The translations under genes were made by a program, and so were the position numbers. From the NCBI RefSeq assembly GCF_901411515.1, contig NZ_CABDUX010000002.1:248001-312000 (forward strand): DNA of 64,000 bases, in the 5' to 3' direction. The notes beneath the pieces were generated by a model. It worked only from the letters and a program-made list of their open reading frames with translations, was not told where the DNA came from and searched no databases. This stretch comes from Raoultibacter phocaeensis. GTDB lineage: Bacteria > Actinomycetota > Coriobacteriia > Coriobacteriales > Eggerthellaceae. Below are positions 1 to 64,000 of the stretch, piece by piece (the stretch's first letter is position 1; the number at the start of each line of letters is the position of its first letter).

Positions 1-714
1 TTCGTTCCCGAAATCGAGCCGTTCGGCTTGCTTGACACGAGGGCGCCCGTCCGCGAACGATCCGGGCTCTTCTCGTATTCGTCCATCGCCGAACCACACG
101 ACGCCGTTGCGTCCGATATGCACGACGGAGCGCCATTAGCAGCCGATGCCGACAAGGCGACCGATCTCGGATCGGCATTCCACCGGCTCGCCCAGCTTGC
201 CGCGCTGCGTTCTCCCGATTTCGCGCGATCCCGTTTCGACGCCGTGGCGAAAACCTACGGTATCAAGGACGTCGAGCGCCTGCGGAGCGCCGTCGATCGT
301 TGGTTCTCGTCCGGGGTGTGCGCCCGCGCGCTCGGCATGCGCGTGCACGATGCCGAAGTTCCGTTTTGCGCAGCGGTTGCGGGGGCGGGAAGCCTTGAGG
401 GAGAAATCGATTTGTTTTGCACCGATGACGGACGACATGCGCTTATCGTGGACTACAAGACGGGCGGGAGCGCGGCGGAAACCGACGAGCAGCTCCACGA
501 AAAGCATCTTCTGCAAGCGCAGTGCTACGCGTTTGCGACGCTTCGTCAGGGCTACGATTCTGTGGAGTTCGCGTTCGTCCGCGTCGAGAGGGACGATCCC
601 TCGGGTGTCGACACGTTGCAGGTGGTACCGTACCGTTTCGAACAGGGCGAGCTCGAAGAACTCGAGGCGGTTATCGCCGAGCGGGCCGAGGCGGCTCGCG
701 CGCATCGGGAGTAG
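1..714 (+). CDS. UvrD/AddA-type helicase-nuclease, C-terminal nuclease part (5' truncated by window)
   Basis: The reading frame is open from the first base, so the true start lies upstream and only the last 237 codons are visible. The visible part is a RecB-like PD-(D/E)XK nuclease domain. It has the acidic strand in EGEIDLF, the VDYKTG motif carrying the catalytic Asp and Lys, and the following QAQCYAF (Q-x3-Y type) helix. In known AddA/UvrD-like proteins this domain follows a superfamily 1 helicase and acts in processing of double-strand DNA ends. The helicase part is not visible, so AddA against a stand-alone RecB-like nuclease cannot be settled here. Confidence 0.75.
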   Translation, partial: FVPEIEPFGLLDTRAPVRERSGLFSYSSIAEPHDAVASDMHDGAPLAADADKATDLGSAFHRLAQLAALRSPDFARSRFDAVAKTYGIKDVERLRSAVDRWFSSGVCARALGMRVHDAEVPFCAAVAGAGSLEGEIDLFCTDDGRHALIVDYKTGGSAAETDEQLHEKHLLQAQCYAFATLRQGYDSVEFAFVRVERDDPSGVDTLQVVPYRFEQGELEELEAVIAERAEAARAHRE

Positions 715-717
715 ACT

Positions 718-794
718 GCTCGTAGCTCGTAGCTCGTAGCTCGTAGCTCGCAGCTCGCAGCTCGCAGCTCGCAGCTCGCAGCTCGCAGCTCGCA
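718..794. repeat. Heptanucleotide tandem repeat (11 units)
   Basis: Eleven uninterrupted 7-bp units follow the nuclease stop codon by three bases. The first four read GCTCGTA and the next seven GCTCGCA, so a single T-to-C variant has spread through the 3' part of the array. It is non-coding and lies between the convergent nuclease and nitroreductase genes. Slippage could make copy number variable between strains. Confidence 0.9.
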
Positions 795-854
795 GCCGGG
801 CGGAATGCAGGTTTTCGCTTTGCACCCTAAGGAGGTTCTCGCTTTGCGGCGAGC

Positions 855-1442
855 CTACCTTTGGGCGATGAGCACCTCGTCGAGCGAGCGCTTGGGCACA
901 TGGTGCACCTGGGCATCGTCGCGCCAGTAGGCGGGCGATCCGTCGGTGGGCATGGCCTCGATAACGGCTTCTTCCCGAGGTCTGCCGAGCGCAACTACGA
1001 GATCGGGTTCGAGCGTCTCGCGGTCGATGCCGAGCACCTCAGACAGGCTCTTCTTCTTGAAAGCCCCGATAGGGCATGCGGCATATCCCTTTTCGCGTGC
1101 AGCGAGCATGATCGTTTGCAGCGCGATGCCCTCGTCCCATGCGGTAAACAACTCTCCGAGAACGAGCGTTTTGTCGTGCAGGATGACGAGATAGCCGCTT
1201 GGGCGTTCGCCCTGGTCGGGACCCGGCCAATCGGGAAGCGCTGCAGCCCACGAAAGGCAATCGAACACACGAGCGCACAGGGCGGGATCGTGAACGACGC
1301 AGTATTTGAGCGGTTGCCGATTCCCGCTCGAAGGGACGAGACGGGCGGTATCGACGAGATCGACAAGCGTATCGCGATCGATGCGTTCGTTCTCGTAAAA
1401 GCGTCGACAGGTTCGATTTTGGGAAACGGCATCATGCAGCAT
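855..1442 (-). CDS. Nitroreductase family protein (FMN-dependent)
   Basis: A 195-residue protein with the nitroreductase fold signature. It has an N-terminal NRTCRRF FMN-phosphate segment, PSSGNRQPLKY near residue 40, and a central GIALQTIMLAAREKGY helix followed by a Cys-Pro-Ile-Gly segment. The length matches short single-domain members. The family reduces nitro, quinone or enone groups with NAD(P)H, and the substrate cannot be read from sequence. The start at 1442 is preceded on the minus strand by a GGAG-type ribosome site. It converges with the upstream nuclease gene and appears monocistronic. Confidence 0.85.
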   Translation of the reverse strand: MLHDAVSQNRTCRRFYENERIDRDTLVDLVDTARLVPSSGNRQPLKYCVVHDPALCARVFDCLSWAAALPDWPGPDQGERPSGYLVILHDKTLVLGELFTAWDEGIALQTIMLAAREKGYAACPIGAFKKKSLSEVLGIDRETLEPDLVVALGRPREEAVIEAMPTDGSPAYWRDDAQVHHVPKRSLDEVLIAQR

Positions 1443-1589
1443 CGGGTCTCCTATCTCTTACTATGGCTATAATGAGACGAAACAACGGAAGGTGCAAGGC
1501 CATCATGCAAAGCGTTGGCCGATCGTTTCGCCCGCCGCTTGCGGCGATCATCCACGCCCAAGGCCCGCTAGAGTAAAAGGACACGACTT

Positions 1590-2702
1590 ATGGATACTGC
1601 GCGTTTGCTCGATACGTTTTTCGATCTCGTCCGAATCGACAGTCCTTCGCGCCATGAAGCGCAGGTTGCCGCATATTGCGCAGATCGTCTGAAAGCGCTC
1701 GGATGTACCGTTCGCATCGATGCGACCGAGGAGGCTACGGGATCGGATACCGGCAATATCATCGCACATTTGCCCGGCACGGTGTCGGGCCATATCGCGC
1801 TTTCGGCTCATATGGATTGCGTGAGCCCGTGTTGCGGCGTCGAGCCGGTTGTCGACAGCGGCGTGGTGCGCTCGGCGGGCGATACCGTGCTCGGAGCCGA
1901 CGATAAGGCGGGCATCTCCGCCATCCTCGAAGCGCTTGAAGCGGTCGTTGCCGACGGCAGGCCCCGTCCGGCGATCACCGTCGTGTTCACGGTGTGCGAA
2001 GAGCTGAGCCTGCTCGGATCAGGTGCGCTTGAGGCGGATCTGTTCGACGGAACCGTGCCGTGCTTCGTTTTCGATGCCGACGGCGCGCCTGGTTCCATCG
2101 TGCTCGGCGCACCGTTTCACTACACGCTTCGCGCGACGTTTCTCGGGTGCGCCGCCCATGCCGGCGTTGAGCCTGAAAACGGCGTGTCGGCCATCCAGAT
2201 GGCAGCCGAAGCCATCGCGTCGATGCATCTCGGGCGCCTTGACGAGTGCACCACGGCAAACATCGGCATGGTTGAGGGCGGGCGCGAGGTCAATATCGTC
2301 CCTGACAGCTGCTCGCTTGCAGGGGAGTGTCGCTCGCTCTACGAAGACCGCGTGAACGCAGTGCGCGATCGAATGACCGAAGCGCTGACGAAGGCAGCGG
2401 AGAAGTTTGAAGGTTCGGTGGATATCGACTGGCGCCTCGATTATCCGGGCGTGCTTATCGATAAGGCCGACGAGATCGTCGAGAAGCTCTTCTCTGCTGC
2501 GCGCGCCGCAGGTCTTGAGCCTCAAACGACGGTGTCGGGCGGGGGAGCCGATGCGAACCTGCTTTCCACGAAAGGCGCGAAAGCGGTTACGCTCGGCATC
2601 GGCATGACGGCGTTCCATTCCCTTGACGAGCATATCGCCATAGCAGACATCGAGGGTACTGAACGGTTTATCGAAGCGATAATCGCCGAGTTCGCGGACT
2701 AG
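1590..2702 (+). CDS. M20 family metallopeptidase (PepT-like)
   Basis: A 370-residue zinc aminopeptidase of the M20/peptidase T-like type. Metal and catalytic motifs are in the expected order: SAHMD (His ligand and Asp), GADDKAG (bridging Asp), CEELSLLG (catalytic and ligand Glu pair), FDADG (Asp) and MTAFHSLDEH near the C-terminus (last His). A dimerisation domain lies between residues about 180 and 290. The ATG is preceded by AAAGGA at good spacing. Probable role: cytoplasmic cleavage of small peptides. The closest described group is the PepT-like family rather than true PepT, by its shorter length. Confidence 0.88.
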   Translation: MDTARLLDTFFDLVRIDSPSRHEAQVAAYCADRLKALGCTVRIDATEEATGSDTGNIIAHLPGTVSGHIALSAHMDCVSPCCGVEPVVDSGVVRSAGDTVLGADDKAGISAILEALEAVVADGRPRPAITVVFTVCEELSLLGSGALEADLFDGTVPCFVFDADGAPGSIVLGAPFHYTLRATFLGCAAHAGVEPENGVSAIQMAAEAIASMHLGRLDECTTANIGMVEGGREVNIVPDSCSLAGECRSLYEDRVNAVRDRMTEALTKAAEKFEGSVDIDWRLDYPGVLIDKADEIVEKLFSAARAAGLEPQTTVSGGGADANLLSTKGAKAVTLGIGMTAFHSLDEHIAIADIEGTERFIEAIIAEFAD

Positions 2703-2748
2703 GCTTCGGATGCGCGGTCGGTGCCCCGCCTCTGCTCAGCTTATGATG

Positions 2749-2765
2749 TGCTATACTGTATAGCA
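2749..2765. promoter_or_regulatory. Palindromic operator overlapping -10 of the toxin-antitoxin operon
   Basis: TGCTATACTGTATAGCA is a perfect inverted repeat with one central base. It contains a TATACT -10-like hexamer (2752-2757) and ends 15 bases before the antitoxin ATG, just ahead of an AAGGAGA ribosome site. The position and symmetry fit autoregulation by an antitoxin with a ribbon-helix-helix domain. No clear -35 hexamer is seen. Confidence 0.7.
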
Positions 2766-2780
2766 TGAAAGGAGAAGCGC

Positions 2781-3143
2781 ATGGCCGCAACGCAGATGAA
2801 TACGCGCATCGATTCCGCACTTAAGCGGAAGGGCGACGAGGTGCTGGCAAAGCATGGGTATTCTCCTTCGGAAGCCGTCCGCGCATTATGGGAGTACGCT
2901 GCCGCTCACGGCACGATCCCCGATTTCATGGCGGAAGCCGAAACCGCGGCGCGCGAAGCGGAACGGCAGCGCAAGATCACGTTAGCCCGCGAAGGCGCGG
3001 GAATGGCCCTTCGTCTAGCGATCGACAAAGGACTGGTTCCCCCCGGAAGCACGTCGGTATTCGAAGACATTTCCTACGACGAGCTTGTTGAGATGATGTA
3101 TCTCGAGAAGCTCGAGAAATATGAGGCGATGGACCGTGGCTAG
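2781..3143 (+). CDS. RelB/DinJ-type antitoxin
   Basis: A 120-residue protein. Its first 45 residues fit a ribbon-helix-helix DNA-binding domain of the RelB/DinJ kind: the strand QMNTRID, then a helix, then YSPSEAVRALWEYA. The long charged C-terminal half is the likely toxin-wrapping region. The gene overlaps the downstream PIN gene by 8 bases and has a palindromic site in its promoter, both typical of toxin-antitoxin operons. RelB-like antitoxins are more often paired with RelE toxins, so pairing with a PIN RNase is a less common combination. Confidence 0.8.
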   Translation: MAATQMNTRIDSALKRKGDEVLAKHGYSPSEAVRALWEYAAAHGTIPDFMAEAETAAREAERQRKITLAREGAGMALRLAIDKGLVPPGSTSVFEDISYDELVEMMYLEKLEKYEAMDRG

Positions 3144-3612
3144 GGTTTTGGTTGATACAAACGTGTGGCTCGACTACCATGGAATTCACGAAACGGTTGA
3201 CAACGAGGCGTTCGAGCTTGTCGATCGGCTGTCGAGTTGCGGAGACGAGATATGCGTGACGCCGATGGTCCTCAAAGACTTCTATTACCTTACGGGGTTA
3301 AACCTCAAACGTAAAGAGTTCCTAGAACAGGGGGGTGTAAGCGAGAGGTCGGCTCGTGCTGCTCACGAAATCGCCTGGAGCTGCACGAAGCAGATCATGG
3401 CCCTTTCGACGATTCTTCCGGTTGGCAGCGAAGAGTGCGGCGAGGCGTGTGCGCTTCGCTCCGTCCACGGAGACTTCGAAGACAATCTTCTGCTCGCTGC
3501 CGCTCGGCATTGCGCGGTCGAGTATTGCGCAACGTACGATAAGGCGCTTTGTCGGCATATTCCCGATCTGTGCGTTTCTCCCCGTATGCTTCTTGATATC
3601 CTCTCGTTTTAA
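3136..3612 (+). CDS. PIN-domain ribonuclease toxin (VapC-like)
   Basis: About 158 residues, taking the GTG at 3136, which overlaps the antitoxin end and gives the canonical opening VARVLVDTNVWLD. An ATG at 3121 in the same frame is possible. PIN acidic residues are visible: Asp in VLVDTN, the acidic pair in GDFEDNLL (about residues 115-119) and Asp in ATYDKAL near the C-terminus. PIN proteins of this type are Mg-dependent RNases that cut tRNA or rRNA when freed from antitoxin. The target is unknown. Confidence 0.82.
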   Translation: MARVLVDTNVWLDYHGIHETVDNEAFELVDRLSSCGDEICVTPMVLKDFYYLTGLNLKRKEFLEQGGVSERSARAAHEIAWSCTKQIMALSTILPVGSEECGEACALRSVHGDFEDNLLLAAARHCAVEYCATYDKALCRHIPDLCVSPRMLLDILSF

Positions 3613-3779
3613 ACTAAAAACGTGACTCAATGCTCGAGGCGATCTTTCGGTAAGATCTCAGTGTGCGACGAAAGTTTTGAAGCTATAATAATCATTCATG
3701 CGCTCAAGCGTGTTCAAACAAACCATCCATCAGGCATAACGTACATGATTGGCTATAGATACACCCGGGTGCGTGGCGT

Positions 3780-3808
3780 TTGACAAGCCTGATGGCGGGT
3801 GATAAAGT
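3780..3808 (+). promoter_or_regulatory. Candidate sigma-A promoter for the rpsL operon
   Basis: TTGACA at 3780-3785 and TAAAGT at 3803-3808 are separated by 17 bases, about 130 bases ahead of rpsL. The 329-base gap from 3613 to 3941 holds no gene. It also contains a lone TATAAT at 3684-3689 without a good -35, and a 9-bp inverted repeat (3727-3735 and 3787-3795) whose right arm falls in the promoter spacer. The long leader could carry ribosomal-protein regulation, but no recognisable mimic was found. Confidence 0.55.
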
Positions 3809-3941
3809 TCTCGTTCGCGTCTCTAAGGGGCGCGATTTTTCGTGTGCGTAACAGCTGAACGCACTCGGAAGCGTAGAAGAAACGGCTTCCTCTTATATAC
3901 AGTAAGGGAAGTCAAACGGAAAAGGTAGAAGGAGTACAGCT

Positions 3942-4316
3942 TTGCCTACAATCAACCAGCTGGTCCGCAAGGGCCGCAGCAAGTCGGCTGAGAAGAGCAA
4001 GACGCCGGCACTGAAGGGCAACCCGCAGAAGCGCGGGGTGTGCACCCGCGTGTTCACCACGACCCCGAAAAAGCCGAACTCGGCTCTTCGCAAGGTCTGC
4101 CGTGTTCGCCTCGTCAACGGTATGGAAGTGACCGCCTACATCCCCGGCGTCGGCCACAACCTCCAGGAGCACTCGATGGTGCTTCTGCGCGGCGGCCGCG
4201 TGAAGGACCTCCCGGGTGTTCGCTACAAGGTCATCCGTGCGGCGCTCGACTGCGCAGCCGTTGACAACCGCCGCCAGGCCCGTAGCCGCTACGGCGCTAA
4301 AAGGCCCAAGAACTAG
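3942..4316 (+). CDS. rpsL: 30S ribosomal protein S12
   Basis: A 124-residue protein opening [11 protein letters not shown], with the conserved loops [12 protein letters not shown] and KDLPGVRYK. These loops carry the streptomycin-relevant lysines in the decoding centre. Lys is present at both classical positions, so no streptomycin-resistance substitution is seen. The start codon is TTG, set by the AGAAGGAG ribosome site and the universally conserved N-terminus. It is the first gene of the str operon. Confidence 0.98.
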
Positions 4317-4395
4317 CAATCGTTAAGCCGTGCGGGCCCAATCGGCCTAATGGGCGCAAGCGCCCCGAAGCACGCAGACAGGAAAAGGAGAAAGA

Positions 4396-4866
4396 ATGCC
4401 GCGTCGTGCAGCAGCTATCCGCCGCGAAGTGCAGCCGGATGCAACGTACAACAATCGTTTGGTCACGCAGTTGATCAACAAAGTCCTCCTCGACGGCAAG
4501 AAGTCCGTCGCCGAGGGCATCGTCTATGGTGCTTTCGATATCATCGAAAAGAAGACCGGTGGCGATCCGCTGGCCGTGTTCAAGAAAGCCATGGACAACG
4601 TGCGCCCCACCCTCGAAGTCAAGCCGAAGCGTGTCGGCGGCGCAACGTACCAGGTGCCGATGGAGGTCAACTCCCGTCGCGCCACCACGCTCGCGATTCG
4701 CTGGATCGTGGACTTCTCGCGCAAGCGTAAGGAGCACACCATGAAAGAGCGCCTCGCAGGCGAAATCCTCGATGCCTCCGAGAACACCGGCGCTTCGGTT
4801 AAGAAGCGCGAAGATCTGTACAAGATGGCCGAGTCCAACCGTGCATTCTCGCACTATCGCTTCTAA
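4396..4866 (+). CDS. rpsG: 30S ribosomal protein S7
   Basis: A 156-residue protein with S7 signatures: [10 protein letters not shown] at the N-terminus, [17 protein letters not shown], the QVPMEV/R segment and the C-terminal [10 protein letters not shown] ending. S7 is the assembly-initiating protein of the 30S head. It lies 79 bases after rpsL and 17 bases before fusA, in the canonical str order. The ribosome site is AAAGGAG. Confidence 0.98.
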
Positions 4867-4883
4867 GAAGGGCGGTATCGAGT

Positions 4884-6986
4884 ATGGCTAAAACACCCCT
4901 CAAGGATACGCGCAACATCGGCATCATGGCTCATATCGACGCCGGTAAGACCACGACCACCGAGCGCATCCTCTACTACACGGGCAAGACCCACAAGATC
5001 GGCGAGGTTCACGACGGCGCTGCCACCATGGACTGGATGGTCCAGGAGCAGGAGCGCGGCGTAACCATCACCTCGGCGGCCACCACGACCTTCTGGGAAA
5101 AGGAAGGCGTGAGCTACCGTATCCAGATTATCGATACGCCCGGCCACGTTGACTTCACCTCCGAAGTCGAGCGCAGCCTGCGTGTTCTCGACGGCGCCGT
5201 CGCTGTGTTTGACGCGGTCGCCGGCGTGCAGCCCCAGTCCGAAACCGTGTGGCGCCAAGCGCATCGCTACGGCGTGCCGCGCATCGCCTACATCAACAAG
5301 TACGACCGCGTGGGAGCAGATTTCTTCCATGCCATCGACACCATGAAGGACCGTCTCGACGCACCTGCCATCGCAGCTCAAATGCCGATGGGCGCCGAGG
5401 ACAACTTCTGGGGCGTCATCGATCTTGTCACCATGACCGCATGGGACTTCAAGGCCGATGACAAGGGCATGACCTACCCCGAGCCGATGGACGCGATTCC
5501 CGCAGAGTTCGCCGACGAAGCCGAGATGCGCCACCAGGAGCTGCTCGAGGCTGCAGCCGACTGCGACGACGACCTCATGGAGAAGGTCCTCATGGAGGAA
5601 GAGGTCTCCGTCGAGGAGCTCAAGGCCGCCATCCGCAAGGGTACGATCGAGAGCAAGATGAACCCGGTGTTCGTCGGTTCCTCTTACAAGAACAAAGGCG
5701 TGCAGGAGTTGCTCGACGCCGTAGTGGACTACCTTCCGAGCCCGATCGACGTTCCCGCCATCAAGGGCGTCAACCCCGATACGGGCGAAGAAGACGAGCG
5801 CGCTTCCGATCCGAAGGGCCCGTTCGCGGCGCTTGCGTTCAAGATCATGACCGACCCGTTCGTCGGCAAGCTGACGTACTTCCGCGTGTACTCCGGTACG
5901 CTCGACGCAGGCAGCTACGTCATCAACGCCACGCGCGACAAGAAGGAGCGCATCGGCCGTCTGCTCGAGATGCATTCGAACAACCGCGTCGACATCGATT
6001 CCTGCTCCGCTGGTGACATCTGCGCGGCCGTCGGCCTCAAAGACACCACCACAGGCGATACGCTCTGCGACGAGAAGGCTCCGATCATCCTCGAATCGAT
6101 GGAGTTCCCCGATCCGGTTATCGACATCGCCATCGAGCCGAAGACCAAGGCCGAGCAGGACAAGCTTGGCGTTGCACTCCAGAAGCTCGCCGAAGAGGAT
6201 CCGACGTTCAAGGTTTCCACGAACCAGGAAACCGGCCAAACCATCATCGCCGGTATGGGCGAGCTCCACTTGGAGATCATCGTCGACCGTTTGCTGCGCG
6301 AGTTCAAGGTCGAGGCGAACGTCGGCAAGCCGCAGGTTGCCTACCGCGAAACGGCTACCAAGCCGGTGCAGGGCGCCGAGGGCAAGTTCGTGCGCCAGTC
6401 GGGCGGTCGCGGCCAGTACGGCCATGCGGTCATCAACCTGATTCCGCAAGAGGCGGGCGATGGCTACGAGTTCGAGAACAAGATCGTGGGCGGCGTTATC
6501 CCCAAGGAGTACATCAACCCGATCGACAAGGGCATCCAAGAAGCGCTCAACTCGGGCGTGCTCGCCGGATACCCGGTCGTTGACATCAAAGTCGAGCTCG
6601 TCGACGGTTCGTATCACGAGGTCGACTCCTCGGAGGCCGCGTTCAAGGTTGCCGGCTCCATGGCCGTCAAGGACGCCCTCAAGAAGTCGAGCCCCGTCAT
6701 CCTCGAGCCGATGATGTCGGTCGAGGTCGAGACGCCGGAAGAGTACATGGGCGACGTCATGGGCAACCTTTCGAGCCGTCGTGGTCAGATCCAGGGCATG
6801 GGCGATCGCGGCAACGCGAAGACCATCAAGGCGAAGGTGCCCCTGAGCGAAATGTTCGGTTACGCGACCGATCTTCGTTCCGGTACGCAGGGTCGCGCAG
6901 TCTACACGATGCAGTTCGACTCCTACGAGCCGGTCCCGAAGAACGTTGCAGAAGAAATCATCAGCAAGGCTGGCGGGAACGCGTAA
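4884..6986 (+). CDS. fusA: Elongation factor G
   Basis: A 700-residue translational GTPase with the full EF-G domain set. The P-loop is [11 protein letters not shown], switch II is DTPGHVDF, and the G1' insertion plus domains II-V extend to the C-terminus. The G4 motif reads NKYD, where EF-G normally has NKMD. Tyr at the third position is unusual, but the base-contacting Asn, Lys and Asp are intact. It catalyses ribosomal translocation. No tuf gene follows, so EF-Tu must be encoded elsewhere. Confidence 0.98.
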
Positions 6987-7033
6987 GCCTTTCGGCTGCC
7001 GCATTTCGCTTATAGCTAACGGAGGTAAAACAA

Positions 7034-7342
7034 GTGGCTAATCAAAAGATTCGCATCCGCTTGAAGGGCTATGACCACGAGATCGTGGATCAGTCCACGA
7101 AGCTCATCGTGGACACCGCTCAGAAGACGGGTGCAAAGGTTTCCGGTCCCATTCCGCTGCCGACCGAGCGCAACATGTACTGCGTGATCCGTTCACCCCA
7201 CGTGAACAAGGATTCGCGCGAGCAGTTCGAGATGCGCACGCACAAGCGTCTGATCGACATCTTGGAGCCGACCCCCAACACGGTCGATTCCCTGATGCGT
7301 TTGGACCTCCCGGCCGGCGTCGACATCGAGATCAAGCTGTAA
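7034..7342 (+). CDS. rpsJ: 30S ribosomal protein S10
   Basis: A 102-residue protein starting from GTG behind GGAGGT, with the S10 pattern [18 protein letters not shown], and [10 protein letters not shown] followed by the C-terminal [10 protein letters not shown]. It is the first gene of the S10 operon, directly linked here to fusA with no tuf between. It acts in the 30S head and, in other bacteria, in NusB-dependent antitermination. Confidence 0.98.
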
Positions 7343-7356
7343 GGGGGCAAACGATC

Positions 7357-7977
7357 ATGATCACTACCATCTACGGTAAGAAACTGGGTATGACCCAGAT
7401 CTTCGCCGAGGACGACCGCGTGCTTCCCGTGACGGTCATCCAAGCGGAGCCCAACAAGATCTGCCAGGTCAAAACCGCTGAGACCGACGGCTACGAAGCC
7501 GTTCAGCTCGGCTTCGGCTCCATCAAGGAGAAGAAGGTCAACAAGCCGATGGCGGGGCACTTCAAGAAGCAGGGCACCGATCCGGTGCGTTACCTTCGCG
7601 AGGTCCGTGTGGACGCTGCGGGCGATTTCAAGGTGGGCGACGAGGTAACGGTCGCAAACCTGAACGATGCCAAGAAGGTTCACGTGACGGGCACGTCCAA
7701 GGGCAAAGGCTTCGCAGGCGTTATGCGCCGCTACAACTTCGCCGGCGGTCCGGGCGGCCACGGTGCGCACTTCCATCGCGCTCCGGGTTCGGTCGGCCAG
7801 TGCGCTACGCCGTCCCGCGTGTTCAAGGGCCTGAAGCTCCCCGGTCACATGGGCTGTGAAACCGTCACCGTGAAGAACCTCGATGTTGTTCGCATCGATG
7901 AAGACCAGAACCTCATCCTCGTGAAGGGCGCTGTTCCCGGCGGTAAGAACGCCGTGGTCCGCATTCGCATGGCATAG
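7357..7977 (+). CDS. rplC: 50S ribosomal protein L3
   Basis: A 206-residue protein with [10 protein letters not shown] at the N-terminus, the central [14 protein letters not shown] segment and the [19 protein letters not shown] extension that reaches toward the peptidyl-transferase centre. It lies 14 bases after rpsJ. Confidence 0.98.
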
Positions 7978-8009
7978 AGTGCTTGAGAAACTTGAGGAGT
8001 TAAGACATT

Positions 8010-8633
8010 ATGGCAAGTATTGAAGTAAAGAATGCAAGCGGCAAGAAGGTCAAAAGCGCCGACCTGTCCGCTTCCGTGTTCGGCATCGAGCCGAACGTGC
8101 ATGCCATGCACGAAGTTGTCCGTGCCCAGCGCGCCTCGTGGCGCAGCGGCACTCACAACACGCTGACCCGCGGTCAGGTGCGTGGCGGCGGCAAGAAGCC
8201 GTGGCGCCAGAAGGGTACCGGCCGTGCCCGCCAAGGTTCCACCCGTTCGCCCCAGTGGGCAGGCGGCGGAACCGTGTTCGGCCCCCATCCGCGTTCCTAT
8301 GCGATCAAGGTGCCGAACAAGGTCGTGAAGCTTGCGATGCGCTCGGCGCTTTCCGCGAAGCTGGCCGACGGCGAACTCATCGTGATCGAGGAGTTCGGCT
8401 TCGAGAAGCCCTCGACCAAGCAGGCTGCAGCTGCCATTAAGGCGCTCGGGTGCGAAGGCCGTACGACCGTGGTCATCGCCGACGACGACGTGAACGCGTA
8501 CCTGTCGCTTCGGAATCTTCCGCGTGTGAACGTGATTCCCGTTGCCGAGGCGAATACCTACGAGCTCATCGACAACAAGGCGCTCGTCTTCACGGCAGCC
8601 GCCCTGGCTCGCATCGAGGAGGTGCTCGCATAA
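8010..8633 (+). CDS. rplD: 50S ribosomal protein L4
   Basis: A 207-residue protein with the exit-tunnel loop [20 protein letters not shown] and the globular domain after it. No insertion or substitution typical of macrolide resistance is evident in the loop. L4 represses the S10 operon in enterobacteria. The stop codon overlaps the rplW start by one base (TAATG), indicating translational coupling. Confidence 0.97.
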
Positions 8634-8917
8634 TGAAGGATCCCCGCGAAGTCATCATCCGCCCGATCATCTCGGAGCATAGCTACGACATGATGGAGCA
8701 GAACTGCTACACGTTCGAGGTTGCCAAGACCGCTAATAAGGTCGAGATCGCCCAGGCGATCGAAGCCATCTTCGACGTGAAGGTAGCGAAGGTCAACACG
8801 CTCAACGTGAAAGCCAAGCCCAAGCGCGTCCGCTACCAGCTCGGTAAGACCCGCACGTGGAAGAAGGCTATGGTCACCCTCAAAGAAGGTGACTCGATCG
8901 AGCTGTTCGCCTCGTAA
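8633..8917 (+). CDS. rplW: 50S ribosomal protein L23
   Basis: The 94-residue L23 begins at the ATG inside TAATG. The frame is open further upstream, but only this start gives the family N-terminus (KDPREVIIRPIISEHS). A family motif follows at VAKVNTLNVKAKPKR. L23 surrounds the tunnel exit and docks trigger factor and SRP. It is the last ribosomal gene here, because a terminator follows and rplB is absent. Confidence 0.96.
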   Translation: MKDPREVIIRPIISEHSYDMMEQNCYTFEVAKTANKVEIAQAIEAIFDVKVAKVNTLNVKAKPKRVRYQLGKTRTWKKAMVTLKEGDSIELFAS

Positions 8918-8944
8918 GGTCGGCATCGAATCGATCAGAGAGAT

Positions 8945-8983
8945 AAAGGCCTCCGAGCGATCTATTCGCTCGGAGGCCTTTTT
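8945..8983 (+). terminator. Strong rho-independent terminator after rplW
   Basis: A 16-bp perfect stem (8945-8960 pairing with 8966-8981) with a 5-base loop is GC-rich in its middle and ends in a T run. It would stop the ribosomal operon after rplW, where most bacteria continue into rplB. Confidence 0.93.
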
Positions 8984-9314
8984 GCGCGCTGCGCTTTGGC
9001 CTTCGCTATCCCATAGCCGCCTTTGTTAGGCTCTTCCTGTATGCTGCGGTTTCGGATGCGTTGTTCCCTTCCAGGACCGATACAAGCTGCTCTGCACTGA
9101 AAGTCTTACGTCGGAAAGCGGTTCTAATACTTCATTGCGGGCGCAAATCGCAAAAAATAGTACCCCATTATCTACGGCTGCACCCGATTTCATCCTATCG
9201 GTGTCATGCTTTTTCGATCGAAAACGGTCATCATACTCAGTGCGCGCATGCTCGCCGGCGCATCGAACGCAAAGCGTTTGCCGTCCCCCGCGGTTGCTTT
9301 GCCGTTTGTCGGCC
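8984..9314. other. Gap with no recognised gene
   Basis: This stretch lies between the rplW terminator and the 3' end of the convergent activase gene. Short reading frames exist but lack ribosome sites and family resemblance. No RNA gene, repeat or promoter was identified. Confidence 0.6.
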
Positions 9315-12300
9315 TTAAAGTTCGTCGGAAGCATGCGCGTTTCTCTTTTTGGCAGCTTCCGCGACGAGCAGGATGCGGTTCTTGCGGTTGAGCGCCGAAG
9401 CGTCCGGGTCGTAATCGATGACGGTGATCGACAAATTCGGAAACCGCTCCTTCAGCTCCCTGAGCGCTCCGCGCGATTCGATGTGCCCTTTCAGACATCC
9501 GAAACTCTGAGCATACACCACATGGTCGATGCCGCGATCGTTCCATATCCTGAGCTGATCGAGATAGCGAACATCATCGACCAAGAGCTTATCTGCGTGC
9601 GGCAACACCGCTTCGCAGTCGAGCGATTCGATAAGCGAGAGGAGATCGTCGTTCAAGGCGCGCTCGAATGTGAGATAGGGGTTGCCGATAATGCCGATCC
9701 GAGGCTTGCGCGTCGGGGCTTTCGACAGCTTGCTCGGGGCGGCCGCATGTGCCGGTTGTCTTTCGAAGCCTCCTCCGCCGTTTCGAGGCGGCGCTTCGCC
9801 TGCCGACCACTGCCGCTTCAAGACGACGGCGATGTCGCGGCCGAGCGGGAAGCGGACGAGTTCGGGAAGCGCGTCGAAAAGACACGAGACGCATCCTTCA
9901 TCCACGATGACGGTGTCGATGTGCGGATCGGCCCTGCTGAGCCTGATGATGCGTCCCGCAACGGCGGCCACCGTCGAGCAGATGTCCTGGCTCACCTCTT
10001 GACGACCGACTTCGACGTCTTCGCGCTCGATTCTGCCGAGGGCTACGCTGCGGCTCGGGGACTGCGGATGTCCAGGGAAAGACGGGGCCGATTCGGCTTC
10101 GCTCGGATTCTCCGCAGCGGTACGTGATGCGATGTGCGGGGCGGAGGCCGACATTCGGGATTCAGAGGAGCTGGCGCACGCGCGTCCCGGGGGAGACGGA
10201 AAGCCGCCGCCGCTCGTGGCCCTTTTGGTCTCGGCGCCCTTCCTCCCTTCGATGGTATCGGCGAGCGTGCGCAAACGGATGAGGACGTGCGCCGTGTCGG
10301 CGATCTCGTCTACCTTGAGCGCCGTAAAGGGATGATCGGCGGCTTCGAGCACCTGTTTCGCCTCAAGCAGGCTCACGGCATCGAAGGCGCAGCCGAACGA
10401 TTGCAGGCATACCATGTCGATGTCTCTGCGGGTTGCCGTAAACGCTGCGAGGCGGCCGAGGCGCTTGCCCTGCTTCCAGAGTGCATGGGATGCAAGCGCG
10501 CCATCCTCGCCAGCGGCCAGGGGAGCCTCGGCCTTGCGTGCGGGCGCAGCGGTATCGGCGGAATAGGTGTCGAGGGAGGCTTCGGTAGTGGCAGGTGCGC
10601 TCGAAGCAGGATTTCGCAGAGCTTTATGCGCGGAGCGTGCGAGCTCATCGAGGCCGACGGGCGAGAGGACGGCGAATCCCAGCGAAGCGAGCATGGCATC
10701 GATGCCATGGCACAGTGCGCTGTCGGCGTGGTAGGGCCTGCCGGCGAGCACGATTCCGTGTGCTTGCTCGGCTTCGATCCACGAAAGGGCCTTCTCGCAT
10801 GCTCGTCTCATCGTGCAGGCGAACGCCTCCTGCTCGGCGAGGGCGGCGGTGAGGGCGCAGTCGAACTCTTCGAGGCAAACGGGGTGGTCGCCCGGTGCGA
10901 AGGAGTTTACGGCGGCGAAGAGCGCTGCGCGGTCCTCTTCGCTCGAAACGATCTGAGCGGGTTTCAAGGAGGCGAGTTCGGGACTCGCGAACCGGGTGGT
11001 GCCATCGTGCAGAAGCGGCATGCTATCGTTGACGGCGCGAGCGTACAAGCTCGATACCGGGCAATGCGAGCCGCGATGGTATACGGGCATGAACACGACG
11101 TTTGCGCCGCGCTCGATAAGCGAGAAGATGCGCTCGTGGCCGATCTTCGCTGGATAGCAGACGCTTTCCGAGGGGATGGTATCGATTCCGCCCGAGCCGA
11201 GGTCGACGGCAAAGCCTGTGGAAACCGAGAAACCGAGCCGCACCATGAGCGTGTGCCAGAACGGAATGGTCTCGCAGTCGTTGAGGGTCGAAGGAAGGCC
11301 GACGACGATGTGCCCGCGCCCGTCCGCCTCGTTGCCTTCGCAGTCGGCAAAGCGAAAGAGCAGGCCCTGCTCGAGCGCGACGGTGTTGGGGGCTTTCGAG
11401 GGAGTTTTGCCCTGCGTGCCGATGCGCCCCTGAGTGTTCTCGAAGAACCCGTAAGCCCGTTCGCAGCGGTTGCCGTCAACGAAGCATCGTGGGGGCGCGG
11501 CGGAGTTCGGGTCGTGCGGCGTGCGGGCACGTTCGGCTATCGCTCGCCCCTGGGAAGAGTTTTTAGGCGCTCGCTCGCGGACCTGTTCGAATGTGACGAT
11601 GGAGAGTGCGCAGGCGTTCGCACACCCTGGGCAGGTTTCGCTGCGAAAGCGTGGTTCGAGCACGGCGATCTCTTCGCTGGTGGAAAGCGTGCTCGGGCGG
11701 CTTCCGGCACGCGATCGGGCAACGAGCGCAGCACCGTATGCGCCCATGAGGTGCGCGATGTCGGGACGCAGCGCATGGGTTTTCGTGACGAGCTCGAACG
11801 CGCGCAACACGGCGTCGGACAGAAACGTGCCGCCCTGTACGACTACCTCGTTGCCGAGCGAATCGAGGTTGTCGAGGCCGATCACCTTGAAGAGCGCATT
11901 GTTGACGACCGAGTAGGCGATGCCTGCGGAGATGTCGCCGTAGGATACGCCGATCTTCTGTGCATGGCGCACGCGCGAGGTCATGAAGACCGTGCACTTG
12001 GTGCCGAGGTCTACCGGCGCCGGTGCCTTGACGGCAAGATCTGAAAACGAGTAGGGCGTGCAGCGCAAGGAGTGAGCGCTTCCTTCGACGAACGATCCGC
12101 AGCCCGACGAGCAGGCTTCGTTGAGTACTGCTTTAGAGATCGCGCCGTGGTCGGTCCAGAGCGCTTTCATATCCTGGCCGCCGATGTCGAGCACGAAGCT
12201 TACGTTGGGTCGAAAGGCGCGGGCGGCTCGCAGGTGGGCCGTGGTTTCGACGACGCCTGAATCGATGCCGAAAGCGGTTTTCAGTAAGCGCTCGCCGTAC

Positions 12301-13475
12301 CCGGTGACGGTGGCATGGGCGATGCGGACAAGCGGCGTGCCGTCGTATTCGTTGGGCAGCGCGCGGTAGAGATCGAGCAACATCGCCGAGGCGGCTGCGA
12401 GCACGTTTCCTTCGACGGGTCGGTAATCCGAGTACAGCAGGCGCTCGTCGTCGTCGATCAATGCAAGCTTGACCGCCGTCGACCCCGCATCGATGCCGAG
12501 GTATACGGTGCCCTCGGTATCCGCTATGCGCCGCCGCGGCACCTTTTCCATTTCATGGCGTGCTCTGAACGCTTCGTACTCGTCGTCGGACGAAAAGAGC
12601 GGAGCAAGACGCGCGAGGTCGTCGTGGGCAGTGCAGGTGTTTTTTAGGGCGGCTTCGAGTGCGACAAGCGACGTTTCAACCGGGCTTTCGTCGAGCCGGG
12701 CGGGATCGCCCGCGGCGAGCGCGGCACCCAATGCGGTGAACAGGTGGGCGTTCGCAGGTTTGATCCCCGTGCGATGATCGAGTCCGAGCGCTGCGCGAAA
12801 GCGGTGCACAAGGCTCGCGATGTGCTCGAGCGGACCGCCGAGGAACACAACGGTGCCCGTGATGGGGCGTCCGCAGGCAAGCCCCCCGAGCGTTTGCTTG
12901 ACGACGGCATCGAGCGCGCTTGCGGCGATGTCCGTTTTCTTCGCGCCTGCGTTGAGAAGTGGCCGTACGTCGGTTTGGGCGAACACGGCACAGCGCGATG
13001 CGATGGGGTAGGTTTTGGTGGCACCCATCGCAAGGCTGCTCATTTCTCGGGAAGAAACGCCGAGCATGAACGCGATGGTGTCGATGAAGCCGCCGGTTCC
13101 GCCTGCGCAGGTTGCGTTCATGCGCTGCTCCAGACCGCCCGAGAGGTAGACCACCTTCGCATCCTCGCCGCCGAGTTCGATGATGGCGTCGGCTTGGGGC
13201 AGCGCGTTCTGGACGGCATAGGTGGTAGCGACCACCTCCTGCACGAACGGCAACCCGAGCGCGGCGGCAAGCTCGATGCCCGCCGAACCGGTAACTGCGA
13301 CTGTGCCTGCCGCATCTCCGTAGCGCCACACGAGGTCGTGCACGACCTCACCGAGCGTCGTTTTGATGTCGGCCCGGTGTCTGCGATACGCCGAGCGCTC
13401 AATTGCGCCCGACTCGTCGAGAACGACGACCTTGATGGTCTTGGACCCCGCGTCTATGCCGATTCTGAATGCCAT
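9315..13475 (-). CDS. Two-domain BadF/HgdC-type ATPase with CoA-activase C-terminal region
   Basis: A 1386-residue protein. Domain 1 (about 1-260) and domain 2 (about 320-600) are ASKHA ATPases opening with GIDAGSKTIK and GIDAGSTAVK. Domain 1 has TCAGGTGGF and domain 2 has CSSGCGSF; these are the places where activators of 2-hydroxyacyl-CoA dehydratases hold a bridging 4Fe-4S cluster. The rest resembles the DUF2229 / 2-hydroxyglutaryl-CoA dehydratase-like half (GRPYHADSALCHGI; IIGNPYL near 1250). Low-complexity inserts rich in Ala, Ser and Pro interrupt it near 1010 and 1120. Proteins of this architecture are proposed ATP-driven electron donors to difficult reductions. The partner is unknown, because no dehydratase subunits adjoin it. 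Confidence 0.82.
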   Translation of the reverse strand: MAFRIGIDAGSKTIKVVVLDESGAIERSAYRRHRADIKTTLGEVVHDLVWRYGDAAGTVAVTGSAGIELAAALGLPFVQEVVATTYAVQNALPQADAIIELGGEDAKVVYLSGGLEQRMNATCAGGTGGFIDTIAFMLGVSSREMSSLAMGATKTYPIASRCAVFAQTDVRPLLNAGAKKTDIAASALDAVVKQTLGGLACGRPITGTVVFLGGPLEHIASLVHRFRAALGLDHRTGIKPANAHLFTALGAALAAGDPARLDESPVETSLVALEAALKNTCTAHDDLARLAPLFSSDDEYEAFRARHEMEKVPRRRIADTEGTVYLGIDAGSTAVKLALIDDDERLLYSDYRPVEGNVLAAASAMLLDLYRALPNEYDGTPLVRIAHATVTGYGERLLKTAFGIDSGVVETTAHLRAARAFRPNVSFVLDIGGQDMKALWTDHGAISKAVLNEACSSGCGSFVEGSAHSLRCTPYSFSDLAVKAPAPVDLGTKCTVFMTSRVRHAQKIGVSYGDISAGIAYSVVNNALFKVIGLDNLDSLGNEVVVQGGTFLSDAVLRAFELVTKTHALRPDIAHLMGAYGAALVARSRAGSRPSTLSTSEEIAVLEPRFRSETCPGCANACALSIVTFEQVRERAPKNSSQGRAIAERARTPHDPNSAAPPRCFVDGNRCERAYGFFENTQGRIGTQGKTPSKAPNTVALEQGLLFRFADCEGNEADGRGHIVVGLPSTLNDCETIPFWHTLMVRLGFSVSTGFAVDLGSGGIDTIPSESVCYPAKIGHERIFSLIERGANVVFMPVYHRGSHCPVSSLYARAVNDSMPLLHDGTTRFASPELASLKPAQIVSSEEDRAALFAAVNSFAPGDHPVCLEEFDCALTAALAEQEAFACTMRRACEKALSWIEAEQAHGIVLAGRPYHADSALCHGIDAMLASLGFAVLSPVGLDELARSAHKALRNPASSAPATTEASLDTYSADTAAPARKAEAPLAAGEDGALASHALWKQGKRLGRLAAFTATRRDIDMVCLQSFGCAFDAVSLLEAKQVLEAADHPFTALKVDEIADTAHVLIRLRTLADTIEGRKGAETKRATSGGGFPSPPGRACASSSESRMSASAPHIASRTAAENPSEAESAPSFPGHPQSPSRSVALGRIEREDVEVGRQEVSQDICSTVAAVAGRIIRLSRADPHIDTVIVDEGCVSCLFDALPELVRFPLGRDIAVVLKRQWSAGEAPPRNGGGGFERQPAHAAAPSKLSKAPTRKPRIGIIGNPYLTFERALNDDLLSLIESLDCEAVLPHADKLLVDDVRYLDQLRIWNDRGIDHVVYAQSFGCLKGHIESRGALRELKERFPNLSITVIDYDPDASALNRKNRILLVAEAAKKRNAHASDEL

Positions 13476-13764
13476 AGGTACTATCTATACCGCAAAACGC
13501 GGCAAAGCGCTATGAGTCGGCGAGCATGAATCGGCAATTCTCTTTTACGCAACGATGATACCCGCAAGCGTCCTGGGTGCTTTTTTGTGCTCTTGCAAGC
13601 GGTCTCATACTTTAAATGAGCTGAAAAATACCTGATGGGAAGACAAGATTAGTCTGTTGGTATTATCTCTTATCTTCTATTTAGTGACGATCACGGGATG
13701 CTTTCGGTGAAGCCCGTTGCTAGAGTTTCCTTCAGGTTCTCGAGTAAAAGTGAAAGGATACACC

Positions 13765-14001
13765 ATGTGTTTCAGACCAGCTTCCGTCGAGCTCGACAAA
13801 ACGTGCTCGAAATGCGGTGCTCCATGCAAAGCTTCCGAAACCGAATGTCCCGAATGCGGCGAACGCTTGCCGGCGGGTCCGGCGATGCCCGGTAGCCCGG
13901 GCGCTCCAGGGGCTCCCGGGGCGCCGAAAGCGCCGGGAGCGCCAGGCGCGCCGAAGGCTCCGGGGGCTCCCGGTGCGCCGAATCGGCCTGGGGGCAATTA
14001 G
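13765..14001 (+). CDS. Small zinc-ribbon protein with collagen-like Gly-Ala-Pro tail
   Basis: A 78-residue protein. Two CxxC pairs (CSKCGAPC and CPECGE) form a rubredoxin-like zinc ribbon in residues 1-35. About 35 residues of GAP/GAPKAP triplets follow, resembling a short collagen-like tail. The ATG at 13765 is chosen for its GAAAGGA site. The open frame upstream has none. Function is unknown. The tail may be a flexible spacer or surface-interaction segment. The 289-base gap before it holds a TACCTGATG element at 13629, also seen near other island promoters. Confidence 0.7.
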   Translation: MCFRPASVELDKTCSKCGAPCKASETECPECGERLPAGPAMPGSPGAPGAPGAPKAPGAPGAPKAPGAPGAPNRPGGN

Positions 14002-14128
14002 GCTGTATACTCGATCGCGGCGATGCGGTTATTGTTCGCATCGCCGCAAAACGGCCTGCAAGCCGTCGAATGCTTGAGCGAGTACGAGAGGTTTGGCGCG
14101 TATCGGATTCGGCAGGAAGGAGGAAGGC

Positions 14129-14314
14129 ATGTGCTATCCCTGTACTCATTGCAACAAATGCGGTCGCGAACCCGAACCTGGACGCTGTCCGCGGTGCGGG
14201 TATGCGAACGGACTCGGTGCGCAGATATGCACGCGGTGCGGCGCACTGTTTCCTCGTCCACCCGGGCCGCCTCCTGAAAGAAAAGCGGCTGATCGCACAG
14301 AACGTGTGTCCTGA
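14129..14314 (+). CDS. Small Cys-rich protein, MCYPC family
   Basis: A 61-residue protein opening MCYPCTHCNKCG, followed by two further CxxC pairs (CPRCG and CTRCG) and a Pro/Arg-rich tail. A strong AGGAAGGAGG site sets this ATG. It belongs to the same unnamed family as the proteins at 33400 and 63456, each beside a molybdenum enzyme operon. The eight or so cysteines suggest two zinc ribbons or an iron-sulfur site. Function is unknown. Confidence 0.72.
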   Translation: MCYPCTHCNKCGREPEPGRCPRCGYANGLGAQICTRCGALFPRPPGPPPERKAADRTERVS

Positions 14315-14337
14315 GCGATCCGGTCGCCGTTGCGGAT

Positions 14338-14553
14338 TCAGATGCCGTCGAGAAACTCCGAAAGCGTCAAGCCGAATCCGTTTGCGATTCTCTCTATCAT
14401 ATCGATGCTCGGGTTTCTTTCGCCTGATTCGACCCTGCTGAGATACGCCCGTTCGATATTCACCATGTTGGCGAACGTGACTTGCGTCAAACCGTTTTGC
14501 TTGCGCAGCGAACGGATTCTTGCACCGATGGCTTTTCTCGTGGCTTTAGTCAT
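14338..14553 (-). CDS. XRE/Cro-CI family transcriptional regulator
   Basis: A 71-residue single-domain helix-turn-helix protein. RIRSLRKQNGLTQVTFANMV supplies helices 1-2, and YLSRVESGERNPSIDMIERIA supplies the recognition helix and helix 4. Its end faces the MCYPC gene. The promoter side opens onto the 236-base gap shared with the LuxR gene at 14790, which holds a CATCAGGT element at 14602-14609. It may regulate that divergent pair. Confidence 0.85.
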   Translation of the reverse strand: MTKATRKAIGARIRSLRKQNGLTQVTFANMVNIERAYLSRVESGERNPSIDMIERIANGFGLTLSEFLDGI

Positions 14554-14789
14554 GGGGAAATGGTATCTTTAGCACTAAGATTTACGGTGTCCGATAGAAC
14601 ACATCAGGTGGTAACAGTAAGAAATGAGCACGTTTAGGAGCGCGTGGACTACCGATCGCACGTCGAACGGTCGGACGATTATGGTAATCTCTTAGATGCT
14701 TGAAGTCCACAGCGTCTTGGACGCGGTCTAAAAAACGAGAGAGCCGACTCTCTTATATGGCGAATGCAATAACTGGGGGTAGATGTTGC

Positions 14790-16334
14790 ATGGAAGACGT
14801 ATCGATCAGTCACGTACCCGATCTCGAGCAGACGGAAAAGAAGACCCGCGAAAAGAAAAACGAATGGCTTTTCGTCAACCCGTATCTTATCGCAGGAATC
14901 GCAGGGGCGTCGTTTTGCTTCTCTTGGTTTTTCTCGATTCTTCTCACCCCTGATTTTCTCTATTCCCATCTTGCCGATACACGCGTCGATCAGTTGCTTC
15001 ATATAGCGTTTGCCGCGGTTTTGTTCATAACGTATCTGATCGTTTGGCGGCTATCGGGTTTCTTCCAGCGCCATAGGGGGTTTCTTCTCGTTATCGCTCT
15101 TGTATGCGGTCTTATAAGCGCTTTTCCTGTGGTATGGCCGGGATTTCTCCAGGATGCAGTGCTTCCGGTGAGGACTGCATGTGCAGGAATAGGCGTGGCA
15201 TCACTTGCGACGCTCTGGGTCGAATTTCTTTGTGTGCATCTCAAGGAGCAAGTACGCGTGGCAATTGCCTCGATATTCGTTTTGTCGTTTGTCTGGTATG
15301 CCGGTGTGCTGCTCGTCGATGAGAGGTACTCGCCGTTTGTCGTCGTGGCTTTCGTTCTCGTATCATGCGGGGTCTACTATTTCTTACGTAAGAATTTTGC
15401 TCTTATGGACGCCATGCCGGCAATCGAGGCCCGCGAATCCGATTCGAGACTGCTCATTACCTGGAAACCGTCGTTGTTGACGGTGATGGGATCAGTTGCC
15501 CAAGGGTTTGTGCTCTATTGGCTTTTGCAGGCGGAAGCGCATGCTTCAGCGACATCGTTTTTACTCGAGGGGGTATCGCTCGTTGTCGTGGTACTCTTGC
15601 TCGTTGATTCGCTGAAATCGTTCACCATCAAGGAATCGTTTATTAGGAAGCTGTTCCTTCCCGTGTTGGCGGCATGTATCCTGGCACTCCTTTTCATCCC
15701 CGCTGAATGGCGCTATGTGCCATGCTTACTCGCGTTCGGCTTTTCGCTCCTACCGTATTCGAGTGCAATTTTCGCAACGTGCGAACATATCGTGCGTTGC
15801 CGCCTTTCTGCGATCCGTGCGTTCTCCTGGGCTCGCCTCTATGCGTCCATCGGTCTTCTCATCGGTTTGGGGGCGGGATGGTTGGCCTTTTCGAGCAAAG
15901 TGTTCGGCGATGTGACCCTGCCCGTCCTGATCGTTATCATCGTGATGTTCTTCATCCTCGTGTCGACAACCCTGAGTACGAAAAGCTATTACCCAGGCGA
16001 AGACGAGGAAGGTGAGAGGATCGCCCGTATCGGGCAAAACGGAGAAATCCTGTTCGAGCTGGTCGAGCATCAAGCAGACCATCCGGGTGACGGCAAAAAA
16101 TACTTCCAGCAAAAATGCGATGCCATAGCTCGTATATACGGTCTGACAAACAGGCAAACTGAGGTGTTGCATCTGCTTGCGAAGGGCCGCAATGCAGCGT
16201 ATATCCAAAAGCAGTTGGTGATTTCCCAGCATACAGCGAAGGCTCATATCTACTCGATCTACAAAAAGACGGAAACTCATTCCCAGCAAGATCTGATGGA
16301 CCTCGTTGAGGCTTACGAGCTCTACGAGGGGTAA
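14790..16334 (+). CDS. LuxR-family regulator with multi-span membrane sensor domain
   Basis: About 514 residues. Residues 30-400 contain roughly twelve hydrophobic segments in two groups of six, resembling an MFS-like membrane domain. The last 65 residues are a LuxR/NarL helix-turn-helix (LTNRQTEVLHLLAKGRNAAYI and ISQHTAKAHIYSIYKKT). The ATG at 14790 follows a GGGGGT site. An in-frame ATG 33 bases upstream lacks one. I recall that published work on E. lenta shows this architecture regulates neighbouring catechol dehydroxylase genes in response to substrate. By context it is a candidate sensor for the island at 18041. Confidence 0.88.
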   Translation: MEDVSISHVPDLEQTEKKTREKKNEWLFVNPYLIAGIAGASFCFSWFFSILLTPDFLYSHLADTRVDQLLHIAFAAVLFITYLIVWRLSGFFQRHRGFLLVIALVCGLISAFPVVWPGFLQDAVLPVRTACAGIGVASLATLWVEFLCVHLKEQVRVAIASIFVLSFVWYAGVLLVDERYSPFVVVAFVLVSCGVYYFLRKNFALMDAMPAIEARESDSRLLITWKPSLLTVMGSVAQGFVLYWLLQAEAHASATSFLLEGVSLVVVVLLLVDSLKSFTIKESFIRKLFLPVLAACILALLFIPAEWRYVPCLLAFGFSLLPYSSAIFATCEHIVRCRLSAIRAFSWARLYASIGLLIGLGAGWLAFSSKVFGDVTLPVLIVIIVMFFILVSTTLSTKSYYPGEDEEGERIARIGQNGEILFELVEHQADHPGDGKKYFQQKCDAIARIYGLTNRQTEVLHLLAKGRNAAYIQKQLVISQHTAKAHIYSIYKKTETHSQQDLMDLVEAYELYEG

Positions 16335-16376
16335 GCGTTGTTGCCGTTCCGAACGATTTCGAAGTGAGGTGATAGT

Positions 16377-17810
16377 ATGCCAGCAATCGAATCCAAAGGT
16401 GCGGTAGGGATAGGTTCGCTTAAGCTCGGCGTTGACGCTTTGGGAGGTTTCGTCGGGTTCGGGTGCACTATAGCCTCCATTCTGGCGTTGTTCGTCGTCG
16501 TCCCCGACCTCGTTGCGGATATTGGTGTTGACGCGCTGCAGCTCAGGTTTGTGTACGCGGTGTCCATGGCTCTCGGGTTCATGATCGTTCGCATGGGCGC
16601 TTACGTGATTGCGCGTCGCAAATGCACGGTGCTTTTCGCGGGAGCAATCATAGGGCTTGCCGCTATGGCTGCGGTTTTGTTCGCGCCGATTTCCTTCACT
16701 GCCGTTCGCGTAGTATGTCAGATCGTGTCCGCTGTCGGACTCTCCTTTTTAGCGTTGCAGTGGTTCAGCTATCTGTGCTCTCAGCCGAACCGTATCATAC
16801 TCATGCTTGTAGCCGCAGGCGTTGCTGCGGGGATTGCGGGATGCCTGATCGAGCAGTATCTTGTGCGAGAAGCCGCTCGCATCGTGATCCTAGCCATGTG
16901 GGCTACTTCGTTTGGCTGCATGGTCGCTCTGGTTCGTTTTCGGTCTGAAGACGCTCTTCCGCTCGCTATCGGCAACAAGGAATCCGACAAACGTTCGAAA
17001 ATTCTCTGGACTTCGACGATCATGCTCTCCTTCAGCAGTTTCGAGTTCGGTTTCACGGTGAGCGTTGCATCGGAAGTGGGGGCGACGGCGGTGTGTCTCG
17101 GTGCGGCGATTGTAGCTGCGGCGCTTCTTGCGGTCGACTGGATGAACCGGAGGATGATAACCGAACGGAGCATGTCGCCGCTCAAGCCGCCGTTGACTAT
17201 GCTGGCTTTTGTAGCGTTGTTCTTGTTCGGCGATGTCGTTCAGGTCGTCTCGCTCTGCGTCCTCTCTGCGCTATTCTCCATTTATACGGTTTTCGGGTGG
17301 GCTGCTATGGTCGAACACGTGCGCATTTCGCGTTTGGCACCTTTGCGCACGTTCTCAAAGGCTCGCCTCATGGATTATTGCGGCATGGCGTTCGGTCTCA
17401 TATGCGGCTACGCGGTCTTCCTGATGGCACAGCAGGGCGGTCTTCTCGCGGTGCAGGTGTCGGCGGCCATTGCGATTGCGTACAGCTTTCTCGCTGCGTT
17501 CTGCCATAAAGCACGGTTTCCCGAATCGGGCGTCGAAGACGTCGGACGCGCATCGCTTCCCGAAACGAAGGGGTTGTGGAAGAAACGGTGCCGTGCGGTA
17601 AGTGAGCAGCACGGGCTTTCGGAGCGGCAGTACGAAGTGCTCATGTTGGTTGCCCAGGGTCGCAACGCCAAGTACATCGAACAGACACTCACGATTTCGC
17701 TCAGCACGGCGCAGACGCATATCAGAAACATCTACCGCAAAACCGGCGTTCATTCTCGGCAAGAGCTTTTAAACCTCATCGAGAATACGAAACTGTACGG
17801 TGAAGACTGA
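16377..17810 (+). CDS. LuxR-family regulator with multi-span membrane sensor domain
   Basis: A 477-residue paralog of the preceding gene, 42 bases downstream and probably co-transcribed. About twelve transmembrane segments span residues 20-385. The C-terminal helix-turn-helix has LSERQYEVLMLVAQGRNAKYI and ISLSTAQTHIRNIYRKTGVHSRQ. The ribosome site is GAGGTGA. The membrane portions of the two proteins look strongly diverged, which fits different ligands acting on similar DNA sites. It is the nearest regulator upstream of the M1 operon. Confidence 0.88.
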   Translation: MPAIESKGAVGIGSLKLGVDALGGFVGFGCTIASILALFVVVPDLVADIGVDALQLRFVYAVSMALGFMIVRMGAYVIARRKCTVLFAGAIIGLAAMAAVLFAPISFTAVRVVCQIVSAVGLSFLALQWFSYLCSQPNRIILMLVAAGVAAGIAGCLIEQYLVREAARIVILAMWATSFGCMVALVRFRSEDALPLAIGNKESDKRSKILWTSTIMLSFSSFEFGFTVSVASEVGATAVCLGAAIVAAALLAVDWMNRRMITERSMSPLKPPLTMLAFVALFLFGDVVQVVSLCVLSALFSIYTVFGWAAMVEHVRISRLAPLRTFSKARLMDYCGMAFGLICGYAVFLMAQQGGLLAVQVSAAIAIAYSFLAAFCHKARFPESGVEDVGRASLPETKGLWKKRCRAVSEQHGLSERQYEVLMLVAQGRNAKYIEQTLTISLSTAQTHIRNIYRKTGVHSRQELLNLIENTKLYGED

Positions 17811-17814
17811 TTCT

Positions 17815-17842
17815 CGCCTCATTGGTCTTCGGGTATGAGGCG
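17815..17842 (+). terminator. Weak stem-loop after the LuxR pair
   Basis: CGCCTCAT and ATGAGGCG form an 8-bp stem with a 12-base loop five bases after the LuxR stop. No T run follows, so termination is uncertain. The remaining 200 bases to M1 hold its promoter, which I could not place confidently. Confidence 0.35.
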
Positions 17843-18040
17843 TTGGGCGGCTTAGTCGGTCGTACCCATAGCCCTTTGGCGCTAGGCTGATCTTTTGGCG
17901 TTTCCCGAGGTCGGCTATCGTCAAAAAATAGGTATGCACCCGAACACCAGCAACGGTACGATGACATCCTCTTTTGTCCGGAGCTATTCTTCGCGTCAAT
18001 GGCACCGTCATACGCCAGAGACGAGAAGGAGGAATGGCTC

Positions 18041-20533
18041 ATGGCCGATTATCAAGGATTCTTGGATGGCATAGACCGCGCAGCCTACCATGAGGGCGAG
18101 GTAACGTGGGAGGAAGACGGCTATACCGTAACGCGTACGTATAACTACACGGCACCCGGCTGTCACGACTCATGCGGCGTGCTGCTGTATACCAAAGACG
18201 GCAAGCTGGAAAAGGTCGAGGGCGATCCGCTCGATCCCTATGCGAACGGTAAGCTCTGCATGCGCTGCCTCGACCTCGAGGAGATGGTCAATCATCCGCA
18301 GCGTTTGAAGTACCCGATGAAGCGAGCGGGCGAGCGCGGCGAGAACAAGTGGGAGCGCATCACGTGGGACGAGGCGCTCGACATGATCGAAACCTACATC
18401 AAAGAAGAGATCGACGGTAAGGGTCTCGGCCGCGAAGCGATCCTCGTCGGGCACGGCACGGGCCGCAACATCAACTGGCAGGTGCCCTTCATCGCTGGTG
18501 CGTGCTTCAGGACGGCGAATGTGGGCGGCATCTACTTCTCCGGATGGTGGTGCTACATGCCGCGCGTGTGCGGTGCTGCAGGACCTTTGGGAGATTATCC
18601 AATCGTGGATGCGTCCGAGACGCTGCCCGATCGCTACGCAAACAGCGAGTGGGAGCGTCCCGACGTACTGGTCGTGTGGGGCAACGAACCGCTTAAATCG
18701 AACGGCGACGGGTATCTGGGCCACTGGCTGAACGTATGCGTGCAGGCCGGTACGAAAATCGTTTCCATCGATCCGATGCTTACCTGGTGGGGTGCGCGAG
18801 CCGAGTACTGGTTGCAGCCGCATCCCGGCACCGACTGCTGCATTGCGCTTGCGTGGCTGAATGTCATCATGAACGAAGATATCATCGACCACGAGTTTGT
18901 AGAGAACTGGTGCGCATACTACGACGAGCTCAAGGAGCATGTCCAGGAGTTCACTCCCGAATGGGCTTCGTCAATTACGGGCGTTCCTGCCGATCTGATC
19001 GCGGCATCGGCTCGATTGTATGCGCATGCCGACAAGGGGGCCATCCAGTGGGGCCTCGTGTTCGATGCGGGTACGAGCTCTTCGATGCATTGGGTCGAGG
19101 CCGTCTGCGATCTCATGGCTATCTGCGGCAACATTGAGAAGCCGGGTACGCACGTGCTTGTGCATAACTCTTTTGATATCAACGCAGGCTACTCGTCGGT
19201 CGATCTGTACGCCGATCCGCAGGCGCTCGAGCGTAAGTTCCGTAAGTGGATGGTGGGCGACGAGGGTCTCGACTTCGTCGGCATGTCAAACTGCGATGCG
19301 ATGGCATCGGTACTCGAAGCAGGCGAGATTCCCGCGACTGGCGAGCCGTATCCCATCAAAATGCTCTGGGCGCAGAGCTGCAACGCCTTCGCTGGGCATG
19401 AGGGGCAGGCACCGCGCGCGTACAAGTACATGTCTCAGATTCCCTTCATCGTATACGCTGATCCGTTCATTACGCCGACGATGGTGGCACTTGCGGACAT
19501 CATTTTGCCGGTGTCGATGTCGGTCGAACGCGATTCGGCCCGTACGTGGTGGACGCCGTTGCGCGCCATGAAGAAGGTTACAAGCTTCTACGAAGCTAAA
19601 TCCGACGAGGAAATCGCGCTGTGGCTCGGGAAGCGGCTGAACCCTGAATTGTTCGTTCGCTGGGACAGCGCCGAAGATTTCATCAACGATTACCTGCTTA
19701 CCGACCTTGCGGTTGTCGGGCCTGACGGCAAAGTGAAAAAAGCAAACTTCTCGGCGGCCACCGATGACGAGTGGGGCCATACGTCGGTTACCGACGACAG
19801 CGGCCCCTCCATCACTACGAAGTGCCCCTATACCTTCGACCAGCTTGTCGAAGCAGGTGGCCATGCCTATGACGAGTGGAACGCCACGTACTACAAACAC
19901 GAGAAAGGCATGCTGCGCCCCGACGGCCAGGTCGGGTTCAATACGCCATCGGGACGTATCGAGCTTGTGCCGACAATCTTTCAGGCGTGGGGCATACCCC
20001 CTTATCCGGTATACACGCCGGCACCTGAAACGTGGGAGACCACGCCCGAGATCATGGAGGAGTTGCCCTTCTACATGATCAACGGAGCCCGTTCGTATGA
20101 GTTCTTCCACACCGAGCACCGCCAAGCGCCCACGATGCGCGAATTCCATCCCGAACCGCGCGTCAAGGTATCGCCGAAGACGGCGGCCGAATACGACCTG
20201 CATGACGGCGACTGGATTTGGATGGAGAACAACGAGGGCCGCTGTAAGCAGATGGTTGAGGTGTTCGAGGGCATTCCCGACGATTGCATTTCAGCTGAAC
20301 ATGGGTGGTGGAAGCCCGAGGAGGATGCGGCGGAGCCGCACTTGAATGGGTGTTTCGATTACAACGTGAACAACCTCACGCGCAATTTCCAATCGGGGCC
20401 GGGCGGCATCGGATCGCCGATCAAATGCACGCGTTGCCGTATCTACAAAGTGAGCGACGGCGACGTTATGCCCGGCGAGCAGATCACCCGCCTCGGCGGC
20501 TGGCGCGATGATTACCAGCCCATGCAGGCCTAA
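18041..20533 (+). CDS. Molybdopterin oxidoreductase M1 (catechol dehydroxylase-like catalytic subunit)
   Basis: 830 residues from the ATG behind AGAAGGAGG. An ATG 42 bases upstream has no site, and paralogs also begin MADY. Cluster cysteines are C41, C45, C73 and C76. The usual first Cys of C-x2-C-x3-C is absent, and the second CxxC (KLCMRC) may compensate. The motif FSGWWCYMPR (C171) is the probable Mo-ligand region. SIDPMLTWWGA and ERDSARTWWTP mark the two guanylate-cofactor domains. No Tat signal is seen, so it is probably cytoplasmic. By resemblance it reductively removes or transfers an aromatic hydroxyl. The substrate is unknown. It is encoded with FeS1 and two MFS carriers. Confidence 0.85.
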   Translation: MADYQGFLDGIDRAAYHEGEVTWEEDGYTVTRTYNYTAPGCHDSCGVLLYTKDGKLEKVEGDPLDPYANGKLCMRCLDLEEMVNHPQRLKYPMKRAGERGENKWERITWDEALDMIETYIKEEIDGKGLGREAILVGHGTGRNINWQVPFIAGACFRTANVGGIYFSGWWCYMPRVCGAAGPLGDYPIVDASETLPDRYANSEWERPDVLVVWGNEPLKSNGDGYLGHWLNVCVQAGTKIVSIDPMLTWWGARAEYWLQPHPGTDCCIALAWLNVIMNEDIIDHEFVENWCAYYDELKEHVQEFTPEWASSITGVPADLIAASARLYAHADKGAIQWGLVFDAGTSSSMHWVEAVCDLMAICGNIEKPGTHVLVHNSFDINAGYSSVDLYADPQALERKFRKWMVGDEGLDFVGMSNCDAMASVLEAGEIPATGEPYPIKMLWAQSCNAFAGHEGQAPRAYKYMSQIPFIVYADPFITPTMVALADIILPVSMSVERDSARTWWTPLRAMKKVTSFYEAKSDEEIALWLGKRLNPELFVRWDSAEDFINDYLLTDLAVVGPDGKVKKANFSAATDDEWGHTSVTDDSGPSITTKCPYTFDQLVEAGGHAYDEWNATYYKHEKGMLRPDGQVGFNTPSGRIELVPTIFQAWGIPPYPVYTPAPETWETTPEIMEELPFYMINGARSYEFFHTEHRQAPTMREFHPEPRVKVSPKTAAEYDLHDGDWIWMENNEGRCKQMVEVFEGIPDDCISAEHGWWKPEEDAAEPHLNGCFDYNVNNLTRNFQSGPGGIGSPIKCTRCRIYKVSDGDVMPGEQITRLGGWRDDYQPMQA

Positions 20534-20899
20534 AGGAGGAGACGAACAATGACCAAGGCGATTCTCATCAACTACGAGTACTGCACGGGCTGCCACTCCT
20601 GCGAGGTGGCCTGCAAGAAGCACCTGGGCCTGCCGGCGGGCGAGTTCGGCATCAAGCTCTCCGAGACCGGGCCCTACGAGTACCGAGGCGCCCCCGAGGG
20701 CCCCGGCAGGTGGGAGTGGACGTGGCTTCCCGTGATCACGAAGGCCTGCGACCTGTGCGAGTCACGCACCGAGAAGGGCAAGATGCCCGCCTGCGTGCAG
20801 CACTGCCAGGCGTGGTGCATGTACTACGGCGAGGTCTCAGAGCTCGCCGCCAAGATGGACGGGGAGACGCGCTGGGCGCTCTTCACGAAGTAGGCTGGC
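20525..20899 (+). repeat. 375-bp perfect repeat, copy 1 (other copy 26677-27051)
   Basis: Base-by-base reading finds no difference from the copy at 26677-27051. The identity covers the last codons of the catalytic gene, the ribosome site, the whole 4Fe-4S gene and 6 bases after its stop, then ends abruptly. The flanking catalytic genes M1 and M2 are clearly diverged. Confidence 0.95.
20549..20893 (+). CDS. 4Fe-4S electron-transfer subunit FeS1 of M1
   Basis: A 114-residue ferredoxin-like protein. C12, C15, C18 and C22 form one 4Fe-4S motif (C-x2-C-x2-C-x3-C). C67, C70, C82, C86 and C90 supply the second. It is much shorter than the roughly 275-residue small subunit of pyrogallol hydroxytransferase and has no membrane anchor. 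It probably passes electrons to the Mo site of M1. It starts 15 bases after M1 behind AAAGGAGGAG and is identical in DNA to FeS2. Confidence 0.9.
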   Translation: MTKAILINYEYCTGCHSCEVACKKHLGLPAGEFGIKLSETGPYEYRGAPEGPGRWEWTWLPVITKACDLCESRTEKGKMPACVQHCQAWCMYYGEVSELAAKMDGETRWALFTK

Positions 20900-20912
20900 T
20901 TTCCGACTGCGA

Positions 20913-20940
20913 CGGTGCCCGGCAGGATTGTCGGGCACCG
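20913..20940 (+). terminator. GC-rich stem-loop after FeS1
   Basis: CGGTGCCCG pairs with CGGGCACCG (9 bp, 10-base loop), 20 bases after the FeS1 stop and ahead of the MFS gene. There is no T run, so it may attenuate or stabilise mRNA rather than terminate. Confidence 0.45.
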
Positions 20941-21105
20941 CAAAACGACGGTCGGTCTTATACGTCGAATGCCCGAGATGCGATCGGGTCGTTCGACCCT
21001 TCCGAGGGGAAATACGGGCATGCGGAAAGGGGGAGCGTACGAAAGCGGCTGCTCTTGGAAGGGCTCATATAGTGGGGGTTTCATTCAATAAGGAGGTTTT
21101 AGGTT

Positions 21106-22371
21106 ATGACTACCGATATTGATGCGCGCAGTAAGAAAAGGGCAATGCTCGTATTCGCCGGCTGCTGCGTTATGCAGGCTTTCGGTTTGGGTACCGTGCT
21201 GAACTCTTCGTCAGCTTACTTCGCCATCGTTCCCGGTGCGCTCGGGATCGATATGGGCGTCTTTGCGATGTGGATCACGTGCTACGGTATTGCTGCCCTG
21301 TTCGGTACGTTCTTTGCGGGTATCCTCATCCCGAAGTTCGGTGCGAAAATCATCATTTCCATCGACGTCGTCATTACGGCGCTTTGCTGCGTGGCGTTCA
21401 CCTTCGCCGATCCGACGTGGACATGGCAGTTCATGGCAATCGGGGCCGTCATGGGTTTGACGGGTGGCATGTACTTCCTCTACGCGACCCCGCTGCTCAT
21501 GGGCGCGTGGTTCGGTAAAAAGGTTCTGGGCCGCTATCTCGGCATCGCCCAACTCATGTCCGGTGTTGGCGGAGCTATTTTCCCACTCGTGTTCACCTCC
21601 CTTTCCACCGTCGTCGGCTGGCAGGGTGTGTACTACGTGAACGCTGTTCTTCTGCTCTGCATCCTTTTCTTCTCGCTGACGGTGTTCAGCGAAGATCCTG
21701 CGAAGATCGGACTGCATGCCTACGGCGCCGATGAGAACGAGATGACCGATTCGAAGAGTTTGCCCGGCGTGCCGCTTAAATATGCGCTTCCCACGCTCGC
21801 GTTCGTGCTTCTGTTCTTGGGCTGCATGCTCTCCGCGTTCCCCGGAAGCTACAATTCCTTCGTCCAGGCGAATGCCATCGAAGTGCTCGGCCCCGAGGCG
21901 CTCATCTTCTCCTCAACGCTCATGATCGCACTTCAGATCGGCTACATCATCGCATCGTTCGTCGGCGGCATCTTGGTCGACAAGATCGGCGTGCGCTGGC
22001 TCACGATCATTCTGTATGCGATCCTCATCGTCTGCTACATCAGCTTCTCCTTCGCTTCGAGTGAGCTGGCGCTTATGGCGACGGCCTTCTTCTTCGGCAT
22101 GAACAACGCGATTGTAACCATCTCAGTGCCGATGCTTGCCCGCGAGCACTTCGGTATGAAAGCATACGACAAGATTCTGTCTTACTGCATGATGGGCGTC
22201 GGCCTGTGCGGATCGATGGGAGCTCCCGTCATCGGCATCATTTTCGACACCACGAAAACCTACAGCGGATCGTTCTTGGTCGGCGCGGTGATCGCGGTGA
22301 TTGCCATCGCCATCATCCTGCTGTCGTTCATTCCCGCCAAGAAGGTCAAAGAGGCTCACTGGGAGGCGTAG
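21106..22371 (+). CDS. MFS transporter (OFA-like)
   Basis: A 421-residue protein with twelve predicted membrane helices and a cytoplasmic loop near residues 200-225 between the two halves. The ATG follows TAAGGAGGT. Sequence style (short N-terminus, helix-4 segment with GVGGAIFPL) resembles oxalate/formate antiporter-like MFS proteins. Its place after M1-FeS1 suggests uptake of the aromatic substrate or exchange with the product. Direction and substrate cannot be read from sequence. Confidence 0.85.
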   Translation: MTTDIDARSKKRAMLVFAGCCVMQAFGLGTVLNSSSAYFAIVPGALGIDMGVFAMWITCYGIAALFGTFFAGILIPKFGAKIIISIDVVITALCCVAFTFADPTWTWQFMAIGAVMGLTGGMYFLYATPLLMGAWFGKKVLGRYLGIAQLMSGVGGAIFPLVFTSLSTVVGWQGVYYVNAVLLLCILFFSLTVFSEDPAKIGLHAYGADENEMTDSKSLPGVPLKYALPTLAFVLLFLGCMLSAFPGSYNSFVQANAIEVLGPEALIFSSTLMIALQIGYIIASFVGGILVDKIGVRWLTIILYAILIVCYISFSFASSELALMATAFFFGMNNAIVTISVPMLAREHFGMKAYDKILSYCMMGVGLCGSMGAPVIGIIFDTTKTYSGSFLVGAVIAVIAIAIILLSFIPAKKVKEAHWEA

Positions 22372-22524
22372 CACCCGTTTACCAGGGGTACGTTTCGCCA
22401 GGATGTTGAAAGGACTGATTATGGGATACGCGAAGCCTCTCGTGCTGGGAAGATTTCCGGAAAAAACGGGACTTCACCTTCCTGGCCGCATGTGGTTCAT
22501 GCCCAACTAATCATGGCCGATGAT

Positions 22525-22552
22525 CGCCTCCCGCCTAAGCGGGCGGGAGGCG
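22525..22552 (+). promoter_or_regulatory. Strong GC hairpin ahead of the second MFS gene
   Basis: CGCCTCCCGC and GCGGGAGGCG can pair over about 10 bp around a small loop, ending 21 bases before the GTG start. No T run is present. It may influence translation of the downstream carrier or be a degenerate terminator. A 29-codon frame (22422-22510) just upstream is discussed among the findings. Confidence 0.4.
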
Positions 22553-22573
22553 TACTGCGAGGAGGACTGTTCA

Positions 22574-23887
22574 GTGGCTGAAAAGAAAAAAGGCATCCAC
22601 TACGCATGGCTGATCGTTGTAGGATGCTGTTTTATGCAGGCGTGTTGCCTTGGCCTCATGATGAATTCGGCCGGTATATTCTATACGCCGGTTACCGAGG
22701 ATTTGGGTATCGGCCTCGGGCCCTTGGCCCTGTACGTGACGGTGTATTTTTTCGTGACGACGTTCACGTATCCGTTCGTTGCACGGATTCTTCCCAAGTA
22801 CAACATCAACGTGGTGCTCAGCGTTGCCGTGGCGATCTGCTGCATCGGTATGGGCTTGATGTCGACGTATACGGAGGTGTGGCAGTGGTACTTCTCCGGC
22901 GTGCTGTACGGCATCGGCGGTGCCTTCGTGTTCGTGGTTGCCGCGACGGTGCTCATAGAGAATTGGTTCGATAAGAAGCGCGGGCTCGCTCTCGGTATAA
23001 CGCAATGCTTTTCGGGAATCGGCGGTGCCGTGTTCCCCCTTGTCGGCACGATGCTCATCAACCAAATCGGATGGCGTTCGACGTATCTGATTCTCGCCGT
23101 AGTCGCCGCCGTGCTCGTTTTGCCATGGACGCTGTTCGTGTTCAAATATAAGCCTGCGGACAAGGGCCTCAAGCCCTACGGGTACGAAGAGAAGAGAACC
23201 GACGAGGGCAAGGCCGTTGCGATGTATCCCGGGGTTTCGGCGAAAAAAGCACTTTTGACCATCGCTTTCTGGGCGCTGTTTCTCTATGGGGGAGTCGAGG
23301 CGCTCATGTCGGGCTACAACACCCATCTACCTGGCTTTTCGGTGTCGATAGGGTTAGGCGACATGTTCGGTTCGCAGATGCTTTCGCTCTCGATGATCGG
23401 TTACGTGTTCGCTACGGTGATCATGGGATGGCTCACCGACAAGATCGGGGTTATCATTCCATCGTTCATCACGCTTCTCATTACGGCGTTGTCGCTCCTG
23501 GGTTTTGCGATCTTCAGAGAGCAACTGCCGCTGGCGGTCTGTGCGTTCTTCTTTGGAACGAACTCGGTCATCATCACCATAAGCATGGCAACGCTCGTTT
23601 CAGATATCTTCGGACGACGCGACTACGCGAAAATCCTTTCGTATATCAGGATGTCGGGGTGCATTGCGGCCTTCGGCAGCAGTGCGATCGGGTTCGTCTA
23701 CGACGCAACGGGGCGCTTCGACATCTCGTTTTATGCAGGTGTCGCCATCATAGCCGTATGCGCGATTCTCGTCGCCATAGCGGTATCTCAGAAGAAAAAG
23801 ATCCGGAACACGCTGTGGGTTGCCACCGATGTCGAAGCAGAGCAAGCATCGGGCGCAAAACTCGATGCGAATGGTTCGTCGGCATAG
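22574..23887 (+). CDS. MFS transporter (OFA-like)
   Basis: 437 residues from a GTG preceded by GCGAGGAGGA, chosen over an upstream in-frame ATG because paralogs start AEKKKGIHYAW or similar. Twelve membrane helices. The segment RGLALGITQCFSGIGGAVFPL is shared with the carriers at 56891 and 58427. Together with the preceding MFS gene it forms a carrier pair after M1-FeS1, mirrored by the pair after M6-FeS6. Confidence 0.86.
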   Translation: MAEKKKGIHYAWLIVVGCCFMQACCLGLMMNSAGIFYTPVTEDLGIGLGPLALYVTVYFFVTTFTYPFVARILPKYNINVVLSVAVAICCIGMGLMSTYTEVWQWYFSGVLYGIGGAFVFVVAATVLIENWFDKKRGLALGITQCFSGIGGAVFPLVGTMLINQIGWRSTYLILAVVAAVLVLPWTLFVFKYKPADKGLKPYGYEEKRTDEGKAVAMYPGVSAKKALLTIAFWALFLYGGVEALMSGYNTHLPGFSVSIGLGDMFGSQMLSLSMIGYVFATVIMGWLTDKIGVIIPSFITLLITALSLLGFAIFREQLPLAVCAFFFGTNSVIITISMATLVSDIFGRRDYAKILSYIRMSGCIAAFGSSAIGFVYDATGRFDISFYAGVAIIAVCAILVAIAVSQKKKIRNTLWVATDVEAEQASGAKLDANGSSA

Positions 23888-24117
23888 GCCGGGTTGCGCA
23901 TGTACGCTGCTCAAGCCACGAAAAGGGAAGTAAGCCTTGCGGTATAACGACGGTATGCCGAAGCCTCATGCTCTCGGACTGCCAAGCGCTTCGCGCATTG
24001 TAGCCCTCGATTTCGCAATTACAGCTTATCGGTGCAATGCGCAAAACGGAGCGCACCGCTACCATCCGGCGTGTTTCTGTGTGCAAGAACCAAAGGACGA
24101 AAAGAACAGGAGAGGCC

Positions 24118-26685
24118 ATGGCTGATTATCAAGAGTTTCTCGACGGAGTCGACCGCGAGGCGTACCACGAAGGGGAATGGCAGTGGGAGGAGGACGGCTA
24201 CACCGTCACCCGTACCTACCACTATTCGCCACCTGGATGCCATACGTCGTGCGGCATCCTTCTGTACACGAAAGACGGGAAGGTCGAGCGCGTCGAAGGC
24301 GATCCGCTCGATCCGTGCACGAACGGCAAGCTCTGCATTAAATGTCTGACGCTCGACGAATCGGTGAACCATCCGGATCGTTTGAAATATCCCATGCGAA
24401 GGGCTGGCGCGCGTGGCGAGAACAAATGGAAGCGTATTTCGTGGGACGAGGCGTACGACGAGATTGAAGCCAAGGTCAAAAGCATCTGGGAGACCGATGG
24501 CGGCAATGCGATCATCTGCGTCCACGGTACAGGCCGCAACATCAACTGGCAGGTGCCGTTCTTCGGTCAAGCCGGATTGAAGACCCCGAACATCTCGACC
24601 TTCGGTTTCACGGGTTTTTCGTGCTACATGCCCCGTATTTGCGGGTCGATCGCTCCTTTCGGCGATTTTCCGATCGTGGATGCATCCGAGACACATGCGG
24701 ATCGTTACAACAATGCCGAATGGGTGCCGCCCGAGGTGCTCGTCGTGTGGGGCAACGAGCCGCTCGCCTCGAATGCTGATGGCTACGTGGGCCATTGGCT
24801 CGTCCAGTGCGTGCAGATGGGCACGAAGATCATATCGATCGATCCGCGCCTGACCTGGTGGGGTGCTCGTGCTGAGTATTGGCTGCAGATCCGTCCCGGA
24901 ACCGATGCGGCGCTCGGTTGTGCGTGGCTGAACGTTATCATCGAGGAAGGCCTCTTCGATGAGGAGTACGTTGCCGCGTGGTGCGCGGGATTCGAGGAGC
25001 TGGCGGAATCGGTGAAGGATACGACTCCCGAGTGGGCGGCTGAGATCTGCGATCTCGATGCCGAGATGATCCGTGCATCTGCGCGTTTGTACGCGAATGC
25101 GAAACCGGGCGCCATCCAGTGGGGCCTTGCGTTCGACCAGCAGCTTTCCGCTATGGCGCTCTGTCTTGCCGGATGCGACCTCATGGCGCTTTGCGGCAAC
25201 GTCGACGTTCCGGGTGGCAACATCCTCGTGCACAACGCATTCGAGATCAACGCGGGCTACGCGTCGGGCGAAAATCTGACTCCAGCCGAGTGGCGGGCCA
25301 AAAAGTTGAACAACAACTTCGCCCTTTCGATCGAGGGTGGCGATTTTGTGGCTCACGCGAGCTCCGACGGATTGCTCCAAGCCATCGAAGACGGTTTCCC
25401 GTATCCCATCAAGATGATGTGGATACAATCGTCCAACACGCTTTCATGCCCGAGCCAGGATTCGCCGCGCGTGATGAAGGCCATGCAGAACATACCGTTC
25501 ATCGTCAACGCGGATCCCTACATTACTCCGACCTCGGTGGCGCTGGCCGACATCATCTTGCCAGTGGCGATGAGTGCGGAGCGCAATTCGGCTCGTACGT
25601 GGTGGTCACCCTGCCGCGCGATGGTGAAGGTTGCCGATTTCTACGAGGCGAAATCCGACGAGCAGATCATCCTCGAACTCGGAAAACGCTTGAACCCCGA
25701 GGTGTTCGGGCAATGGGAGACCGATATCGATTGGTTGAACTGGTATCTGCACGATGGAACCGGCTCGTTCTCAGCGACCACCGAGGCAACCGACCAAGGC
25801 GGAGCTAAGAACTCGGGAAAGACGCTATTTACCGCATCATGGGACGAGCTCGTGCGCGATCCGAGCATGGTCGGTCATGCCTACGACGAATTCAACGCTA
25901 CGTACAACAAGGCGGAAAAAGGGATGTTCCGGCCCGACGGTTCGGTGGGCTACGGCACGCCGTCCGGCAGGCTCGAACTTGCGCCTATGCTCTACCAATA
26001 CTGGGGCCTCTCCACGACGCCGTTTCATACCGAGCCGCCCGAGGGGCCGATTTCGACTCCTGAGCTTATGGGCGAGTATCCGCTCATCCTCACGTGCGGC
26101 GGCCGTTCGTTCGAATTCTTCCATTCGGAGCACCGTCAGCTGCCCACCATGCGCGAGCTTCACCCGCAGCCCTGCGTGCTCGTCAACCCGAAGACAGCCG
26201 AGCGCTACGGCATCGAAAACGGTCAGTGGGTGTGGATCGAGAACGATCACGGCCGTTTCAAACAGATCGCCAAGGTTTCCCCTGTCGTAAACGAGAAGAC
26301 CGTCCATGCCGAGCACGGATGGTGGTTCCCCGAGACCGAGGCGGCCGCGCCGTATCTGTTCGGTACGTTCGAATCGAATCCGAACAACTGCACCAAAGCG
26401 TTTGTGACGGGGCAAGGCGGCGTGGGTTCGCCGATCAAGGCCATGATATGCAGGATATACCCCGTCAAAGAGGGCGATACGATGCCGTATCAGCAGATTG
26501 CCGAAACGGGCAATTTCCCATGGTACGAAAAAGTCGAATCTCCTCGCCAAGGCGAAATCGATCGGTTCCACACTGCCTTGGACGAAGGCATGGAATACGA
26601 CGTTATGAAAAACGAGCTCATCGATCCCGCTACCGGTCAGCGTACCGATCTCAAAACCGGCGAAGCGATCGAGATCCAGGCCTAA
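24118..26685 (+). CDS. Molybdopterin oxidoreductase M2 (catechol dehydroxylase-like catalytic subunit)
   Basis: 855 residues from the ATG behind AGGAGAGG. Close paralog of M1: same MADY opening, C41, C45, C73 and C76, FTGFSCYMPR as candidate Mo-ligand motif, and ERNSARTWWSP in the second half. The last 40 residues extend beyond M1. The 230-base gap before it carries its promoter, with no clear consensus. It heads a run that continues through FeS2 into the corrinoid methyltransferase genes and M3, so its substrate may be the product of O-demethylation. The substrate is not known. Confidence 0.85.
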   Translation: MADYQEFLDGVDREAYHEGEWQWEEDGYTVTRTYHYSPPGCHTSCGILLYTKDGKVERVEGDPLDPCTNGKLCIKCLTLDESVNHPDRLKYPMRRAGARGENKWKRISWDEAYDEIEAKVKSIWETDGGNAIICVHGTGRNINWQVPFFGQAGLKTPNISTFGFTGFSCYMPRICGSIAPFGDFPIVDASETHADRYNNAEWVPPEVLVVWGNEPLASNADGYVGHWLVQCVQMGTKIISIDPRLTWWGARAEYWLQIRPGTDAALGCAWLNVIIEEGLFDEEYVAAWCAGFEELAESVKDTTPEWAAEICDLDAEMIRASARLYANAKPGAIQWGLAFDQQLSAMALCLAGCDLMALCGNVDVPGGNILVHNAFEINAGYASGENLTPAEWRAKKLNNNFALSIEGGDFVAHASSDGLLQAIEDGFPYPIKMMWIQSSNTLSCPSQDSPRVMKAMQNIPFIVNADPYITPTSVALADIILPVAMSAERNSARTWWSPCRAMVKVADFYEAKSDEQIILELGKRLNPEVFGQWETDIDWLNWYLHDGTGSFSATTEATDQGGAKNSGKTLFTASWDELVRDPSMVGHAYDEFNATYNKAEKGMFRPDGSVGYGTPSGRLELAPMLYQYWGLSTTPFHTEPPEGPISTPELMGEYPLILTCGGRSFEFFHSEHRQLPTMRELHPQPCVLVNPKTAERYGIENGQWVWIENDHGRFKQIAKVSPVVNEKTVHAEHGWWFPETEAAAPYLFGTFESNPNNCTKAFVTGQGGVGSPIKAMICRIYPVKEGDTMPYQQIAETGNFPWYEKVESPRQGEIDRFHTALDEGMEYDVMKNELIDPATGQRTDLKTGEAIEIQA

Positions 26686-27051
26686 AGGAGGAGACGAACA
26701 ATGACCAAGGCGATTCTCATCAACTACGAGTACTGCACGGGCTGCCACTCCTGCGAGGTGGCCTGCAAGAAGCACCTGGGCCTGCCGGCGGGCGAGTTCG
26801 GCATCAAGCTCTCCGAGACCGGGCCCTACGAGTACCGAGGCGCCCCCGAGGGCCCCGGCAGGTGGGAGTGGACGTGGCTTCCCGTGATCACGAAGGCCTG
26901 CGACCTGTGCGAGTCACGCACCGAGAAGGGCAAGATGCCCGCCTGCGTGCAGCACTGCCAGGCGTGGTGCATGTACTACGGCGAGGTCTCAGAGCTCGCC
27001 GCCAAGATGGACGGGGAGACGCGCTGGGCGCTCTTCACGAAGTAGGCTGGC
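26677..27051 (+). repeat. 375-bp perfect repeat, copy 2 (other copy 20525-20899)
   Basis: Identical to 20525-20899. The tract includes the end of M2, the ribosome site, FeS2 and 6 bases past its stop. Outside it the sequences diverge immediately. Confidence 0.95.
26701..27045 (+). CDS. 4Fe-4S electron-transfer subunit FeS2 of M2
   Basis: A 114-residue protein with two 4Fe-4S cysteine sets, identical in protein and DNA to FeS1. It starts 15 bases after M2 behind AAAGGAGGAG. The same electron donor therefore serves two different catalytic subunits, which suggests that the small subunit does not determine substrate choice. Confidence 0.9.
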   Translation: MTKAILINYEYCTGCHSCEVACKKHLGLPAGEFGIKLSETGPYEYRGAPEGPGRWEWTWLPVITKACDLCESRTEKGKMPACVQHCQAWCMYYGEVSELAAKMDGETRWALFTK

Positions 27052-27055
27052 AAAG

Positions 27056-27085
27056 CATCCCGAAGAAGGCACCTTCTTCGGGATG
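27056..27085 (+). terminator. Stem-loop between FeS2 and the methyltransferase genes
   Basis: CATCCCGAAGAAGG pairs perfectly with CCTTCTTCGGGATG (14 bp, 2-base loop on paper, 4 or more in practice), 10 bases after FeS2. Only TTG follows, so it is at best a partial terminator. It may set the ratio of M2/FeS2 to the downstream corrinoid genes. Confidence 0.55.
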
Positions 27086-27163
27086 TTGCCGAACGTTCGC
27101 AGAGGTTTTGCGCCATCGCCGCCAAAAAAACGGCAAGCGATGTGCGACGAGGGAGAAGGCGAT

Positions 27164-28234
27164 ATGGAAAAAATAACCGAGCGCGAAAACTTTATGCGTA
27201 TGATCGGGCGCAAGCAGCCCGATTTCATACCTCATCAGCCGAGCCTGCTGCAGATGATCATCCCGAGTGCTTTGGGAGATCGTGCCGAGATGTGCTCGAC
27301 GGGATACGACTGGTTCGGTGTGCATTGGACGGAAGACCCCGCTATGCCCATGATGCCTATGGTGACGCCGGGAAGCGATCCTGTTCTCGAGGACATCGAG
27401 GATTGGGAAGAGGTCATCGTGTGGCCCGACCTCGATGCGATCGATTGGGAGGCATGCGCGAAGAAAGATGTTCCCGAAAAGGATCCCACGAAGATTCTCT
27501 GCGCGATGATGCTTTCGGGCCCTTTCGAGCGCCTGCACGATCTCATGGGGTTCGAAGAGGCTCTGTGTGCGCTCGTGACCAATCCCGATGACTGCGAAGC
27601 CTTCTTCAGCCGTTTGTGCGACTTCAAGATCGAACAGATCAAACGTTTGAAGCGATATTACGACATCGATATGGTTCATTTCCAGGACGATTGGGGCACG
27701 CAAAACGATCTGATGTTTCAGCCTGAACTTTGGGAGAGCCTCATTCGCCCGCACGTTCAGCGTGTTGTCGAGGCGGCTCATGAGGTCGGCGTTCTGTTCG
27801 ATCAGCACAGTTGCGGCAAGATCGACAGAATCGTCGGCAAGGTGATCGACATGGGCATCGATGTGCTCGATCCCGCTCAACCGGTCAACGACCTTGAGCG
27901 GTGGATAGACGAATACAAAGACCGAGTGATCTTCATGGGAGCTCTGGACGCGCAAAACGTGATCGACAATCCCGAAGCCACTGATGAGCAGATTATGGCC
28001 GAAGTAAAGCAGAAAATCGATGTGTTCGGGAATGCGGGAGCCTATTTCATACCTTTCGCCGTGTCGCTTACCCCCAACGTCATGAAGGCGCTCGACGACT
28101 GCTTCGTGTACGGCAGGACGTTCTACGGCGATGGGTATGCTGACGACGTCGAGGCGTTCAAGGTGGAAGCGGAAAAGCGGGCAGGCGAGCCGGTGAAGAT
28201 GGGAACGGTACCCGGAACTGAAATGAACCAGTGA
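27164..28234 (+). CDS. UroD-like corrinoid methyltransferase (DDWG type), probable substrate-side MT I
   Basis: 356 residues from the ATG behind GGGAGAAGG. The fold is that of the uroporphyrinogen decarboxylase family (PF01208), which includes MtaA, MtbA and CmuA. HFQDDWGTQ lies at 162-170, and QHSCG (H205, C207) is a plausible zinc-thiolate site. True HemE residues are not evident. The next gene encodes a corrinoid protein, so the likely role is moving a methyl group from a substrate, plausibly an aryl methyl ether, to cobalt(I). This is inference from family and context. Confidence 0.78.
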   Translation: MEKITERENFMRMIGRKQPDFIPHQPSLLQMIIPSALGDRAEMCSTGYDWFGVHWTEDPAMPMMPMVTPGSDPVLEDIEDWEEVIVWPDLDAIDWEACAKKDVPEKDPTKILCAMMLSGPFERLHDLMGFEEALCALVTNPDDCEAFFSRLCDFKIEQIKRLKRYYDIDMVHFQDDWGTQNDLMFQPELWESLIRPHVQRVVEAAHEVGVLFDQHSCGKIDRIVGKVIDMGIDVLDPAQPVNDLERWIDEYKDRVIFMGALDAQNVIDNPEATDEQIMAEVKQKIDVFGNAGAYFIPFAVSLTPNVMKALDDCFVYGRTFYGDGYADDVEAFKVEAEKRAGEPVKMGTVPGTEMNQ

Positions 28235-28315
28235 GAAGGGTTTATGTGGCACACGCGAACCCGTCCGATCAAAGTGTTGACTTCGGAGATTGAAATCTCC
28301 GAGAAAGGGCAGCTC

Positions 28316-28957
28316 ATGACTGTTGTGGAAGATATTTCGAGTGCGGTGCAGCGCGGCAAGAAGAAAGAGGTCAAACCCCTCGTCCAGCAAGCGATCGACG
28401 AAGGTGTCGATCCCGCGGTGATTCTCAACGAAGGGCTCATTGACGCAATGGCGATAATCGGCGAGAAATTCTCCGCAGGCGAGGTGTTCGTTCCCGAAAT
28501 GCTCGTCGCCGCACGCGCGATGAGTGCGGGAACCGAGATTCTCAAACCCCATCTTGCGGGGGAAAGCGCGGAGCCGTTGGGTAAAGCCGTCATTGGCACC
28601 GTCAAAGGCGATATGCACGATATAGGCAAGAACCTCGTGCGCATGATGATCGAGAGCAAGGGCTTCGAGGTTACTGATCTCGGAGTCGATGTGGCGCCCG
28701 AAACGTTCGTGAGCTTCTTACAGGAGCACGAAGACGTCGATATCGTGTGCTGTTCGGCGTTGCTCACGACTACCATGCCGGCGATTTCGGCCACCATCCA
28801 GGCTATCGAGGATGCGGGCTTGCGCGACAGCGTCAAGATCATGATCGGAGGAGCGCCGGTAACCCAGGCGTTTGCCGACGAGGTAGGGGCCGATGCGTAC
28901 ACAGCGGATGCGGGTGCCGCTGCGGTACGCGCAGCCGAGCTCGTAAGCCAATCCTGA
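28316..28957 (+). CDS. Corrinoid (B12-binding) methyl-carrier protein, MtaC/MttC-like
   Basis: A 213-residue protein. A helical cap domain covers about 1-88, and a Rossmann B12 domain starts near 90. GDMHDIG (D99, H101, G104) is the base-off/His-on cobalt ligand motif. VCCSALLTTTMP and IMIGGAPVTQAFADEVGAD supply the remaining corrinoid contacts. It carries methyl between the two methyltransferases that flank it. The ATG at 28316 follows AAAGGG. An 8-bp hairpin (CGGAGATT/AATCTCCG, 28284-28301) sits in the leader. Paralog at 37033. Confidence 0.93.
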   Translation: MTVVEDISSAVQRGKKKEVKPLVQQAIDEGVDPAVILNEGLIDAMAIIGEKFSAGEVFVPEMLVAARAMSAGTEILKPHLAGESAEPLGKAVIGTVKGDMHDIGKNLVRMMIESKGFEVTDLGVDVAPETFVSFLQEHEDVDIVCCSALLTTTMPAISATIQAIEDAGLRDSVKIMIGGAPVTQAFADEVGADAYTADAGAAAVRAAELVSQS

Positions 28958-28986
28958 TCTGTGCCCGTGACGAAGGAGAAAATCTG

Positions 28987-30006
28987 ATGAATATGAGGCA
29001 ATGGATTGCCGCCACCATCGCGGCTGAAAGGAAGAAGGCGCTGCCCGTCTTGTCGTTTCCCGCAGTTCAGCTAATGGATATCACTGTGCGGGATCTTATC
29101 GGCTCGTCTGATTACCAAGCCCGTGCCATGCGCTTGATCGCAGAGCGCGTCAACAGCGCTGCTTCGGTGTCGTTCATGGACCTGTCGGTGGAGGCGGAGG
29201 CGTTTGGAAGTCGTATCGTGGTATCCGACGAGGAGGTCCCCACGGTCGTCGGTTCCATTGTCGGCGAAGATTCTGTTATCGAAGACCTTGCGATTCCCTC
29301 GGTCGGTGCCGGACGCACGGGGTTGTATCTCGGTGCGATAGAAAGCGTGATCCCCCAGATTGTCGACCGCCCCGTCTTCGCGGGCATCATCGGCCCGTTC
29401 TCCCTTGCTGGAAGGCTTATGGATGTAACCGAGGTGATGATGCTGTGCTATGACGAGCCAGAGTTGGTGCACGGTGTGCTCAGGAAGTGCACCGATTTCC
29501 TCGTCGAGTACGCACGCGCATACAAAGACGTGGGAGCTCACGGTGTCGTCATGGCGGAGCCTTTGGCGGGGCTTCTATCACCGAGTTTGGCGGAGGAGTT
29601 CTCGTCGACCTATGTTCGCCGCATCGTTGATGCGGTGCAGGATGATGCTTTTGCGGTGATCTACCACAACTGCGGAGGCGGGGTGGTCAAATCGATCGAT
29701 TCGATCATCGAAACGGGCGCTTGGGGATTCCACTTCGGCAATGCTATCGATATGGCCGAGGTCGCACCGCTTGTTCCTGCCGATCGTCTCGTGATGGGAA
29801 ACGTCGATCCTGCGGGAGAAATCAGAAACGGAACTCCCGAAAGCGTTCGTGCGAAGACCTTCGAGATTCTCGAACGCTGTGCGCAGTATCCCAATTTCAT
29901 CATTTCGACGGGATGCGATATCCCCCCGATGGCGCCGTGGGAGAACATCGAGGCATTCTTTTTCGCAGTCGAAGAGTTCTACGACGAGAAGACGACGACC
30001 GAGTAG
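28987..30006 (+). CDS. MtaA/CmuA-like methylcorrinoid methyltransferase
   Basis: A 339-residue UroD-fold protein of the MtaA/CmuA branch. YHNCG (H227, C229) and STGCD (C310) give a His-x-Cys...Cys zinc site as in MtaA/MtbA. It starts 29 bases after the corrinoid protein behind AAGGAG, a pairing repeated at 37033-38749. MtaA moves methyl to coenzyme M. Coenzyme M is not expected in this group, so the acceptor or donor here (tetrahydrofolate, a thiol, or a methoxyl substrate) is open. Confidence 0.82.
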   Translation: MNMRQWIAATIAAERKKALPVLSFPAVQLMDITVRDLIGSSDYQARAMRLIAERVNSAASVSFMDLSVEAEAFGSRIVVSDEEVPTVVGSIVGEDSVIEDLAIPSVGAGRTGLYLGAIESVIPQIVDRPVFAGIIGPFSLAGRLMDVTEVMMLCYDEPELVHGVLRKCTDFLVEYARAYKDVGAHGVVMAEPLAGLLSPSLAEEFSSTYVRRIVDAVQDDAFAVIYHNCGGGVVKSIDSIIETGAWGFHFGNAIDMAEVAPLVPADRLVMGNVDPAGEIRNGTPESVRAKTFEILERCAQYPNFIISTGCDIPPMAPWENIEAFFFAVEEFYDEKTTTE

Positions 30007-30063
30007 CCTCGGCAATAAGGCTTTACATGATAGATAAGGACGAGAACGAGGAAGGATGTGACC

Positions 30064-32430
30064 ATGAGCGAAGACACGTTTTACAAAAAAGCGGAAGTAG
30101 TCAAGCTCGACACGCTTTCGGATGTGAACGACATCGGAAAGCCCTGGCGCTACGAGGAGGACGGCTTGACCGTGACACGGACAAGTCCCTGGTCGCCTCC
30201 CGGATGCCATCCGGTAGGCTGCGGCCTTAAACTTTACGTGAACGATGAGGGCAAATTGGTGAAAGTGGAGGGCGACGAGAACAATCCGGTTACCCAAGGC
30301 CGCCTGTGCCCGCGGTGCATCGCGTTGAAAGACTACATCTACAACCCCGCGCGCTTGCTTCATCCCATGAAGCGCGATCCGAAGGATCGTGGTAACGCGG
30401 ATGCGTGGGAGCAGATAAGCTGGGATGAGGCGTTTGCCATCATCAAGAAGGAGTACGATCGCATCACGGCAGCATACGGTCGCGAGAGCATCGTCGTGTT
30501 CGCAGGCACCGGGCGCGAGGGCGGCACGTTCGCCCCGTACGGAACCATGTGCTTCGGAACCCCGAACTTCTGCTATACGCAATCGGGCTATGCATGCTAC
30601 ACGCCGCGCCTGGCTGCCATCGCCTATATTGCGGGCACGACGTATCCCGAATGGGATTACGCAGGAGCCCTTCCCGGACGATGGGACGACGAGCGCTACG
30701 AGCTCACCGAGTGTCTTGTCGTGTGGGGCAAGGCACCGCTCGAGTCGAACCCAGACGGATTTTTCGGCCACGCGGTCATCGACGCGATGCGCCGCGGCAC
30801 CCGCCTCATCGTCATCGACCCCCGCGTCAACTGGCTTGCGACCCGAGCGGACATCCACTTGCAGCTGCGTGCCGGGACCGACACGGCCATGGGCATGGCG
30901 TGGTTGAACATCATCATCAACGAGGATCTGTACGACCATGATTTCGTCGAATACTGGTGTTACGGATTCGAGCAGCTCGCCGAGCGCGTGCAGGAGATGC
31001 CGCCTGAGAAGGCAGCCGAGATCTGCGACGTGCCGGTTGAGAAGATCTACGCTGCTGCGCGCATGTACGCCCAAGCAAAGCCTGCGGCCATCCAATGGGG
31101 CCTTGCAGCCGACCAGAAAACCGACGGCATGCAAAACGGCCAGGTAACGGTCGACCTCATGGCCATAACGGGCAATCTCGACGTTCCCGGGGGCCAGATT
31201 CTTCCCGGTACCGGTGCTGGCCACAACGAATCGGGCTTCGGCTTCGAGAAAGGCGTCGGCGAGGAACTCCAAAAGAAAATGATCGGTCTCGAGCAGTACC
31301 CGGCGTACTGCATGATCATCCTGAACGCCCACGCCGATCTTATGTTGCATGCGCTTGAAACGGGAGACCCGTATCCCATCAAGATGGGCTTCTATGCGGG
31401 CAACAACCTCATGAGCTGCACATCGATGGAGCCGAAGCGCTGGCATGACGCTATCGTGAAATCACTCGAATTCTGCATCGGATTCGATACGTTCATGAAC
31501 CCGTCTATCGAAGCTTCGTGCGATATCTTCCTACCGCTTTCGACGGTTGCCGAACGCGAGGGAACCGTGTTTACCCACTACGCCCCGTGCACGGTGACGG
31601 CAGGCTTTATGCACAAAGCCATCGAGGTGGGCGAGACCATGACCGATTTCGAACTGTGCTACGAGCTCGGTCGTCGCTTGCGCCCCGAAGTATGGGAGGA
31701 ATTCGCATCGGCGAAGGAATTCATGGAGGCTCTTCGACTGGGCCGTCGTGAACAGGGAAAGTACTTCGACGAGGTGTCCCAGAACGTGGTATGCCAGATT
31801 CCCGTAGACTATTATAAGTACGAGCGCGGCGAGATGCGTCAAGATGGTCAGCCCGGCTTCGCTACACCGACAGGGCGCGTCGAGCTCTGGTCGACAGCGT
31901 TCAACCAATTCGGCGACGACCCGCTCCCTTACTTCCTCGAACCCGAATTCGGGCCGTCGAATCCCGAGCTTATGAAGGAGTACCCCTTTATCCTGACGAC
32001 GGGTGCTCGTACGACGGCATTCTTCCATTCGGAGCACCGCCAGATCGCGTATCTGCGTGAGCTCAACCCCGATCCGATCGTTGAGATCAATCCCGCGGTT
32101 GCAAAAGAACTCGGCATAACCGATGGGCAGTGGGTGCGTATGAAGAGTCCATTCGGCGAGTGCGTCGAAAAGGCGCGCATCACCGAAACCGTTGACGAGA
32201 AGACCATCCATGCACAGCATGCTTGGTGGTTCCCCGAAGAGGACGGCAATGAACCGAACTTGTACGGCAACTTCCGCTCCAACATCAACAACCTTCTTCC
32301 CAACGACCATTACGGAAAACTCGGTTTCGGTGCTCCCAACAAGTGCTTGGTCTGCAGCGTGGAGCCCATTTCCGAGAATTACGACACCGACATGGATCTG
32401 ATTTGGGACAAATTCGGAAAGCTGGTGTAG
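30064..32430 (+). CDS. Molybdopterin oxidoreductase M3 (second subclade, with M7)
   Basis: 788 residues. The ATG at 30064 is preferred to a GTG six bases upstream because of spacing from GAGGAAGGA. Cluster cysteines are C48, C53, C82 and C85 (GCHPVGCG and RLCPRC), with one more residue in the first pair than M1. QSGYACYTPR is the candidate Mo-ligand motif, and VIDPRVNWLATRAD marks a cofactor-binding domain. No Tat signal. It shares the C-terminus YDTDMDL...KFGKLV with M7. It lies 57 bases after the methyltransferase gene, so O-demethylation and Mo chemistry are probably co-expressed. Confidence 0.85.
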   Translation: MSEDTFYKKAEVVKLDTLSDVNDIGKPWRYEEDGLTVTRTSPWSPPGCHPVGCGLKLYVNDEGKLVKVEGDENNPVTQGRLCPRCIALKDYIYNPARLLHPMKRDPKDRGNADAWEQISWDEAFAIIKKEYDRITAAYGRESIVVFAGTGREGGTFAPYGTMCFGTPNFCYTQSGYACYTPRLAAIAYIAGTTYPEWDYAGALPGRWDDERYELTECLVVWGKAPLESNPDGFFGHAVIDAMRRGTRLIVIDPRVNWLATRADIHLQLRAGTDTAMGMAWLNIIINEDLYDHDFVEYWCYGFEQLAERVQEMPPEKAAEICDVPVEKIYAAARMYAQAKPAAIQWGLAADQKTDGMQNGQVTVDLMAITGNLDVPGGQILPGTGAGHNESGFGFEKGVGEELQKKMIGLEQYPAYCMIILNAHADLMLHALETGDPYPIKMGFYAGNNLMSCTSMEPKRWHDAIVKSLEFCIGFDTFMNPSIEASCDIFLPLSTVAEREGTVFTHYAPCTVTAGFMHKAIEVGETMTDFELCYELGRRLRPEVWEEFASAKEFMEALRLGRREQGKYFDEVSQNVVCQIPVDYYKYERGEMRQDGQPGFATPTGRVELWSTAFNQFGDDPLPYFLEPEFGPSNPELMKEYPFILTTGARTTAFFHSEHRQIAYLRELNPDPIVEINPAVAKELGITDGQWVRMKSPFGECVEKARITETVDEKTIHAQHAWWFPEEDGNEPNLYGNFRSNINNLLPNDHYGKLGFGAPNKCLVCSVEPISENYDTDMDLIWDKFGKLV

Positions 32431-32432
32431 CC

Positions 32433-32927
32433 ATGACGACGTACGGACTATTGATTGATTACGAATTCTGCACGAACTGCGGTTCTTGCCAGGTTTCGTG
32501 CAAAGAGGAACACGCTTACCCTGTGGGCAAAACCGGCATTAAGGTTTTGTCCGACGGTCCGTGGAAGATTGATGACGAGCATTGGAACTGGAATTATTTC
32601 CCAGTGCTGACCGATTTATGCGACCTGTGCGCCGAGCGCGCGGCCGTAGGGCGCGAGCCGATGTGCGTACACCATTGTCTGGCAAACATCATAACGTACG
32701 GACCGGTCGAAGAGCTTGCCAAGAAACTCGAAGAGAAGCCGAAACAATTTCTCATGGTTCCCGAATTCAACCCCATCGTCTCCCGCGGAAAGTTCGTTCC
32801 GACGGGGAAGAGCAAACATCAGGCGGCCCACATCGAGGTTCAGGGTACCGGCAAGGCATCCTACGCCGTTCATCGGCACGATACCAAGGTGGGCGAAATC
32901 GACGAAACGGCCGAGCTTGGCGACTAG
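32433..32927 (+). CDS. 4Fe-4S electron-transfer subunit FeS3 of M3, with extra C-terminal tail
   Basis: 164 residues, starting 2 bases after the M3 stop. C13, C16, C19 and C23 make the first cluster. CDLC and the CVHHC set near 75-95 make the second, which has one Cys fewer than FeS1 (CLAN replaces CQAWC). A tail of about 45 residues after the ferredoxin core is unique to this copy and has no recognised motif. It probably donates electrons to M3. Confidence 0.88.
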   Translation: MTTYGLLIDYEFCTNCGSCQVSCKEEHAYPVGKTGIKVLSDGPWKIDDEHWNWNYFPVLTDLCDLCAERAAVGREPMCVHHCLANIITYGPVEELAKKLEEKPKQFLMVPEFNPIVSRGKFVPTGKSKHQAAHIEVQGTGKASYAVHRHDTKVGEIDETAELGD

Positions 32928-32955
32928 CACGAGACTCGAGCGAGACGAGGTAGGT

Positions 32956-33390
32956 ATGGGCGATACGAACAGAATAGGCAGAGTAGCCTCGATTCGATAC
33001 CGAGGTGGCGTGAAGGGCGAAGAACCCGCCGATGATCATTCGACGGGCGCACCGCTTGAGATAGTGCTCGGCGACATGAGGGTACCGCGAGGCATCGAAG
33101 AGGCCGTTTCCGACATGCAGGTCGGCGAGCAACGGGAAGTTGAGATACCTTGCGAGTTGGGGTACGGCCGCTATCAGGAAAAGCTTGCCAGCTGGCGGCC
33201 GAAATCCATGGTTGACGACGGGTACCGCCTCAAAGTCGGGGACGTCATATTCTGGACGAACCCAGACGACGGCCGTAAGATGCCGGTTTGGGTGGTAGAT
33301 GAGACCGAAGACAACATTCGGCTCGATTTCAACCATCCGTTTGCCGGAAAGACGCTCGTATATTGGATCGAACTCGTCGATTTGAAATAG
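32956..33390 (+). CDS. SlyD-like FKBP-type peptidyl-prolyl isomerase
   Basis: A 144-residue protein with the split FKBP fold of SlyD. The first half ends EVEIPCELGYGRY, an insert-in-flap region follows, and the fold returns at LDFNHPFAGKTL, the SlyD signature. The His/Cys-rich nickel-binding tail of E. coli SlyD is absent. It is encoded 28 bases after FeS3 in the M3 operon, so a likely job is folding or cofactor insertion for M3/FeS3. This is inferred from position only. Confidence 0.85.
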   Translation: MGDTNRIGRVASIRYRGGVKGEEPADDHSTGAPLEIVLGDMRVPRGIEEAVSDMQVGEQREVEIPCELGYGRYQEKLASWRPKSMVDDGYRLKVGDVIFWTNPDDGRKMPVWVVDETEDNIRLDFNHPFAGKTLVYWIELVDLK

Positions 33391-33399
33391 GTGGTCATC

Positions 33400-33609
33400 G
33401 TGTGCTATCCCTGCACGCAGTGCGGCCGATGCGGAAAGTACGAAGAAACGAGCCCGTACTACTCGCCTCCTGCAAAAGTGCCGTGCTTTACATGCGGTGG
33501 CGAAGTCGATCCCTCGACGGGTACGTGTGCGGCGTGCGGGGCCGTGGCGTTTGCTCCGAGCGGGACGAAGCTCGTCGAAACGCCCCCCGTTCGAGGGCAG
33601 CGTACGTGA
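33400..33609 (+). CDS. Small Cys-rich protein, MCYPC family
   Basis: 69 residues from a GTG, giving MCYPCTQCGRCG, followed by CFTCGG and CAACG pairs. The AGGTGG site fits this start better than the upstream in-frame GTG. It is the last gene before the terminator of the M3 operon. M7 has the equivalent protein at 63456, while M1, M2, M4, M5 and M6 do not. Perhaps a metal or cluster handling factor for the M3/M7 subclade. Function is unknown. Confidence 0.75.
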   Translation: MCYPCTQCGRCGKYEETSPYYSPPAKVPCFTCGGEVDPSTGTCAACGAVAFAPSGTKLVETPPVRGQRT

Positions 33610-33617
33610 TATGAGAT

Positions 33618-33651
33618 GGGGCCGGGGCTCTATGCGCCCGGCCTCTTTTTT
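33618..33651 (+). terminator. Rho-independent terminator of the M3 operon
   Basis: A GGGCCGGG stem pairs with CCCGGCCT (one G-U pair), with a loop of about 10 bases and then six Ts. It separates the M3 operon from the DUF169 gene. Confidence 0.8.
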
Positions 33652-33671
33652 GAAACCAGTAAGGAGGATGC

Positions 33672-34442
33672 ATGACTATCAAACCGCTCGAGCACGATTT
33701 CTCCGTTTTTGAAAAGCTCGGTTTCGAAGATCCCCCTGTCGGAGTTAAATTCGAGTACTTCAAGCCTAATTCTATCGAACGTCTCGATCGCTCGCTCGCG
33801 ATGTGCGAGATGGTGAAAGAAGCCCAGCTAAGAGACAGCGCTTTCTACATGGACGAGGGCAACGAGAACTGTATGGGCAAAGGGGCCATGGGGATGATGC
33901 CAGAAGATCCGAGCTGGGCCTGTGCCGGCTTGATCGGAGAACGCATGGGCATCTTCAAAGATGCTGGAGCCAACATGCGTTGCATGCAGCACTATACGAC
34001 ATTCGACAAGGGGGCGGTGAACTATGTTGCCTTCGCTCAGCTTTCCGCGCTCGATTTCGAACCCGATCTAATGGTGTTCAGCGGGCCGATGGAAACCTGC
34101 GAGATTGTTCTGCGGGCGATGGCGTATTCTACGGGCGAGATGTACGAATCTAAGGCAACGCCGGTGTTTCAGTGTTCGTGGCTGTACTCGTATCCCCAGT
34201 TGACAGGCAAGGTCAATTATATCGTTATGGGCACAGGGCACGGTACGACCGCACGCGAGACGTACAAGTCGGGAACGGTTCTCGTTTCGGTTCCTTCTCC
34301 GTGGTTTCCGGTGATTCTCGAAAATCTTGCAAGTATGGAGCTCGTCCCCCGTGCATGGTCAGTGGGGCGTGAAGCGTGGCTCGAAGAAGAGGGTGCCCTA
34401 TACGGAAAGCTTGCAGCCGACGCGGAAACGAGCGGCGAGTGA
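33672..34442 (+). CDS. DUF169 family protein
   Basis: A 256-residue protein with the DUF169 layout: PPVGVKFEYF near residue 22, a cysteine-containing middle (AMCEMV, ENCMGKGAMGM, WACAGL) and a C-terminal segment around MGTGHGTTARETYKSGTV. The ATG follows GTAAGGAGG. DUF169 proteins have no firmly assigned activity and occur in anaerobes and methanogens. Its place after the corrinoid/Mo operon suggests an accessory role in methyl or C1 metabolism, but this is only context. Confidence 0.8.
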   Translation: MTIKPLEHDFSVFEKLGFEDPPVGVKFEYFKPNSIERLDRSLAMCEMVKEAQLRDSAFYMDEGNENCMGKGAMGMMPEDPSWACAGLIGERMGIFKDAGANMRCMQHYTTFDKGAVNYVAFAQLSALDFEPDLMVFSGPMETCEIVLRAMAYSTGEMYESKATPVFQCSWLYSYPQLTGKVNYIVMGTGHGTTARETYKSGTVLVSVPSPWFPVILENLASMELVPRAWSVGREAWLEEEGALYGKLAADAETSGE

Positions 34443-34605
34443 TCGTGCTGATGCGCGTCGGGGCTGCCTATTTATCGAAATGAACTCGCAGATACCTGCG
34501 TTCTGCGATACAATCCACAAGGAGCAAGAGGGGATTGTGCCTGAATGCGTGTCACAATGCTTTCTGGTGCAACCGTGCGAGACGTATCGAAACAAGGAGC
34601 TAGAG

Positions 34606-35904
34606 ATGAAGGTAACCGATAAGAAACTTGACGACGGCAGGATTCAGCTCGAGGCCGTCGCGACGCCGGAAGAGGTCGACCAGGCGCTTAACGCTGCCGA
34701 ATACGGGTTCGCCCAGCAGATGAACCTGAGGCCGGTACAGGGCAAATCCATCGAGCAAATCGCCGAAGACCAGCTCGGCATCAAGGACCTTGCTTCGATC
34801 GTCGAGCCGCAGGCAACCGAGATGCTCGTGCCGTTCGCCATCGATAAGAAGAACATCATTCCGTCGTATCCTCCGAAGGCAACGGCGAAGAGCCCCTTGA
34901 AGCGCGGCCAGAGCTTTACGTTCACCACGACTGTGGCGCCTCGCCCCGATTACGAACTGAGCTCCTATGACCCGGTTTCGATCACGGTTGCTCCGTTCGA
35001 GATCGATCCTGCAGAGGTGGAAAACGAAATCGCCCGCATGGCCGACCAGTTCGCCGAGTTCGTGACCGACGACCCGCATCCGGTTCAGTCGGGCGATCAC
35101 TGCATGCTCGCCATCGAGGCGACTAAGGATGGAGAGACCATGCAGGGCCTTACGACCGACGGCCGCACCTACACTGCAGGCGCCGGCCTCATGCCCGACG
35201 GTTTCGACGAGAATGTGATCGGAATGGACGTGGGGGAGACGAAATCCTTTTCGTTCACGGGTCCCGGCTTTGACGATCAGGGCAATCAGGTTGACGAGAC
35301 CATCGATTGCACTGTTACGGTAAAGGAGATCCAAAAGCGCGTCATTCCCACCATCACCGACGAATGGGTGAAGAAGAACATGCCGCTGTACCGCGATGCC
35401 GAGGCGTTGCGCGGCAGCATTAAAGAGCGCATCGAGAAGGGACGCGCGGCAGAGTACGAGAACTACAAGCGCCAGGTGGCCGCTTCCGAGCTTGCGAAGC
35501 GCTTCCAGGGCCGTATTGCCGACGAGGTGTACGAGGCCATGCAGCAGACGATGCTCGGCAACATCCGCGGCGAGCTGCAGCAGCAGGGTATGACTTTCGA
35601 GCAGTTCGTCGAGCAGAACGGCGGCGAACAGCAGTTCAACATGATGCTCATGATGCAGATCCGCGAGACGCTCGTGCAGGGCTACGCTCTCGATGCGCTG
35701 TTCCGCCATGAGGGTCTGGTCGTATCCGATGAGGACATCGACGATGCATGCAGGCTCATGAACGCTCAAAATCCGAAGATGGCCCGCGATCAGATGGAGA
35801 AGTCCGGCCGCGGTTTTGCGCTACGCGAAATCGCCGAGCGCATGAAGGCCAACAAGTGGCTGCTCGATCACGCCGACGTGACGGTTGCCGAGCCGCAGAA
35901 GTAG
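34606..35904 (+). CDS. tig: Trigger factor
   Basis: 432 residues with the three trigger factor domains: an N-terminal ribosome-binding domain (1-115), an FKBP domain (about 155-245) and a helical C-terminal chaperone arm. The ATG at 34606 follows AAGGAG. The frame is open further upstream but lacks a site. It binds nascent chains at L23. The usual clpP-clpX neighbours are missing: the gene stands alone between island modules and is closed by its own terminator. Confidence 0.93.
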   Translation: MKVTDKKLDDGRIQLEAVATPEEVDQALNAAEYGFAQQMNLRPVQGKSIEQIAEDQLGIKDLASIVEPQATEMLVPFAIDKKNIIPSYPPKATAKSPLKRGQSFTFTTTVAPRPDYELSSYDPVSITVAPFEIDPAEVENEIARMADQFAEFVTDDPHPVQSGDHCMLAIEATKDGETMQGLTTDGRTYTAGAGLMPDGFDENVIGMDVGETKSFSFTGPGFDDQGNQVDETIDCTVTVKEIQKRVIPTITDEWVKKNMPLYRDAEALRGSIKERIEKGRAAEYENYKRQVAASELAKRFQGRIADEVYEAMQQTMLGNIRGELQQQGMTFEQFVEQNGGEQQFNMMLMMQIRETLVQGYALDALFRHEGLVVSDEDIDDACRLMNAQNPKMARDQMEKSGRGFALREIAERMKANKWLLDHADVTVAEPQK

Positions 35905-35964
35905 GCGCTCGCTTCTAGGCGGATGGCGGCTGCGTGCGCGACTGCCTAAAACTGAACCATGAGT

Positions 35965-36000
35965 ACGGGGCCGGCGATTTACCGTCGGCCCCGTGATTTT
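35965..36000 (+). terminator. Rho-independent terminator after tig
   Basis: ACGGGGCCGGCG pairs with CGTCGGCCCCGT (12 bp, one G-U pair, 6-base loop), followed by GATTTT. It may act in both directions, since the DUF2284 gene converges on it. Confidence 0.82.
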
Positions 36001-36088
36001 GCGAGGGTGCAGCGCATCTGGGCCAGAAAAGTCCGGCTATAGTTTTATCGATAAAAGCGTGCACTTACGGCGATGCGGGCGAGACGCT

Positions 36089-36721
36089 TCAGACGAGCAC
36101 ACAGCTCGTGTAAGCGAGGGTGCCCTTTCCATGGTAGTAAGGTATGCCTGCCGATTCGCATACTTCGGAGACAACGAGGCCTGCTGCTTCGAGCGAAACG
36201 AAGGCACTGGTGGGGAATCGGCAGGGGGCGTCGGGGTAGGTACATGTGGGGCACAGGGTGCAGGTTCCTGCGGCGAGAAACAGCGGTTCGCCTGCGGCTT
36301 TTGCCGCTTCGCCCGGAGAGTCGCCTTTCCCCGATGCCGCGCTCAAGGTGGTGCGCACCGCTTGGGCGAAATGCGCAAACCGCTGTTTGTGAAGCACTTC
36401 GGCTTCCTGCATTCCCTCGATGTCGAACTCGTCTTCGAGGCGAGCGACCGTCTGCACGACGATTGCGGTTCCACGGTCGGCGATGAGCGCTGCGTACGTA
36501 TCGAGGCTTCCGCAAGCGGGCGGACACACCCAATTTTTACCGTACGCATGGCATCGGTCGACTGCGCACATGGCACGCACTTCGGGTCTGACGACAAGGT
36601 GCGATGCGTCTAGCGATCCAACCGTATCGAACCCCGCATCCCGTGCGATCCCGATCAGCTTGATCGACGGTTCGGATCCGCGGTTTTCCAGGGGAGAGCT
36701 GCCGCTTGCGATGGCTTCCAT
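36089..36721 (-). CDS. DUF2284 family metal-binding protein
   Basis: 210 residues from the ATG at 36721, which has a CAGGAG site. An in-frame ATG at 36760 without a site would add 13 residues. Cysteines cluster in two places: VCPPACGS with upstream CAVDRC (about 55-75), and CTLCPTCTYPDAPCR (about 155-170), the family's predicted iron-sulfur or zinc sites. DUF2284 genes recur next to corrinoid methyltransferases in anaerobes, as here. No enzymatic activity can be assigned. Confidence 0.8.
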   Translation of the reverse strand: MEAIASGSSPLENRGSEPSIKLIGIARDAGFDTVGSLDASHLVVRPEVRAMCAVDRCHAYGKNWVCPPACGSLDTYAALIADRGTAIVVQTVARLEDEFDIEGMQEAEVLHKQRFAHFAQAVRTTLSAASGKGDSPGEAAKAAGEPLFLAAGTCTLCPTCTYPDAPCRFPTSAFVSLEAAGLVVSEVCESAGIPYYHGKGTLAYTSCVLV

Positions 36722-37032
36722 ACAGGCTCCTGCCGACGGTTTCATTGGGTTTACAAGCATATTAGCATCGAAGTCTTAGGGCCGGGTTCGGCACTGCACC
36801 CGATTTGCGAAGATCAGCCTTTACGCCTCATGCTTCCTCTTGCCTGGCTTTCTAAACTGCTCGTAGCGTTTGGCGGTGCCGTATCGTTTGGCGGTGCGAG
36901 GCATGCTTGCCCGCATACGCCCGCATGCACGGGGGCGCATGATGGCGCAATGCGGGTCGCGTGCGACGCATGTGCGAGGCTGTGTCCGGCGCGCCAAGCA
37001 AAAAAAGCAATTTCGAGCTGTAAGGAGAACCC

Positions 37033-37671
37033 ATGTCAATCTACGACGATATCTCGAGCGCGGTTCAGCGCGGCAAGAAGAAGGAAGTCGCGCCGCTCGT
37101 GCAGCAGGCCCTCGACGAGGGATGCGACCCGATCGCGATCCTGAACGAGGGGCTCGTGCCCGCCATGTCCATCATCGGCGACAAGTTCTCCGCCGGCGAG
37201 GTGTTCGTACCCGAGATGCTCGTGGCGGCCCGCGCGATGGCCGCCGGAACCGAGATCCTGAAGCCGTTTCTGGCGGCCGAGGGCGCAAAGCCCGTGGGCA
37301 AGGCGGTCATCGGCACCGTGAAGGGCGACATGCACGACATCGGGAAGAACCTCGTGCGCATGATGATCGAATCCAAGGGCTTCGAGATCACCGACCTCGG
37401 CGTGGACGTGGCCCCCGAGCAGTTCGTGAGCTTTTTGCAGGAACACGACGACATCGACATCGTGTGCTGCTCGGCGCTCCTCACCACCACCATGCCCGAG
37501 ATCGCGACGACCATCGAGGCCATCGAGGAAGCAGGGCTGCGCGACAGGGTGAAGATCATGGTCGGGGGAGCCCCCGTCACCCAGGCCTTCGCCGACGAGG
37601 TGGGGGCCGACGCCTACACCGTCGATGCGGGGGCGGCGGCTGTGAAAGCCGTCGAGCTCGTGCAGGGCTAA
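37033..37671 (+). CDS. Corrinoid (B12-binding) methyl-carrier protein, second copy
   Basis: 212 residues, strongly similar to the protein at 28316 along its whole length. It has the same DISSAVQRGKKKEV opening and GDMHDIG cobalt ligand motif (D99, H101, G104). Codon third positions are visibly more G/C-rich than in the first copy. The leader contains a 13-bp direct repeat (CGTTTGGCGGTGC at 36867-36879 and 36885-36897) and an AAGGAG site. No cobalamin riboswitch core was recognised in the 311-base gap before it. Confidence 0.93.
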   Translation: MSIYDDISSAVQRGKKKEVAPLVQQALDEGCDPIAILNEGLVPAMSIIGDKFSAGEVFVPEMLVAARAMAAGTEILKPFLAAEGAKPVGKAVIGTVKGDMHDIGKNLVRMMIESKGFEITDLGVDVAPEQFVSFLQEHDDIDIVCCSALLTTTMPEIATTIEAIEEAGLRDRVKIMVGGAPVTQAFADEVGADAYTVDAGAAAVKAVELVQG

Positions 37672-37744
37672 AGGCGCATCCCGGCGTCGAAACCAATCGC
37701 CGCCTTTGATTTCGAGGCAGTTACAGCAAGGAGGGTGTTTGACT

Positions 37745-38749
37745 ATGGATATGCAGAAGTGGGCCGCCGACCTCATCGCGTCGGAAAAGAAGAAGCCCCT
37801 GCCGATCATCTCGTTTCCGGCCGTCCAGCTCATGGGCGTTTCGGTGCGCGAGCTTATCGGCGACGCGGCTTTGCAGGCCGAGGCGATGAGGGTCGTGGCC
37901 GAGCGCCTCGACGCTGCGGCCAGCGTGTCGTTCATGGACCTGTCGGTCGAAGCCGAAGCGTTCGGAAGCGAGATCCGCGTGTCCGACGAGGAGGTGCCCA
38001 CGGTGGTCGGCTCCATCGTGGACGAGGATTCCGATCCGGGCGAACTTTCCGTGCCCGAGGTGGGCGCGGGCCGCACGGGGCTCTACGTCGAAGCCATCCG
38101 CCGCGTGGCCCCGCTCATCGCCGATCGCCCCGTTCTGTCGGGCGTCATCGGCCCCTTCTCGCTTGCGGGCAGGCTCATGGACGTGAACGAGATAATGCCC
38201 CTGTGCTACGAAGAGCCCGAGCTCGTGCACGCCGTGCTCGAGAAGACCGCGGCGTTCACGGCCGCCTACGCCCAGGCGTTCAAGGACGCCGGGGCCGACG
38301 GCGTGGTCATCGCGGAGCCCATGGCTGGCCTGCTTTCGCCCGAGCTCGTGGGTGAATTCTCCACGCCGTACGTGCGCCGCGTGGTCGATGCGGTCCAGGA
38401 TGGGGCGTTTTCTGTGGTCTACCACAACTGCGGGGCGTCGGTCGTGAGGGCTCACGAGCAGGTTTTCGCTACCGGTGCGGCGGCGTACCACTTCGGAAAC
38501 GCCATCCCAATGGCCGACATCATGCCACTCGTCCCGGCCGACCGCATCGCCATGGGCAACGTCGACCCGGCGGGCCAGATCAAGAACGGAACGCCCGAAT
38601 CCGTGCGCCGGGCCACGCTCGAGCTCATGGAGTCGTGTTCGGGATACCCCAATTTCGTACCCTCGACCGGCTGCGACGTGCCGCCCATGGCCCCATGGGA
38701 GAACATCGAGGCCTTCTTCGGCGCGGTGGACGAGTTTTACGCACGTTGA
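37745..38749 (+). CDS. MtaA/CmuA-like methylcorrinoid methyltransferase, second copy
   Basis: A 334-residue close paralog of the protein at 28987, with the same zinc residues H227, C229 and C310. It follows its corrinoid protein by 73 bases behind AAGGAGG. The conserved order (corrinoid protein, then this enzyme) in both modules supports a fixed functional pair that either delivers methyl to a pool or receives it from one. Confidence 0.82.
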   Translation: MDMQKWAADLIASEKKKPLPIISFPAVQLMGVSVRELIGDAALQAEAMRVVAERLDAAASVSFMDLSVEAEAFGSEIRVSDEEVPTVVGSIVDEDSDPGELSVPEVGAGRTGLYVEAIRRVAPLIADRPVLSGVIGPFSLAGRLMDVNEIMPLCYEEPELVHAVLEKTAAFTAAYAQAFKDAGADGVVIAEPMAGLLSPELVGEFSTPYVRRVVDAVQDGAFSVVYHNCGASVVRAHEQVFATGAAAYHFGNAIPMADIMPLVPADRIAMGNVDPAGQIKNGTPESVRRATLELMESCSGYPNFVPSTGCDVPPMAPWENIEAFFGAVDEFYAR

Positions 38750-38824
38750 GCGATGCGTCATCGTACAGACCGCGCCGAGCGCGCTCACGCACTGCGTGCA
38801 CACATAGTGAAAGGAACGAATTCG

Positions 38825-39814
38825 ATGGAGATGACTCCAAAAGAAAATATGATGGCCATTTTCGAGGGAAAACAGCCGACGCAGTACGGCGATTTCCAAA
38901 GTGCCGTCAAGATTATGTTCGATCCGATTTGGATGAGCGATTCGGTGCCCGAAGATGGCCTTGAGCACAAGGATTCATGGGGGACGGTGTGCGTTCGCGC
39001 TATCGGCTCGCCGGGTAAGCATCCGCATGTGACGCCCGAGAACGCCGTGGTCAAAGACATCACGGAATGGAAAAGCCAGCTCGTCATCCCCTCGTACAAA
39101 GACCTTGACTGGAGCAGCGCGAAAGAACAGGCTGCAGCGGTCGATCGCAGCCAGCATTTCGTCGAATACTTCTGCGCCCAAGGCCTGTTTGAACGTTCCC
39201 ATTTTCTCATGGGTATGGAGGATGCGTTCTGCGCCTACCTCGAAGAGCCTGAGGCGATGATGGAGATGCTTGAGGCGATCGCCGAATACAAGAAGGCCGT
39301 CATCAAAGAAGCGGCTTTCCATTTGCATCCCGACGTCATCTTCTTCCAGGACGACTGGGGAAGCAAGCAGAACCTCTTTCTGCCGCCTGCCGTGTGGCGT
39401 GAGATGATCAAGCCGCTTCAAGCCGACATCGCTCAGACCATCCATGAGTGCGACATGCTCTACGTGCACCATGCCGACTGCATCTGCGAACCCATCGTCG
39501 AGGACATGGTTGAGATCGGAATCGACATCTGGCAGGGCGTCATCCCGCAAAACGACATCGTGTCCATCCAGGAGCGCACCGGCGGAAACCTCGCCATGAT
39601 CGGCGGTATCGACGGGCCTGCCATCGACGACGAGACCACGCCCGACGAGGCGATCGTACGCGAAGTGCACCGCTGCATCGATACGTACTGCCCGGCTGGC
39701 AGGTTCTTCCCCGGTGCACCGGCACCGCTTCTGCGTGCGCGCAACGGAGCTGTGCTGAATGCCGAGCTCGACCGCTACGGTCGCGAGTGGGCAGAAAAGC
39801 ATCCCATCGTGTAA
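38825..39814 (+). CDS. UroD-like corrinoid methyltransferase (DDWG type)
   Basis: 329 residues from the ATG behind GAAAGGAA. It has the conserved FFQDDWGSKQ motif (164-172) and HHADC (205-209) at the zinc-site position, so His and Cys are present but spaced by one more residue than in 27164. It directly follows the second corrinoid/MtaA-like pair and is closed by a terminator. Probable substrate-specific methyl transfer to the corrinoid protein, by family and context. Confidence 0.77.
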   Translation: MEMTPKENMMAIFEGKQPTQYGDFQSAVKIMFDPIWMSDSVPEDGLEHKDSWGTVCVRAIGSPGKHPHVTPENAVVKDITEWKSQLVIPSYKDLDWSSAKEQAAAVDRSQHFVEYFCAQGLFERSHFLMGMEDAFCAYLEEPEAMMEMLEAIAEYKKAVIKEAAFHLHPDVIFFQDDWGSKQNLFLPPAVWREMIKPLQADIAQTIHECDMLYVHHADCICEPIVEDMVEIGIDIWQGVIPQNDIVSIQERTGGNLAMIGGIDGPAIDDETTPDEAIVREVHRCIDTYCPAGRFFPGAPAPLLRARNGAVLNAELDRYGREWAEKHPIV

Positions 39815-39819
39815 GCAAG

Positions 39820-39847
39820 GGGCCCGCTGTAAGCGGGCCTTCGTTTT
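39820..39847 (+). terminator. Rho-independent terminator before the OYE-type gene
   Basis: GGCCCGCT pairs with AGCGGGCC around a 3-base loop, followed by TTCGTTTT. It ends the corrinoid operon beginning at 37033. Confidence 0.75.
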
Positions 39848-39900
39848 GCTCGGAGGCTCGTCACCTCAGGCGTGCCTGCGAGCCGATCAAGGAGGTTGCC

Positions 39901-41889
39901 ATGCGCTATCGAACTTTGTTCGAGCCGGTGTCCATCGCCGAAGTTGAACTGCCGAACCGTTTCGCCATGTGCGCCATGGGTCCCATGGGCTTAGGCGATG
40001 CAGAGGGAGGCTTCACGCAGCGCGGCGTCGATTACTACGTGGAGCGCGCGAAGGGCGGCACGGGACTCATCATCACGGGTGTGACGCATGCTGCCAACAA
40101 CGTCGAAGTGCACGAGTATCCTTCGACGCCCTCAGCGACCATCAATCCGCCTCATTTCATCCGAACGGCGCGCGAGATGACCGAGCGCATCCATGCATAC
40201 GGATCGAGCATCTTCCTGCAACTTTCCGCAGGGTTCGGACGCGTTTTCGCCGAAATGGCGCCGGGGGAGCTTCCCGTTTCTGCCTCGCCGATCCAGAACC
40301 GCTGGTTCGATGTTGCCTGCCGCCCCCTCGCGGTAGACGAGATACGCGACATCGTGCGGCAATGCGGTCAGGCGGCGCGCATCGCCAAAGATGCCGGGTT
40401 CGACGGCGTGCAGATACACGCCGTGCACGAGGGCTACCTGCTCGACCAGTTCGCCATCTCGTTCTTCAACCAGCGAACCGACGAGTACGGCGGAACGCTT
40501 GAAAACCGTCTGCGTTTCGCACGTGAAGTATGCGAGGAGATCAAGCGAGAATGCGGGAGCGGTTTTCCCGTTACGCTGCGCTATTCTCCGAAAAGCTTCA
40601 TCAAAGATTGGCGCGAAGGCGCCTTGCCGGGCGAAGCGTTCGAGGAGAAGGGGCGCGACGTCGCCGAAGGCGTTGAGGCTGCACGGCTCTTGGCGAGCTA
40701 CGGCTACGATGCGCTCGATGTCGATGTGGGTTGCTACGACGCCTGGTGGTGGAACCATCCGCCGATGTACCAGGAAAAGGGGCTTTACCGCACCTACGCG
40801 AAGATAGTGAAGGAGGCTGTGGACGTTCCGGTCATATGCGCGGGCCGCATGGACGATCCCGACAGGGCGCTCGCAGCCGTGGAGGACGGCACCTGCGACA
40901 TCGTGGGATTGGCGCGCCCGCTTCTGGCCGATCCCCAGTACGTGAACAAGCTGCGCGCCGACGACGTGGCGGGTATCCGCCCGTGCCTTTCATGCCACGA
41001 AGGCTGCCTTGGGCGCATGATCCGCTACAAGAACATCTCGTGCGCGGTCAACCCCGCATGCGCGCGCGAACGGTATGCGCAGCTCGTACCTGCGTTCGAG
41101 AAGAAGCGCATCGTGGTAGTGGGCGGCGGTCCCGCTGGAATGGAGGTCGCGCGCGTATGCACGGCGCGCGGCCATGATGTGGTGCTGTACGAAGCACGCG
41201 ACCATCTGGGCGGAAACCTCGTGTGCGGCGGCGTCCCCGACTTCAAGGAGGACGATCGGGCGCTTGTCGCCTGGTATGTCGAGCAGCTGAAGCGTCTGGG
41301 CACAGACGTGCGGCTGAGCACGCCGATGACGGCGGAAACGCTTGCGAAGGAGACGTGCGATCATATCGTCGTCGCGACGGGGGCGCTTCCCAAGGCGTTT
41401 CCCCTCGGAGACGGTGTAGCGGTGTTCGGCGCCGAGGAAGTGCTGCTTGAGAAGGCGGACCCTGGAAGCGATGTCGCGGTGATCGGGGGCGGCCTCGTGG
41501 GATGCGAGCTCGCTCTGTGGCTTGCCAAGCAGGGCCGACGGGTGACGATCGTCGAGGCGCTTGAGGATATCCTTGCGCTCAACGGGCCTTTGTGTCCGAG
41601 CAATTTCGAAATGCTGCGCTTGCTGCTCGTGCAGCAGGGGGTCGACATCGTCGTCCAAGCGCGCGCGACGGCGTTCGAGGCAGGCGAGCTTACGGTGGAA
41701 ACCCCCGAAGGAAGCAGGACCGTCACCGCAACGGGCGTGGTGGAATGCGTCGGGTATACCGAGAACGACGCGCTGTACGAGGCGTGCCGCTACGGCAAGC
41801 CCGCCGTGCACAAGATAGGAGACGCGCGCACGGTGGCGAACATCATGAACGCCCTATGGGACGCCTACGAGCTGGGAAGCTCGCTGTAG
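39901..41889 (+). CDS. Old Yellow Enzyme-type FMN/4Fe-4S/FAD reductase (2,4-dienoyl-CoA / enoate reductase-like)
   Basis: A 662-residue protein from the ATG behind AAGGAGG. Residues 1-345 are the FMN barrel (LFEPVSIAEVELPNRF; HAVHEGYLLDQF). CLSCHEGC with a Cys 12 residues on, before AVNPAC, is the 4Fe-4S site near 365-380. GGGPAGMEVAR near 400 binds FAD, and GGGLVGCELAL near 530 binds NAD(P)H. Relatives reduce activated C=C bonds or, less often, demethylate amines. Next to aromatic methyltransferases, reduction of cinnamate-type side chains is plausible but unproven. Confidence 0.87.
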   Translation: MRYRTLFEPVSIAEVELPNRFAMCAMGPMGLGDAEGGFTQRGVDYYVERAKGGTGLIITGVTHAANNVEVHEYPSTPSATINPPHFIRTAREMTERIHAYGSSIFLQLSAGFGRVFAEMAPGELPVSASPIQNRWFDVACRPLAVDEIRDIVRQCGQAARIAKDAGFDGVQIHAVHEGYLLDQFAISFFNQRTDEYGGTLENRLRFAREVCEEIKRECGSGFPVTLRYSPKSFIKDWREGALPGEAFEEKGRDVAEGVEAARLLASYGYDALDVDVGCYDAWWWNHPPMYQEKGLYRTYAKIVKEAVDVPVICAGRMDDPDRALAAVEDGTCDIVGLARPLLADPQYVNKLRADDVAGIRPCLSCHEGCLGRMIRYKNISCAVNPACARERYAQLVPAFEKKRIVVVGGGPAGMEVARVCTARGHDVVLYEARDHLGGNLVCGGVPDFKEDDRALVAWYVEQLKRLGTDVRLSTPMTAETLAKETCDHIVVATGALPKAFPLGDGVAVFGAEEVLLEKADPGSDVAVIGGGLVGCELALWLAKQGRRVTIVEALEDILALNGPLCPSNFEMLRLLLVQQGVDIVVQARATAFEAGELTVETPEGSRTVTATGVVECVGYTENDALYEACRYGKPAVHKIGDARTVANIMNALWDAYELGSSL

Positions 41890-41908
41890 GTGCCGTCATG
41901 CGACCGAA

Positions 41909-41936
41909 GCGCCCCCGTACTTGCATGCGGGGGCGC
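41909..41936. terminator. GC-rich stem-loop between convergent genes
   Basis: GCGCCCCCG pairs with CGGGGGCGC (9 bp, 10-base loop) between the OYE-type gene and the convergent activator gene. No T run on either strand, so termination is likely but not certain. Confidence 0.5.
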
Positions 41937-41951
41937 AACGCATCGAGACTT

Positions 41952-43535
41952 TCAGTCGCCGAACTCCATAGCTTCGATGTAGCGCTCGTTGAACAGGGGG
42001 CTGCACGACAGTTCGAGGTATTCGCATCTCGTTGCTACCTGCTCGATGCCCTGCTTTCCCTCGTCGAACAACGCTTCAACGGCACCTTTGCCCGCAGCGT
42101 TGCCCAAAGCGGTGATCCGGTTGCCCAATGCGGGCGGAATGAGCCCGATCCGCTCGGCGCTTGCGGGGCGCATATGCATGCCGAAACCTCCCGCAAGAAA
42201 GACGGTGTCGATATCGCCGCAGCCCACGCCATACGTTTCCATCATCGTCTCGATGCCGGCACGAAATGCGGCCTTTGCAAGCTGCACGCAGCGAATGTCT
42301 TTCTGGGTCAGATAGACGCGGCGTTCGGCGTCGAGGTAGCAAACGGTTTGGCCGTGCTCTTCTCCGATGAGGTGCGCAAACGTTGCTTCGACTTCGTCTT
42401 TACTCGAAAGGTAGCCGGTCTCATCGACGATACCCGCTTCCACCAGGCAGGCCACAGCATCAAGCAGGCCCGATCCGCATAGCCCGAGGGGCTTCTTGCC
42501 ATCGATCGTTTCGATGTCGAAGCCCTTTTCGGTGAGGGACGCTTGTGCGATGGCTCCCGGCATGGCGGGCATGCCGAAAGTGATGGAAGCGCCTTCGAAT
42601 GCGGGGCCGGCTGCCGTGGCGCAGCACAGCATGCGTGTGCGATTTCCCAAAGCCATCTCACCGTTGGTGCCGATATCGATGAAGAGCTGCACTTCTTCGC
42701 GTTGTGCCATCCCCGAAACGTGCAAGCCGGCCGTGATGTCGCCGCCTACGTAGCCTGCGACCGCAGGAGCAAAGTACGCGTTTTCCGATGCGCCTTCGTT
42801 TTCCGAATAGAGAGAAAGCTCTGCGCCGAACAGGGAGCGCGGCGTGAAAGGCGTCACGCCGATCGAGGAGGGATCGAGTCCTGCGGCGAAGTGCTCCATG
42901 ACCGTGTTGCCCGCAAGTGCCGTTCGCACGATACGGGAGGAATCTGCTCCGAACGTACGGCAGAGGTCCGCGCGGCCTTGATCGATGCACGTGCGCAAGA
43001 GGCCGCAGAGCATGCGCATGCCCTCGGGAGTCGAGGCGGCGTTGATGCGGGCGATAACGTCGGCTCCGAAGGCAGCCTGGGGGTTAACCTTGCCCGTTGC
43101 GCCCATCACCTTGCGCGTATCCAGATCGACGAGGTAGAACACCATCGTGGTCGTACCGATGTCGATAGCTAGGCCGAGCGGCGAAGGAGCTTTCCGAGGG
43201 GATTCGCCTCCGTGAGCCTGTGCCTCGGCATCCTCCGACCTCGCTTCGGCGTTCTCTGTTCGCGCGGGTGAGGCCGGTGCGCCTTCCACCCTCATCGCCC
43301 CGATGTCTTCCATGATGATCTCGACGCCGTCGGTTGCAGGAGTTTGGCAGGCGAGGCGGTAATCGATGCCCTCGGCGTCGCGAACGAGGATGCGGCAGCG
43401 CCCGCAGGTGCCGGCGCCCCCGCACGGAGCCAACATCGTCTCGCCCGCGCTTCTCAGGGCATCGAGCAAAGTCTGACCCGAAGCAGCCCCTATCGTGCGC
43501 GTCGTTTTGTCTTGATCGTGAATGGTCAGATGCAT
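41952..43535 (-). CDS. RACo-like reductive activator of corrinoid proteins (ferredoxin + ASKHA, DUF4445)
   Basis: 527 residues from the ATG at 43535 (site GAAGGAA). Upstream in-frame codons lack a ribosome site. C38, C44, C47 and C63 form a plant-type [2Fe-2S] ferredoxin domain (C-x5-C-x2-C). An acidic Ala/Glu-rich linker follows at 95-130. From about 133, GLAIDIGTTTM and FIDIGTNGE mark the ASKHA ATPase half. RACo-type proteins use ATP to reduce inactive cobalt(II) corrinoid to cobalt(I). A single activator is visible for two corrinoid proteins. Confidence 0.9.
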   Translation of the reverse strand: MHLTIHDQDKTTRTIGAASGQTLLDALRSAGETMLAPCGGAGTCGRCRILVRDAEGIDYRLACQTPATDGVEIIMEDIGAMRVEGAPASPARTENAEARSEDAEAQAHGGESPRKAPSPLGLAIDIGTTTMVFYLVDLDTRKVMGATGKVNPQAAFGADVIARINAASTPEGMRMLCGLLRTCIDQGRADLCRTFGADSSRIVRTALAGNTVMEHFAAGLDPSSIGVTPFTPRSLFGAELSLYSENEGASENAYFAPAVAGYVGGDITAGLHVSGMAQREEVQLFIDIGTNGEMALGNRTRMLCCATAAGPAFEGASITFGMPAMPGAIAQASLTEKGFDIETIDGKKPLGLCGSGLLDAVACLVEAGIVDETGYLSSKDEVEATFAHLIGEEHGQTVCYLDAERRVYLTQKDIRCVQLAKAAFRAGIETMMETYGVGCGDIDTVFLAGGFGMHMRPASAERIGLIPPALGNRITALGNAAGKGAVEALFDEGKQGIEQVATRCEYLELSCSPLFNERYIEAMEFGD

Positions 43536-43804
43536 CGCATGTTCCTTCTCGCATGATCTATTACGGCAATGATATCGCATCGTGGGCCCGACGCACGGGA
43601 CGAGGCGCCTTACGCGAGCGCGGACGGCAAAATAGGACATCACGCCCTATGACTCGGTTTTGATGCGCCTATACAATCGATGTGCCGGTTGCTCTGTACG
43701 CGTCGATGCGAACGACAGGGCGCAGCGGCTGCACTGACGTCGCGGTAGCGGGTGAAAAGCTCAGCCCGACTTCTGCCGACCCGCCACGAAAGGAAAACGA
43801 TCGC

Positions 43805-44797
43805 ATGCTTACGAAACGCCAGAACCTGCTTGAATGCATTCACGGAGGCAATCCCGACCGGTACGTTAACCAGTACGAGGCGCTGGGGCTCGTCATGGCG
43901 AGTCCCTTGAGCGATTATTCGCACCGGGATACCGAACACTACATCATCGATGCTTGGGGCTGTTACCAGATGCAGATCGAAGGGCAGCCAGGGTTGTTCC
44001 CGATGCACGATGCGGAGCACCGTGTCATCACCGACATCACTGAATGGCGCAACCAGGTGAACGTACCGGGGGCTGTCGACGATCCTTCGTTCTGGGAGCC
44101 CGTTGCGGCGCGCGCTGAGGCCATCGACCGCACCGAGCAGTTCGTATGCAGCGCTATCATCCCCGGCATCTTCGAGCGTGTGCACCATCTGTGTGAAATC
44201 ACCGAAGCGCTCGTCAATTTCTACGAGGAGCCTGAAGAGATGCACGCTCTCATTGACGAGATCGTAGATTGGGAACTGCGCTTGGCCGAGGCGCACATCA
44301 AGTACGTGAAGCCCGACGCACTGTTCCATCACGACGACTGGGGCACTCAGATATCCACGTTCATGGCGCCCGAAATGTTCGAGGAGTTTTTGCTCGAACC
44401 CTACAAGCAGGTATACGGCTACTACAAGGACCACGGCGTTGAGCTGATCGTGCACCATTCCGACAGCTTCGGCGAGACGCTCGTGCCTTACATGATCGAT
44501 ATGGGCATCGATATCTGGCAGGGAACGCTGCGCTCGACCAACGACATTCCGAAGCTCGTGGATACCTACGGCGATAGGATCGCTTTCATGGGCGGCATCG
44601 AGTCGCAGATCATCGACAAACCCGATTGGACCGAAGGGGAGGTACGCGAGGAGGTGGAGCGAGCCCTGTCCGAAATAAACCGCACGAAGGGCTTCATCCC
44701 GTGCCTTACGGCCGGCCTGAACGACAGCGGTTATCCGGGGGTCTACGATGCCGTGAGCCAAATCATCGACGAGTGCTCGAAGCGGGATTTCGCATAG
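43805..44797 (+). CDS. UroD-like corrinoid methyltransferase (DDWG type) with altered zinc site
   Basis: 330 residues from the ATG behind GAAAGGAA. It has the FHHDDWGTQ motif (164-172), but the segment matching QHSCG/HHADC reads HHSDS (207-211), so the thiolate ligand is missing. It is divergent from the RACo gene, with a shared 269-base promoter region. It may use another ligand set or have a different methyl substrate. A regulatory or scavenging role cannot be excluded. Confidence 0.72.
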   Translation: MLTKRQNLLECIHGGNPDRYVNQYEALGLVMASPLSDYSHRDTEHYIIDAWGCYQMQIEGQPGLFPMHDAEHRVITDITEWRNQVNVPGAVDDPSFWEPVAARAEAIDRTEQFVCSAIIPGIFERVHHLCEITEALVNFYEEPEEMHALIDEIVDWELRLAEAHIKYVKPDALFHHDDWGTQISTFMAPEMFEEFLLEPYKQVYGYYKDHGVELIVHHSDSFGETLVPYMIDMGIDIWQGTLRSTNDIPKLVDTYGDRIAFMGGIESQIIDKPDWTEGEVREEVERALSEINRTKGFIPCLTAGLNDSGYPGVYDAVSQIIDECSKRDFA

Positions 44798-44904
44798 CGA
44801 TTCGGAGCGAACGACCGTGCTCGGCAGCGTGCATTACGCTCTATGCGAGCTTAGAAACGGGGAAACGCGATGCTCGGAGACAGCTCCGGCCCGCTGCTCA
44901 AACC

Positions 44905-44943
44905 AAGAGAGCCGAAACCGCAAAGGGTTTCGGCTCTCTTTCG
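44905..44943. terminator. Bidirectional terminator between 43805 and 45032 genes
   Basis: A 15-bp perfect stem (44905-44919 with 44926-44940) around GCAAAG, flanked by A-rich sequence on the left and TCTCTTTC on the right. It suits both converging operons. Confidence 0.8.
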
Positions 44944-45031
44944 TCGGGGCTTTCTCGTGCGGCTCCCTTTTCTGGGCAACCGCGGTACGTCATGGGCGGC
45001 ACCCTTGCAACCGAGCTCGTGGCGTGCAAGC

Positions 45032-45331
45032 TCACATGAACACGATGGTGATATCCTTGCGGGCGGGCTCTTGGCCTTTGTCGAGATACGCCTTTCCTCC
45101 GCCGATCTGCGTGCCCTGCGCGTCGTAGGTCATGCAGACGCCCATGTAGTTCTTCACGTGCTCTTGCCCGTCCTTCGCCTTTTCGGCGGCAAGCACGTAC
45201 TTGTTCGCCTTCTCGTCGGCAAGAAACTGCGCCTCGAGGTCGAGCTTCGCGGCTTCGAAATCAATCGTGGCGTTCTCCTCGATGAACGCCTGGAACTTCT
45301 CTTCTCCCCGGATGGTCACGTTCACTTCCAT
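45032..45331 (-). CDS. Small conserved-looking protein of unknown function in the M4 operon
   Basis: 99 residues from the ATG at 45331, behind AAAGGGGGAA. The frame is open further upstream, but without a site. It opens MEVNVTIRGEEKFQAF, has an acidic helical middle and ends with a DITIVFM strand. No Cys cluster, signal or membrane segment. It is the third gene after M4 and FeS4. I do not recognise the family. It could be a small chaperone or regulator for M4. Confidence 0.6.
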   Translation of the reverse strand: MEVNVTIRGEEKFQAFIEENATIDFEAAKLDLEAQFLADEKANKYVLAAEKAKDGQEHVKNYMGVCMTYDAQGTQIGGGKAYLDKGQEPARKDITIVFM

Positions 45332-45442
45332 GGTTCCCCCTTTGCATCGGTCTGAACGAATGATGCCCGCCGATTGCTCCCGAGCAGCCGGCGGGCAGGC
45401 GCATGCGGCACCGTCCGAAAGCAGGTACCGCATGCGCGGGTG

Positions 45443-45793
45443 TTAGGCTTGAAGCGGGCTGTAGAGTGCCCAGCGCGTCTTGCCGTCCATCTTCTTCGCG
45501 AGCTCTTCGATGTCGTCGTAGTACATGACCCATGCCTGGCATGCCTGGACGCACGAAGGGAGCTTTCCTTCGGCTGTACGCTCGGCGCACAGGTTGCAGG
45601 CTTTGGTGATCGTGGGGTTGTACACCCATTCGTAGGGCGTATCGGCCTTGATATCGGTCGAATACTCGTACGGGCCCACTTCGGTGAGCTTGATGCCGTA
45701 TTCGCCTTTCGAGAGGCCGAGTTCGTTGCGACATGCGACTTCGCAGGAGTGGCAACCGGTGCAGTATTCGTAGTTGATGAGAATGCCTTTCAT
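45443..45793 (-). CDS. 4Fe-4S electron-transfer subunit FeS4 of M4
   Basis: A 116-residue homolog of FeS1 opening MKGILINYEYCTGCHSC, with both cysteine sets conserved (C12, C15, C18, C22; then CNLC and CVQACQAW). The second set has Ala-Cys-Gln where FeS1 has His-Cys-Gln, and lacks the last Cys (AWVMYY). It starts 10 bases after M4 behind AAGGAG. DNA is clearly diverged from the other copies, so it has escaped recent conversion. Confidence 0.9.
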   Translation of the reverse strand: MKGILINYEYCTGCHSCEVACRNELGLSKGEYGIKLTEVGPYEYSTDIKADTPYEWVYNPTITKACNLCAERTAEGKLPSCVQACQAWVMYYDDIEELAKKMDGKTRWALYSPLQA

Positions 45794-45803
45794 GGTGTAC
45801 TCC

Positions 45804-48227
45804 TTAGTTCATCACGGTCACGACGGGCTCTTCGACCGGTTTGTACGGCTTGCCGGGCTCGTATTCGGCGAAGTCGCCTTTCTCGGCGATCACCTCATGC
45901 GGAAGCACATCGCCTTCCTGGCACGGGTAGATCTTGCAGAGCATGCTCTTGATGGCCGATCCGATGCCGCCCTGTCCGGTGCGGAATGCCTCGGTCATGT
46001 TGTTGAGGTTGGAATCGTATGTGCCGTAGAAGTTCGGCTCAGCGCCTTCTTGCTCGGGGAACCACCAGCCGTGCTCGGCATGCACGCGTCCCGGCTGCAC
46101 CTCGATCGTTTCCTTGACTTTCTGCTTGAAGCGGGCGCCGCGGCTGTTCTCCACCCAAATCCATTCGCCGTCTTGTACGCCGTACTTCTCGCAATCGGCG
46201 GGGTTCACCATGATGAGCGGCCACGGGTGGAACTCGCGCATGGTGGGCAGTTGACGGTGCTCGGAATGGAAGAACTCGAACGAGCGGCCGCCGCCCGAAA
46301 GGATGATGGGGAACTCTTTGAACGTTTCGGGGGTCGAAAGCGGACTCTCGGGCGGTTCGATGTGATAAGGAAGCGGATCGACGCCCCAGTGGTCGTAGCC
46401 GAACGACCACAGCTCTATGCGGCCGGTGGGGGTGTTGAAGCCGGGCTGGCCGTCGGGGCGCAGCATGCCTTTTTCGTACTTGTGATACGTTGCATCCCAA
46501 TCCCAGTACGCGGTGCCGTTGCAGCTGTTCTCGCTTGGGTTCTGAACCGTGTCCTCCCAGGTTCGGTCGTATTCGGTTCCGTTGGGATTGAGTTGGTCGG
46601 TCAGGTACCAGGTGCACCATTCTTTGTCGTCTTTCCACGGCCAGTGCTCGGGCTTGATGCGCTTGCCGAGTTCGAGACAGATCTGCTCGTCGGATTTCGC
46701 CTCGTAGTAATCGGTCACCTTCACCATCGTGCGTACAGGTGTCCACCACGTGCGGCACGAATTGCGCTCGCAGCTCATGGCGACGGGTAAAACGATGTCG
46801 GCGAGGGCTTGCGCAGTCGGCGTCATGAAGGGATCTGCCACCACGATGAACGGGACTTTCATGAGAGCTGCGCGGGTGCGGGCGGGGTCCATCGAGGCGC
46901 AGGCGAGCGCGTTCGAACTCTGGATCCAGAACATTTCGATCGAGTAGGGCTCTCCCGTTTCGATGGCGGCTAAGATGGCATCGGTGTCGGCGCACGAGAC
47001 GATATTCGATTCGTTGATACCCGAGGTGGCGGGGATGAGCTTCTTCGCGTACACCTCCGGGTCGATGTACTCGTCGCCGAGGCCGTAGCGCTTTTCAATG
47101 AGGAACGCGCAGCGGTACAGCGCATTGCCGCCGGGGTTGTCGATGTTGCCGGTGATAGCCATGATGTCGGCGACCGCCTCGGTCACGCCGAGCGCGGCAA
47201 TCTGCTGTTCGAACGCGAGGCCCCATTGGCATGCGCAGCTTGACGACGTGGCGATGAGCCGCGCCGCACCACGCAGCGCTTCGGGATCGACTTCGCAGAT
47301 GGGGCTCGCCCATTCGGGCGTCTTGTCGGCTACGCGCTCAGCCAGAAGTTCGAAACCGTACGTCCAGCAATCGACGAAATCGTGGTCGTAGAGGTCTTCG
47401 GCGATAATGACGTTGAGCATGGCCATAGCGACGACGGCGTCGGTGCCGGGACGTACCGGCAGCCAGTAGGCAGCACGAGCGCCCCACCACGTCAGACGCG
47501 GGTCGACGGAGATGATTTTGGAGCCCATCTGCACGCACTGCACGAGCCAGTGGCCCAAGAATCCATCGGCATTCGATTTGATGGGCTCGTTGCCCCAAAC
47601 GAGGATCACGCCCGGCGCCTGCCAATCTTCGCTTGCATAACGGTTGTAGTGCGCCTGCGATGCATCGACGATGATCATGTCGCCGTATTTGGCCGAGGTG
47701 CCGATCATGCGGGGCAGGTAGCAGGCGAAGCCGGTGAATCCGAACGTGGAGACGTTCGGCGTTTCCATGCAGGCGGAGGCGAAGTAGGGCACTTGCCAGC
47801 CGATGTTGCGGCCGGTGCCGTGTACGACCACGATCGACTGCGAACCGTGCTCCTCCTTGATCTTGAGCACCTTTTCGGTGATCTCGTCGTACGCCTCGTC
47901 CCAGCTGATGCGCTCCCATGTACCCTCGCCGCGCTCGCCCGCACGCCTCATCGGGTATTTCAGGCGATCGGGGTGGTTGACGGCTTCGGGCATGTCGAGG
48001 CAGCGCATGCACAGCTTGCCGTTCGCTACGGCGTTGAGCGGGTCGCCCTCGACTTTTTCGAGTTTGTTGTCCTTAGTGTACAAGAGGACACCGCATCCCA
48101 TGTGGCAGCCGGGGGGCGACCAGTGCGTTGTGCGGGTAACGGTGAAATCCCCCTCTTGCCACTGCCACTCGCCTTCATGGTAAGCTTTTCTATCAAGCTT
48201 ATCCATATACTCCTTGTAATCGGCCAT
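45804..48227 (-). CDS. Molybdopterin oxidoreductase M4 (catechol dehydroxylase-like catalytic subunit)
   Basis: 807 residues from the ATG behind AAGGAAGGAG. It belongs to the M1/M2 subclade: MADYKEY opening, C41, C45, C73 and C76, FTGFACYLPR as candidate Mo-ligand motif, SVDPRLTWWGA and ERNSCRTWWTP. No Tat signal. It is the only complete Mo enzyme of the window on the minus strand, transcribed divergently from the LuxR gene at 48824, which is its probable regulator. Its operon continues with FeS4 and the 99-residue protein. Confidence 0.85.
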   Translation of the reverse strand: MADYKEYMDKLDRKAYHEGEWQWQEGDFTVTRTTHWSPPGCHMGCGVLLYTKDNKLEKVEGDPLNAVANGKLCMRCLDMPEAVNHPDRLKYPMRRAGERGEGTWERISWDEAYDEITEKVLKIKEEHGSQSIVVVHGTGRNIGWQVPYFASACMETPNVSTFGFTGFACYLPRMIGTSAKYGDMIIVDASQAHYNRYASEDWQAPGVILVWGNEPIKSNADGFLGHWLVQCVQMGSKIISVDPRLTWWGARAAYWLPVRPGTDAVVAMAMLNVIIAEDLYDHDFVDCWTYGFELLAERVADKTPEWASPICEVDPEALRGAARLIATSSSCACQWGLAFEQQIAALGVTEAVADIMAITGNIDNPGGNALYRCAFLIEKRYGLGDEYIDPEVYAKKLIPATSGINESNIVSCADTDAILAAIETGEPYSIEMFWIQSSNALACASMDPARTRAALMKVPFIVVADPFMTPTAQALADIVLPVAMSCERNSCRTWWTPVRTMVKVTDYYEAKSDEQICLELGKRIKPEHWPWKDDKEWCTWYLTDQLNPNGTEYDRTWEDTVQNPSENSCNGTAYWDWDATYHKYEKGMLRPDGQPGFNTPTGRIELWSFGYDHWGVDPLPYHIEPPESPLSTPETFKEFPIILSGGGRSFEFFHSEHRQLPTMREFHPWPLIMVNPADCEKYGVQDGEWIWVENSRGARFKQKVKETIEVQPGRVHAEHGWWFPEQEGAEPNFYGTYDSNLNNMTEAFRTGQGGIGSAIKSMLCKIYPCQEGDVLPHEVIAEKGDFAEYEPGKPYKPVEEPVVTVMN

Positions 48228-48585
48228 AGTGCTCCTTCCTTTCGTCTGACACCATCGAGCGATGTTCGGTACGTCGCGATGCGTGACAGTTCGATTCTAG
48301 GAAGGGCGGGGCTTGCCCCGCATGCCGAGCGATGTCCTATTTCGTCTTCGGGTGCTTGAAAAGCATTAGCAATGGCGGCCTATTTCTTCGAGCGCATCTT
48401 GTTCGAGCGGTTTCACTCGGTTCGTATAAAGGAAGGGACCCAACAAGCTTGCTTCCTTCAAGGCGTTTTCGCATGCAGCTTACTTCGAGCCTGGAGCCTT
48501 CGAAGGACGCTCGGTCTGTTTCATCATGGGCGTTTGCGGCGACGCCGAGGCATTCGGAGCGATAGCCTCCATTTGCAGCCGTCCT

Positions 48586-48600
48586 AATACCTGAGGTATT
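48586..48600. promoter_or_regulatory. Palindrome AATACCT-G-AGGTATT, candidate operator
   Basis: A perfect 15-bp inverted repeat with a central base in the 596-base divergent gap (48228-48823) between M4 and a LuxR gene. The gap has no gene. It also holds a GCGGGGC/GCCCCGC hairpin at 48306-48321. TACCTGA half-sites recur in other island gaps (13629, 59988 and, as TACCTGT, 60261). Confidence 0.55.
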
Positions 48601-48652
48601 ATGATTCGCTTCGGCGAGGGGGTGATTAGGGTTTTTCGCCTCTTTGTTTCGG

Positions 48653-48686
48653 TGATTCGATCCCTTACCGTAACCGTATCGAATCA
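48653..48686. promoter_or_regulatory. Inverted repeat TGATTCGAT...ATCGAATCA
   Basis: Two perfect 9-bp arms separated by 16 bases, 138 bases ahead of the LuxR gene. Arm spacing of about two helical turns centre to centre suits binding of a dimeric regulator. Confidence 0.45.
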
Positions 48687-48734
48687 ATCGCAATCCGAAA
48701 GCGGTGCCGGGAGACGTCGGTTGGAGGTATCCAT

Positions 48735-48748
48735 AGTAATATATTACT
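48735..48748. promoter_or_regulatory. AT-rich palindrome AGTAATATATTACT
   Basis: A perfect 14-bp palindrome in otherwise GC-rich DNA, 76 bases before the LuxR start. It includes TAATAT, which could serve as a -10 element, so it may be a promoter-embedded autoregulatory site. Confidence 0.5.
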
Positions 48749-48823
48749 CATAGAGCGGGCGCACAAAGGTTCAACGGGTGGTTTTCTCGTCCACGGAAAA
48801 GGCCGTCTGGGACGACGATCGTT

Positions 48824-50467
48824 ATGGGGGTGATACCGTTGGTAGATAGCGGAGCAAAGGCGATGGTAGGAAAAGAAGGCGTACCGGAGCTCGGCTCGGA
48901 TGGGTCTTCGTCGGACGGAGCGGGGGGATGGATTCTCGTCAACGCCCGTATCCTCGTCGGCCTGATCGGAGCCGTCTCGTGCTTCTCGTGGCTGTTCGTC
49001 ATGTTGGGCACCTCGATATTTATTCCGTTTGCCGACCTCGAAGGCGTTGCAACGGGAGCCGCCCATCTTGCGTTTCTCGGAGGATGCTGTACGACGCTGC
49101 TCGCTTGCTGGCGGTTTTCCGATTGGCTTTCGGCCCATCGGATCGTGCAGGTGATCCTCGCCGCCGCTTTCACGCTGGCCGGATGCGTCGGGTTTTCGCT
49201 CTACGAGCTGGCGGCGACGTGGTACGGTGCGTTTGGATTCGTGCTCGGGTGCGGGTTTTCGCTCATCTATCCGCTGTACGGCGAATACATCTGCCTGTTC
49301 TTTCATTCCGACATCAAGCCCTATATTGTGGGTATTTTCGCGGCGAGCGTGTTCATGTGCACGGGACTACTCTTTTCGGGGCCCGATACGAGTTTTTTGT
49401 TTGCGATCATCTTTCCTGCGGTAGCTATTTCTGCGTACGCTGTCGCCATGGTGCTTCTGCGCCTCGATACAGTCGAAGGCGTGAAGGCGAAAGCGTCCGA
49501 CAAGCGCAGCCAGGTGGTCTGGAGGTCGTATCTCGCAACGGCGACGTCGGGCATGGCGGCAGGTTTCGCACTCGGTTGCATTCTTTCGACCCAGAACGCG
49601 CAATCGGGCGTATTCGTGCTCATCGAGGTCGCCCTGCTCGGTACCTGCATCGGGCTGCTCGTCGATTCGCTTCATAAGAACTTCGCGAACGAAACCGCCA
49701 CTATGAGGTTGTTTCTGCCTTTTTCAGCCGTGGTGGTGTTTCCGCTTTTGTTCGTGCCCGAAGAGATCCGCTACGTATTCGCCGTATTGCTTTTATGCGG
49801 CTCGATCTTTCCCACCACGTGCTCGCTCTCGGCGATATGCCGCCATGTAGTTCTCTGCGATCTTTCAGCCATCAGGGCTTTCTCATTCGGTCGTCTCATC
49901 TGTTTCGGGGGAATCGCACTCGGCATGATCATATCGTTCGCGGGGTTTTCGGAGTTGGCCGTGCAGGCCATCGGCTCGACGGCGACCATCCTCTCGATCA
50001 TCCTGTTCATGGTCCTCGTCATATTCTCGGCGTCGTTTGTAATGACCGAAGACAATTATCCCGATCGGGATCGGTTCAAGCAAGCCGAGGTGAAGGCAGG
50101 ATCGGGCGAGGGAGAAGCGGTACTCGTTGCCGGTCCCGGTACGCCAATCCGACGGTTGGCGGGCGAGCCTGCGGTATCAGACGAACCCGAAGTGATCGAT
50201 GAGGGAAGACTCACGCGTCCCGGCATCTTCTATCTTAAATGCGATGCAGTGGCGAAGCGCTATGATCTGTCGAATCGGCAGAAAGAGGTGCTCGTCATGC
50301 TCGCCAAGGGGCGAAATGCCGAGTACATCACCGAGAAGCTCGTCATCTCGTCGCATACGGCTAAGGCTCACATCTACAACATCTACCAGAAGACCGGCGT
50401 CCATTCGCGCCAAGAGCTCATGGATCTGGTGGAAGAGATGGAGATCGAACTGCCGGGTTCCGACTGA
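48824..50467 (+). CDS. LuxR-family regulator with multi-span membrane sensor domain
   Basis: 547 residues if the ATG at 48824 is used. A TTG at 48839 behind GGGGGTG and an ATG at 48863 are alternatives. About twelve membrane helices fill residues 40-410. The C-terminal LuxR domain has LSNRQKEVLVMLAKGRNAEYI and ISSHTAKAHIYNIYQKTGVHSRQ, nearly the same recognition helix as the regulator at 14790. It is divergent from M4 and 182 bases upstream of M5, so it may control both. Confidence 0.88.
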   Translation: MGVIPLVDSGAKAMVGKEGVPELGSDGSSSDGAGGWILVNARILVGLIGAVSCFSWLFVMLGTSIFIPFADLEGVATGAAHLAFLGGCCTTLLACWRFSDWLSAHRIVQVILAAAFTLAGCVGFSLYELAATWYGAFGFVLGCGFSLIYPLYGEYICLFFHSDIKPYIVGIFAASVFMCTGLLFSGPDTSFLFAIIFPAVAISAYAVAMVLLRLDTVEGVKAKASDKRSQVVWRSYLATATSGMAAGFALGCILSTQNAQSGVFVLIEVALLGTCIGLLVDSLHKNFANETATMRLFLPFSAVVVFPLLFVPEEIRYVFAVLLLCGSIFPTTCSLSAICRHVVLCDLSAIRAFSFGRLICFGGIALGMIISFAGFSELAVQAIGSTATILSIILFMVLVIFSASFVMTEDNYPDRDRFKQAEVKAGSGEGEAVLVAGPGTPIRRLAGEPAVSDEPEVIDEGRLTRPGIFYLKCDAVAKRYDLSNRQKEVLVMLAKGRNAEYITEKLVISSHTAKAHIYNIYQKTGVHSRQELMDLVEEMEIELPGSD

Positions 50468-50649
50468 GCGAGTGCATATCTCACGCAGCTCCCGTCCTCC
50501 TAATCCCTAGTGGCTTAGCGCAGGCGAATTAACCATTTTCACCCCATGAAAGCAGCTCTTCCATCTTCTATGGTTACGGAGAACGTGCGGTTGCGCCCAG
50601 TGCGCTTCTCACGGCAAACCGCATGCAAGACAAAAGGGAAGAGGTGTTT

Positions 50650-53187
50650 ATGCTATTCGATTACAAGGCCTTTTTGGATGGGATCGATCGCGAAGCCTAC
50701 CACGAGGGCGAATGGCAGTGGGAGGAAGACGGCTATACGGTCACCCGTACCTATAGCTATTCGGCTCCGGGATGCCATGATTCGTGCGGCGTGCTCATGT
50801 ACACGAAGGACGGCAAGCTCGAGAAGGTGGAGGGCGATCCGCTCGACCCGTGCGCGAACGGCAGGCTGTGCATGCGCTGCTTGAACCTCGAGGAGGGCGT
50901 GAACTACGCCGAGCGGCCCAAGTACCCGCTTCGCCGCGCGGGGGCGCGCGGCGAGAACAAGTGGGAGCGCATCACGTGGGAGGAGGCGCTCGACGAGATC
51001 GCCGGATGGATCCATGAGAACATCGACGAAGCGGGCTACGGCCGCGAGTCCATCTTCGTGAACCACGGAACCGGGCGCAACATATCGTCGTGGGTGCCCT
51101 TCCTCGGCGGCGCGTGCCTGGGCACCCCCAACATCGGGGCCATCGGCTTCTCGGGCTATTCGTGCTACCTTCCGCGTACGTGCGGCACCGCTGCCGGCAT
51201 CGGCGACTTTCCCATCGTCGACGCATCCGAGGGCCACGAGGACCGCTACGCCAACCCCGACTGGGTGCGCCCCGACGTCGTGGTCATCTGGGGCTGCGAG
51301 CCGCTCCGCTCGAATGCCGACGGATTCTTGGGCCACTGGCTCAACGTGTGCATGCAGCTCGGTACCGAGTTCGTGACGGTCGATCCGCAGCTCACCTGGT
51401 GGTCGGTGCGCTCCGAATACTGGCTTCCTATCCGTCCGGCCACCGATCTGGCTCTTGCCCTTGCGTGGCTCAACGTTATCACGGGCGAAGACCTTGTCGA
51501 TCACGAGTTCATCGAGTACTGGTGCGCGTACTACGACGAGCTTAAGGAGCACGTGGCGCAATTCACGCCCGAGTGGGCATCCGAGATATGCCAGGTGCCC
51601 GCCGAGGACATAGCGGCGGCTGCCCGCTTTTATGCGAACGCCGAGCGCGGCGCCATCCAGTGGGGACTTGCATTCGACACGCAGGTCGACTCGATCCAGC
51701 TGTGCCAGACGGTCTCGAACCTCATGAGCGTCTGCGGCAACATCGACAAGCCGGGCACGAACATCCTCGTGCGCAACGGCTTCGAGATCAACCCGGGCTA
51801 CGCGACCGCGCAGCTGTACTGCCCGCCCGAGACGTTCGCGAAGAAGCTCACCGTGGATCTCGTGCATCCTGGATGCGTGCAGTTCATCGGCATGGCCGAC
51901 TGCGATGCGGTCAACCGCGCCTTCGAGACGGGAGAACCGTACCCCATCAAGATGTTCTGGTCGCAGGGCGCAAACGGCATCTCGTGTTCCGCCACGGCCG
52001 CACCGCGCGTTCACAAGATGCTCGAAAACGTCGAGTTCTGCGTGGTGGCCGATCCGTACATGACGCCGACCGCCGTCGCGTTCGCCGACATCTTCCTGCC
52101 TTTGAAGACCACCGCCGAGCGCGACTCGATGCGCGTGTGGTGGACGCCTTTGCGCGCGATGAAATCGGTCAGCGAATGGTACGAGGCGAAATCCGACGAG
52201 GAGCTCATCGTGGCGCTCGGAAACAAGCTCAACCCCGAGCTGTTCCAGAAGCGGTGGCCGACGCTCGAGGCGCTGCTTCAAGACTACCTCGATACCGGGT
52301 TTAACATCTACGACCCCGAGACGGGCAAGAGCTACAAGAGCGCGGGCCGCTCGAAGGCGGGCATGGTGGAGATCGACGACGCCCACACCGAGTACTGGAA
52401 GAAGCATCGCGAGGACGGCACCTGCTCATTCGACGCGCTCGTGGAAAAGGGCGGCTACGAGTACGACGACTTCTGCGACACGTACTACAAGTACGAGAAG
52501 GGGCTGCTGCGTCCCGACGGCCAACCTGGGTTCGCAACGCCTTCCGGTCGCATCGAGCTCGTGCCGTACGTGACGTTCGGCGCGTGGGGCATCCCGCCTC
52601 TGGCCGAGCATGTGGAATCGCTTTCGGTCAACCGGTGGCTCACCGATCCCGAATACAAGAAGGATTACCCTTTCATCTGCATCAACGGCTCGCGCTCCTA
52701 CGAGTTCTTCCACTCCGAGAACCGCCAGCAGAAAACGATGCGCGAGTTCCATCCCATGCCCATCGTAAAGGTGAGCTCGCAAACCGCCGAAGAGTACGGG
52801 CTTTCCGAGGGGGAGTGGATCTGGATCGAGAACACCGAGGGCCGCTGCCGCCAGAAAGTGCACATCGACCCGACCCTCAACCCGAACTACATCCATGCCG
52901 AGCACGGCTGGTGGTTCCCTGAACAGGAGCCGGCGTTCCCGCATCTGTACGGCACGTTCGACTGCAACATCAACAACCTGACCGCCTCGTTCGAGACCGG
53001 TCAAGGCGGCATCGGCAACCCGCTCAAGAGCGTCGTGTGCAAAATATACAAGTGCACCGAGGATGTGGCCGAGCCGACGCCAGGCGAAGTCGTCACCAAG
53101 CTCGGCGGATTCCGCAGCGACTACGTTGCCGGGCAGCCGTTCGCATGGACAACCGATAATACGACGCGTGAGGGAGGGCGATTCTAA
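50650..53187 (+). CDS. Molybdopterin oxidoreductase M5 (catechol dehydroxylase-like catalytic subunit)
   Basis: 845 residues from the ATG behind GGGAAGAGG. An ATG 27 bases upstream lacks a site. Cysteines C42, C46, C74 and C77, with FSGYSCYLPR as candidate Mo-ligand motif. It is a mosaic twin of M6: long tracts are nearly identical in DNA, while the N-terminus, residues about 220-335 and the last quarter differ. The variable middle may hold substrate contacts. It is followed without a gap by FeS5. Confidence 0.86.
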   Translation: MLFDYKAFLDGIDREAYHEGEWQWEEDGYTVTRTYSYSAPGCHDSCGVLMYTKDGKLEKVEGDPLDPCANGRLCMRCLNLEEGVNYAERPKYPLRRAGARGENKWERITWEEALDEIAGWIHENIDEAGYGRESIFVNHGTGRNISSWVPFLGGACLGTPNIGAIGFSGYSCYLPRTCGTAAGIGDFPIVDASEGHEDRYANPDWVRPDVVVIWGCEPLRSNADGFLGHWLNVCMQLGTEFVTVDPQLTWWSVRSEYWLPIRPATDLALALAWLNVITGEDLVDHEFIEYWCAYYDELKEHVAQFTPEWASEICQVPAEDIAAAARFYANAERGAIQWGLAFDTQVDSIQLCQTVSNLMSVCGNIDKPGTNILVRNGFEINPGYATAQLYCPPETFAKKLTVDLVHPGCVQFIGMADCDAVNRAFETGEPYPIKMFWSQGANGISCSATAAPRVHKMLENVEFCVVADPYMTPTAVAFADIFLPLKTTAERDSMRVWWTPLRAMKSVSEWYEAKSDEELIVALGNKLNPELFQKRWPTLEALLQDYLDTGFNIYDPETGKSYKSAGRSKAGMVEIDDAHTEYWKKHREDGTCSFDALVEKGGYEYDDFCDTYYKYEKGLLRPDGQPGFATPSGRIELVPYVTFGAWGIPPLAEHVESLSVNRWLTDPEYKKDYPFICINGSRSYEFFHSENRQQKTMREFHPMPIVKVSSQTAEEYGLSEGEWIWIENTEGRCRQKVHIDPTLNPNYIHAEHGWWFPEQEPAFPHLYGTFDCNINNLTASFETGQGGIGNPLKSVVCKIYKCTEDVAEPTPGEVVTKLGGFRSDYVAGQPFAWTTDNTTREGGRF
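50785..51146 (+). repeat. M5/M6 shared tract 1, copy in M5
   Basis: 362 bp matching 53794-54155 with one difference (C at 50952, A in the other copy). Both ends fall abruptly into diverged sequence. A 109-bp perfect tract follows at 51197-51305 (54206-54314). Confidence 0.9.
52013..52502 (+). repeat. M5/M6 shared tract 2, copy in M5
   Basis: 490 bp matching 55022-55511, differing only around 52059-52063 by eye. The last 430 or so bases appear identical, including silent sites. A shorter tract with two differences lies at 51687-51854. Confidence 0.88.
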
Positions 53188-53526
53188 GTGAAGGGCATTC
53201 TCATCAACTACGAGTACTGCACGGGCTGCCACTCCTGCGAGGTGGCCTGCAAGAAGCACCTGGGCCTGCCCGCGGGCGAGTTCGGCATCAAGCTCTCCGA
53301 GACCGGGCCCTTCGAGTACGAGGGGAAATCCGGCAAGGAGCGCTGGGAGTGGACGTGGCTTCCCGTGATCACGAAGGCCTGCGACCTGTGCGCCGACCGC
53401 ACCGAGAAGGGCAAGATCCCCGCCTGCGTGCAGCACTGCCAGGCGTGGTGCATGTACTACGGCGAGGTCTCCGAGCTCGCCGCCAAGATGGACGGGGAGT
53501 CGCGCTGCGCGCTGTTCACGCGCTAA
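53188..53526 (+). CDS. 4Fe-4S electron-transfer subunit FeS5 of M5
   Basis: 112 residues, opening MKGILINYEYCTGCHSC with both 4Fe-4S sets (C12, C15, C18, C22; CDLC; CVQHCQAWC). The GTG start directly abuts the M5 stop codon, and its ribosome site (GGAGGG) lies inside the M5 coding region, so translation is probably coupled. The DNA from the second base of the start codon onward is identical to FeS6. Confidence 0.9.
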   Translation: MKGILINYEYCTGCHSCEVACKKHLGLPAGEFGIKLSETGPFEYEGKSGKERWEWTWLPVITKACDLCADRTEKGKIPACVQHCQAWCMYYGEVSELAAKMDGESRCALFTR

Positions 53527-53530
53527 GGCG
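53189..53530 (+). repeat. 342-bp perfect repeat, copy 1 (other copy 56209-56550)
   Basis: Identical to 56209-56550, beginning at the second base of the start codon and ending 4 bases past the stop. The first base differs: GTG here and ATG in the other copy. Confidence 0.94.
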
Positions 53531-53553
53531 CGAGCGGCAATAACCTCTGATCG

Positions 53554-53592
53554 GGGGCGCGGTGGGACAACCTGCCGCGCCCCTGCGCTTTT
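53554..53592 (+). terminator. Terminator after FeS5
   Basis: GGGGCGCGG pairs with CCGCGCCCC (9 bp, 12-base loop), then TGCGCTTTT. It separates the M5/FeS5 unit from M6/FeS6, which therefore probably has its own promoter in 53593-53650. Confidence 0.7.
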
Positions 53593-53658
53593 GTTCGTCC
53601 GCAGCTGCTGCGCTGCCGGACCTACATACGGGGGACCACAACGAGAGAAAGGGATGCG

Positions 53659-56205
53659 ATGCTGTTTGATTACCGAGAGTTCTTAGACACGATCGACCGC
53701 GAAGCCTACCACGAGGGCGAATGGCAGTGGGAGGAGGACGGCTACACCGTTACCCGCACCTACACCTACTCCGCTCCCGGATGCCACACCTCTTGCGGCG
53801 TGCTCATGTACACGAAGGACGGCAAGCTCGAGAAGGTGGAGGGCGATCCGCTCGACCCGTGCGCGAACGGCAGGCTGTGCATGCGCTGCTTGAACCTCGA
53901 GGAGGGCGTGAACTACGCCGAGCGGCCCAAGTACCCGCTTCGCCGCGCGGGGGCGCGCGGAGAGAACAAGTGGGAGCGCATCACGTGGGAGGAGGCGCTC
54001 GACGAGATCGCCGGATGGATCCATGAGAACATCGACGAAGCGGGCTACGGCCGCGAGTCCATCTTCGTGAACCACGGAACCGGGCGCAACATATCGTCGT
54101 GGGTGCCCTTCCTCGGCGGCGCGTGCCTGGGCACCCCCAACATCGGGGCCATCGGATCGTCGGGGTACTCGTGCTATTTGCCACGCACGTGCGGCACCGC
54201 GGCGAGCATCGGCGACTTTCCCATCGTCGACGCATCCGAGGGCCACGAGGACCGCTACGCCAACCCCGACTGGGTGCGCCCCGACGTCGTGGTCATCTGG
54301 GGCTGCGAGCCGCTGAAGTCGAATGCCGATGGGTATTTGGGACACTGGCTCATTGCTTGCATGCAGATGGGAACCGAGTTCATTTCAATCGACCCGCAAC
54401 TAACCTGGTGGGGTGCTCATGCAACGTATTGGCTGCCGTTGCGTCCCGCGACCGATCTGGCCATTGCGCTTGCGTGGCTCAACGTCATCACGACCGAGAA
54501 CCTCCACGACGAGGACTTCGTCGACAAATGGTGCGCTTACTACGACGATCTGAAAAATTACGTTGCCGAGTTCACACCCGAATGGGCAGCAGAGGTGTCT
54601 GGAGTTGATGCCGACCTTATCCGCGAGTCGGCGCGCTTCTATGGAGGCGCCGAGCGCGGCGCCATCCAGTGGGGACTGGCGTTTGACACGCAGAACGACT
54701 CGATCCAGCTGTGCCAGACGGTCTCGAACCTCATGAGCGTCTGCGGCAACATCGACAAGCCGGGCACGAACATCCTCGTGCGCAACGGCTTCGACATCAA
54801 CCCCGGCTACGCGACCGCGCAGCTGTACTGCCCGCCCGAGACGTTCGCGAAGAAGCTCACCGTCGACGTGATCCACCCCGGCTACGTCCATTTCATCGGC
54901 ATGGCCGACTGCGATGCGGTGAACCAAGCTTTCGAAACCGGTAAACCCTATCCCATCAAGATGTTCTGGTCGCAAGGGGCCAACTGCATAACCTGCACGG
55001 CAAACGGCGCTCCTCGTGTATACAAGATGCTCGAAAACGTCGAGTTCTGCGTGGTGGCCGATCCGTATCTCACGCCGACCGCCGTCGCGTTCGCCGACAT
55101 CTTCCTGCCTTTGAAGACCACCGCCGAGCGCGACTCGATGCGCGTGTGGTGGACGCCTTTGCGCGCGATGAAATCGGTCAGCGAATGGTACGAGGCGAAA
55201 TCCGACGAGGAGCTCATCGTGGCGCTCGGAAACAAGCTCAACCCCGAGCTGTTCCAGAAGCGGTGGCCGACGCTCGAGGCGCTGCTTCAAGACTACCTCG
55301 ATACCGGGTTTAACATCTACGACCCCGAGACGGGCAAGAGCTACAAGAGCGCGGGCCGCTCGAAGGCGGGCATGGTGGAGATCGACGACGCCCACACCGA
55401 GTACTGGAAGAAGCATCGCGAGGACGGCACCTGCTCATTCGACGCGCTCGTGGAAAAGGGCGGCTACGAGTACGACGACTTCTGCGACACGTACTACAAG
55501 TACGAGAAGGGCCTGCTTCGCCCTGACGGACAGGTCGGGTTCGCGACACCTTCGGGCCGCATCGAGCTCGTGCCGTACGCCACGTTCGGTGCGTGGGGCA
55601 TCGATCCGTGGCCGAAGCACCACGAATCGATTCACTCGGTCAAGTGGCTCAACGATGCCGATTTCAAGAGAGAGTACCCCTTCATCTGCGTAAACGGGTC
55701 GCGCTCCTACGAGTTCTTCCACTCCGAGAACCGCCAACAGAAAACGATGCGCGAGTTCCATCCGTGGCCCATCGTGAGAATCAGCTCGCAGACGGCTGAG
55801 GAGTACGGCATCGGCGAAGGCGAGTGGATATGGCTCGAGAACACCGAAGGGCGCTGCCGCCAGAAAGCGCACATCGACCCGACCCTCAATCCGAATTACG
55901 TGTACGCCGAGCACGGCTGGTGGTTCCCCGAACAGGAGCCGGCGTTTCCGCACCTGTACGGTTCGTTCGACGTTAACATCAACAACCTGACCGCCTGTTA
56001 TGAGACGGGGCCGGGTGGTATCGGAAGCCCCTTCAAGAGCATTGTCTGCAAAATATACAAGTGCGACGAGGCTGACGACAAGCCGATGCCGGGCGAAGTG
56101 GTCACGCAACGGGGAGGATTCCGCAGCGATTACGTGGCGGGTGAACCCTACGCCTACGGCAAGGAAGACAGCTGGCAAGAGCGAATGAAACGGGGGGAGG
56201 AGTAA
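53659..56205 (+). CDS. Molybdopterin oxidoreductase M6 (catechol dehydroxylase-like catalytic subunit)
   Basis: 848 residues from the ATG after GAGAAAGGGATGCG. Cysteines C42, C46, C74 and C77; SSGYSCYLPR is the candidate Mo-ligand motif, where M5 has FSGYSCYLPR. Mosaic twin of M5 at a constant offset of 3009 bases, so the shared tracts hold no net insertion or deletion. Diverged blocks cover residues 1-45, about 170-180, 220-335 and 620-848. Probably a different substrate from M5. It ends 2 bases before FeS6. Confidence 0.86.
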   Translation: MLFDYREFLDTIDREAYHEGEWQWEEDGYTVTRTYTYSAPGCHTSCGVLMYTKDGKLEKVEGDPLDPCANGRLCMRCLNLEEGVNYAERPKYPLRRAGARGENKWERITWEEALDEIAGWIHENIDEAGYGRESIFVNHGTGRNISSWVPFLGGACLGTPNIGAIGSSGYSCYLPRTCGTAASIGDFPIVDASEGHEDRYANPDWVRPDVVVIWGCEPLKSNADGYLGHWLIACMQMGTEFISIDPQLTWWGAHATYWLPLRPATDLAIALAWLNVITTENLHDEDFVDKWCAYYDDLKNYVAEFTPEWAAEVSGVDADLIRESARFYGGAERGAIQWGLAFDTQNDSIQLCQTVSNLMSVCGNIDKPGTNILVRNGFDINPGYATAQLYCPPETFAKKLTVDVIHPGYVHFIGMADCDAVNQAFETGKPYPIKMFWSQGANCITCTANGAPRVYKMLENVEFCVVADPYLTPTAVAFADIFLPLKTTAERDSMRVWWTPLRAMKSVSEWYEAKSDEELIVALGNKLNPELFQKRWPTLEALLQDYLDTGFNIYDPETGKSYKSAGRSKAGMVEIDDAHTEYWKKHREDGTCSFDALVEKGGYEYDDFCDTYYKYEKGLLRPDGQVGFATPSGRIELVPYATFGAWGIDPWPKHHESIHSVKWLNDADFKREYPFICVNGSRSYEFFHSENRQQKTMREFHPWPIVRISSQTAEEYGIGEGEWIWLENTEGRCRQKAHIDPTLNPNYVYAEHGWWFPEQEPAFPHLYGSFDVNINNLTACYETGPGGIGSPFKSIVCKIYKCDEADDKPMPGEVVTQRGGFRSDYVAGEPYAYGKEDSWQERMKRGEE
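53794..54155 (+). repeat. M5/M6 shared tract 1, copy in M6
   Basis: Partner of 50785-51146. One mismatch in 362 bp. Confidence 0.9.
55022..55511 (+). repeat. M5/M6 shared tract 2, copy in M6
   Basis: Partner of 52013-52502. The differences are confined to one small cluster near its 5' end (YM changed to YL). Confidence 0.88.
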
Positions 56206-56207
56206 CC

Positions 56208-56546
56208 ATGAAGGGCATTCTCATCAACTACGAGTACTGCACGGGCTGCCACTCCTGCGAGGTGGCCTGCAAGAAGCACCTGGGCCTGCCCGCGGGCGAG
56301 TTCGGCATCAAGCTCTCCGAGACCGGGCCCTTCGAGTACGAGGGGAAATCCGGCAAGGAGCGCTGGGAGTGGACGTGGCTTCCCGTGATCACGAAGGCCT
56401 GCGACCTGTGCGCCGACCGCACCGAGAAGGGCAAGATCCCCGCCTGCGTGCAGCACTGCCAGGCGTGGTGCATGTACTACGGCGAGGTCTCCGAGCTCGC
56501 CGCCAAGATGGACGGGGAGTCGCGCTGCGCGCTGTTCACGCGCTAA
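56208..56546 (+). CDS. 4Fe-4S electron-transfer subunit FeS6 of M6
   Basis: 112 residues, identical in protein to FeS5, with an ATG start behind GGGGGGAGGAG. Both 4Fe-4S cysteine sets are intact. It is the last gene before the terminator at 56574. Confidence 0.9.
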   Translation: MKGILINYEYCTGCHSCEVACKKHLGLPAGEFGIKLSETGPFEYEGKSGKERWEWTWLPVITKACDLCADRTEKGKIPACVQHCQAWCMYYGEVSELAAKMDGESRCALFTR

Positions 56547-56550
56547 GGCG
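56209..56550 (+). repeat. 342-bp perfect repeat, copy 2 (other copy 53189-53530)
   Basis: Partner of 53189-53530 with no difference found by reading. Confidence 0.94.
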
Positions 56551-56573
56551 TAAACCGGTTGCAATCATGCGAG

Positions 56574-56608
56574 AAGAGCGCTGCGCACAAGTCCGCAGCG
56601 CTCTTTTT
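56574..56608 (+). terminator. Rho-independent terminator after FeS6
   Basis: AAGAGCGCTGCG pairs with CGCAGCGCTCTT (12 bp, 8-base loop), followed by a T run. The rest of the 344-base gap to the next MFS gene holds no gene; its only notable element is the palindrome at 56759. Confidence 0.9.
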
Positions 56609-56758
56609 CTTACATACGGTAAACCTGAAAAACTCCTGATCAGAGCACAGCATAATACTTCATTGCTTAGCATCCTGACCTTATTTTGACCTCTTTTCGA
56701 CCAGATAGGAATCCTCGCCCCATGAAAAACCGTCTGAAACAGAACAGAATCGTCGCAA

Positions 56759-56775
56759 TTCGATCCCGGATCGAA
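56759..56775. promoter_or_regulatory. Palindrome TTCGATCC-C-GGATCGAA, candidate operator
   Basis: A perfect 17-bp inverted repeat with a central base, 115 bases ahead of the MFS gene at 56891. It suits a dimeric repressor or activator of the carrier pair. Confidence 0.5.
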
Positions 56776-56890
56776 GGCAAACGATCCTCAAGCGATGCTT
56801 CGGTGCGAGGACAGGGGGTGAGTGGCTGCGCCGAGTGGCCTATCCGGGTCGAGACGCAATCCTGGAGGAATCCTGGGGAAAGGTGAAACA

Positions 56891-58207
56891 ATGACTGAAG
56901 AAAAGAAGGGGATACATCGGGCTTGGCTCGTCTTCATCGGCGTATGCATGATGATGGCAGGCGGCATGGGCTTGGTTCTCAACGTGATGGGCAACTACTT
57001 CGCCCCGATGGCGATGGCGTTCGGTCTGATCAATCCCGAAACGGGCGGTCCGGACGTTACGCAGGTAACGTTGCTCATGACCGTGTATTCGTACGTCATG
57101 CTTGTGTGGCTTCCGTTCTGCGGTCGCCTGTTCGACAAGGTTGACGCACGCATTCTGTTCGGCGTAAGCGGCATCCTCATCGTCGCCGGCCTTCTCTTGA
57201 TGACGGTATGGACCGAAGTCTGGCAGATCTACATTTCCGGAGCGTTGTTCGGTTTGGCTGGCCCGGTAATCTTTCTGGTGGGTCCGTCGGTGCTCATCAA
57301 CAACTGGTTTGCCCCGAAGCAGGCCGGTAAGTTCCTCGGTATCGCTTCCGCCTTCACCGGCGTTGGCACGTTCGTATGGTCGCCCGTGTTCGCAGGCATC
57401 ATCCAGTCGAGCGGATACAAGACGGGCTTCATGGTGGAAGCCGTTGCCGCTGCGGTTCTCATCCTCATCCCGGCGTTTTTCTTCTTCCGCACGCGCCCCG
57501 AAGATGTGGGACTTAAGCAGTACGGCATCGAGAAAGAAGAGACCGTCGGGGGAGAAGAAGCGAAGAAGAGCGGTGTCAGCGGCAAGTTCGCACTCGGTAC
57601 CATCGCGTTTTGGGCCATCCTCATCGGCGCCGGCCTCATTTCGCTCGGCGGCGGCTATAAATCGATGATGCCCACCGCTGTGCAGTCGGTCGGTGGCCCC
57701 GATCTCGCCATTCTCGGCGCGACGATGATCTCGGCTGCTGCGGTCGGCAACATTTTGGGCAAGATCACGCTCGGTACGTTGGCCGACAAGATCGGCATCC
57801 GCAACGCCATGGTCGGATTTGCCGGCGTGAGCATCATCGGCTTTCTGCTCATGGTTCTGTTCATGGGCGACAATCAGATTCCGATGCTCGTTGCGGGCTT
57901 CTGCATCGGCACGGGCGACGCCATGATGTCGGTCGGTCTGCCGCTCGTGACGCGTGCCTGCTACGGCGATCGCCGCTACGGCGAGATCTACTCCTACATG
58001 AACATGCCGATCGCCATTTTGGGCGGTCTGGGTGCAACGTTCGTGGCGCTCGTGGCAAACATGACCGGTGGTTTCCAAACCGCCTACGGGTGCGGTATCG
58101 TATTCATGGTCATCGTTGGCGCCTGCATGTTCATCGCCGTTACGACGGCTAAGAAGTTCCGCGACAAGTGGACCGTGGAAGGCGAACCGGAGAAGAGCCG
58201 TTCGTAA
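56891..58207 (+). CDS. MFS transporter (OFA-like)
   Basis: 438 residues, ATG behind GGAAAGGTG, with EEKKGIHRAWLVF leading into helix 1. Twelve membrane helices and a cytoplasmic loop near 220-240. It is the third OFA-like carrier of the window and first of the pair after M6-FeS6. Probable uptake or exchange of an aromatic acid. Substrate unknown. Confidence 0.86.
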   Translation: MTEEKKGIHRAWLVFIGVCMMMAGGMGLVLNVMGNYFAPMAMAFGLINPETGGPDVTQVTLLMTVYSYVMLVWLPFCGRLFDKVDARILFGVSGILIVAGLLLMTVWTEVWQIYISGALFGLAGPVIFLVGPSVLINNWFAPKQAGKFLGIASAFTGVGTFVWSPVFAGIIQSSGYKTGFMVEAVAAAVLILIPAFFFFRTRPEDVGLKQYGIEKEETVGGEEAKKSGVSGKFALGTIAFWAILIGAGLISLGGGYKSMMPTAVQSVGGPDLAILGATMISAAAVGNILGKITLGTLADKIGIRNAMVGFAGVSIIGFLLMVLFMGDNQIPMLVAGFCIGTGDAMMSVGLPLVTRACYGDRRYGEIYSYMNMPIAILGGLGATFVALVANMTGGFQTAYGCGIVFMVIVGACMFIAVTTAKKFRDKWTVEGEPEKSRS

Positions 58208-58226
58208 GCACCTGGTATTCGCATTG

Positions 58227-58260
58227 CATTCGGTGCGGTGGTTTCGCGCCGCACCGAATG
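58227..58260 (+). terminator. Stem-loop between two MFS genes
   Basis: CATTCGGTGCGG pairs perfectly with CCGCACCGAATG (12 bp, 10-base loop), 19 bases after the MFS stop. No T run, so efficiency is doubtful. Confidence 0.5.
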
Positions 58261-58426
58261 AGCTCGATTGCGCCCGTATCGCGGAGGCGAAGCGGTGCGG
58301 GCGCACTGCGACACCATCGCCGCCCGAGCGCAGAAGCGCGTTTTGCGCGGGCAAGGCGTACTCGTAAAAACCCGGCGATCTATGTAGGATGCGCTGTGCG
58401 CATCGCCCGATAGACAGGTGATTTCC

Positions 58427-59731
58427 ATGGAAAAAAAGGCTCCGCGGATGCATTTCGCGTGGGTGATTATGATCGGCTGCTGCTTCATGCAGGCAGGCGG
58501 TCTCGGCGCTGTACTCGACGCTGCAGGCGTGTTCTTCGTTCCCGTCTGCGAGGATCTCGGTTTGCTGAGATCTGAGATATCGCTGTACCTCACGTTCTAC
58601 TTCATTGCCACCGTATTCGCCATGCCCATCGTGGGCAAGTGGATCACGAAATACAACATCAACATCCTTCTGAGCGTTTCGTTCGCGCTGGTTGTTCTCG
58701 CCGTAGCGCTCATGGGCACGTATACCGCCGCTTGGCAGTGGTGGATCTCCGGTATCGTGTTCGGTTTGGCGGGCAGCTTCATATTCGTGGTGCCTGCCCC
58801 GATTCTGATCGGCAACTGGTTCAAGAAGCGGCGCGGCATTGCGCTCGGCATCGCGATGTCGTTTTCCGGCATCGGCGGGGCTGCGCTCTCGCCGCTGTTC
58901 ACGATCTTCATCCAAGAATTCGGATGGCGTAATGCGTACTTCATAGCCGCCGTCATCATGGCGGCGCTCGTGCTTCCCTGGACGATGTTCGTGTTCAAAC
59001 TTCGCCCCGAGGATGTGGGCATGCGGCCTTACGGCTGGACCGAAGAAGACGAGCGCGCCGAGAAGATCCGCGAACAAGAGCACCGTGCTTTACCGGGCGT
59101 TCCGCTGAGCAAGGCACTCAAAACCGTACCATTCGTGTGCATGTTCTTGTTCGCCGGCCTCATAGCCTACTTTGCGGGATTCAATTCGCATCTGCCGGGC
59201 TTCGCCCAAACGGTGGGGCACAGCGCACTTGTGGGATCGTCGCTTCTGACGGCGGTTATGATCGGAAACGTTGTCGAGAAGCTGTTCGTGGGTTGGCTCA
59301 ACGACAAAGTCGGTGTTCAGATCACGGTGAACATCCAGCTTGCGATGGTGGCGCTCGGGTTCATCGGGTTCATATTCTCGGGGGGAAACCTCGTGATGCT
59401 TTACATCTCGGCTTTCCTGTTCGGAGCGCAGAACTCGCTCGTATCGGTGTCGACGCCGCTTCTGATCCGTCAGATTTTCGGCGAACGTGATTTCCCGGCC
59501 ATCTTCACCTACGCGCGCATCGGCACCGGCGTGATCGGCTGCTTCGGTCCGGTGACCGTCGGCGCCATCTTCGACGCGACGGGAAGCTTCATGCCCGCAT
59601 TCGTGCTCGGCATCGGCATCACGGCTTTAGGGTTCATCGTGACGAGGCTTGCGTACGTGTACCGCAAGAAGCTGCACTGGGTCGATGAGAGCGGCACCGT
59701 ACTGCCCGAAGCACCCAGCTCGAAGTTTTAA
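58427..59731 (+). CDS. MFS transporter (OFA-like)
   Basis: 434 residues from the ATG at 58427 (site AGGTGA). A GTG nine bases upstream is less well placed. Twelve membrane helices, with RGIALGIAMSFSGIGGAALSPL in the helix 4-5 region, as in 22574. Closest visible relative in the window is the carrier at 22574, so the M1 and M6 modules seem to share an M-FeS-MFS-MFS plan. Confidence 0.86.
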   Translation: MEKKAPRMHFAWVIMIGCCFMQAGGLGAVLDAAGVFFVPVCEDLGLLRSEISLYLTFYFIATVFAMPIVGKWITKYNINILLSVSFALVVLAVALMGTYTAAWQWWISGIVFGLAGSFIFVVPAPILIGNWFKKRRGIALGIAMSFSGIGGAALSPLFTIFIQEFGWRNAYFIAAVIMAALVLPWTMFVFKLRPEDVGMRPYGWTEEDERAEKIREQEHRALPGVPLSKALKTVPFVCMFLFAGLIAYFAGFNSHLPGFAQTVGHSALVGSSLLTAVMIGNVVEKLFVGWLNDKVGVQITVNIQLAMVALGFIGFIFSGGNLVMLYISAFLFGAQNSLVSVSTPLLIRQIFGERDFPAIFTYARIGTGVIGCFGPVTVGAIFDATGSFMPAFVLGIGITALGFIVTRLAYVYRKKLHWVDESGTVLPEAPSSKF

Positions 59732-59939
59732 ACGAAAAGCCTTCGGGGTTTCGCCCGACATCGACTTCGCACCTGCACCTCGGATGGCGCACGCGCCCCG
59801 CGACGAACTGCCGTGGGGCGCGTTGCCGTCTTCGCTTGCTCTGTCTGCAACGTTGGCTACTCTGGCTACTCTGACTCCGTCCGTAGCGTCGAGAGAGACG
59901 GGTTTCTGAAAGGTGCTATATTCCCTGTCCGTCAAGGCC

Positions 59940-60043
59940 CGCTAAACGACATTTTTTCAACCGCTAAATTATGCAATTAATGCATAGTACCTGATCATCG
60001 ATATGTAGGCTACTAAGCAGTTTCACAAAAATGTCGTTTAGCG
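59940..60043. repeat. 17-bp perfect inverted repeat flanking 70 bp
   Basis: CGCTAAACGACATTTTT (59940-59956) and its exact reverse complement (60027-60043) bracket an AT-rich 70-bp core that contains GCAATTAATGC and TACCTGATC. It lies in the 789-base gap 59732-60520, which has no gene. That gap also has a 9-bp GC hairpin at 59791-59823. It could be a small non-autonomous element, a pair of operator sites, or a folded RNA leader. Confidence 0.75.
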
Positions 60044-60048
60044 AGGGT

Positions 60049-60155
60049 TCGCGGACATCGCGGACATCGGGGGCATTCGCGGACATCGCGGGCATTCGCG
60101 GGCATTCTCAGGGTACTCGCCAGCATTCGCGGGCGATTGCGGGCGTATGCGTGCG
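60049..60155. repeat. Degenerate 9-10 bp tandem repeats (GCGGACATC / CGCGGGCATT)
   Basis: About ten imperfect units of GCGGACATC and CGCGGGCATT type follow the inverted repeat directly and end before the M7 promoter region. No protein is encoded convincingly. The function is unknown. Confidence 0.75.
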
Positions 60156-60520
60156 TTTTCAAAAGCAACGGAGAGGAGGGAAGCGGCGCGAGAGGCCCTT
60201 CCGCTACATGCGCGCCAACTGCTTGTCGGTGATGGGAAGCGCTCGTTAGAAATAGCAAAATACCTGTTCAACGCGTGGTAATGTAAAAAATAACCACTCA
60301 ATGCTTACGCGTTTTTCGCCTGCTGGAACAATAAGGTCGCGCGGTTCATGACAGCGGGGGAGGCGAACCGTATATTCATGTAAGCGCAGCGCAGGTGCGG
60401 GAAAGCAGCGGGTGCGGGGCGATCGGTCGCAGGGCGGAAGGTGCGGCAACTCGTCGCGTGTCCAGGGCTTGCTTCGCAGCAGTGCTCATGCGCACAAGCA
60501 GCGAGAGAGGAAGGAACGGT

Positions 60521-63085
60521 ATGGAGTTTAAAAATGACTTGGGAAAGCCGTGGAAATACGAAGACGGCGATTTCACCGTCGTGCGTACCTCCATGTGGTC
60601 GCCCCCGGGATGCCATCCGGTGGGATGCGGCCTGAAGCTCTACGTCGACAAGGACGGCCGGCTCGACCATGTCGAAGGGGACGAGAACAATCCCATCACG
60701 AAGGGCCGGTTGTGCGCTCGGTGCCTGGCTTTGAAAGACTACGTGTACAATCCGAGCCGCGTCGTCTACCCGATGAAGCGCGATCCCGAGTTCCGCGGCC
60801 AGAGCGACAAGTGGGAGCGCATCACTTGGGACGAGGCGTTCGCCCTCGTCAAAGAGAAGCGCGATTACTTCCGCGACACGTACGGGGCGGAATCCATGGC
60901 CGTGTTCTCCGGAACGGGCCGCTCGGGGGGTATTCTTGTGTCCGATATGGCTCAGGCAGTGCTCGGTACGCCCAACGCGTGCTACACCCAGTCCGGCTAC
61001 GCCTGCTATCAGCCCCGTTCGATGTCCTGTTCGCACGTGCTCGGCGCCTACTATCCCGAGATGGACTATGCGGGAGGCCTCGAAGGCACTTACGATAATC
61101 CGGCATACAACGTTCCCGAAGTTATGGTCATGTGGGGCAAGATGCCGCTCGCATCAAACGGCGACGGTCTGTGGGGCCATGCGGTCATCGATCTCATGAA
61201 GCGCGGAGCGAAACTCATCAGCGTCGACCCGCGCGTCAACTGGCTCGCCACGCGCGCCGAAGTGCATCTGCGCGTGCGCCCTGGCACCGATACGGCTATG
61301 GCCATGGCGTGGCTTTGGGTCATCATCAACGAGGATCTCTACGATCATGAGTTCGTCGAGTGCTGGACCTACGGGTTCGAGGAGTTCACGGGACGCATCA
61401 ACGATCCCGAGTTGGGTATGACTCCCGAGAAGGCGGCCGAGATCTGCGAAGTTCCGGTTGAAGACATCTACAAGGCAGCCCGCATGTACGCAGCCGCAAA
61501 GCCCGCGTCCATCGCATGGGGCCTTGCGTTCGACCAGAACCAGAACGGCAACCAGGCAGCGCACTGCGTGCTTGCGCTTATGGCGATCACGGGCAACATC
61601 GACGTTCCCGGCGGTCAGATCGTCGCAGAGATCGATCCTGCCCCCGGCGTTAAGGACGAACTCGCCACCGATGGCGAGAAGGCCGAGTTCAACCTCGACA
61701 AAGCCGACGCGGGTGCAGACGACAACTCTGCTGAGGATGCAGCGCGTCCCACCCGTCGCATCGGCTGGGACAGTCTGCCCGAGGAGCTTCGCGATAAGAC
61801 TGTCGGGTACAAGGAGTATCCGCTCTACGTCGACAACATCCGCAACGCTCAGGCAGACATCATGTTCGACGCCATGACCAAGGGCGAGCCGTACCGTATC
61901 CGCATGGGCTGGATCCAATCCACCACGCTGCTTGCCCCGACGTGCTGCGCTCAGCCTCACGGCTGGTACGAAGGCCTGAAGAACCTCGAGTTCTGCATGG
62001 CAACCGACCTGTTCGTAACGCCCGCCATCGAAGCTGCGTGCGACCTGTTCCTTCCCCTGGCATCCTGTGCCGAGAAGGACGACGTGGTCATGACCCATTA
62101 CGGCGGGTCCCCCGTGTTCTACGGAGCCGTGAACAAAGCCGTCGACGTGGGCGAAGTGAAGGCCGATATGGACCTCATCATCGAGCTCGGCGAATACCTC
62201 GAACAGGATTGCCTGAAAGACGAGAACGGCGAGCGCATGTTTAAGGATCTCGAAGATTTCCTTACCCAGCGCCGTACCTCCGGTCCCATCCGCATGGATT
62301 TCGACAGCCTGCGCAAAAAGGTCGGCTTCCAGCGCGGCGTGAACTACCGCAAGTACGAGACCGGCAAACTGCGTCCCGACCGTCATCCCGGATTCCTCAC
62401 CCCGACGGGCCGTGTGGAGCTGTGGTCGACGGCCTATGCGCAGTACGGCGAAGATCCGCTGCCCTACTACCAGGAACCGGCGTTCAGCCCGCACAAGGAT
62501 CCCGAATTGGCAAAGAAGTATCCCTTCATCCTCACTACGGGCGCGCGCAACTACGCTTCGTTTCATGCCGAGCATCGCCAGATTCCCGTGCTTCGCGAAC
62601 TGCACCCCAATCCGATCATCGAGATCCATCCCGAAGACGCCGCCGAGATCGGCGTAGCCGAAGGCCAATGGGTCGAGATCAAAAACGATTTCGGCCGCGC
62701 GAAGTTCAAGGCAGTTGTCTCACCCATCGTGAAGAAGGGCACCGTCCAGACCGATCATGGCTGGTGGTTCCCTGAGATGCCTGCTGACGACGAGGCGCGC
62801 GACGAGCTTGTTCCCGTCGGTGAGATCCTGGAAGACGGCCCCTTGGAGTTCGATATCAACGGAACCCATATCCGCAACGGCTACGTTAAGACCGACCATG
62901 CCGACGAGAAGGGCCTGTACGGTTTGTGGCAGTCGAACGTGAACGACCTTGTGTCCAACCACTACAACTCGAAGCTCGGTTACGGCGGCCCCTACAAGTG
63001 CAACTGCTGCAGCATTACTCCGTTGAAAGAGAGCTACGACACGGATATGGACCTTGTCGTCGAAAAATTCGGGAAGTTGGTGTAA
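60521..63085 (+). CDS. Molybdopterin oxidoreductase M7 (M3 subclade)
   Basis: 854 residues from the ATG behind GAGAGGAAGGA. Cysteines C31, C36, C65 and C68 (GCHPVGCG; RLCARC), with QSGYACYQPR as candidate Mo-ligand motif. Shares IDPRVNWLATRA-type and C-terminal KFGKLV sequences with M3. About 50 extra acidic residues (DKADAGADDNSAEDAA region, near 395-425) are inserted where M3 has a short loop. It forms an operon with FeS7, a Cys-rich protein and M8. Confidence 0.85.
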   Translation: MEFKNDLGKPWKYEDGDFTVVRTSMWSPPGCHPVGCGLKLYVDKDGRLDHVEGDENNPITKGRLCARCLALKDYVYNPSRVVYPMKRDPEFRGQSDKWERITWDEAFALVKEKRDYFRDTYGAESMAVFSGTGRSGGILVSDMAQAVLGTPNACYTQSGYACYQPRSMSCSHVLGAYYPEMDYAGGLEGTYDNPAYNVPEVMVMWGKMPLASNGDGLWGHAVIDLMKRGAKLISVDPRVNWLATRAEVHLRVRPGTDTAMAMAWLWVIINEDLYDHEFVECWTYGFEEFTGRINDPELGMTPEKAAEICEVPVEDIYKAARMYAAAKPASIAWGLAFDQNQNGNQAAHCVLALMAITGNIDVPGGQIVAEIDPAPGVKDELATDGEKAEFNLDKADAGADDNSAEDAARPTRRIGWDSLPEELRDKTVGYKEYPLYVDNIRNAQADIMFDAMTKGEPYRIRMGWIQSTTLLAPTCCAQPHGWYEGLKNLEFCMATDLFVTPAIEAACDLFLPLASCAEKDDVVMTHYGGSPVFYGAVNKAVDVGEVKADMDLIIELGEYLEQDCLKDENGERMFKDLEDFLTQRRTSGPIRMDFDSLRKKVGFQRGVNYRKYETGKLRPDRHPGFLTPTGRVELWSTAYAQYGEDPLPYYQEPAFSPHKDPELAKKYPFILTTGARNYASFHAEHRQIPVLRELHPNPIIEIHPEDAAEIGVAEGQWVEIKNDFGRAKFKAVVSPIVKKGTVQTDHGWWFPEMPADDEARDELVPVGEILEDGPLEFDINGTHIRNGYVKTDHADEKGLYGLWQSNVNDLVSNHYNSKLGYGGPYKCNCCSITPLKESYDTDMDLVVEKFGKLV

Positions 63086-63087
63086 CC

Positions 63088-63444
63088 ATGGCTGATTATG
63101 GACTGCTGATCGACTACGAGTACTGCACCGGATGCGAGACCTGCGTGGTGGCCTGCAAGGAGGAGCACGATTTTCCCGTGGGCAAATGGGGCATCCGCGT
63201 ACTTGACGACGGTCCGTGGCAGAAGGACGATTCCGGCGAGGGCGGCAACTGCTTCAACTGGAACAAGATACCCGTACCGACCGATCTGTGCGATTTGTGC
63301 GCCGATCGAACGGCGGAGGGCAAAGACCCCTCCTGCGTTCACCATTGCCAGGCATTCTGCATGGAATTCGGTACGATCGACGAGCTTGCGGCCAAGCTCG
63401 GTAAGAAGCCGAAGCAGGTGCTGTGGGCACCGCTCGAGTCGTAA
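63088..63444 (+). CDS. 4Fe-4S electron-transfer subunit FeS7 of M7
   Basis: 118 residues, starting 2 bases after M7. The first cluster is CTGCETCVVAC (C-x2-C-x2-C-x3-C), and the second is CDLC with CVHHCQAFC. The core is like FeS3 (MADYGLLIDYEYC), without the FeS3 tail. Translation is probably coupled to M7. Confidence 0.9.
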   Translation: MADYGLLIDYEYCTGCETCVVACKEEHDFPVGKWGIRVLDDGPWQKDDSGEGGNCFNWNKIPVPTDLCDLCADRTAEGKDPSCVHHCQAFCMEFGTIDELAAKLGKKPKQVLWAPLES

Positions 63445-63455
63445 AGGTTTCATGC

Positions 63456-63647
63456 ATGTGCTACTGCTGCAATCTCTGCAATAGGTGCGGTCGTGCCGAC
63501 GAGATGAAGGACAAGCTGGGAAAACGGGCATGTCCTGCGTGCGGTAGGCTGGAGCCCGACAACGGCGTTGCCGTCTGTCCGGAATGCGGGGCGGCTTTGC
63601 CGCCCCCCTTCCCGCCGCTGCCGAGCAATCCGCCCCGCCGAACGTAA
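63456..63647 (+). CDS. Small Cys-rich protein, MCYCC variant of the MCYPC family
   Basis: 63 residues from the ATG at 63456 (AAAGG upstream), chosen because it yields MCYCCNLCNRCG as in the two other family members. CPACG and CPECG pairs follow, with a Pro-rich tail. It lies between FeS7 and M8. Third member in this window, again next to an M3/M7-subclade enzyme. Function unknown. Confidence 0.74.
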   Translation: MCYCCNLCNRCGRADEMKDKLGKRACPACGRLEPDNGVAVCPECGAALPPPFPPLPSNPPRRT

Positions 63648-63681
63648 GGGCGCGCGGAGGGCCGTACCCGAAAGGGGGCTT

Positions 63682-64000
63682 ATGAAGATCAAGGATCGTA
63701 CCGTATTGAAGAACCTCGGCTCATGCGGGTTCGGGGGAGCATCCAATACCGGATGCGTCGATGTGCTCGACGGGAAGGTCGTGCGCATTAGACCGCTTCA
63801 CTACGATGAGCACTACACGCCCGAGGACCTGAACGAATGGCGCTACGAGGTGCGCGGGCATACGTTCAGGCCGGGCATGAAAACGCTGTTGCCGCCGCTT
63901 TCGCTCGCATACAAGAAGCGCGCGTATTCCCCGAACCGCGTACCGTACCCGCTCAAGCGCGTCGATTGGGATCCGTCAGGCGATCGCAATCCGCAGACGA
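63682..64000 (+). CDS. M8, pyrogallol hydroxytransferase-like molybdenum enzyme (3' truncated by window)
   Basis: The ATG follows AAAGGGGG, and 106 codons are visible. VDVLDGKVVRIRPL, EVRGHTF, then RVPYPLKRVDWDP and GDRNPQT follow the order remembered for the large subunit of pyrogallol-phloroglucinol transhydroxylase. No CxxC cluster motif is present in this part, as expected for that subunit. It sits 34 bases after the Cys-rich gene. Probable role: hydroxyl transfer or removal on a polyhydroxylated aromatic. The active site is outside the window. Confidence 0.7.
   Translation, partial: MKIKDRTVLKNLGSCGFGGASNTGCVDVLDGKVVRIRPLHYDEHYTPEDLNEWRYEVRGHTFRPGMKTLLPPLSLAYKKRAYSPNRVPYPLKRVDWDPSGDRNPQT

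Follow-up and report, generated by a model that had tools for sequence, protein, structure and literature searches.

Conserved linkage of a corrinoid methyltransferase cassette to molybdenum dehydroxylase-like genes in Raoultibacter phocaeensis

Introduction

Corrinoid-dependent aryl O-demethylation is carried out by systems such as MtvBCA of Moorella, Odm and Vdm of Acetobacterium dehalogenans and the archaeal Mto system, in which a substrate-specific methyltransferase (MT-I) of the UroD superfamily is combined with a small corrinoid protein and an ATP-dependent activator (PMC13222342, PMC8630106). MtvB, OdmB, VdmB and MtoB are characterised MT-I proteins of this type (PMC13222342), and the second methyltransferase of these systems, of the MtrH/MtvA type, passes the methyl group to H4folate or H4MPT. 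Bacterial MtaA-like (Mlp) clusters instead combine an MtaA-like methyltransferase with a corrinoid protein and have no H4folate methyltransferase; those of Type 1 comprise three Mlps and their own activase (PMC10418091). Catechol dehydroxylases, reported to be closest to acetylene hydratase (PMC7028382), are encoded in Coriobacteriia as Gordonibacter-type modules (Cldh/(-)-Eddh, (+)-Eldh1/2, Gp Hcdh and Gs Vadh) of two genes, a molybdenum subunit and a small FeS protein, accompanied by MFS transporters and a regulator (PMC11887054). None of the clusters described in that work is reported to include a corrinoid methyltransferase. In multi-species lignan conversion, Blautia demethylates the substrate to a catechol and Eggerthella or Gordonibacter then dehydroxylates it (PMC13418474, PMC11887054).

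Here we describe a locus that shares features with each of these systems, located in a window of 64,000 nucleotides from the gut-type bacterium Raoultibacter phocaeensis. Like the O-demethylase systems it encodes an MT-I candidate of the UroD superfamily, a small corrinoid protein and an activator, but its second methyltransferase is of the MtaA type; unlike Type 1 Mlp clusters it carries a single MtaA, together with UroD1 and molybdenum enzymes; and in contrast to the Gordonibacter-type clusters, its paired molybdenum and FeS genes stand with a corrinoid methyltransferase. Sequence comparison shows that the gene linkage is real and is found again in related bacteria; the demethylase and dehydroxylase chemistries are predicted. 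On balance we lean towards reading the locus as a two-step reductive pathway, in which aryl ether demethylation would be followed by catechol dehydroxylation by the enzymes M0 and M3. Whereas lignan conversion divides these steps between separate species, the window would encode both in one cluster.

Gene content of the locus

The plus strand between 24118 and 33609 encodes, in order, M2, FeS2, UroD1, Cor, MtaA, M3, FeS3, a SlyD-like isomerase and a Cys-rich protein, followed by a terminator-like hairpin. An earlier note had proposed these genes in this order and on this strand, and all of them are confirmed; all but the Cys-rich protein have Pfam or NCBIfam profile matches. Its description of gaps mostly shorter than 120 bases is borne out by intervals of 15, 118, 81, 29, 57, 2, 28 and 9 bp from M2 to the Cys-rich gene, and the terminator it had placed at the end corresponds to a GC hairpin followed by T6 at about 33617-33650 on the plus strand (fold z only -1.5).

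UroD1 (27164-28234, plus strand; 356 aa) is the MT-I candidate. Both Pfam (URO-D, 7e-13) and fold place it in the UroD superfamily, as expected for the MT-I of a corrinoid O-demethylase system, with an AlphaFold model (pLDDT 91.7) that matches 4ay8/4ay7 and HemE. A PDB sequence search with UroD1 gave zero matches, and the CdmB structure was absent among the fold matches of the model. Neither of the zinc motifs known from O-demethylases, D-X27-C-X39-C and E-X14-E-X20-H, is present in the UroD1 sequence. In a tree that left out the characterised UroD1-type O-demethylases, UroD1 groups with Acetobacterium and clostridial proteins, far from UroD2 and UroD3. Its closest Acetobacterium relatives are solitary and stand without molybdenum genes, which counts against the two-step reading.

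Cor (28316-28957, plus strand; 213 aa) has the two domains of a cognate methyl-carrying corrinoid protein, B12-binding_2 and B12-binding. Among NCBIfam models it comes closest to those for methyltransferase corrinoid proteins, at scores under their curated cut-offs, and it is 83.5% identical to Cor2 at 37033. MtaA (28987-30006, plus strand; 339 aa; URO-D, 1.4e-53) is assigned as an MtaA-like (Mlp) second methyltransferase. It scores below the curated NCBIfam cut-offs for MtaA and MtaA/CmuA (NF004889, 152/244 bits; TIGR01463, 126/235; NF040654, 108/400), and alignment to 4ay7 shows that it keeps the H-x-C...C zinc ligands of the MtaA/SCMT-like group, the type found in thiol-methylating MtaA. 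The genome has one RACo-type reductive activator of corrinoid proteins, on the minus strand at 41952-43643. It encodes no MtrH/MtvA-type methyltransferase II for H4folate, with Pterin_bind domains only in FolP-FolK and MetH, and acetyl-CoA synthase (CdhC) was not detected in it. The earlier note had drawn on three-component corrinoid systems to explain the cassette. That label fits only loosely because MtaA has thiol-type zinc ligands and is not of the MtrH/MtvA type that methylates tetrahydrofolate.

A rival reading concerns the methyl donor. UroD1-Cor-MtaA could act on an S-, Se- or halo-methyl compound in salvage or detoxification, its proximity to the dehydroxylase genes being secondary. 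This reading draws on the Mlp-like MtaA with its thiol-type ligands, on the genome having neither an MtrH-type enzyme nor a detected CdhC, on the S/Se-methyl use proposed for Mlp gene clusters (PMC10418091) and on CdmB, a UroD relative of the O-demethylases that is active on haloalkanes and inactive on methoxylated aromatics (PMC13222342). However, the traits of MtaA relate to the methyl acceptor and not to the donor, the closest UroD1 relatives occur in acetogens and clostridia, and in two families UroD1 is linked to genes of the aromatic dehydroxylase type (see below). We regard a donor other than an aryl ether as improbable.

M2 (24118-26685) and M3 (30064-32430; 788 aa) are molybdenum dehydroxylase-like catalytic subunits assigned by Molybdopterin, Molydop_binding and Fe4S4 domains. 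For both, the closest solved structure is acetylene hydratase (2e7z). M0, about 7 kb upstream, was located by tblastn and synteny (start at about 17999-18044, end at 20533). Directly 3′ of each lies a small 4Fe-4S subunit gene, as is typical of the dehydroxylases: FeS1 (20549-20893, from sequence comparison) behind M0, FeS2 (26701-27045) behind M2 and the electron-transfer subunit FeS3 (32433-32927) behind M3, the last two with Pfam/NCBIfam 4Fe-4S matches. FeS1 and FeS2 are identical at the nucleotide level. All six genes are on the plus strand, as is a pair of membrane LuxR-type regulator genes (14700-16334 and 16377-17810; GerE) that synteny links to M0/M3 in relatives. Downstream of FeS3, the SlyD-like FKBP isomerase (32956-33390, plus strand; FKBP_C, 4e-13) accompanies M3-FeS3 in relatives and is a probable maturation factor; a Pfam search found no match for the 69-aa Cys-rich protein (33400-33609, plus strand; GTG start).

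Displacement of the M3 upstream element

Comparison with a congener (G086) shows that collinearity ends at the FeS2 stop codon and restarts 25 bp before M3. By these breakpoints, the segment at 27046-30038 on the plus strand, carrying UroD1-Cor-MtaA, is absent from the congener and takes the place of the M3 upstream region. A search for direct repeats flanking the cassette gave no convincing sign of an insertion. M3 orthologs in nine relatives are 88-97% identical, and in eight relatives a conserved element lies at about -127 upstream of M3. The same element, TTTCCC...ATCGTCAA-N6-GGTA, precedes M0 in the window (17901-17934, plus strand) and is missing before M3. Because its usual upstream element has been lost, M3 is probably reliant on the cassette for its transcription. 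The genes from UroD1 to the Cys-rich protein are predicted to be co-transcribed. A perfect 14-bp inverted repeat without a T-run lies in the FeS2/UroD1 gap (27056-27085, plus strand; segment z -4.8); it may mark the end of the M2-FeS2 unit, which may thus be transcribed separately. A consensus promoter scan gave nothing useful.

Recent horizontal transfer was rejected as the cause of the 94-97% identity of M3 and M0 because synonymous sites have diverged strongly (dS above 1, dN/dS 0.01-0.07).

Linkage of UroD1 to molybdenum genes across relatives

UroD1 is tied to molybdenum dehydroxylase-like genes in two families. In a second genus (G060), UroD1-Cor-MtaA precedes M3 in the same order as in the window. 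UroD1 orthologs from four genera, which belong to a different family within the same order, lie directly behind M0-FeS1, an arrangement with a chance probability of roughly 0.4% per locus, and in two of the four M3 is also nearby. Molybdenum genes are sparse in the genomes of that family, yet the Mo-FeS-UroD1 order is kept. Relatives of Cor (64-68% identity) are encoded elsewhere in the same four genomes, with neighbourhoods seen in short loci. In a further genome (G040), a minus-strand toxin-antitoxin-like pair separates UroD1 from an M3 paralog, which counts against the two-step reading.

Comparative genomics thus upholds the earlier note's view that the cassette is joined to molybdenum dehydroxylase-like genes, but not its choice of M2 as partner, since the position of the UroD1 orthologs behind M0-FeS1, with M3 nearby in two genera, identifies M0 and M3 as the conserved partners. 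M2-FeS2 occurs without the cassette in the congener and is separated from it here by the strong 14-bp hairpin; its place beside the cassette looks incidental, and M2 is probably outside the coupled set.

The cassette and the dehydroxylases could also be independent xenobiotic-respiration modules gathered in one variable catabolic island, adjacent without pathway meaning. The genome holds close to 90 molybdopterin genes, dense around the window, and the congener and G066-G069 have complete M3 and M0 genes but no UroD1. In five genomes that lack UroD1, M3 is 94-97% identical, which shows that a demethylated compound is not its dedicated substrate; the near-identity of both M0 and M3 where UroD1 is lacking indicates another or broader job for them and weighs against the two-step reading. 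So does the distribution of UroD genes near molybdenum genes across Eggerthellaceae, where 20 of 75 clusters compare with 10.8 expected (1.9-fold, with kin loci counted separately); general co-localisation in the family was judged weak. The displaced upstream element with its 57-bp gap at M3, the cassette-M3 order repeated in G060 and the Mo-FeS-UroD1 order in four genera of a molybdenum-poor family all argue against mere adjacency, and these specific linkages go well beyond the modest family-wide proximity. We consider independent modules unlikely.

A possible two-step pathway

We favour the two-step reading because UroD1 has the UroD fold, groups with Acetobacterium and clostridial proteins and belongs to the superfamily of the characterised aryl O-demethylase MT-I proteins (PMC13222342); because Cor, MtaA and one RACo are present; because M2 and M3, like the catechol dehydroxylases, are nearest to acetylene hydratase (PMC7028382); and because the cassette is positioned with M3 and UroD1 with M0-FeS1 as described above. 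In such a pathway, UroD1 would present an aryl methyl ether to Co(I) Cor, which would take up the methyl group and free the phenol or catechol. MtaA would take the methyl group over from Cor and transfer it to an acceptor, for which a thiol is the likeliest candidate, and RACo would re-reduce Cor. The molybdenum enzymes M3 and M0, each with its FeS subunit, would then dehydroxylate the newly exposed catechol, which would serve as electron acceptor.

In acetogens, O-demethylation feeds the Wood-Ljungdahl pathway. A self-contained pathway of demethylation and dehydroxylation within a single Coriobacteriia genome, in which an MtaA-type enzyme sends the methyl group to a thiol and not to tetrahydrofolate, and demethylation unmasks an anaerobic respiratory electron acceptor and does not feed Wood-Ljungdahl, is a more tentative proposal, which we put forward as possible.

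Demethylation of guaiacol-type plant phenols and dehydroxylation of the resulting catechols have so far been described mainly as successive steps performed by separate gut bacteria. If the two-step reading is correct, one organism could carry out both steps on a lignan, flavonoid or drug that bears methoxy groups, and the locus would offer a genetic marker for the combined activity. It also bears on the methyl acceptor of bacterial MtaA-like proteins, in a genome that has neither an MtrH-type methyltransferase nor a detected acetyl-CoA synthase, and it provides a case in which a dehydroxylase gene has been parted from the conserved element that normally precedes it and now lies behind the genes of another pathway. 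As a separate observation, assignment of M5 and M6 as the lignan pair Eldh1/Eldh2 was unsupported, M5 and M6 being 86% identical as against 74% for Eldh1 and Eldh2 (PMC11887054).

A methyl-transfer cassette joined to Mo module genes

Gene calls and profile matches place nine genes in a row on the forward strand: M2 (24118–26685), a Mo dehydroxylase-like catalytic subunit, its 4Fe-4S subunit FeS2 (26701–27045), UroD1 (27164–28234), the corrinoid protein Cor (28316–28957), MtaA (28987–30006), the catalytic subunit M3 (30064–32430), FeS3 (32433–32927), a SlyD-like FKBP isomerase (32956–33390) and, read from the sequence, a 69-residue Cys-rich protein (33400–33609). By sequence and fold, a terminator-like GC hairpin with six Ts comes after the last gene. 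The gene calls in the earlier note are correct. Successive intergenic gaps are 15, 118, 81, 29, 57, 2, 28 and 9 bp. Within the 118-bp FeS2/UroD1 gap lies a perfect 14-bp inverted repeat (27056–27085), which has no T-run and may be a transcription end. A DUF169 protein gene (33672–34442) follows the terminator; it has the same place in the congener G086 and lies near UroD1 in locus L007.

No UroD1 was found in G086, whose order is M0-FeS1-MFS-MFS-M2-FeS2, a LuxR gene, unrelated genes and then M3-FeS3-SlyD-DUF169-trigger factor, with an M3 97% identical to ours. Nucleotide collinearity ends at the FeS2 stop codon and restarts 25 bp before the M3 start; 27046–30038, which corresponds to UroD1-Cor-MtaA, occupies the position of other DNA in G086. 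A ATCGTCAA-N6-GGTA-like sequence stands at −124 to −129 of M3 in G086, G060, G066, G067, G068, G069, G039 and G040, and an element of this type also precedes M0 in the window (17901–17934). Nothing similar occurs within 1.2 kb upstream of the window M3, indicating that M3 has here lost an element that its orthologs keep. With M3 only 57 bp behind MtaA, the simplest reading of the sequence is that it would be co-transcribed with the cassette. In G060, of another genus, UroD1-Cor-MtaA likewise stands ahead of M3-FeS3-SlyD, but M3 there still has its own element, within an interval of some 400 bp after the cassette. A PucR-type regulator lies divergent from a UroD3-like gene preceding UroD1 in G060 and G039 (L095 9304–10902, minus strand; L097 2710–4392, plus strand); none was found in the window.

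Protein identities in the cassette

UroD1 belongs to the UroD superfamily, and its AlphaFold model (pLDDT 91.7) matches Methanosarcina mazei methylcobalamin:CoM methyltransferase (4ay8, 4ay7) first and HemE second. MtaA aligned to 4ay7 retains both the H-x-C and the later Cys, which in this family are the zinc ligands; UroD1 has HSC and no matching later Cys motif. Such asymmetry would fit a division of roles in which UroD1 acts as methyltransferase I while methyltransferase II, directed at a thiol, is MtaA. UroD1 is only 24–31% identical to UroD2, UroD3 and the window MtaA proteins. The cassette looks composite: in trees UroD1 groups with Acetobacterium proteins and those of further, mostly clostridial, anaerobes (order inside this group is unresolved in one tree), whereas MtaA sides with MtaA-like proteins from elsewhere in Eggerthellaceae, and Cor shares 83.5% identity with Cor2. 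The best match of M2 and M3 among solved structures is acetylene hydratase, to which catechol dehydroxylases are likewise reported to be closest (PMC7028382).

UroD1 orthologs in other families

UroD1 orthologs occur in 4 of 138 Eggerthellaceae genomes; sampling of two further families within the order gave six more genomes with an ortholog, at 59–64% identity. In four genera of one of these families, f6, UroD1 lies directly behind an M0-FeS1 module of the same orientation, and two of the four (G411 and G367) also have M3 nearby, past a LuxR pair. From a Mo gene density of about 12 per Mb in 568 kb of f6 sequence, an uneven sample in which one genome supplies six of the seven Mo genes, the chance that a same-strand Mo gene has its end no more than 700 bp upstream is roughly 0.4% per locus. 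The four UroD1 proteins are 75–81% and 85% identical, and the loci share descent, so they attest long conservation and not four independent inventions. Cor relatives (64–68%) lie elsewhere in these four genomes. No Mo gene was found beside the orthologs in G420 and G414, on contigs of 3.3 and 3.6 kb. UroD1, M0 and M3 therefore form the conserved set; M2, which also occurs without UroD1, is probably incidental. A 1386-residue protein (9315–13475, minus strand), whose start, judged by eye from the sequence, resembles an activator of the dehydratase or benzoyl-CoA reductase type, has a 39% identical relative near UroD1 in G411.

The joining of the cassette to Mo module genes is confirmed, and strengthened by the displaced M3 upstream element and the f6 linkage. 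The earlier note had read the locus as O-demethylation yielding a catechol for the neighbouring Mo enzyme: the link of UroD1 to Mo genes stands, but the partners are corrected to M0 and M3.

Corrinoid inventory and the proposed pathway

The 3.86-Mb Eggerthellaceae genome (G000) has 91 PF00384 matches, a few being fragments of one gene, hence close to 90 molybdopterin genes. All seven PF01208 matches fall within C2:275–359 kb, with one additional UroD relative at C2 333 kb. Corrinoid proteins comprise Cor, Cor2 (37033), a third copy at C2:357 kb and the MetH B12 domain; a fifth match is weak, below cut-off. The RACo activator is single-copy (41952–43643), as is a MetF homolog, and the genome search found no CdhC (acetyl-CoA synthase). 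Pterin-binding proteins are limited to FolP-FolK and the 882-residue MetH, so an MtrH/MtvA-type second methyltransferase is absent from the genome. MetH (L087, 568–3216, minus strand) ends after its B12 domain and is too short to hold a reactivation domain at the C-terminus, so a different reductase may be needed for its corrinoid.

Methyltransferase I, corrinoid protein and activator fit the description of a three-component O-demethylase, but the tetrahydrofolate-type second methyltransferase is lacking, and we therefore do not file the locus as a classical example. In every sequence feature open to testing, the Mo enzymes agree with Gordonibacter-type dehydroxylases. An O-demethylase feeding a dehydroxylase here would repeat the order of steps in multi-species lignan conversion (PMC13418474, PMC11887054). 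No mention of corrinoid O-demethylase genes in Eggerthellaceae turned up in a limited literature search.

Several observations weaken the pathway reading. In genomes without UroD1, M0 and M3 are 91–97% identical and under strong purifying selection (dN/dS 0.01–0.07), and so must serve a role for which this demethylase is not required. UroD–Mo gene proximity across Eggerthellaceae is only 1.9-fold over expectation, and in G040 a minus-strand toxin–antitoxin-like pair intervenes between UroD1 and an M3 paralog. Haloalkanes are among the donors for UroD-superfamily relatives of O-demethylases (PMC13222342), and S- and Se-methyl compounds have been proposed as substrates for bacterial MtaA-like proteins (PMC10418091). 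The reading of this locus as demethylation of a putative aryl ether substrate that feeds dehydroxylation is partly supported. Between genera, M3 and M0 (18044–20533) keep 91–97% identity, beside 51–56% for neighbouring regulators and about 62% for trigger factor.

Further corrinoid loci and FeS gene copies

A second corrinoid locus (36089–44797) encodes DUF2284, Cor2, MtaA2, UroD2, a flavin enoate reductase-like protein, RACo and UroD3. Across Eggerthellaceae, the DUF2284-RACo-Cor-MtaA-UroD set is met repeatedly. A third corrinoid cassette (UroD, UroD, Cor, MtaA) lies at 5721–13905 of L099 (G000:C2:345000–364900); a CobW-type GTPase separates it from a further Mo-FeS-SlyD module upstream.

Small FeS genes occur in near-identical pairs (20549–20893, 26701–27045, 53188–53526 and 56208–56546; genome copies L165–L170), FeS1 and FeS2 being nucleotide-identical. 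GC3 is 0.96–0.97 in six paired copies and 0.56–0.85 in 23 of 24 less similar paralogs. Strong codon selection is an alternative explanation for the high-GC3 pairs; the pattern looks to us like gene conversion, perhaps GC-biased. The two FeS copies of G086 are likewise identical to each other.
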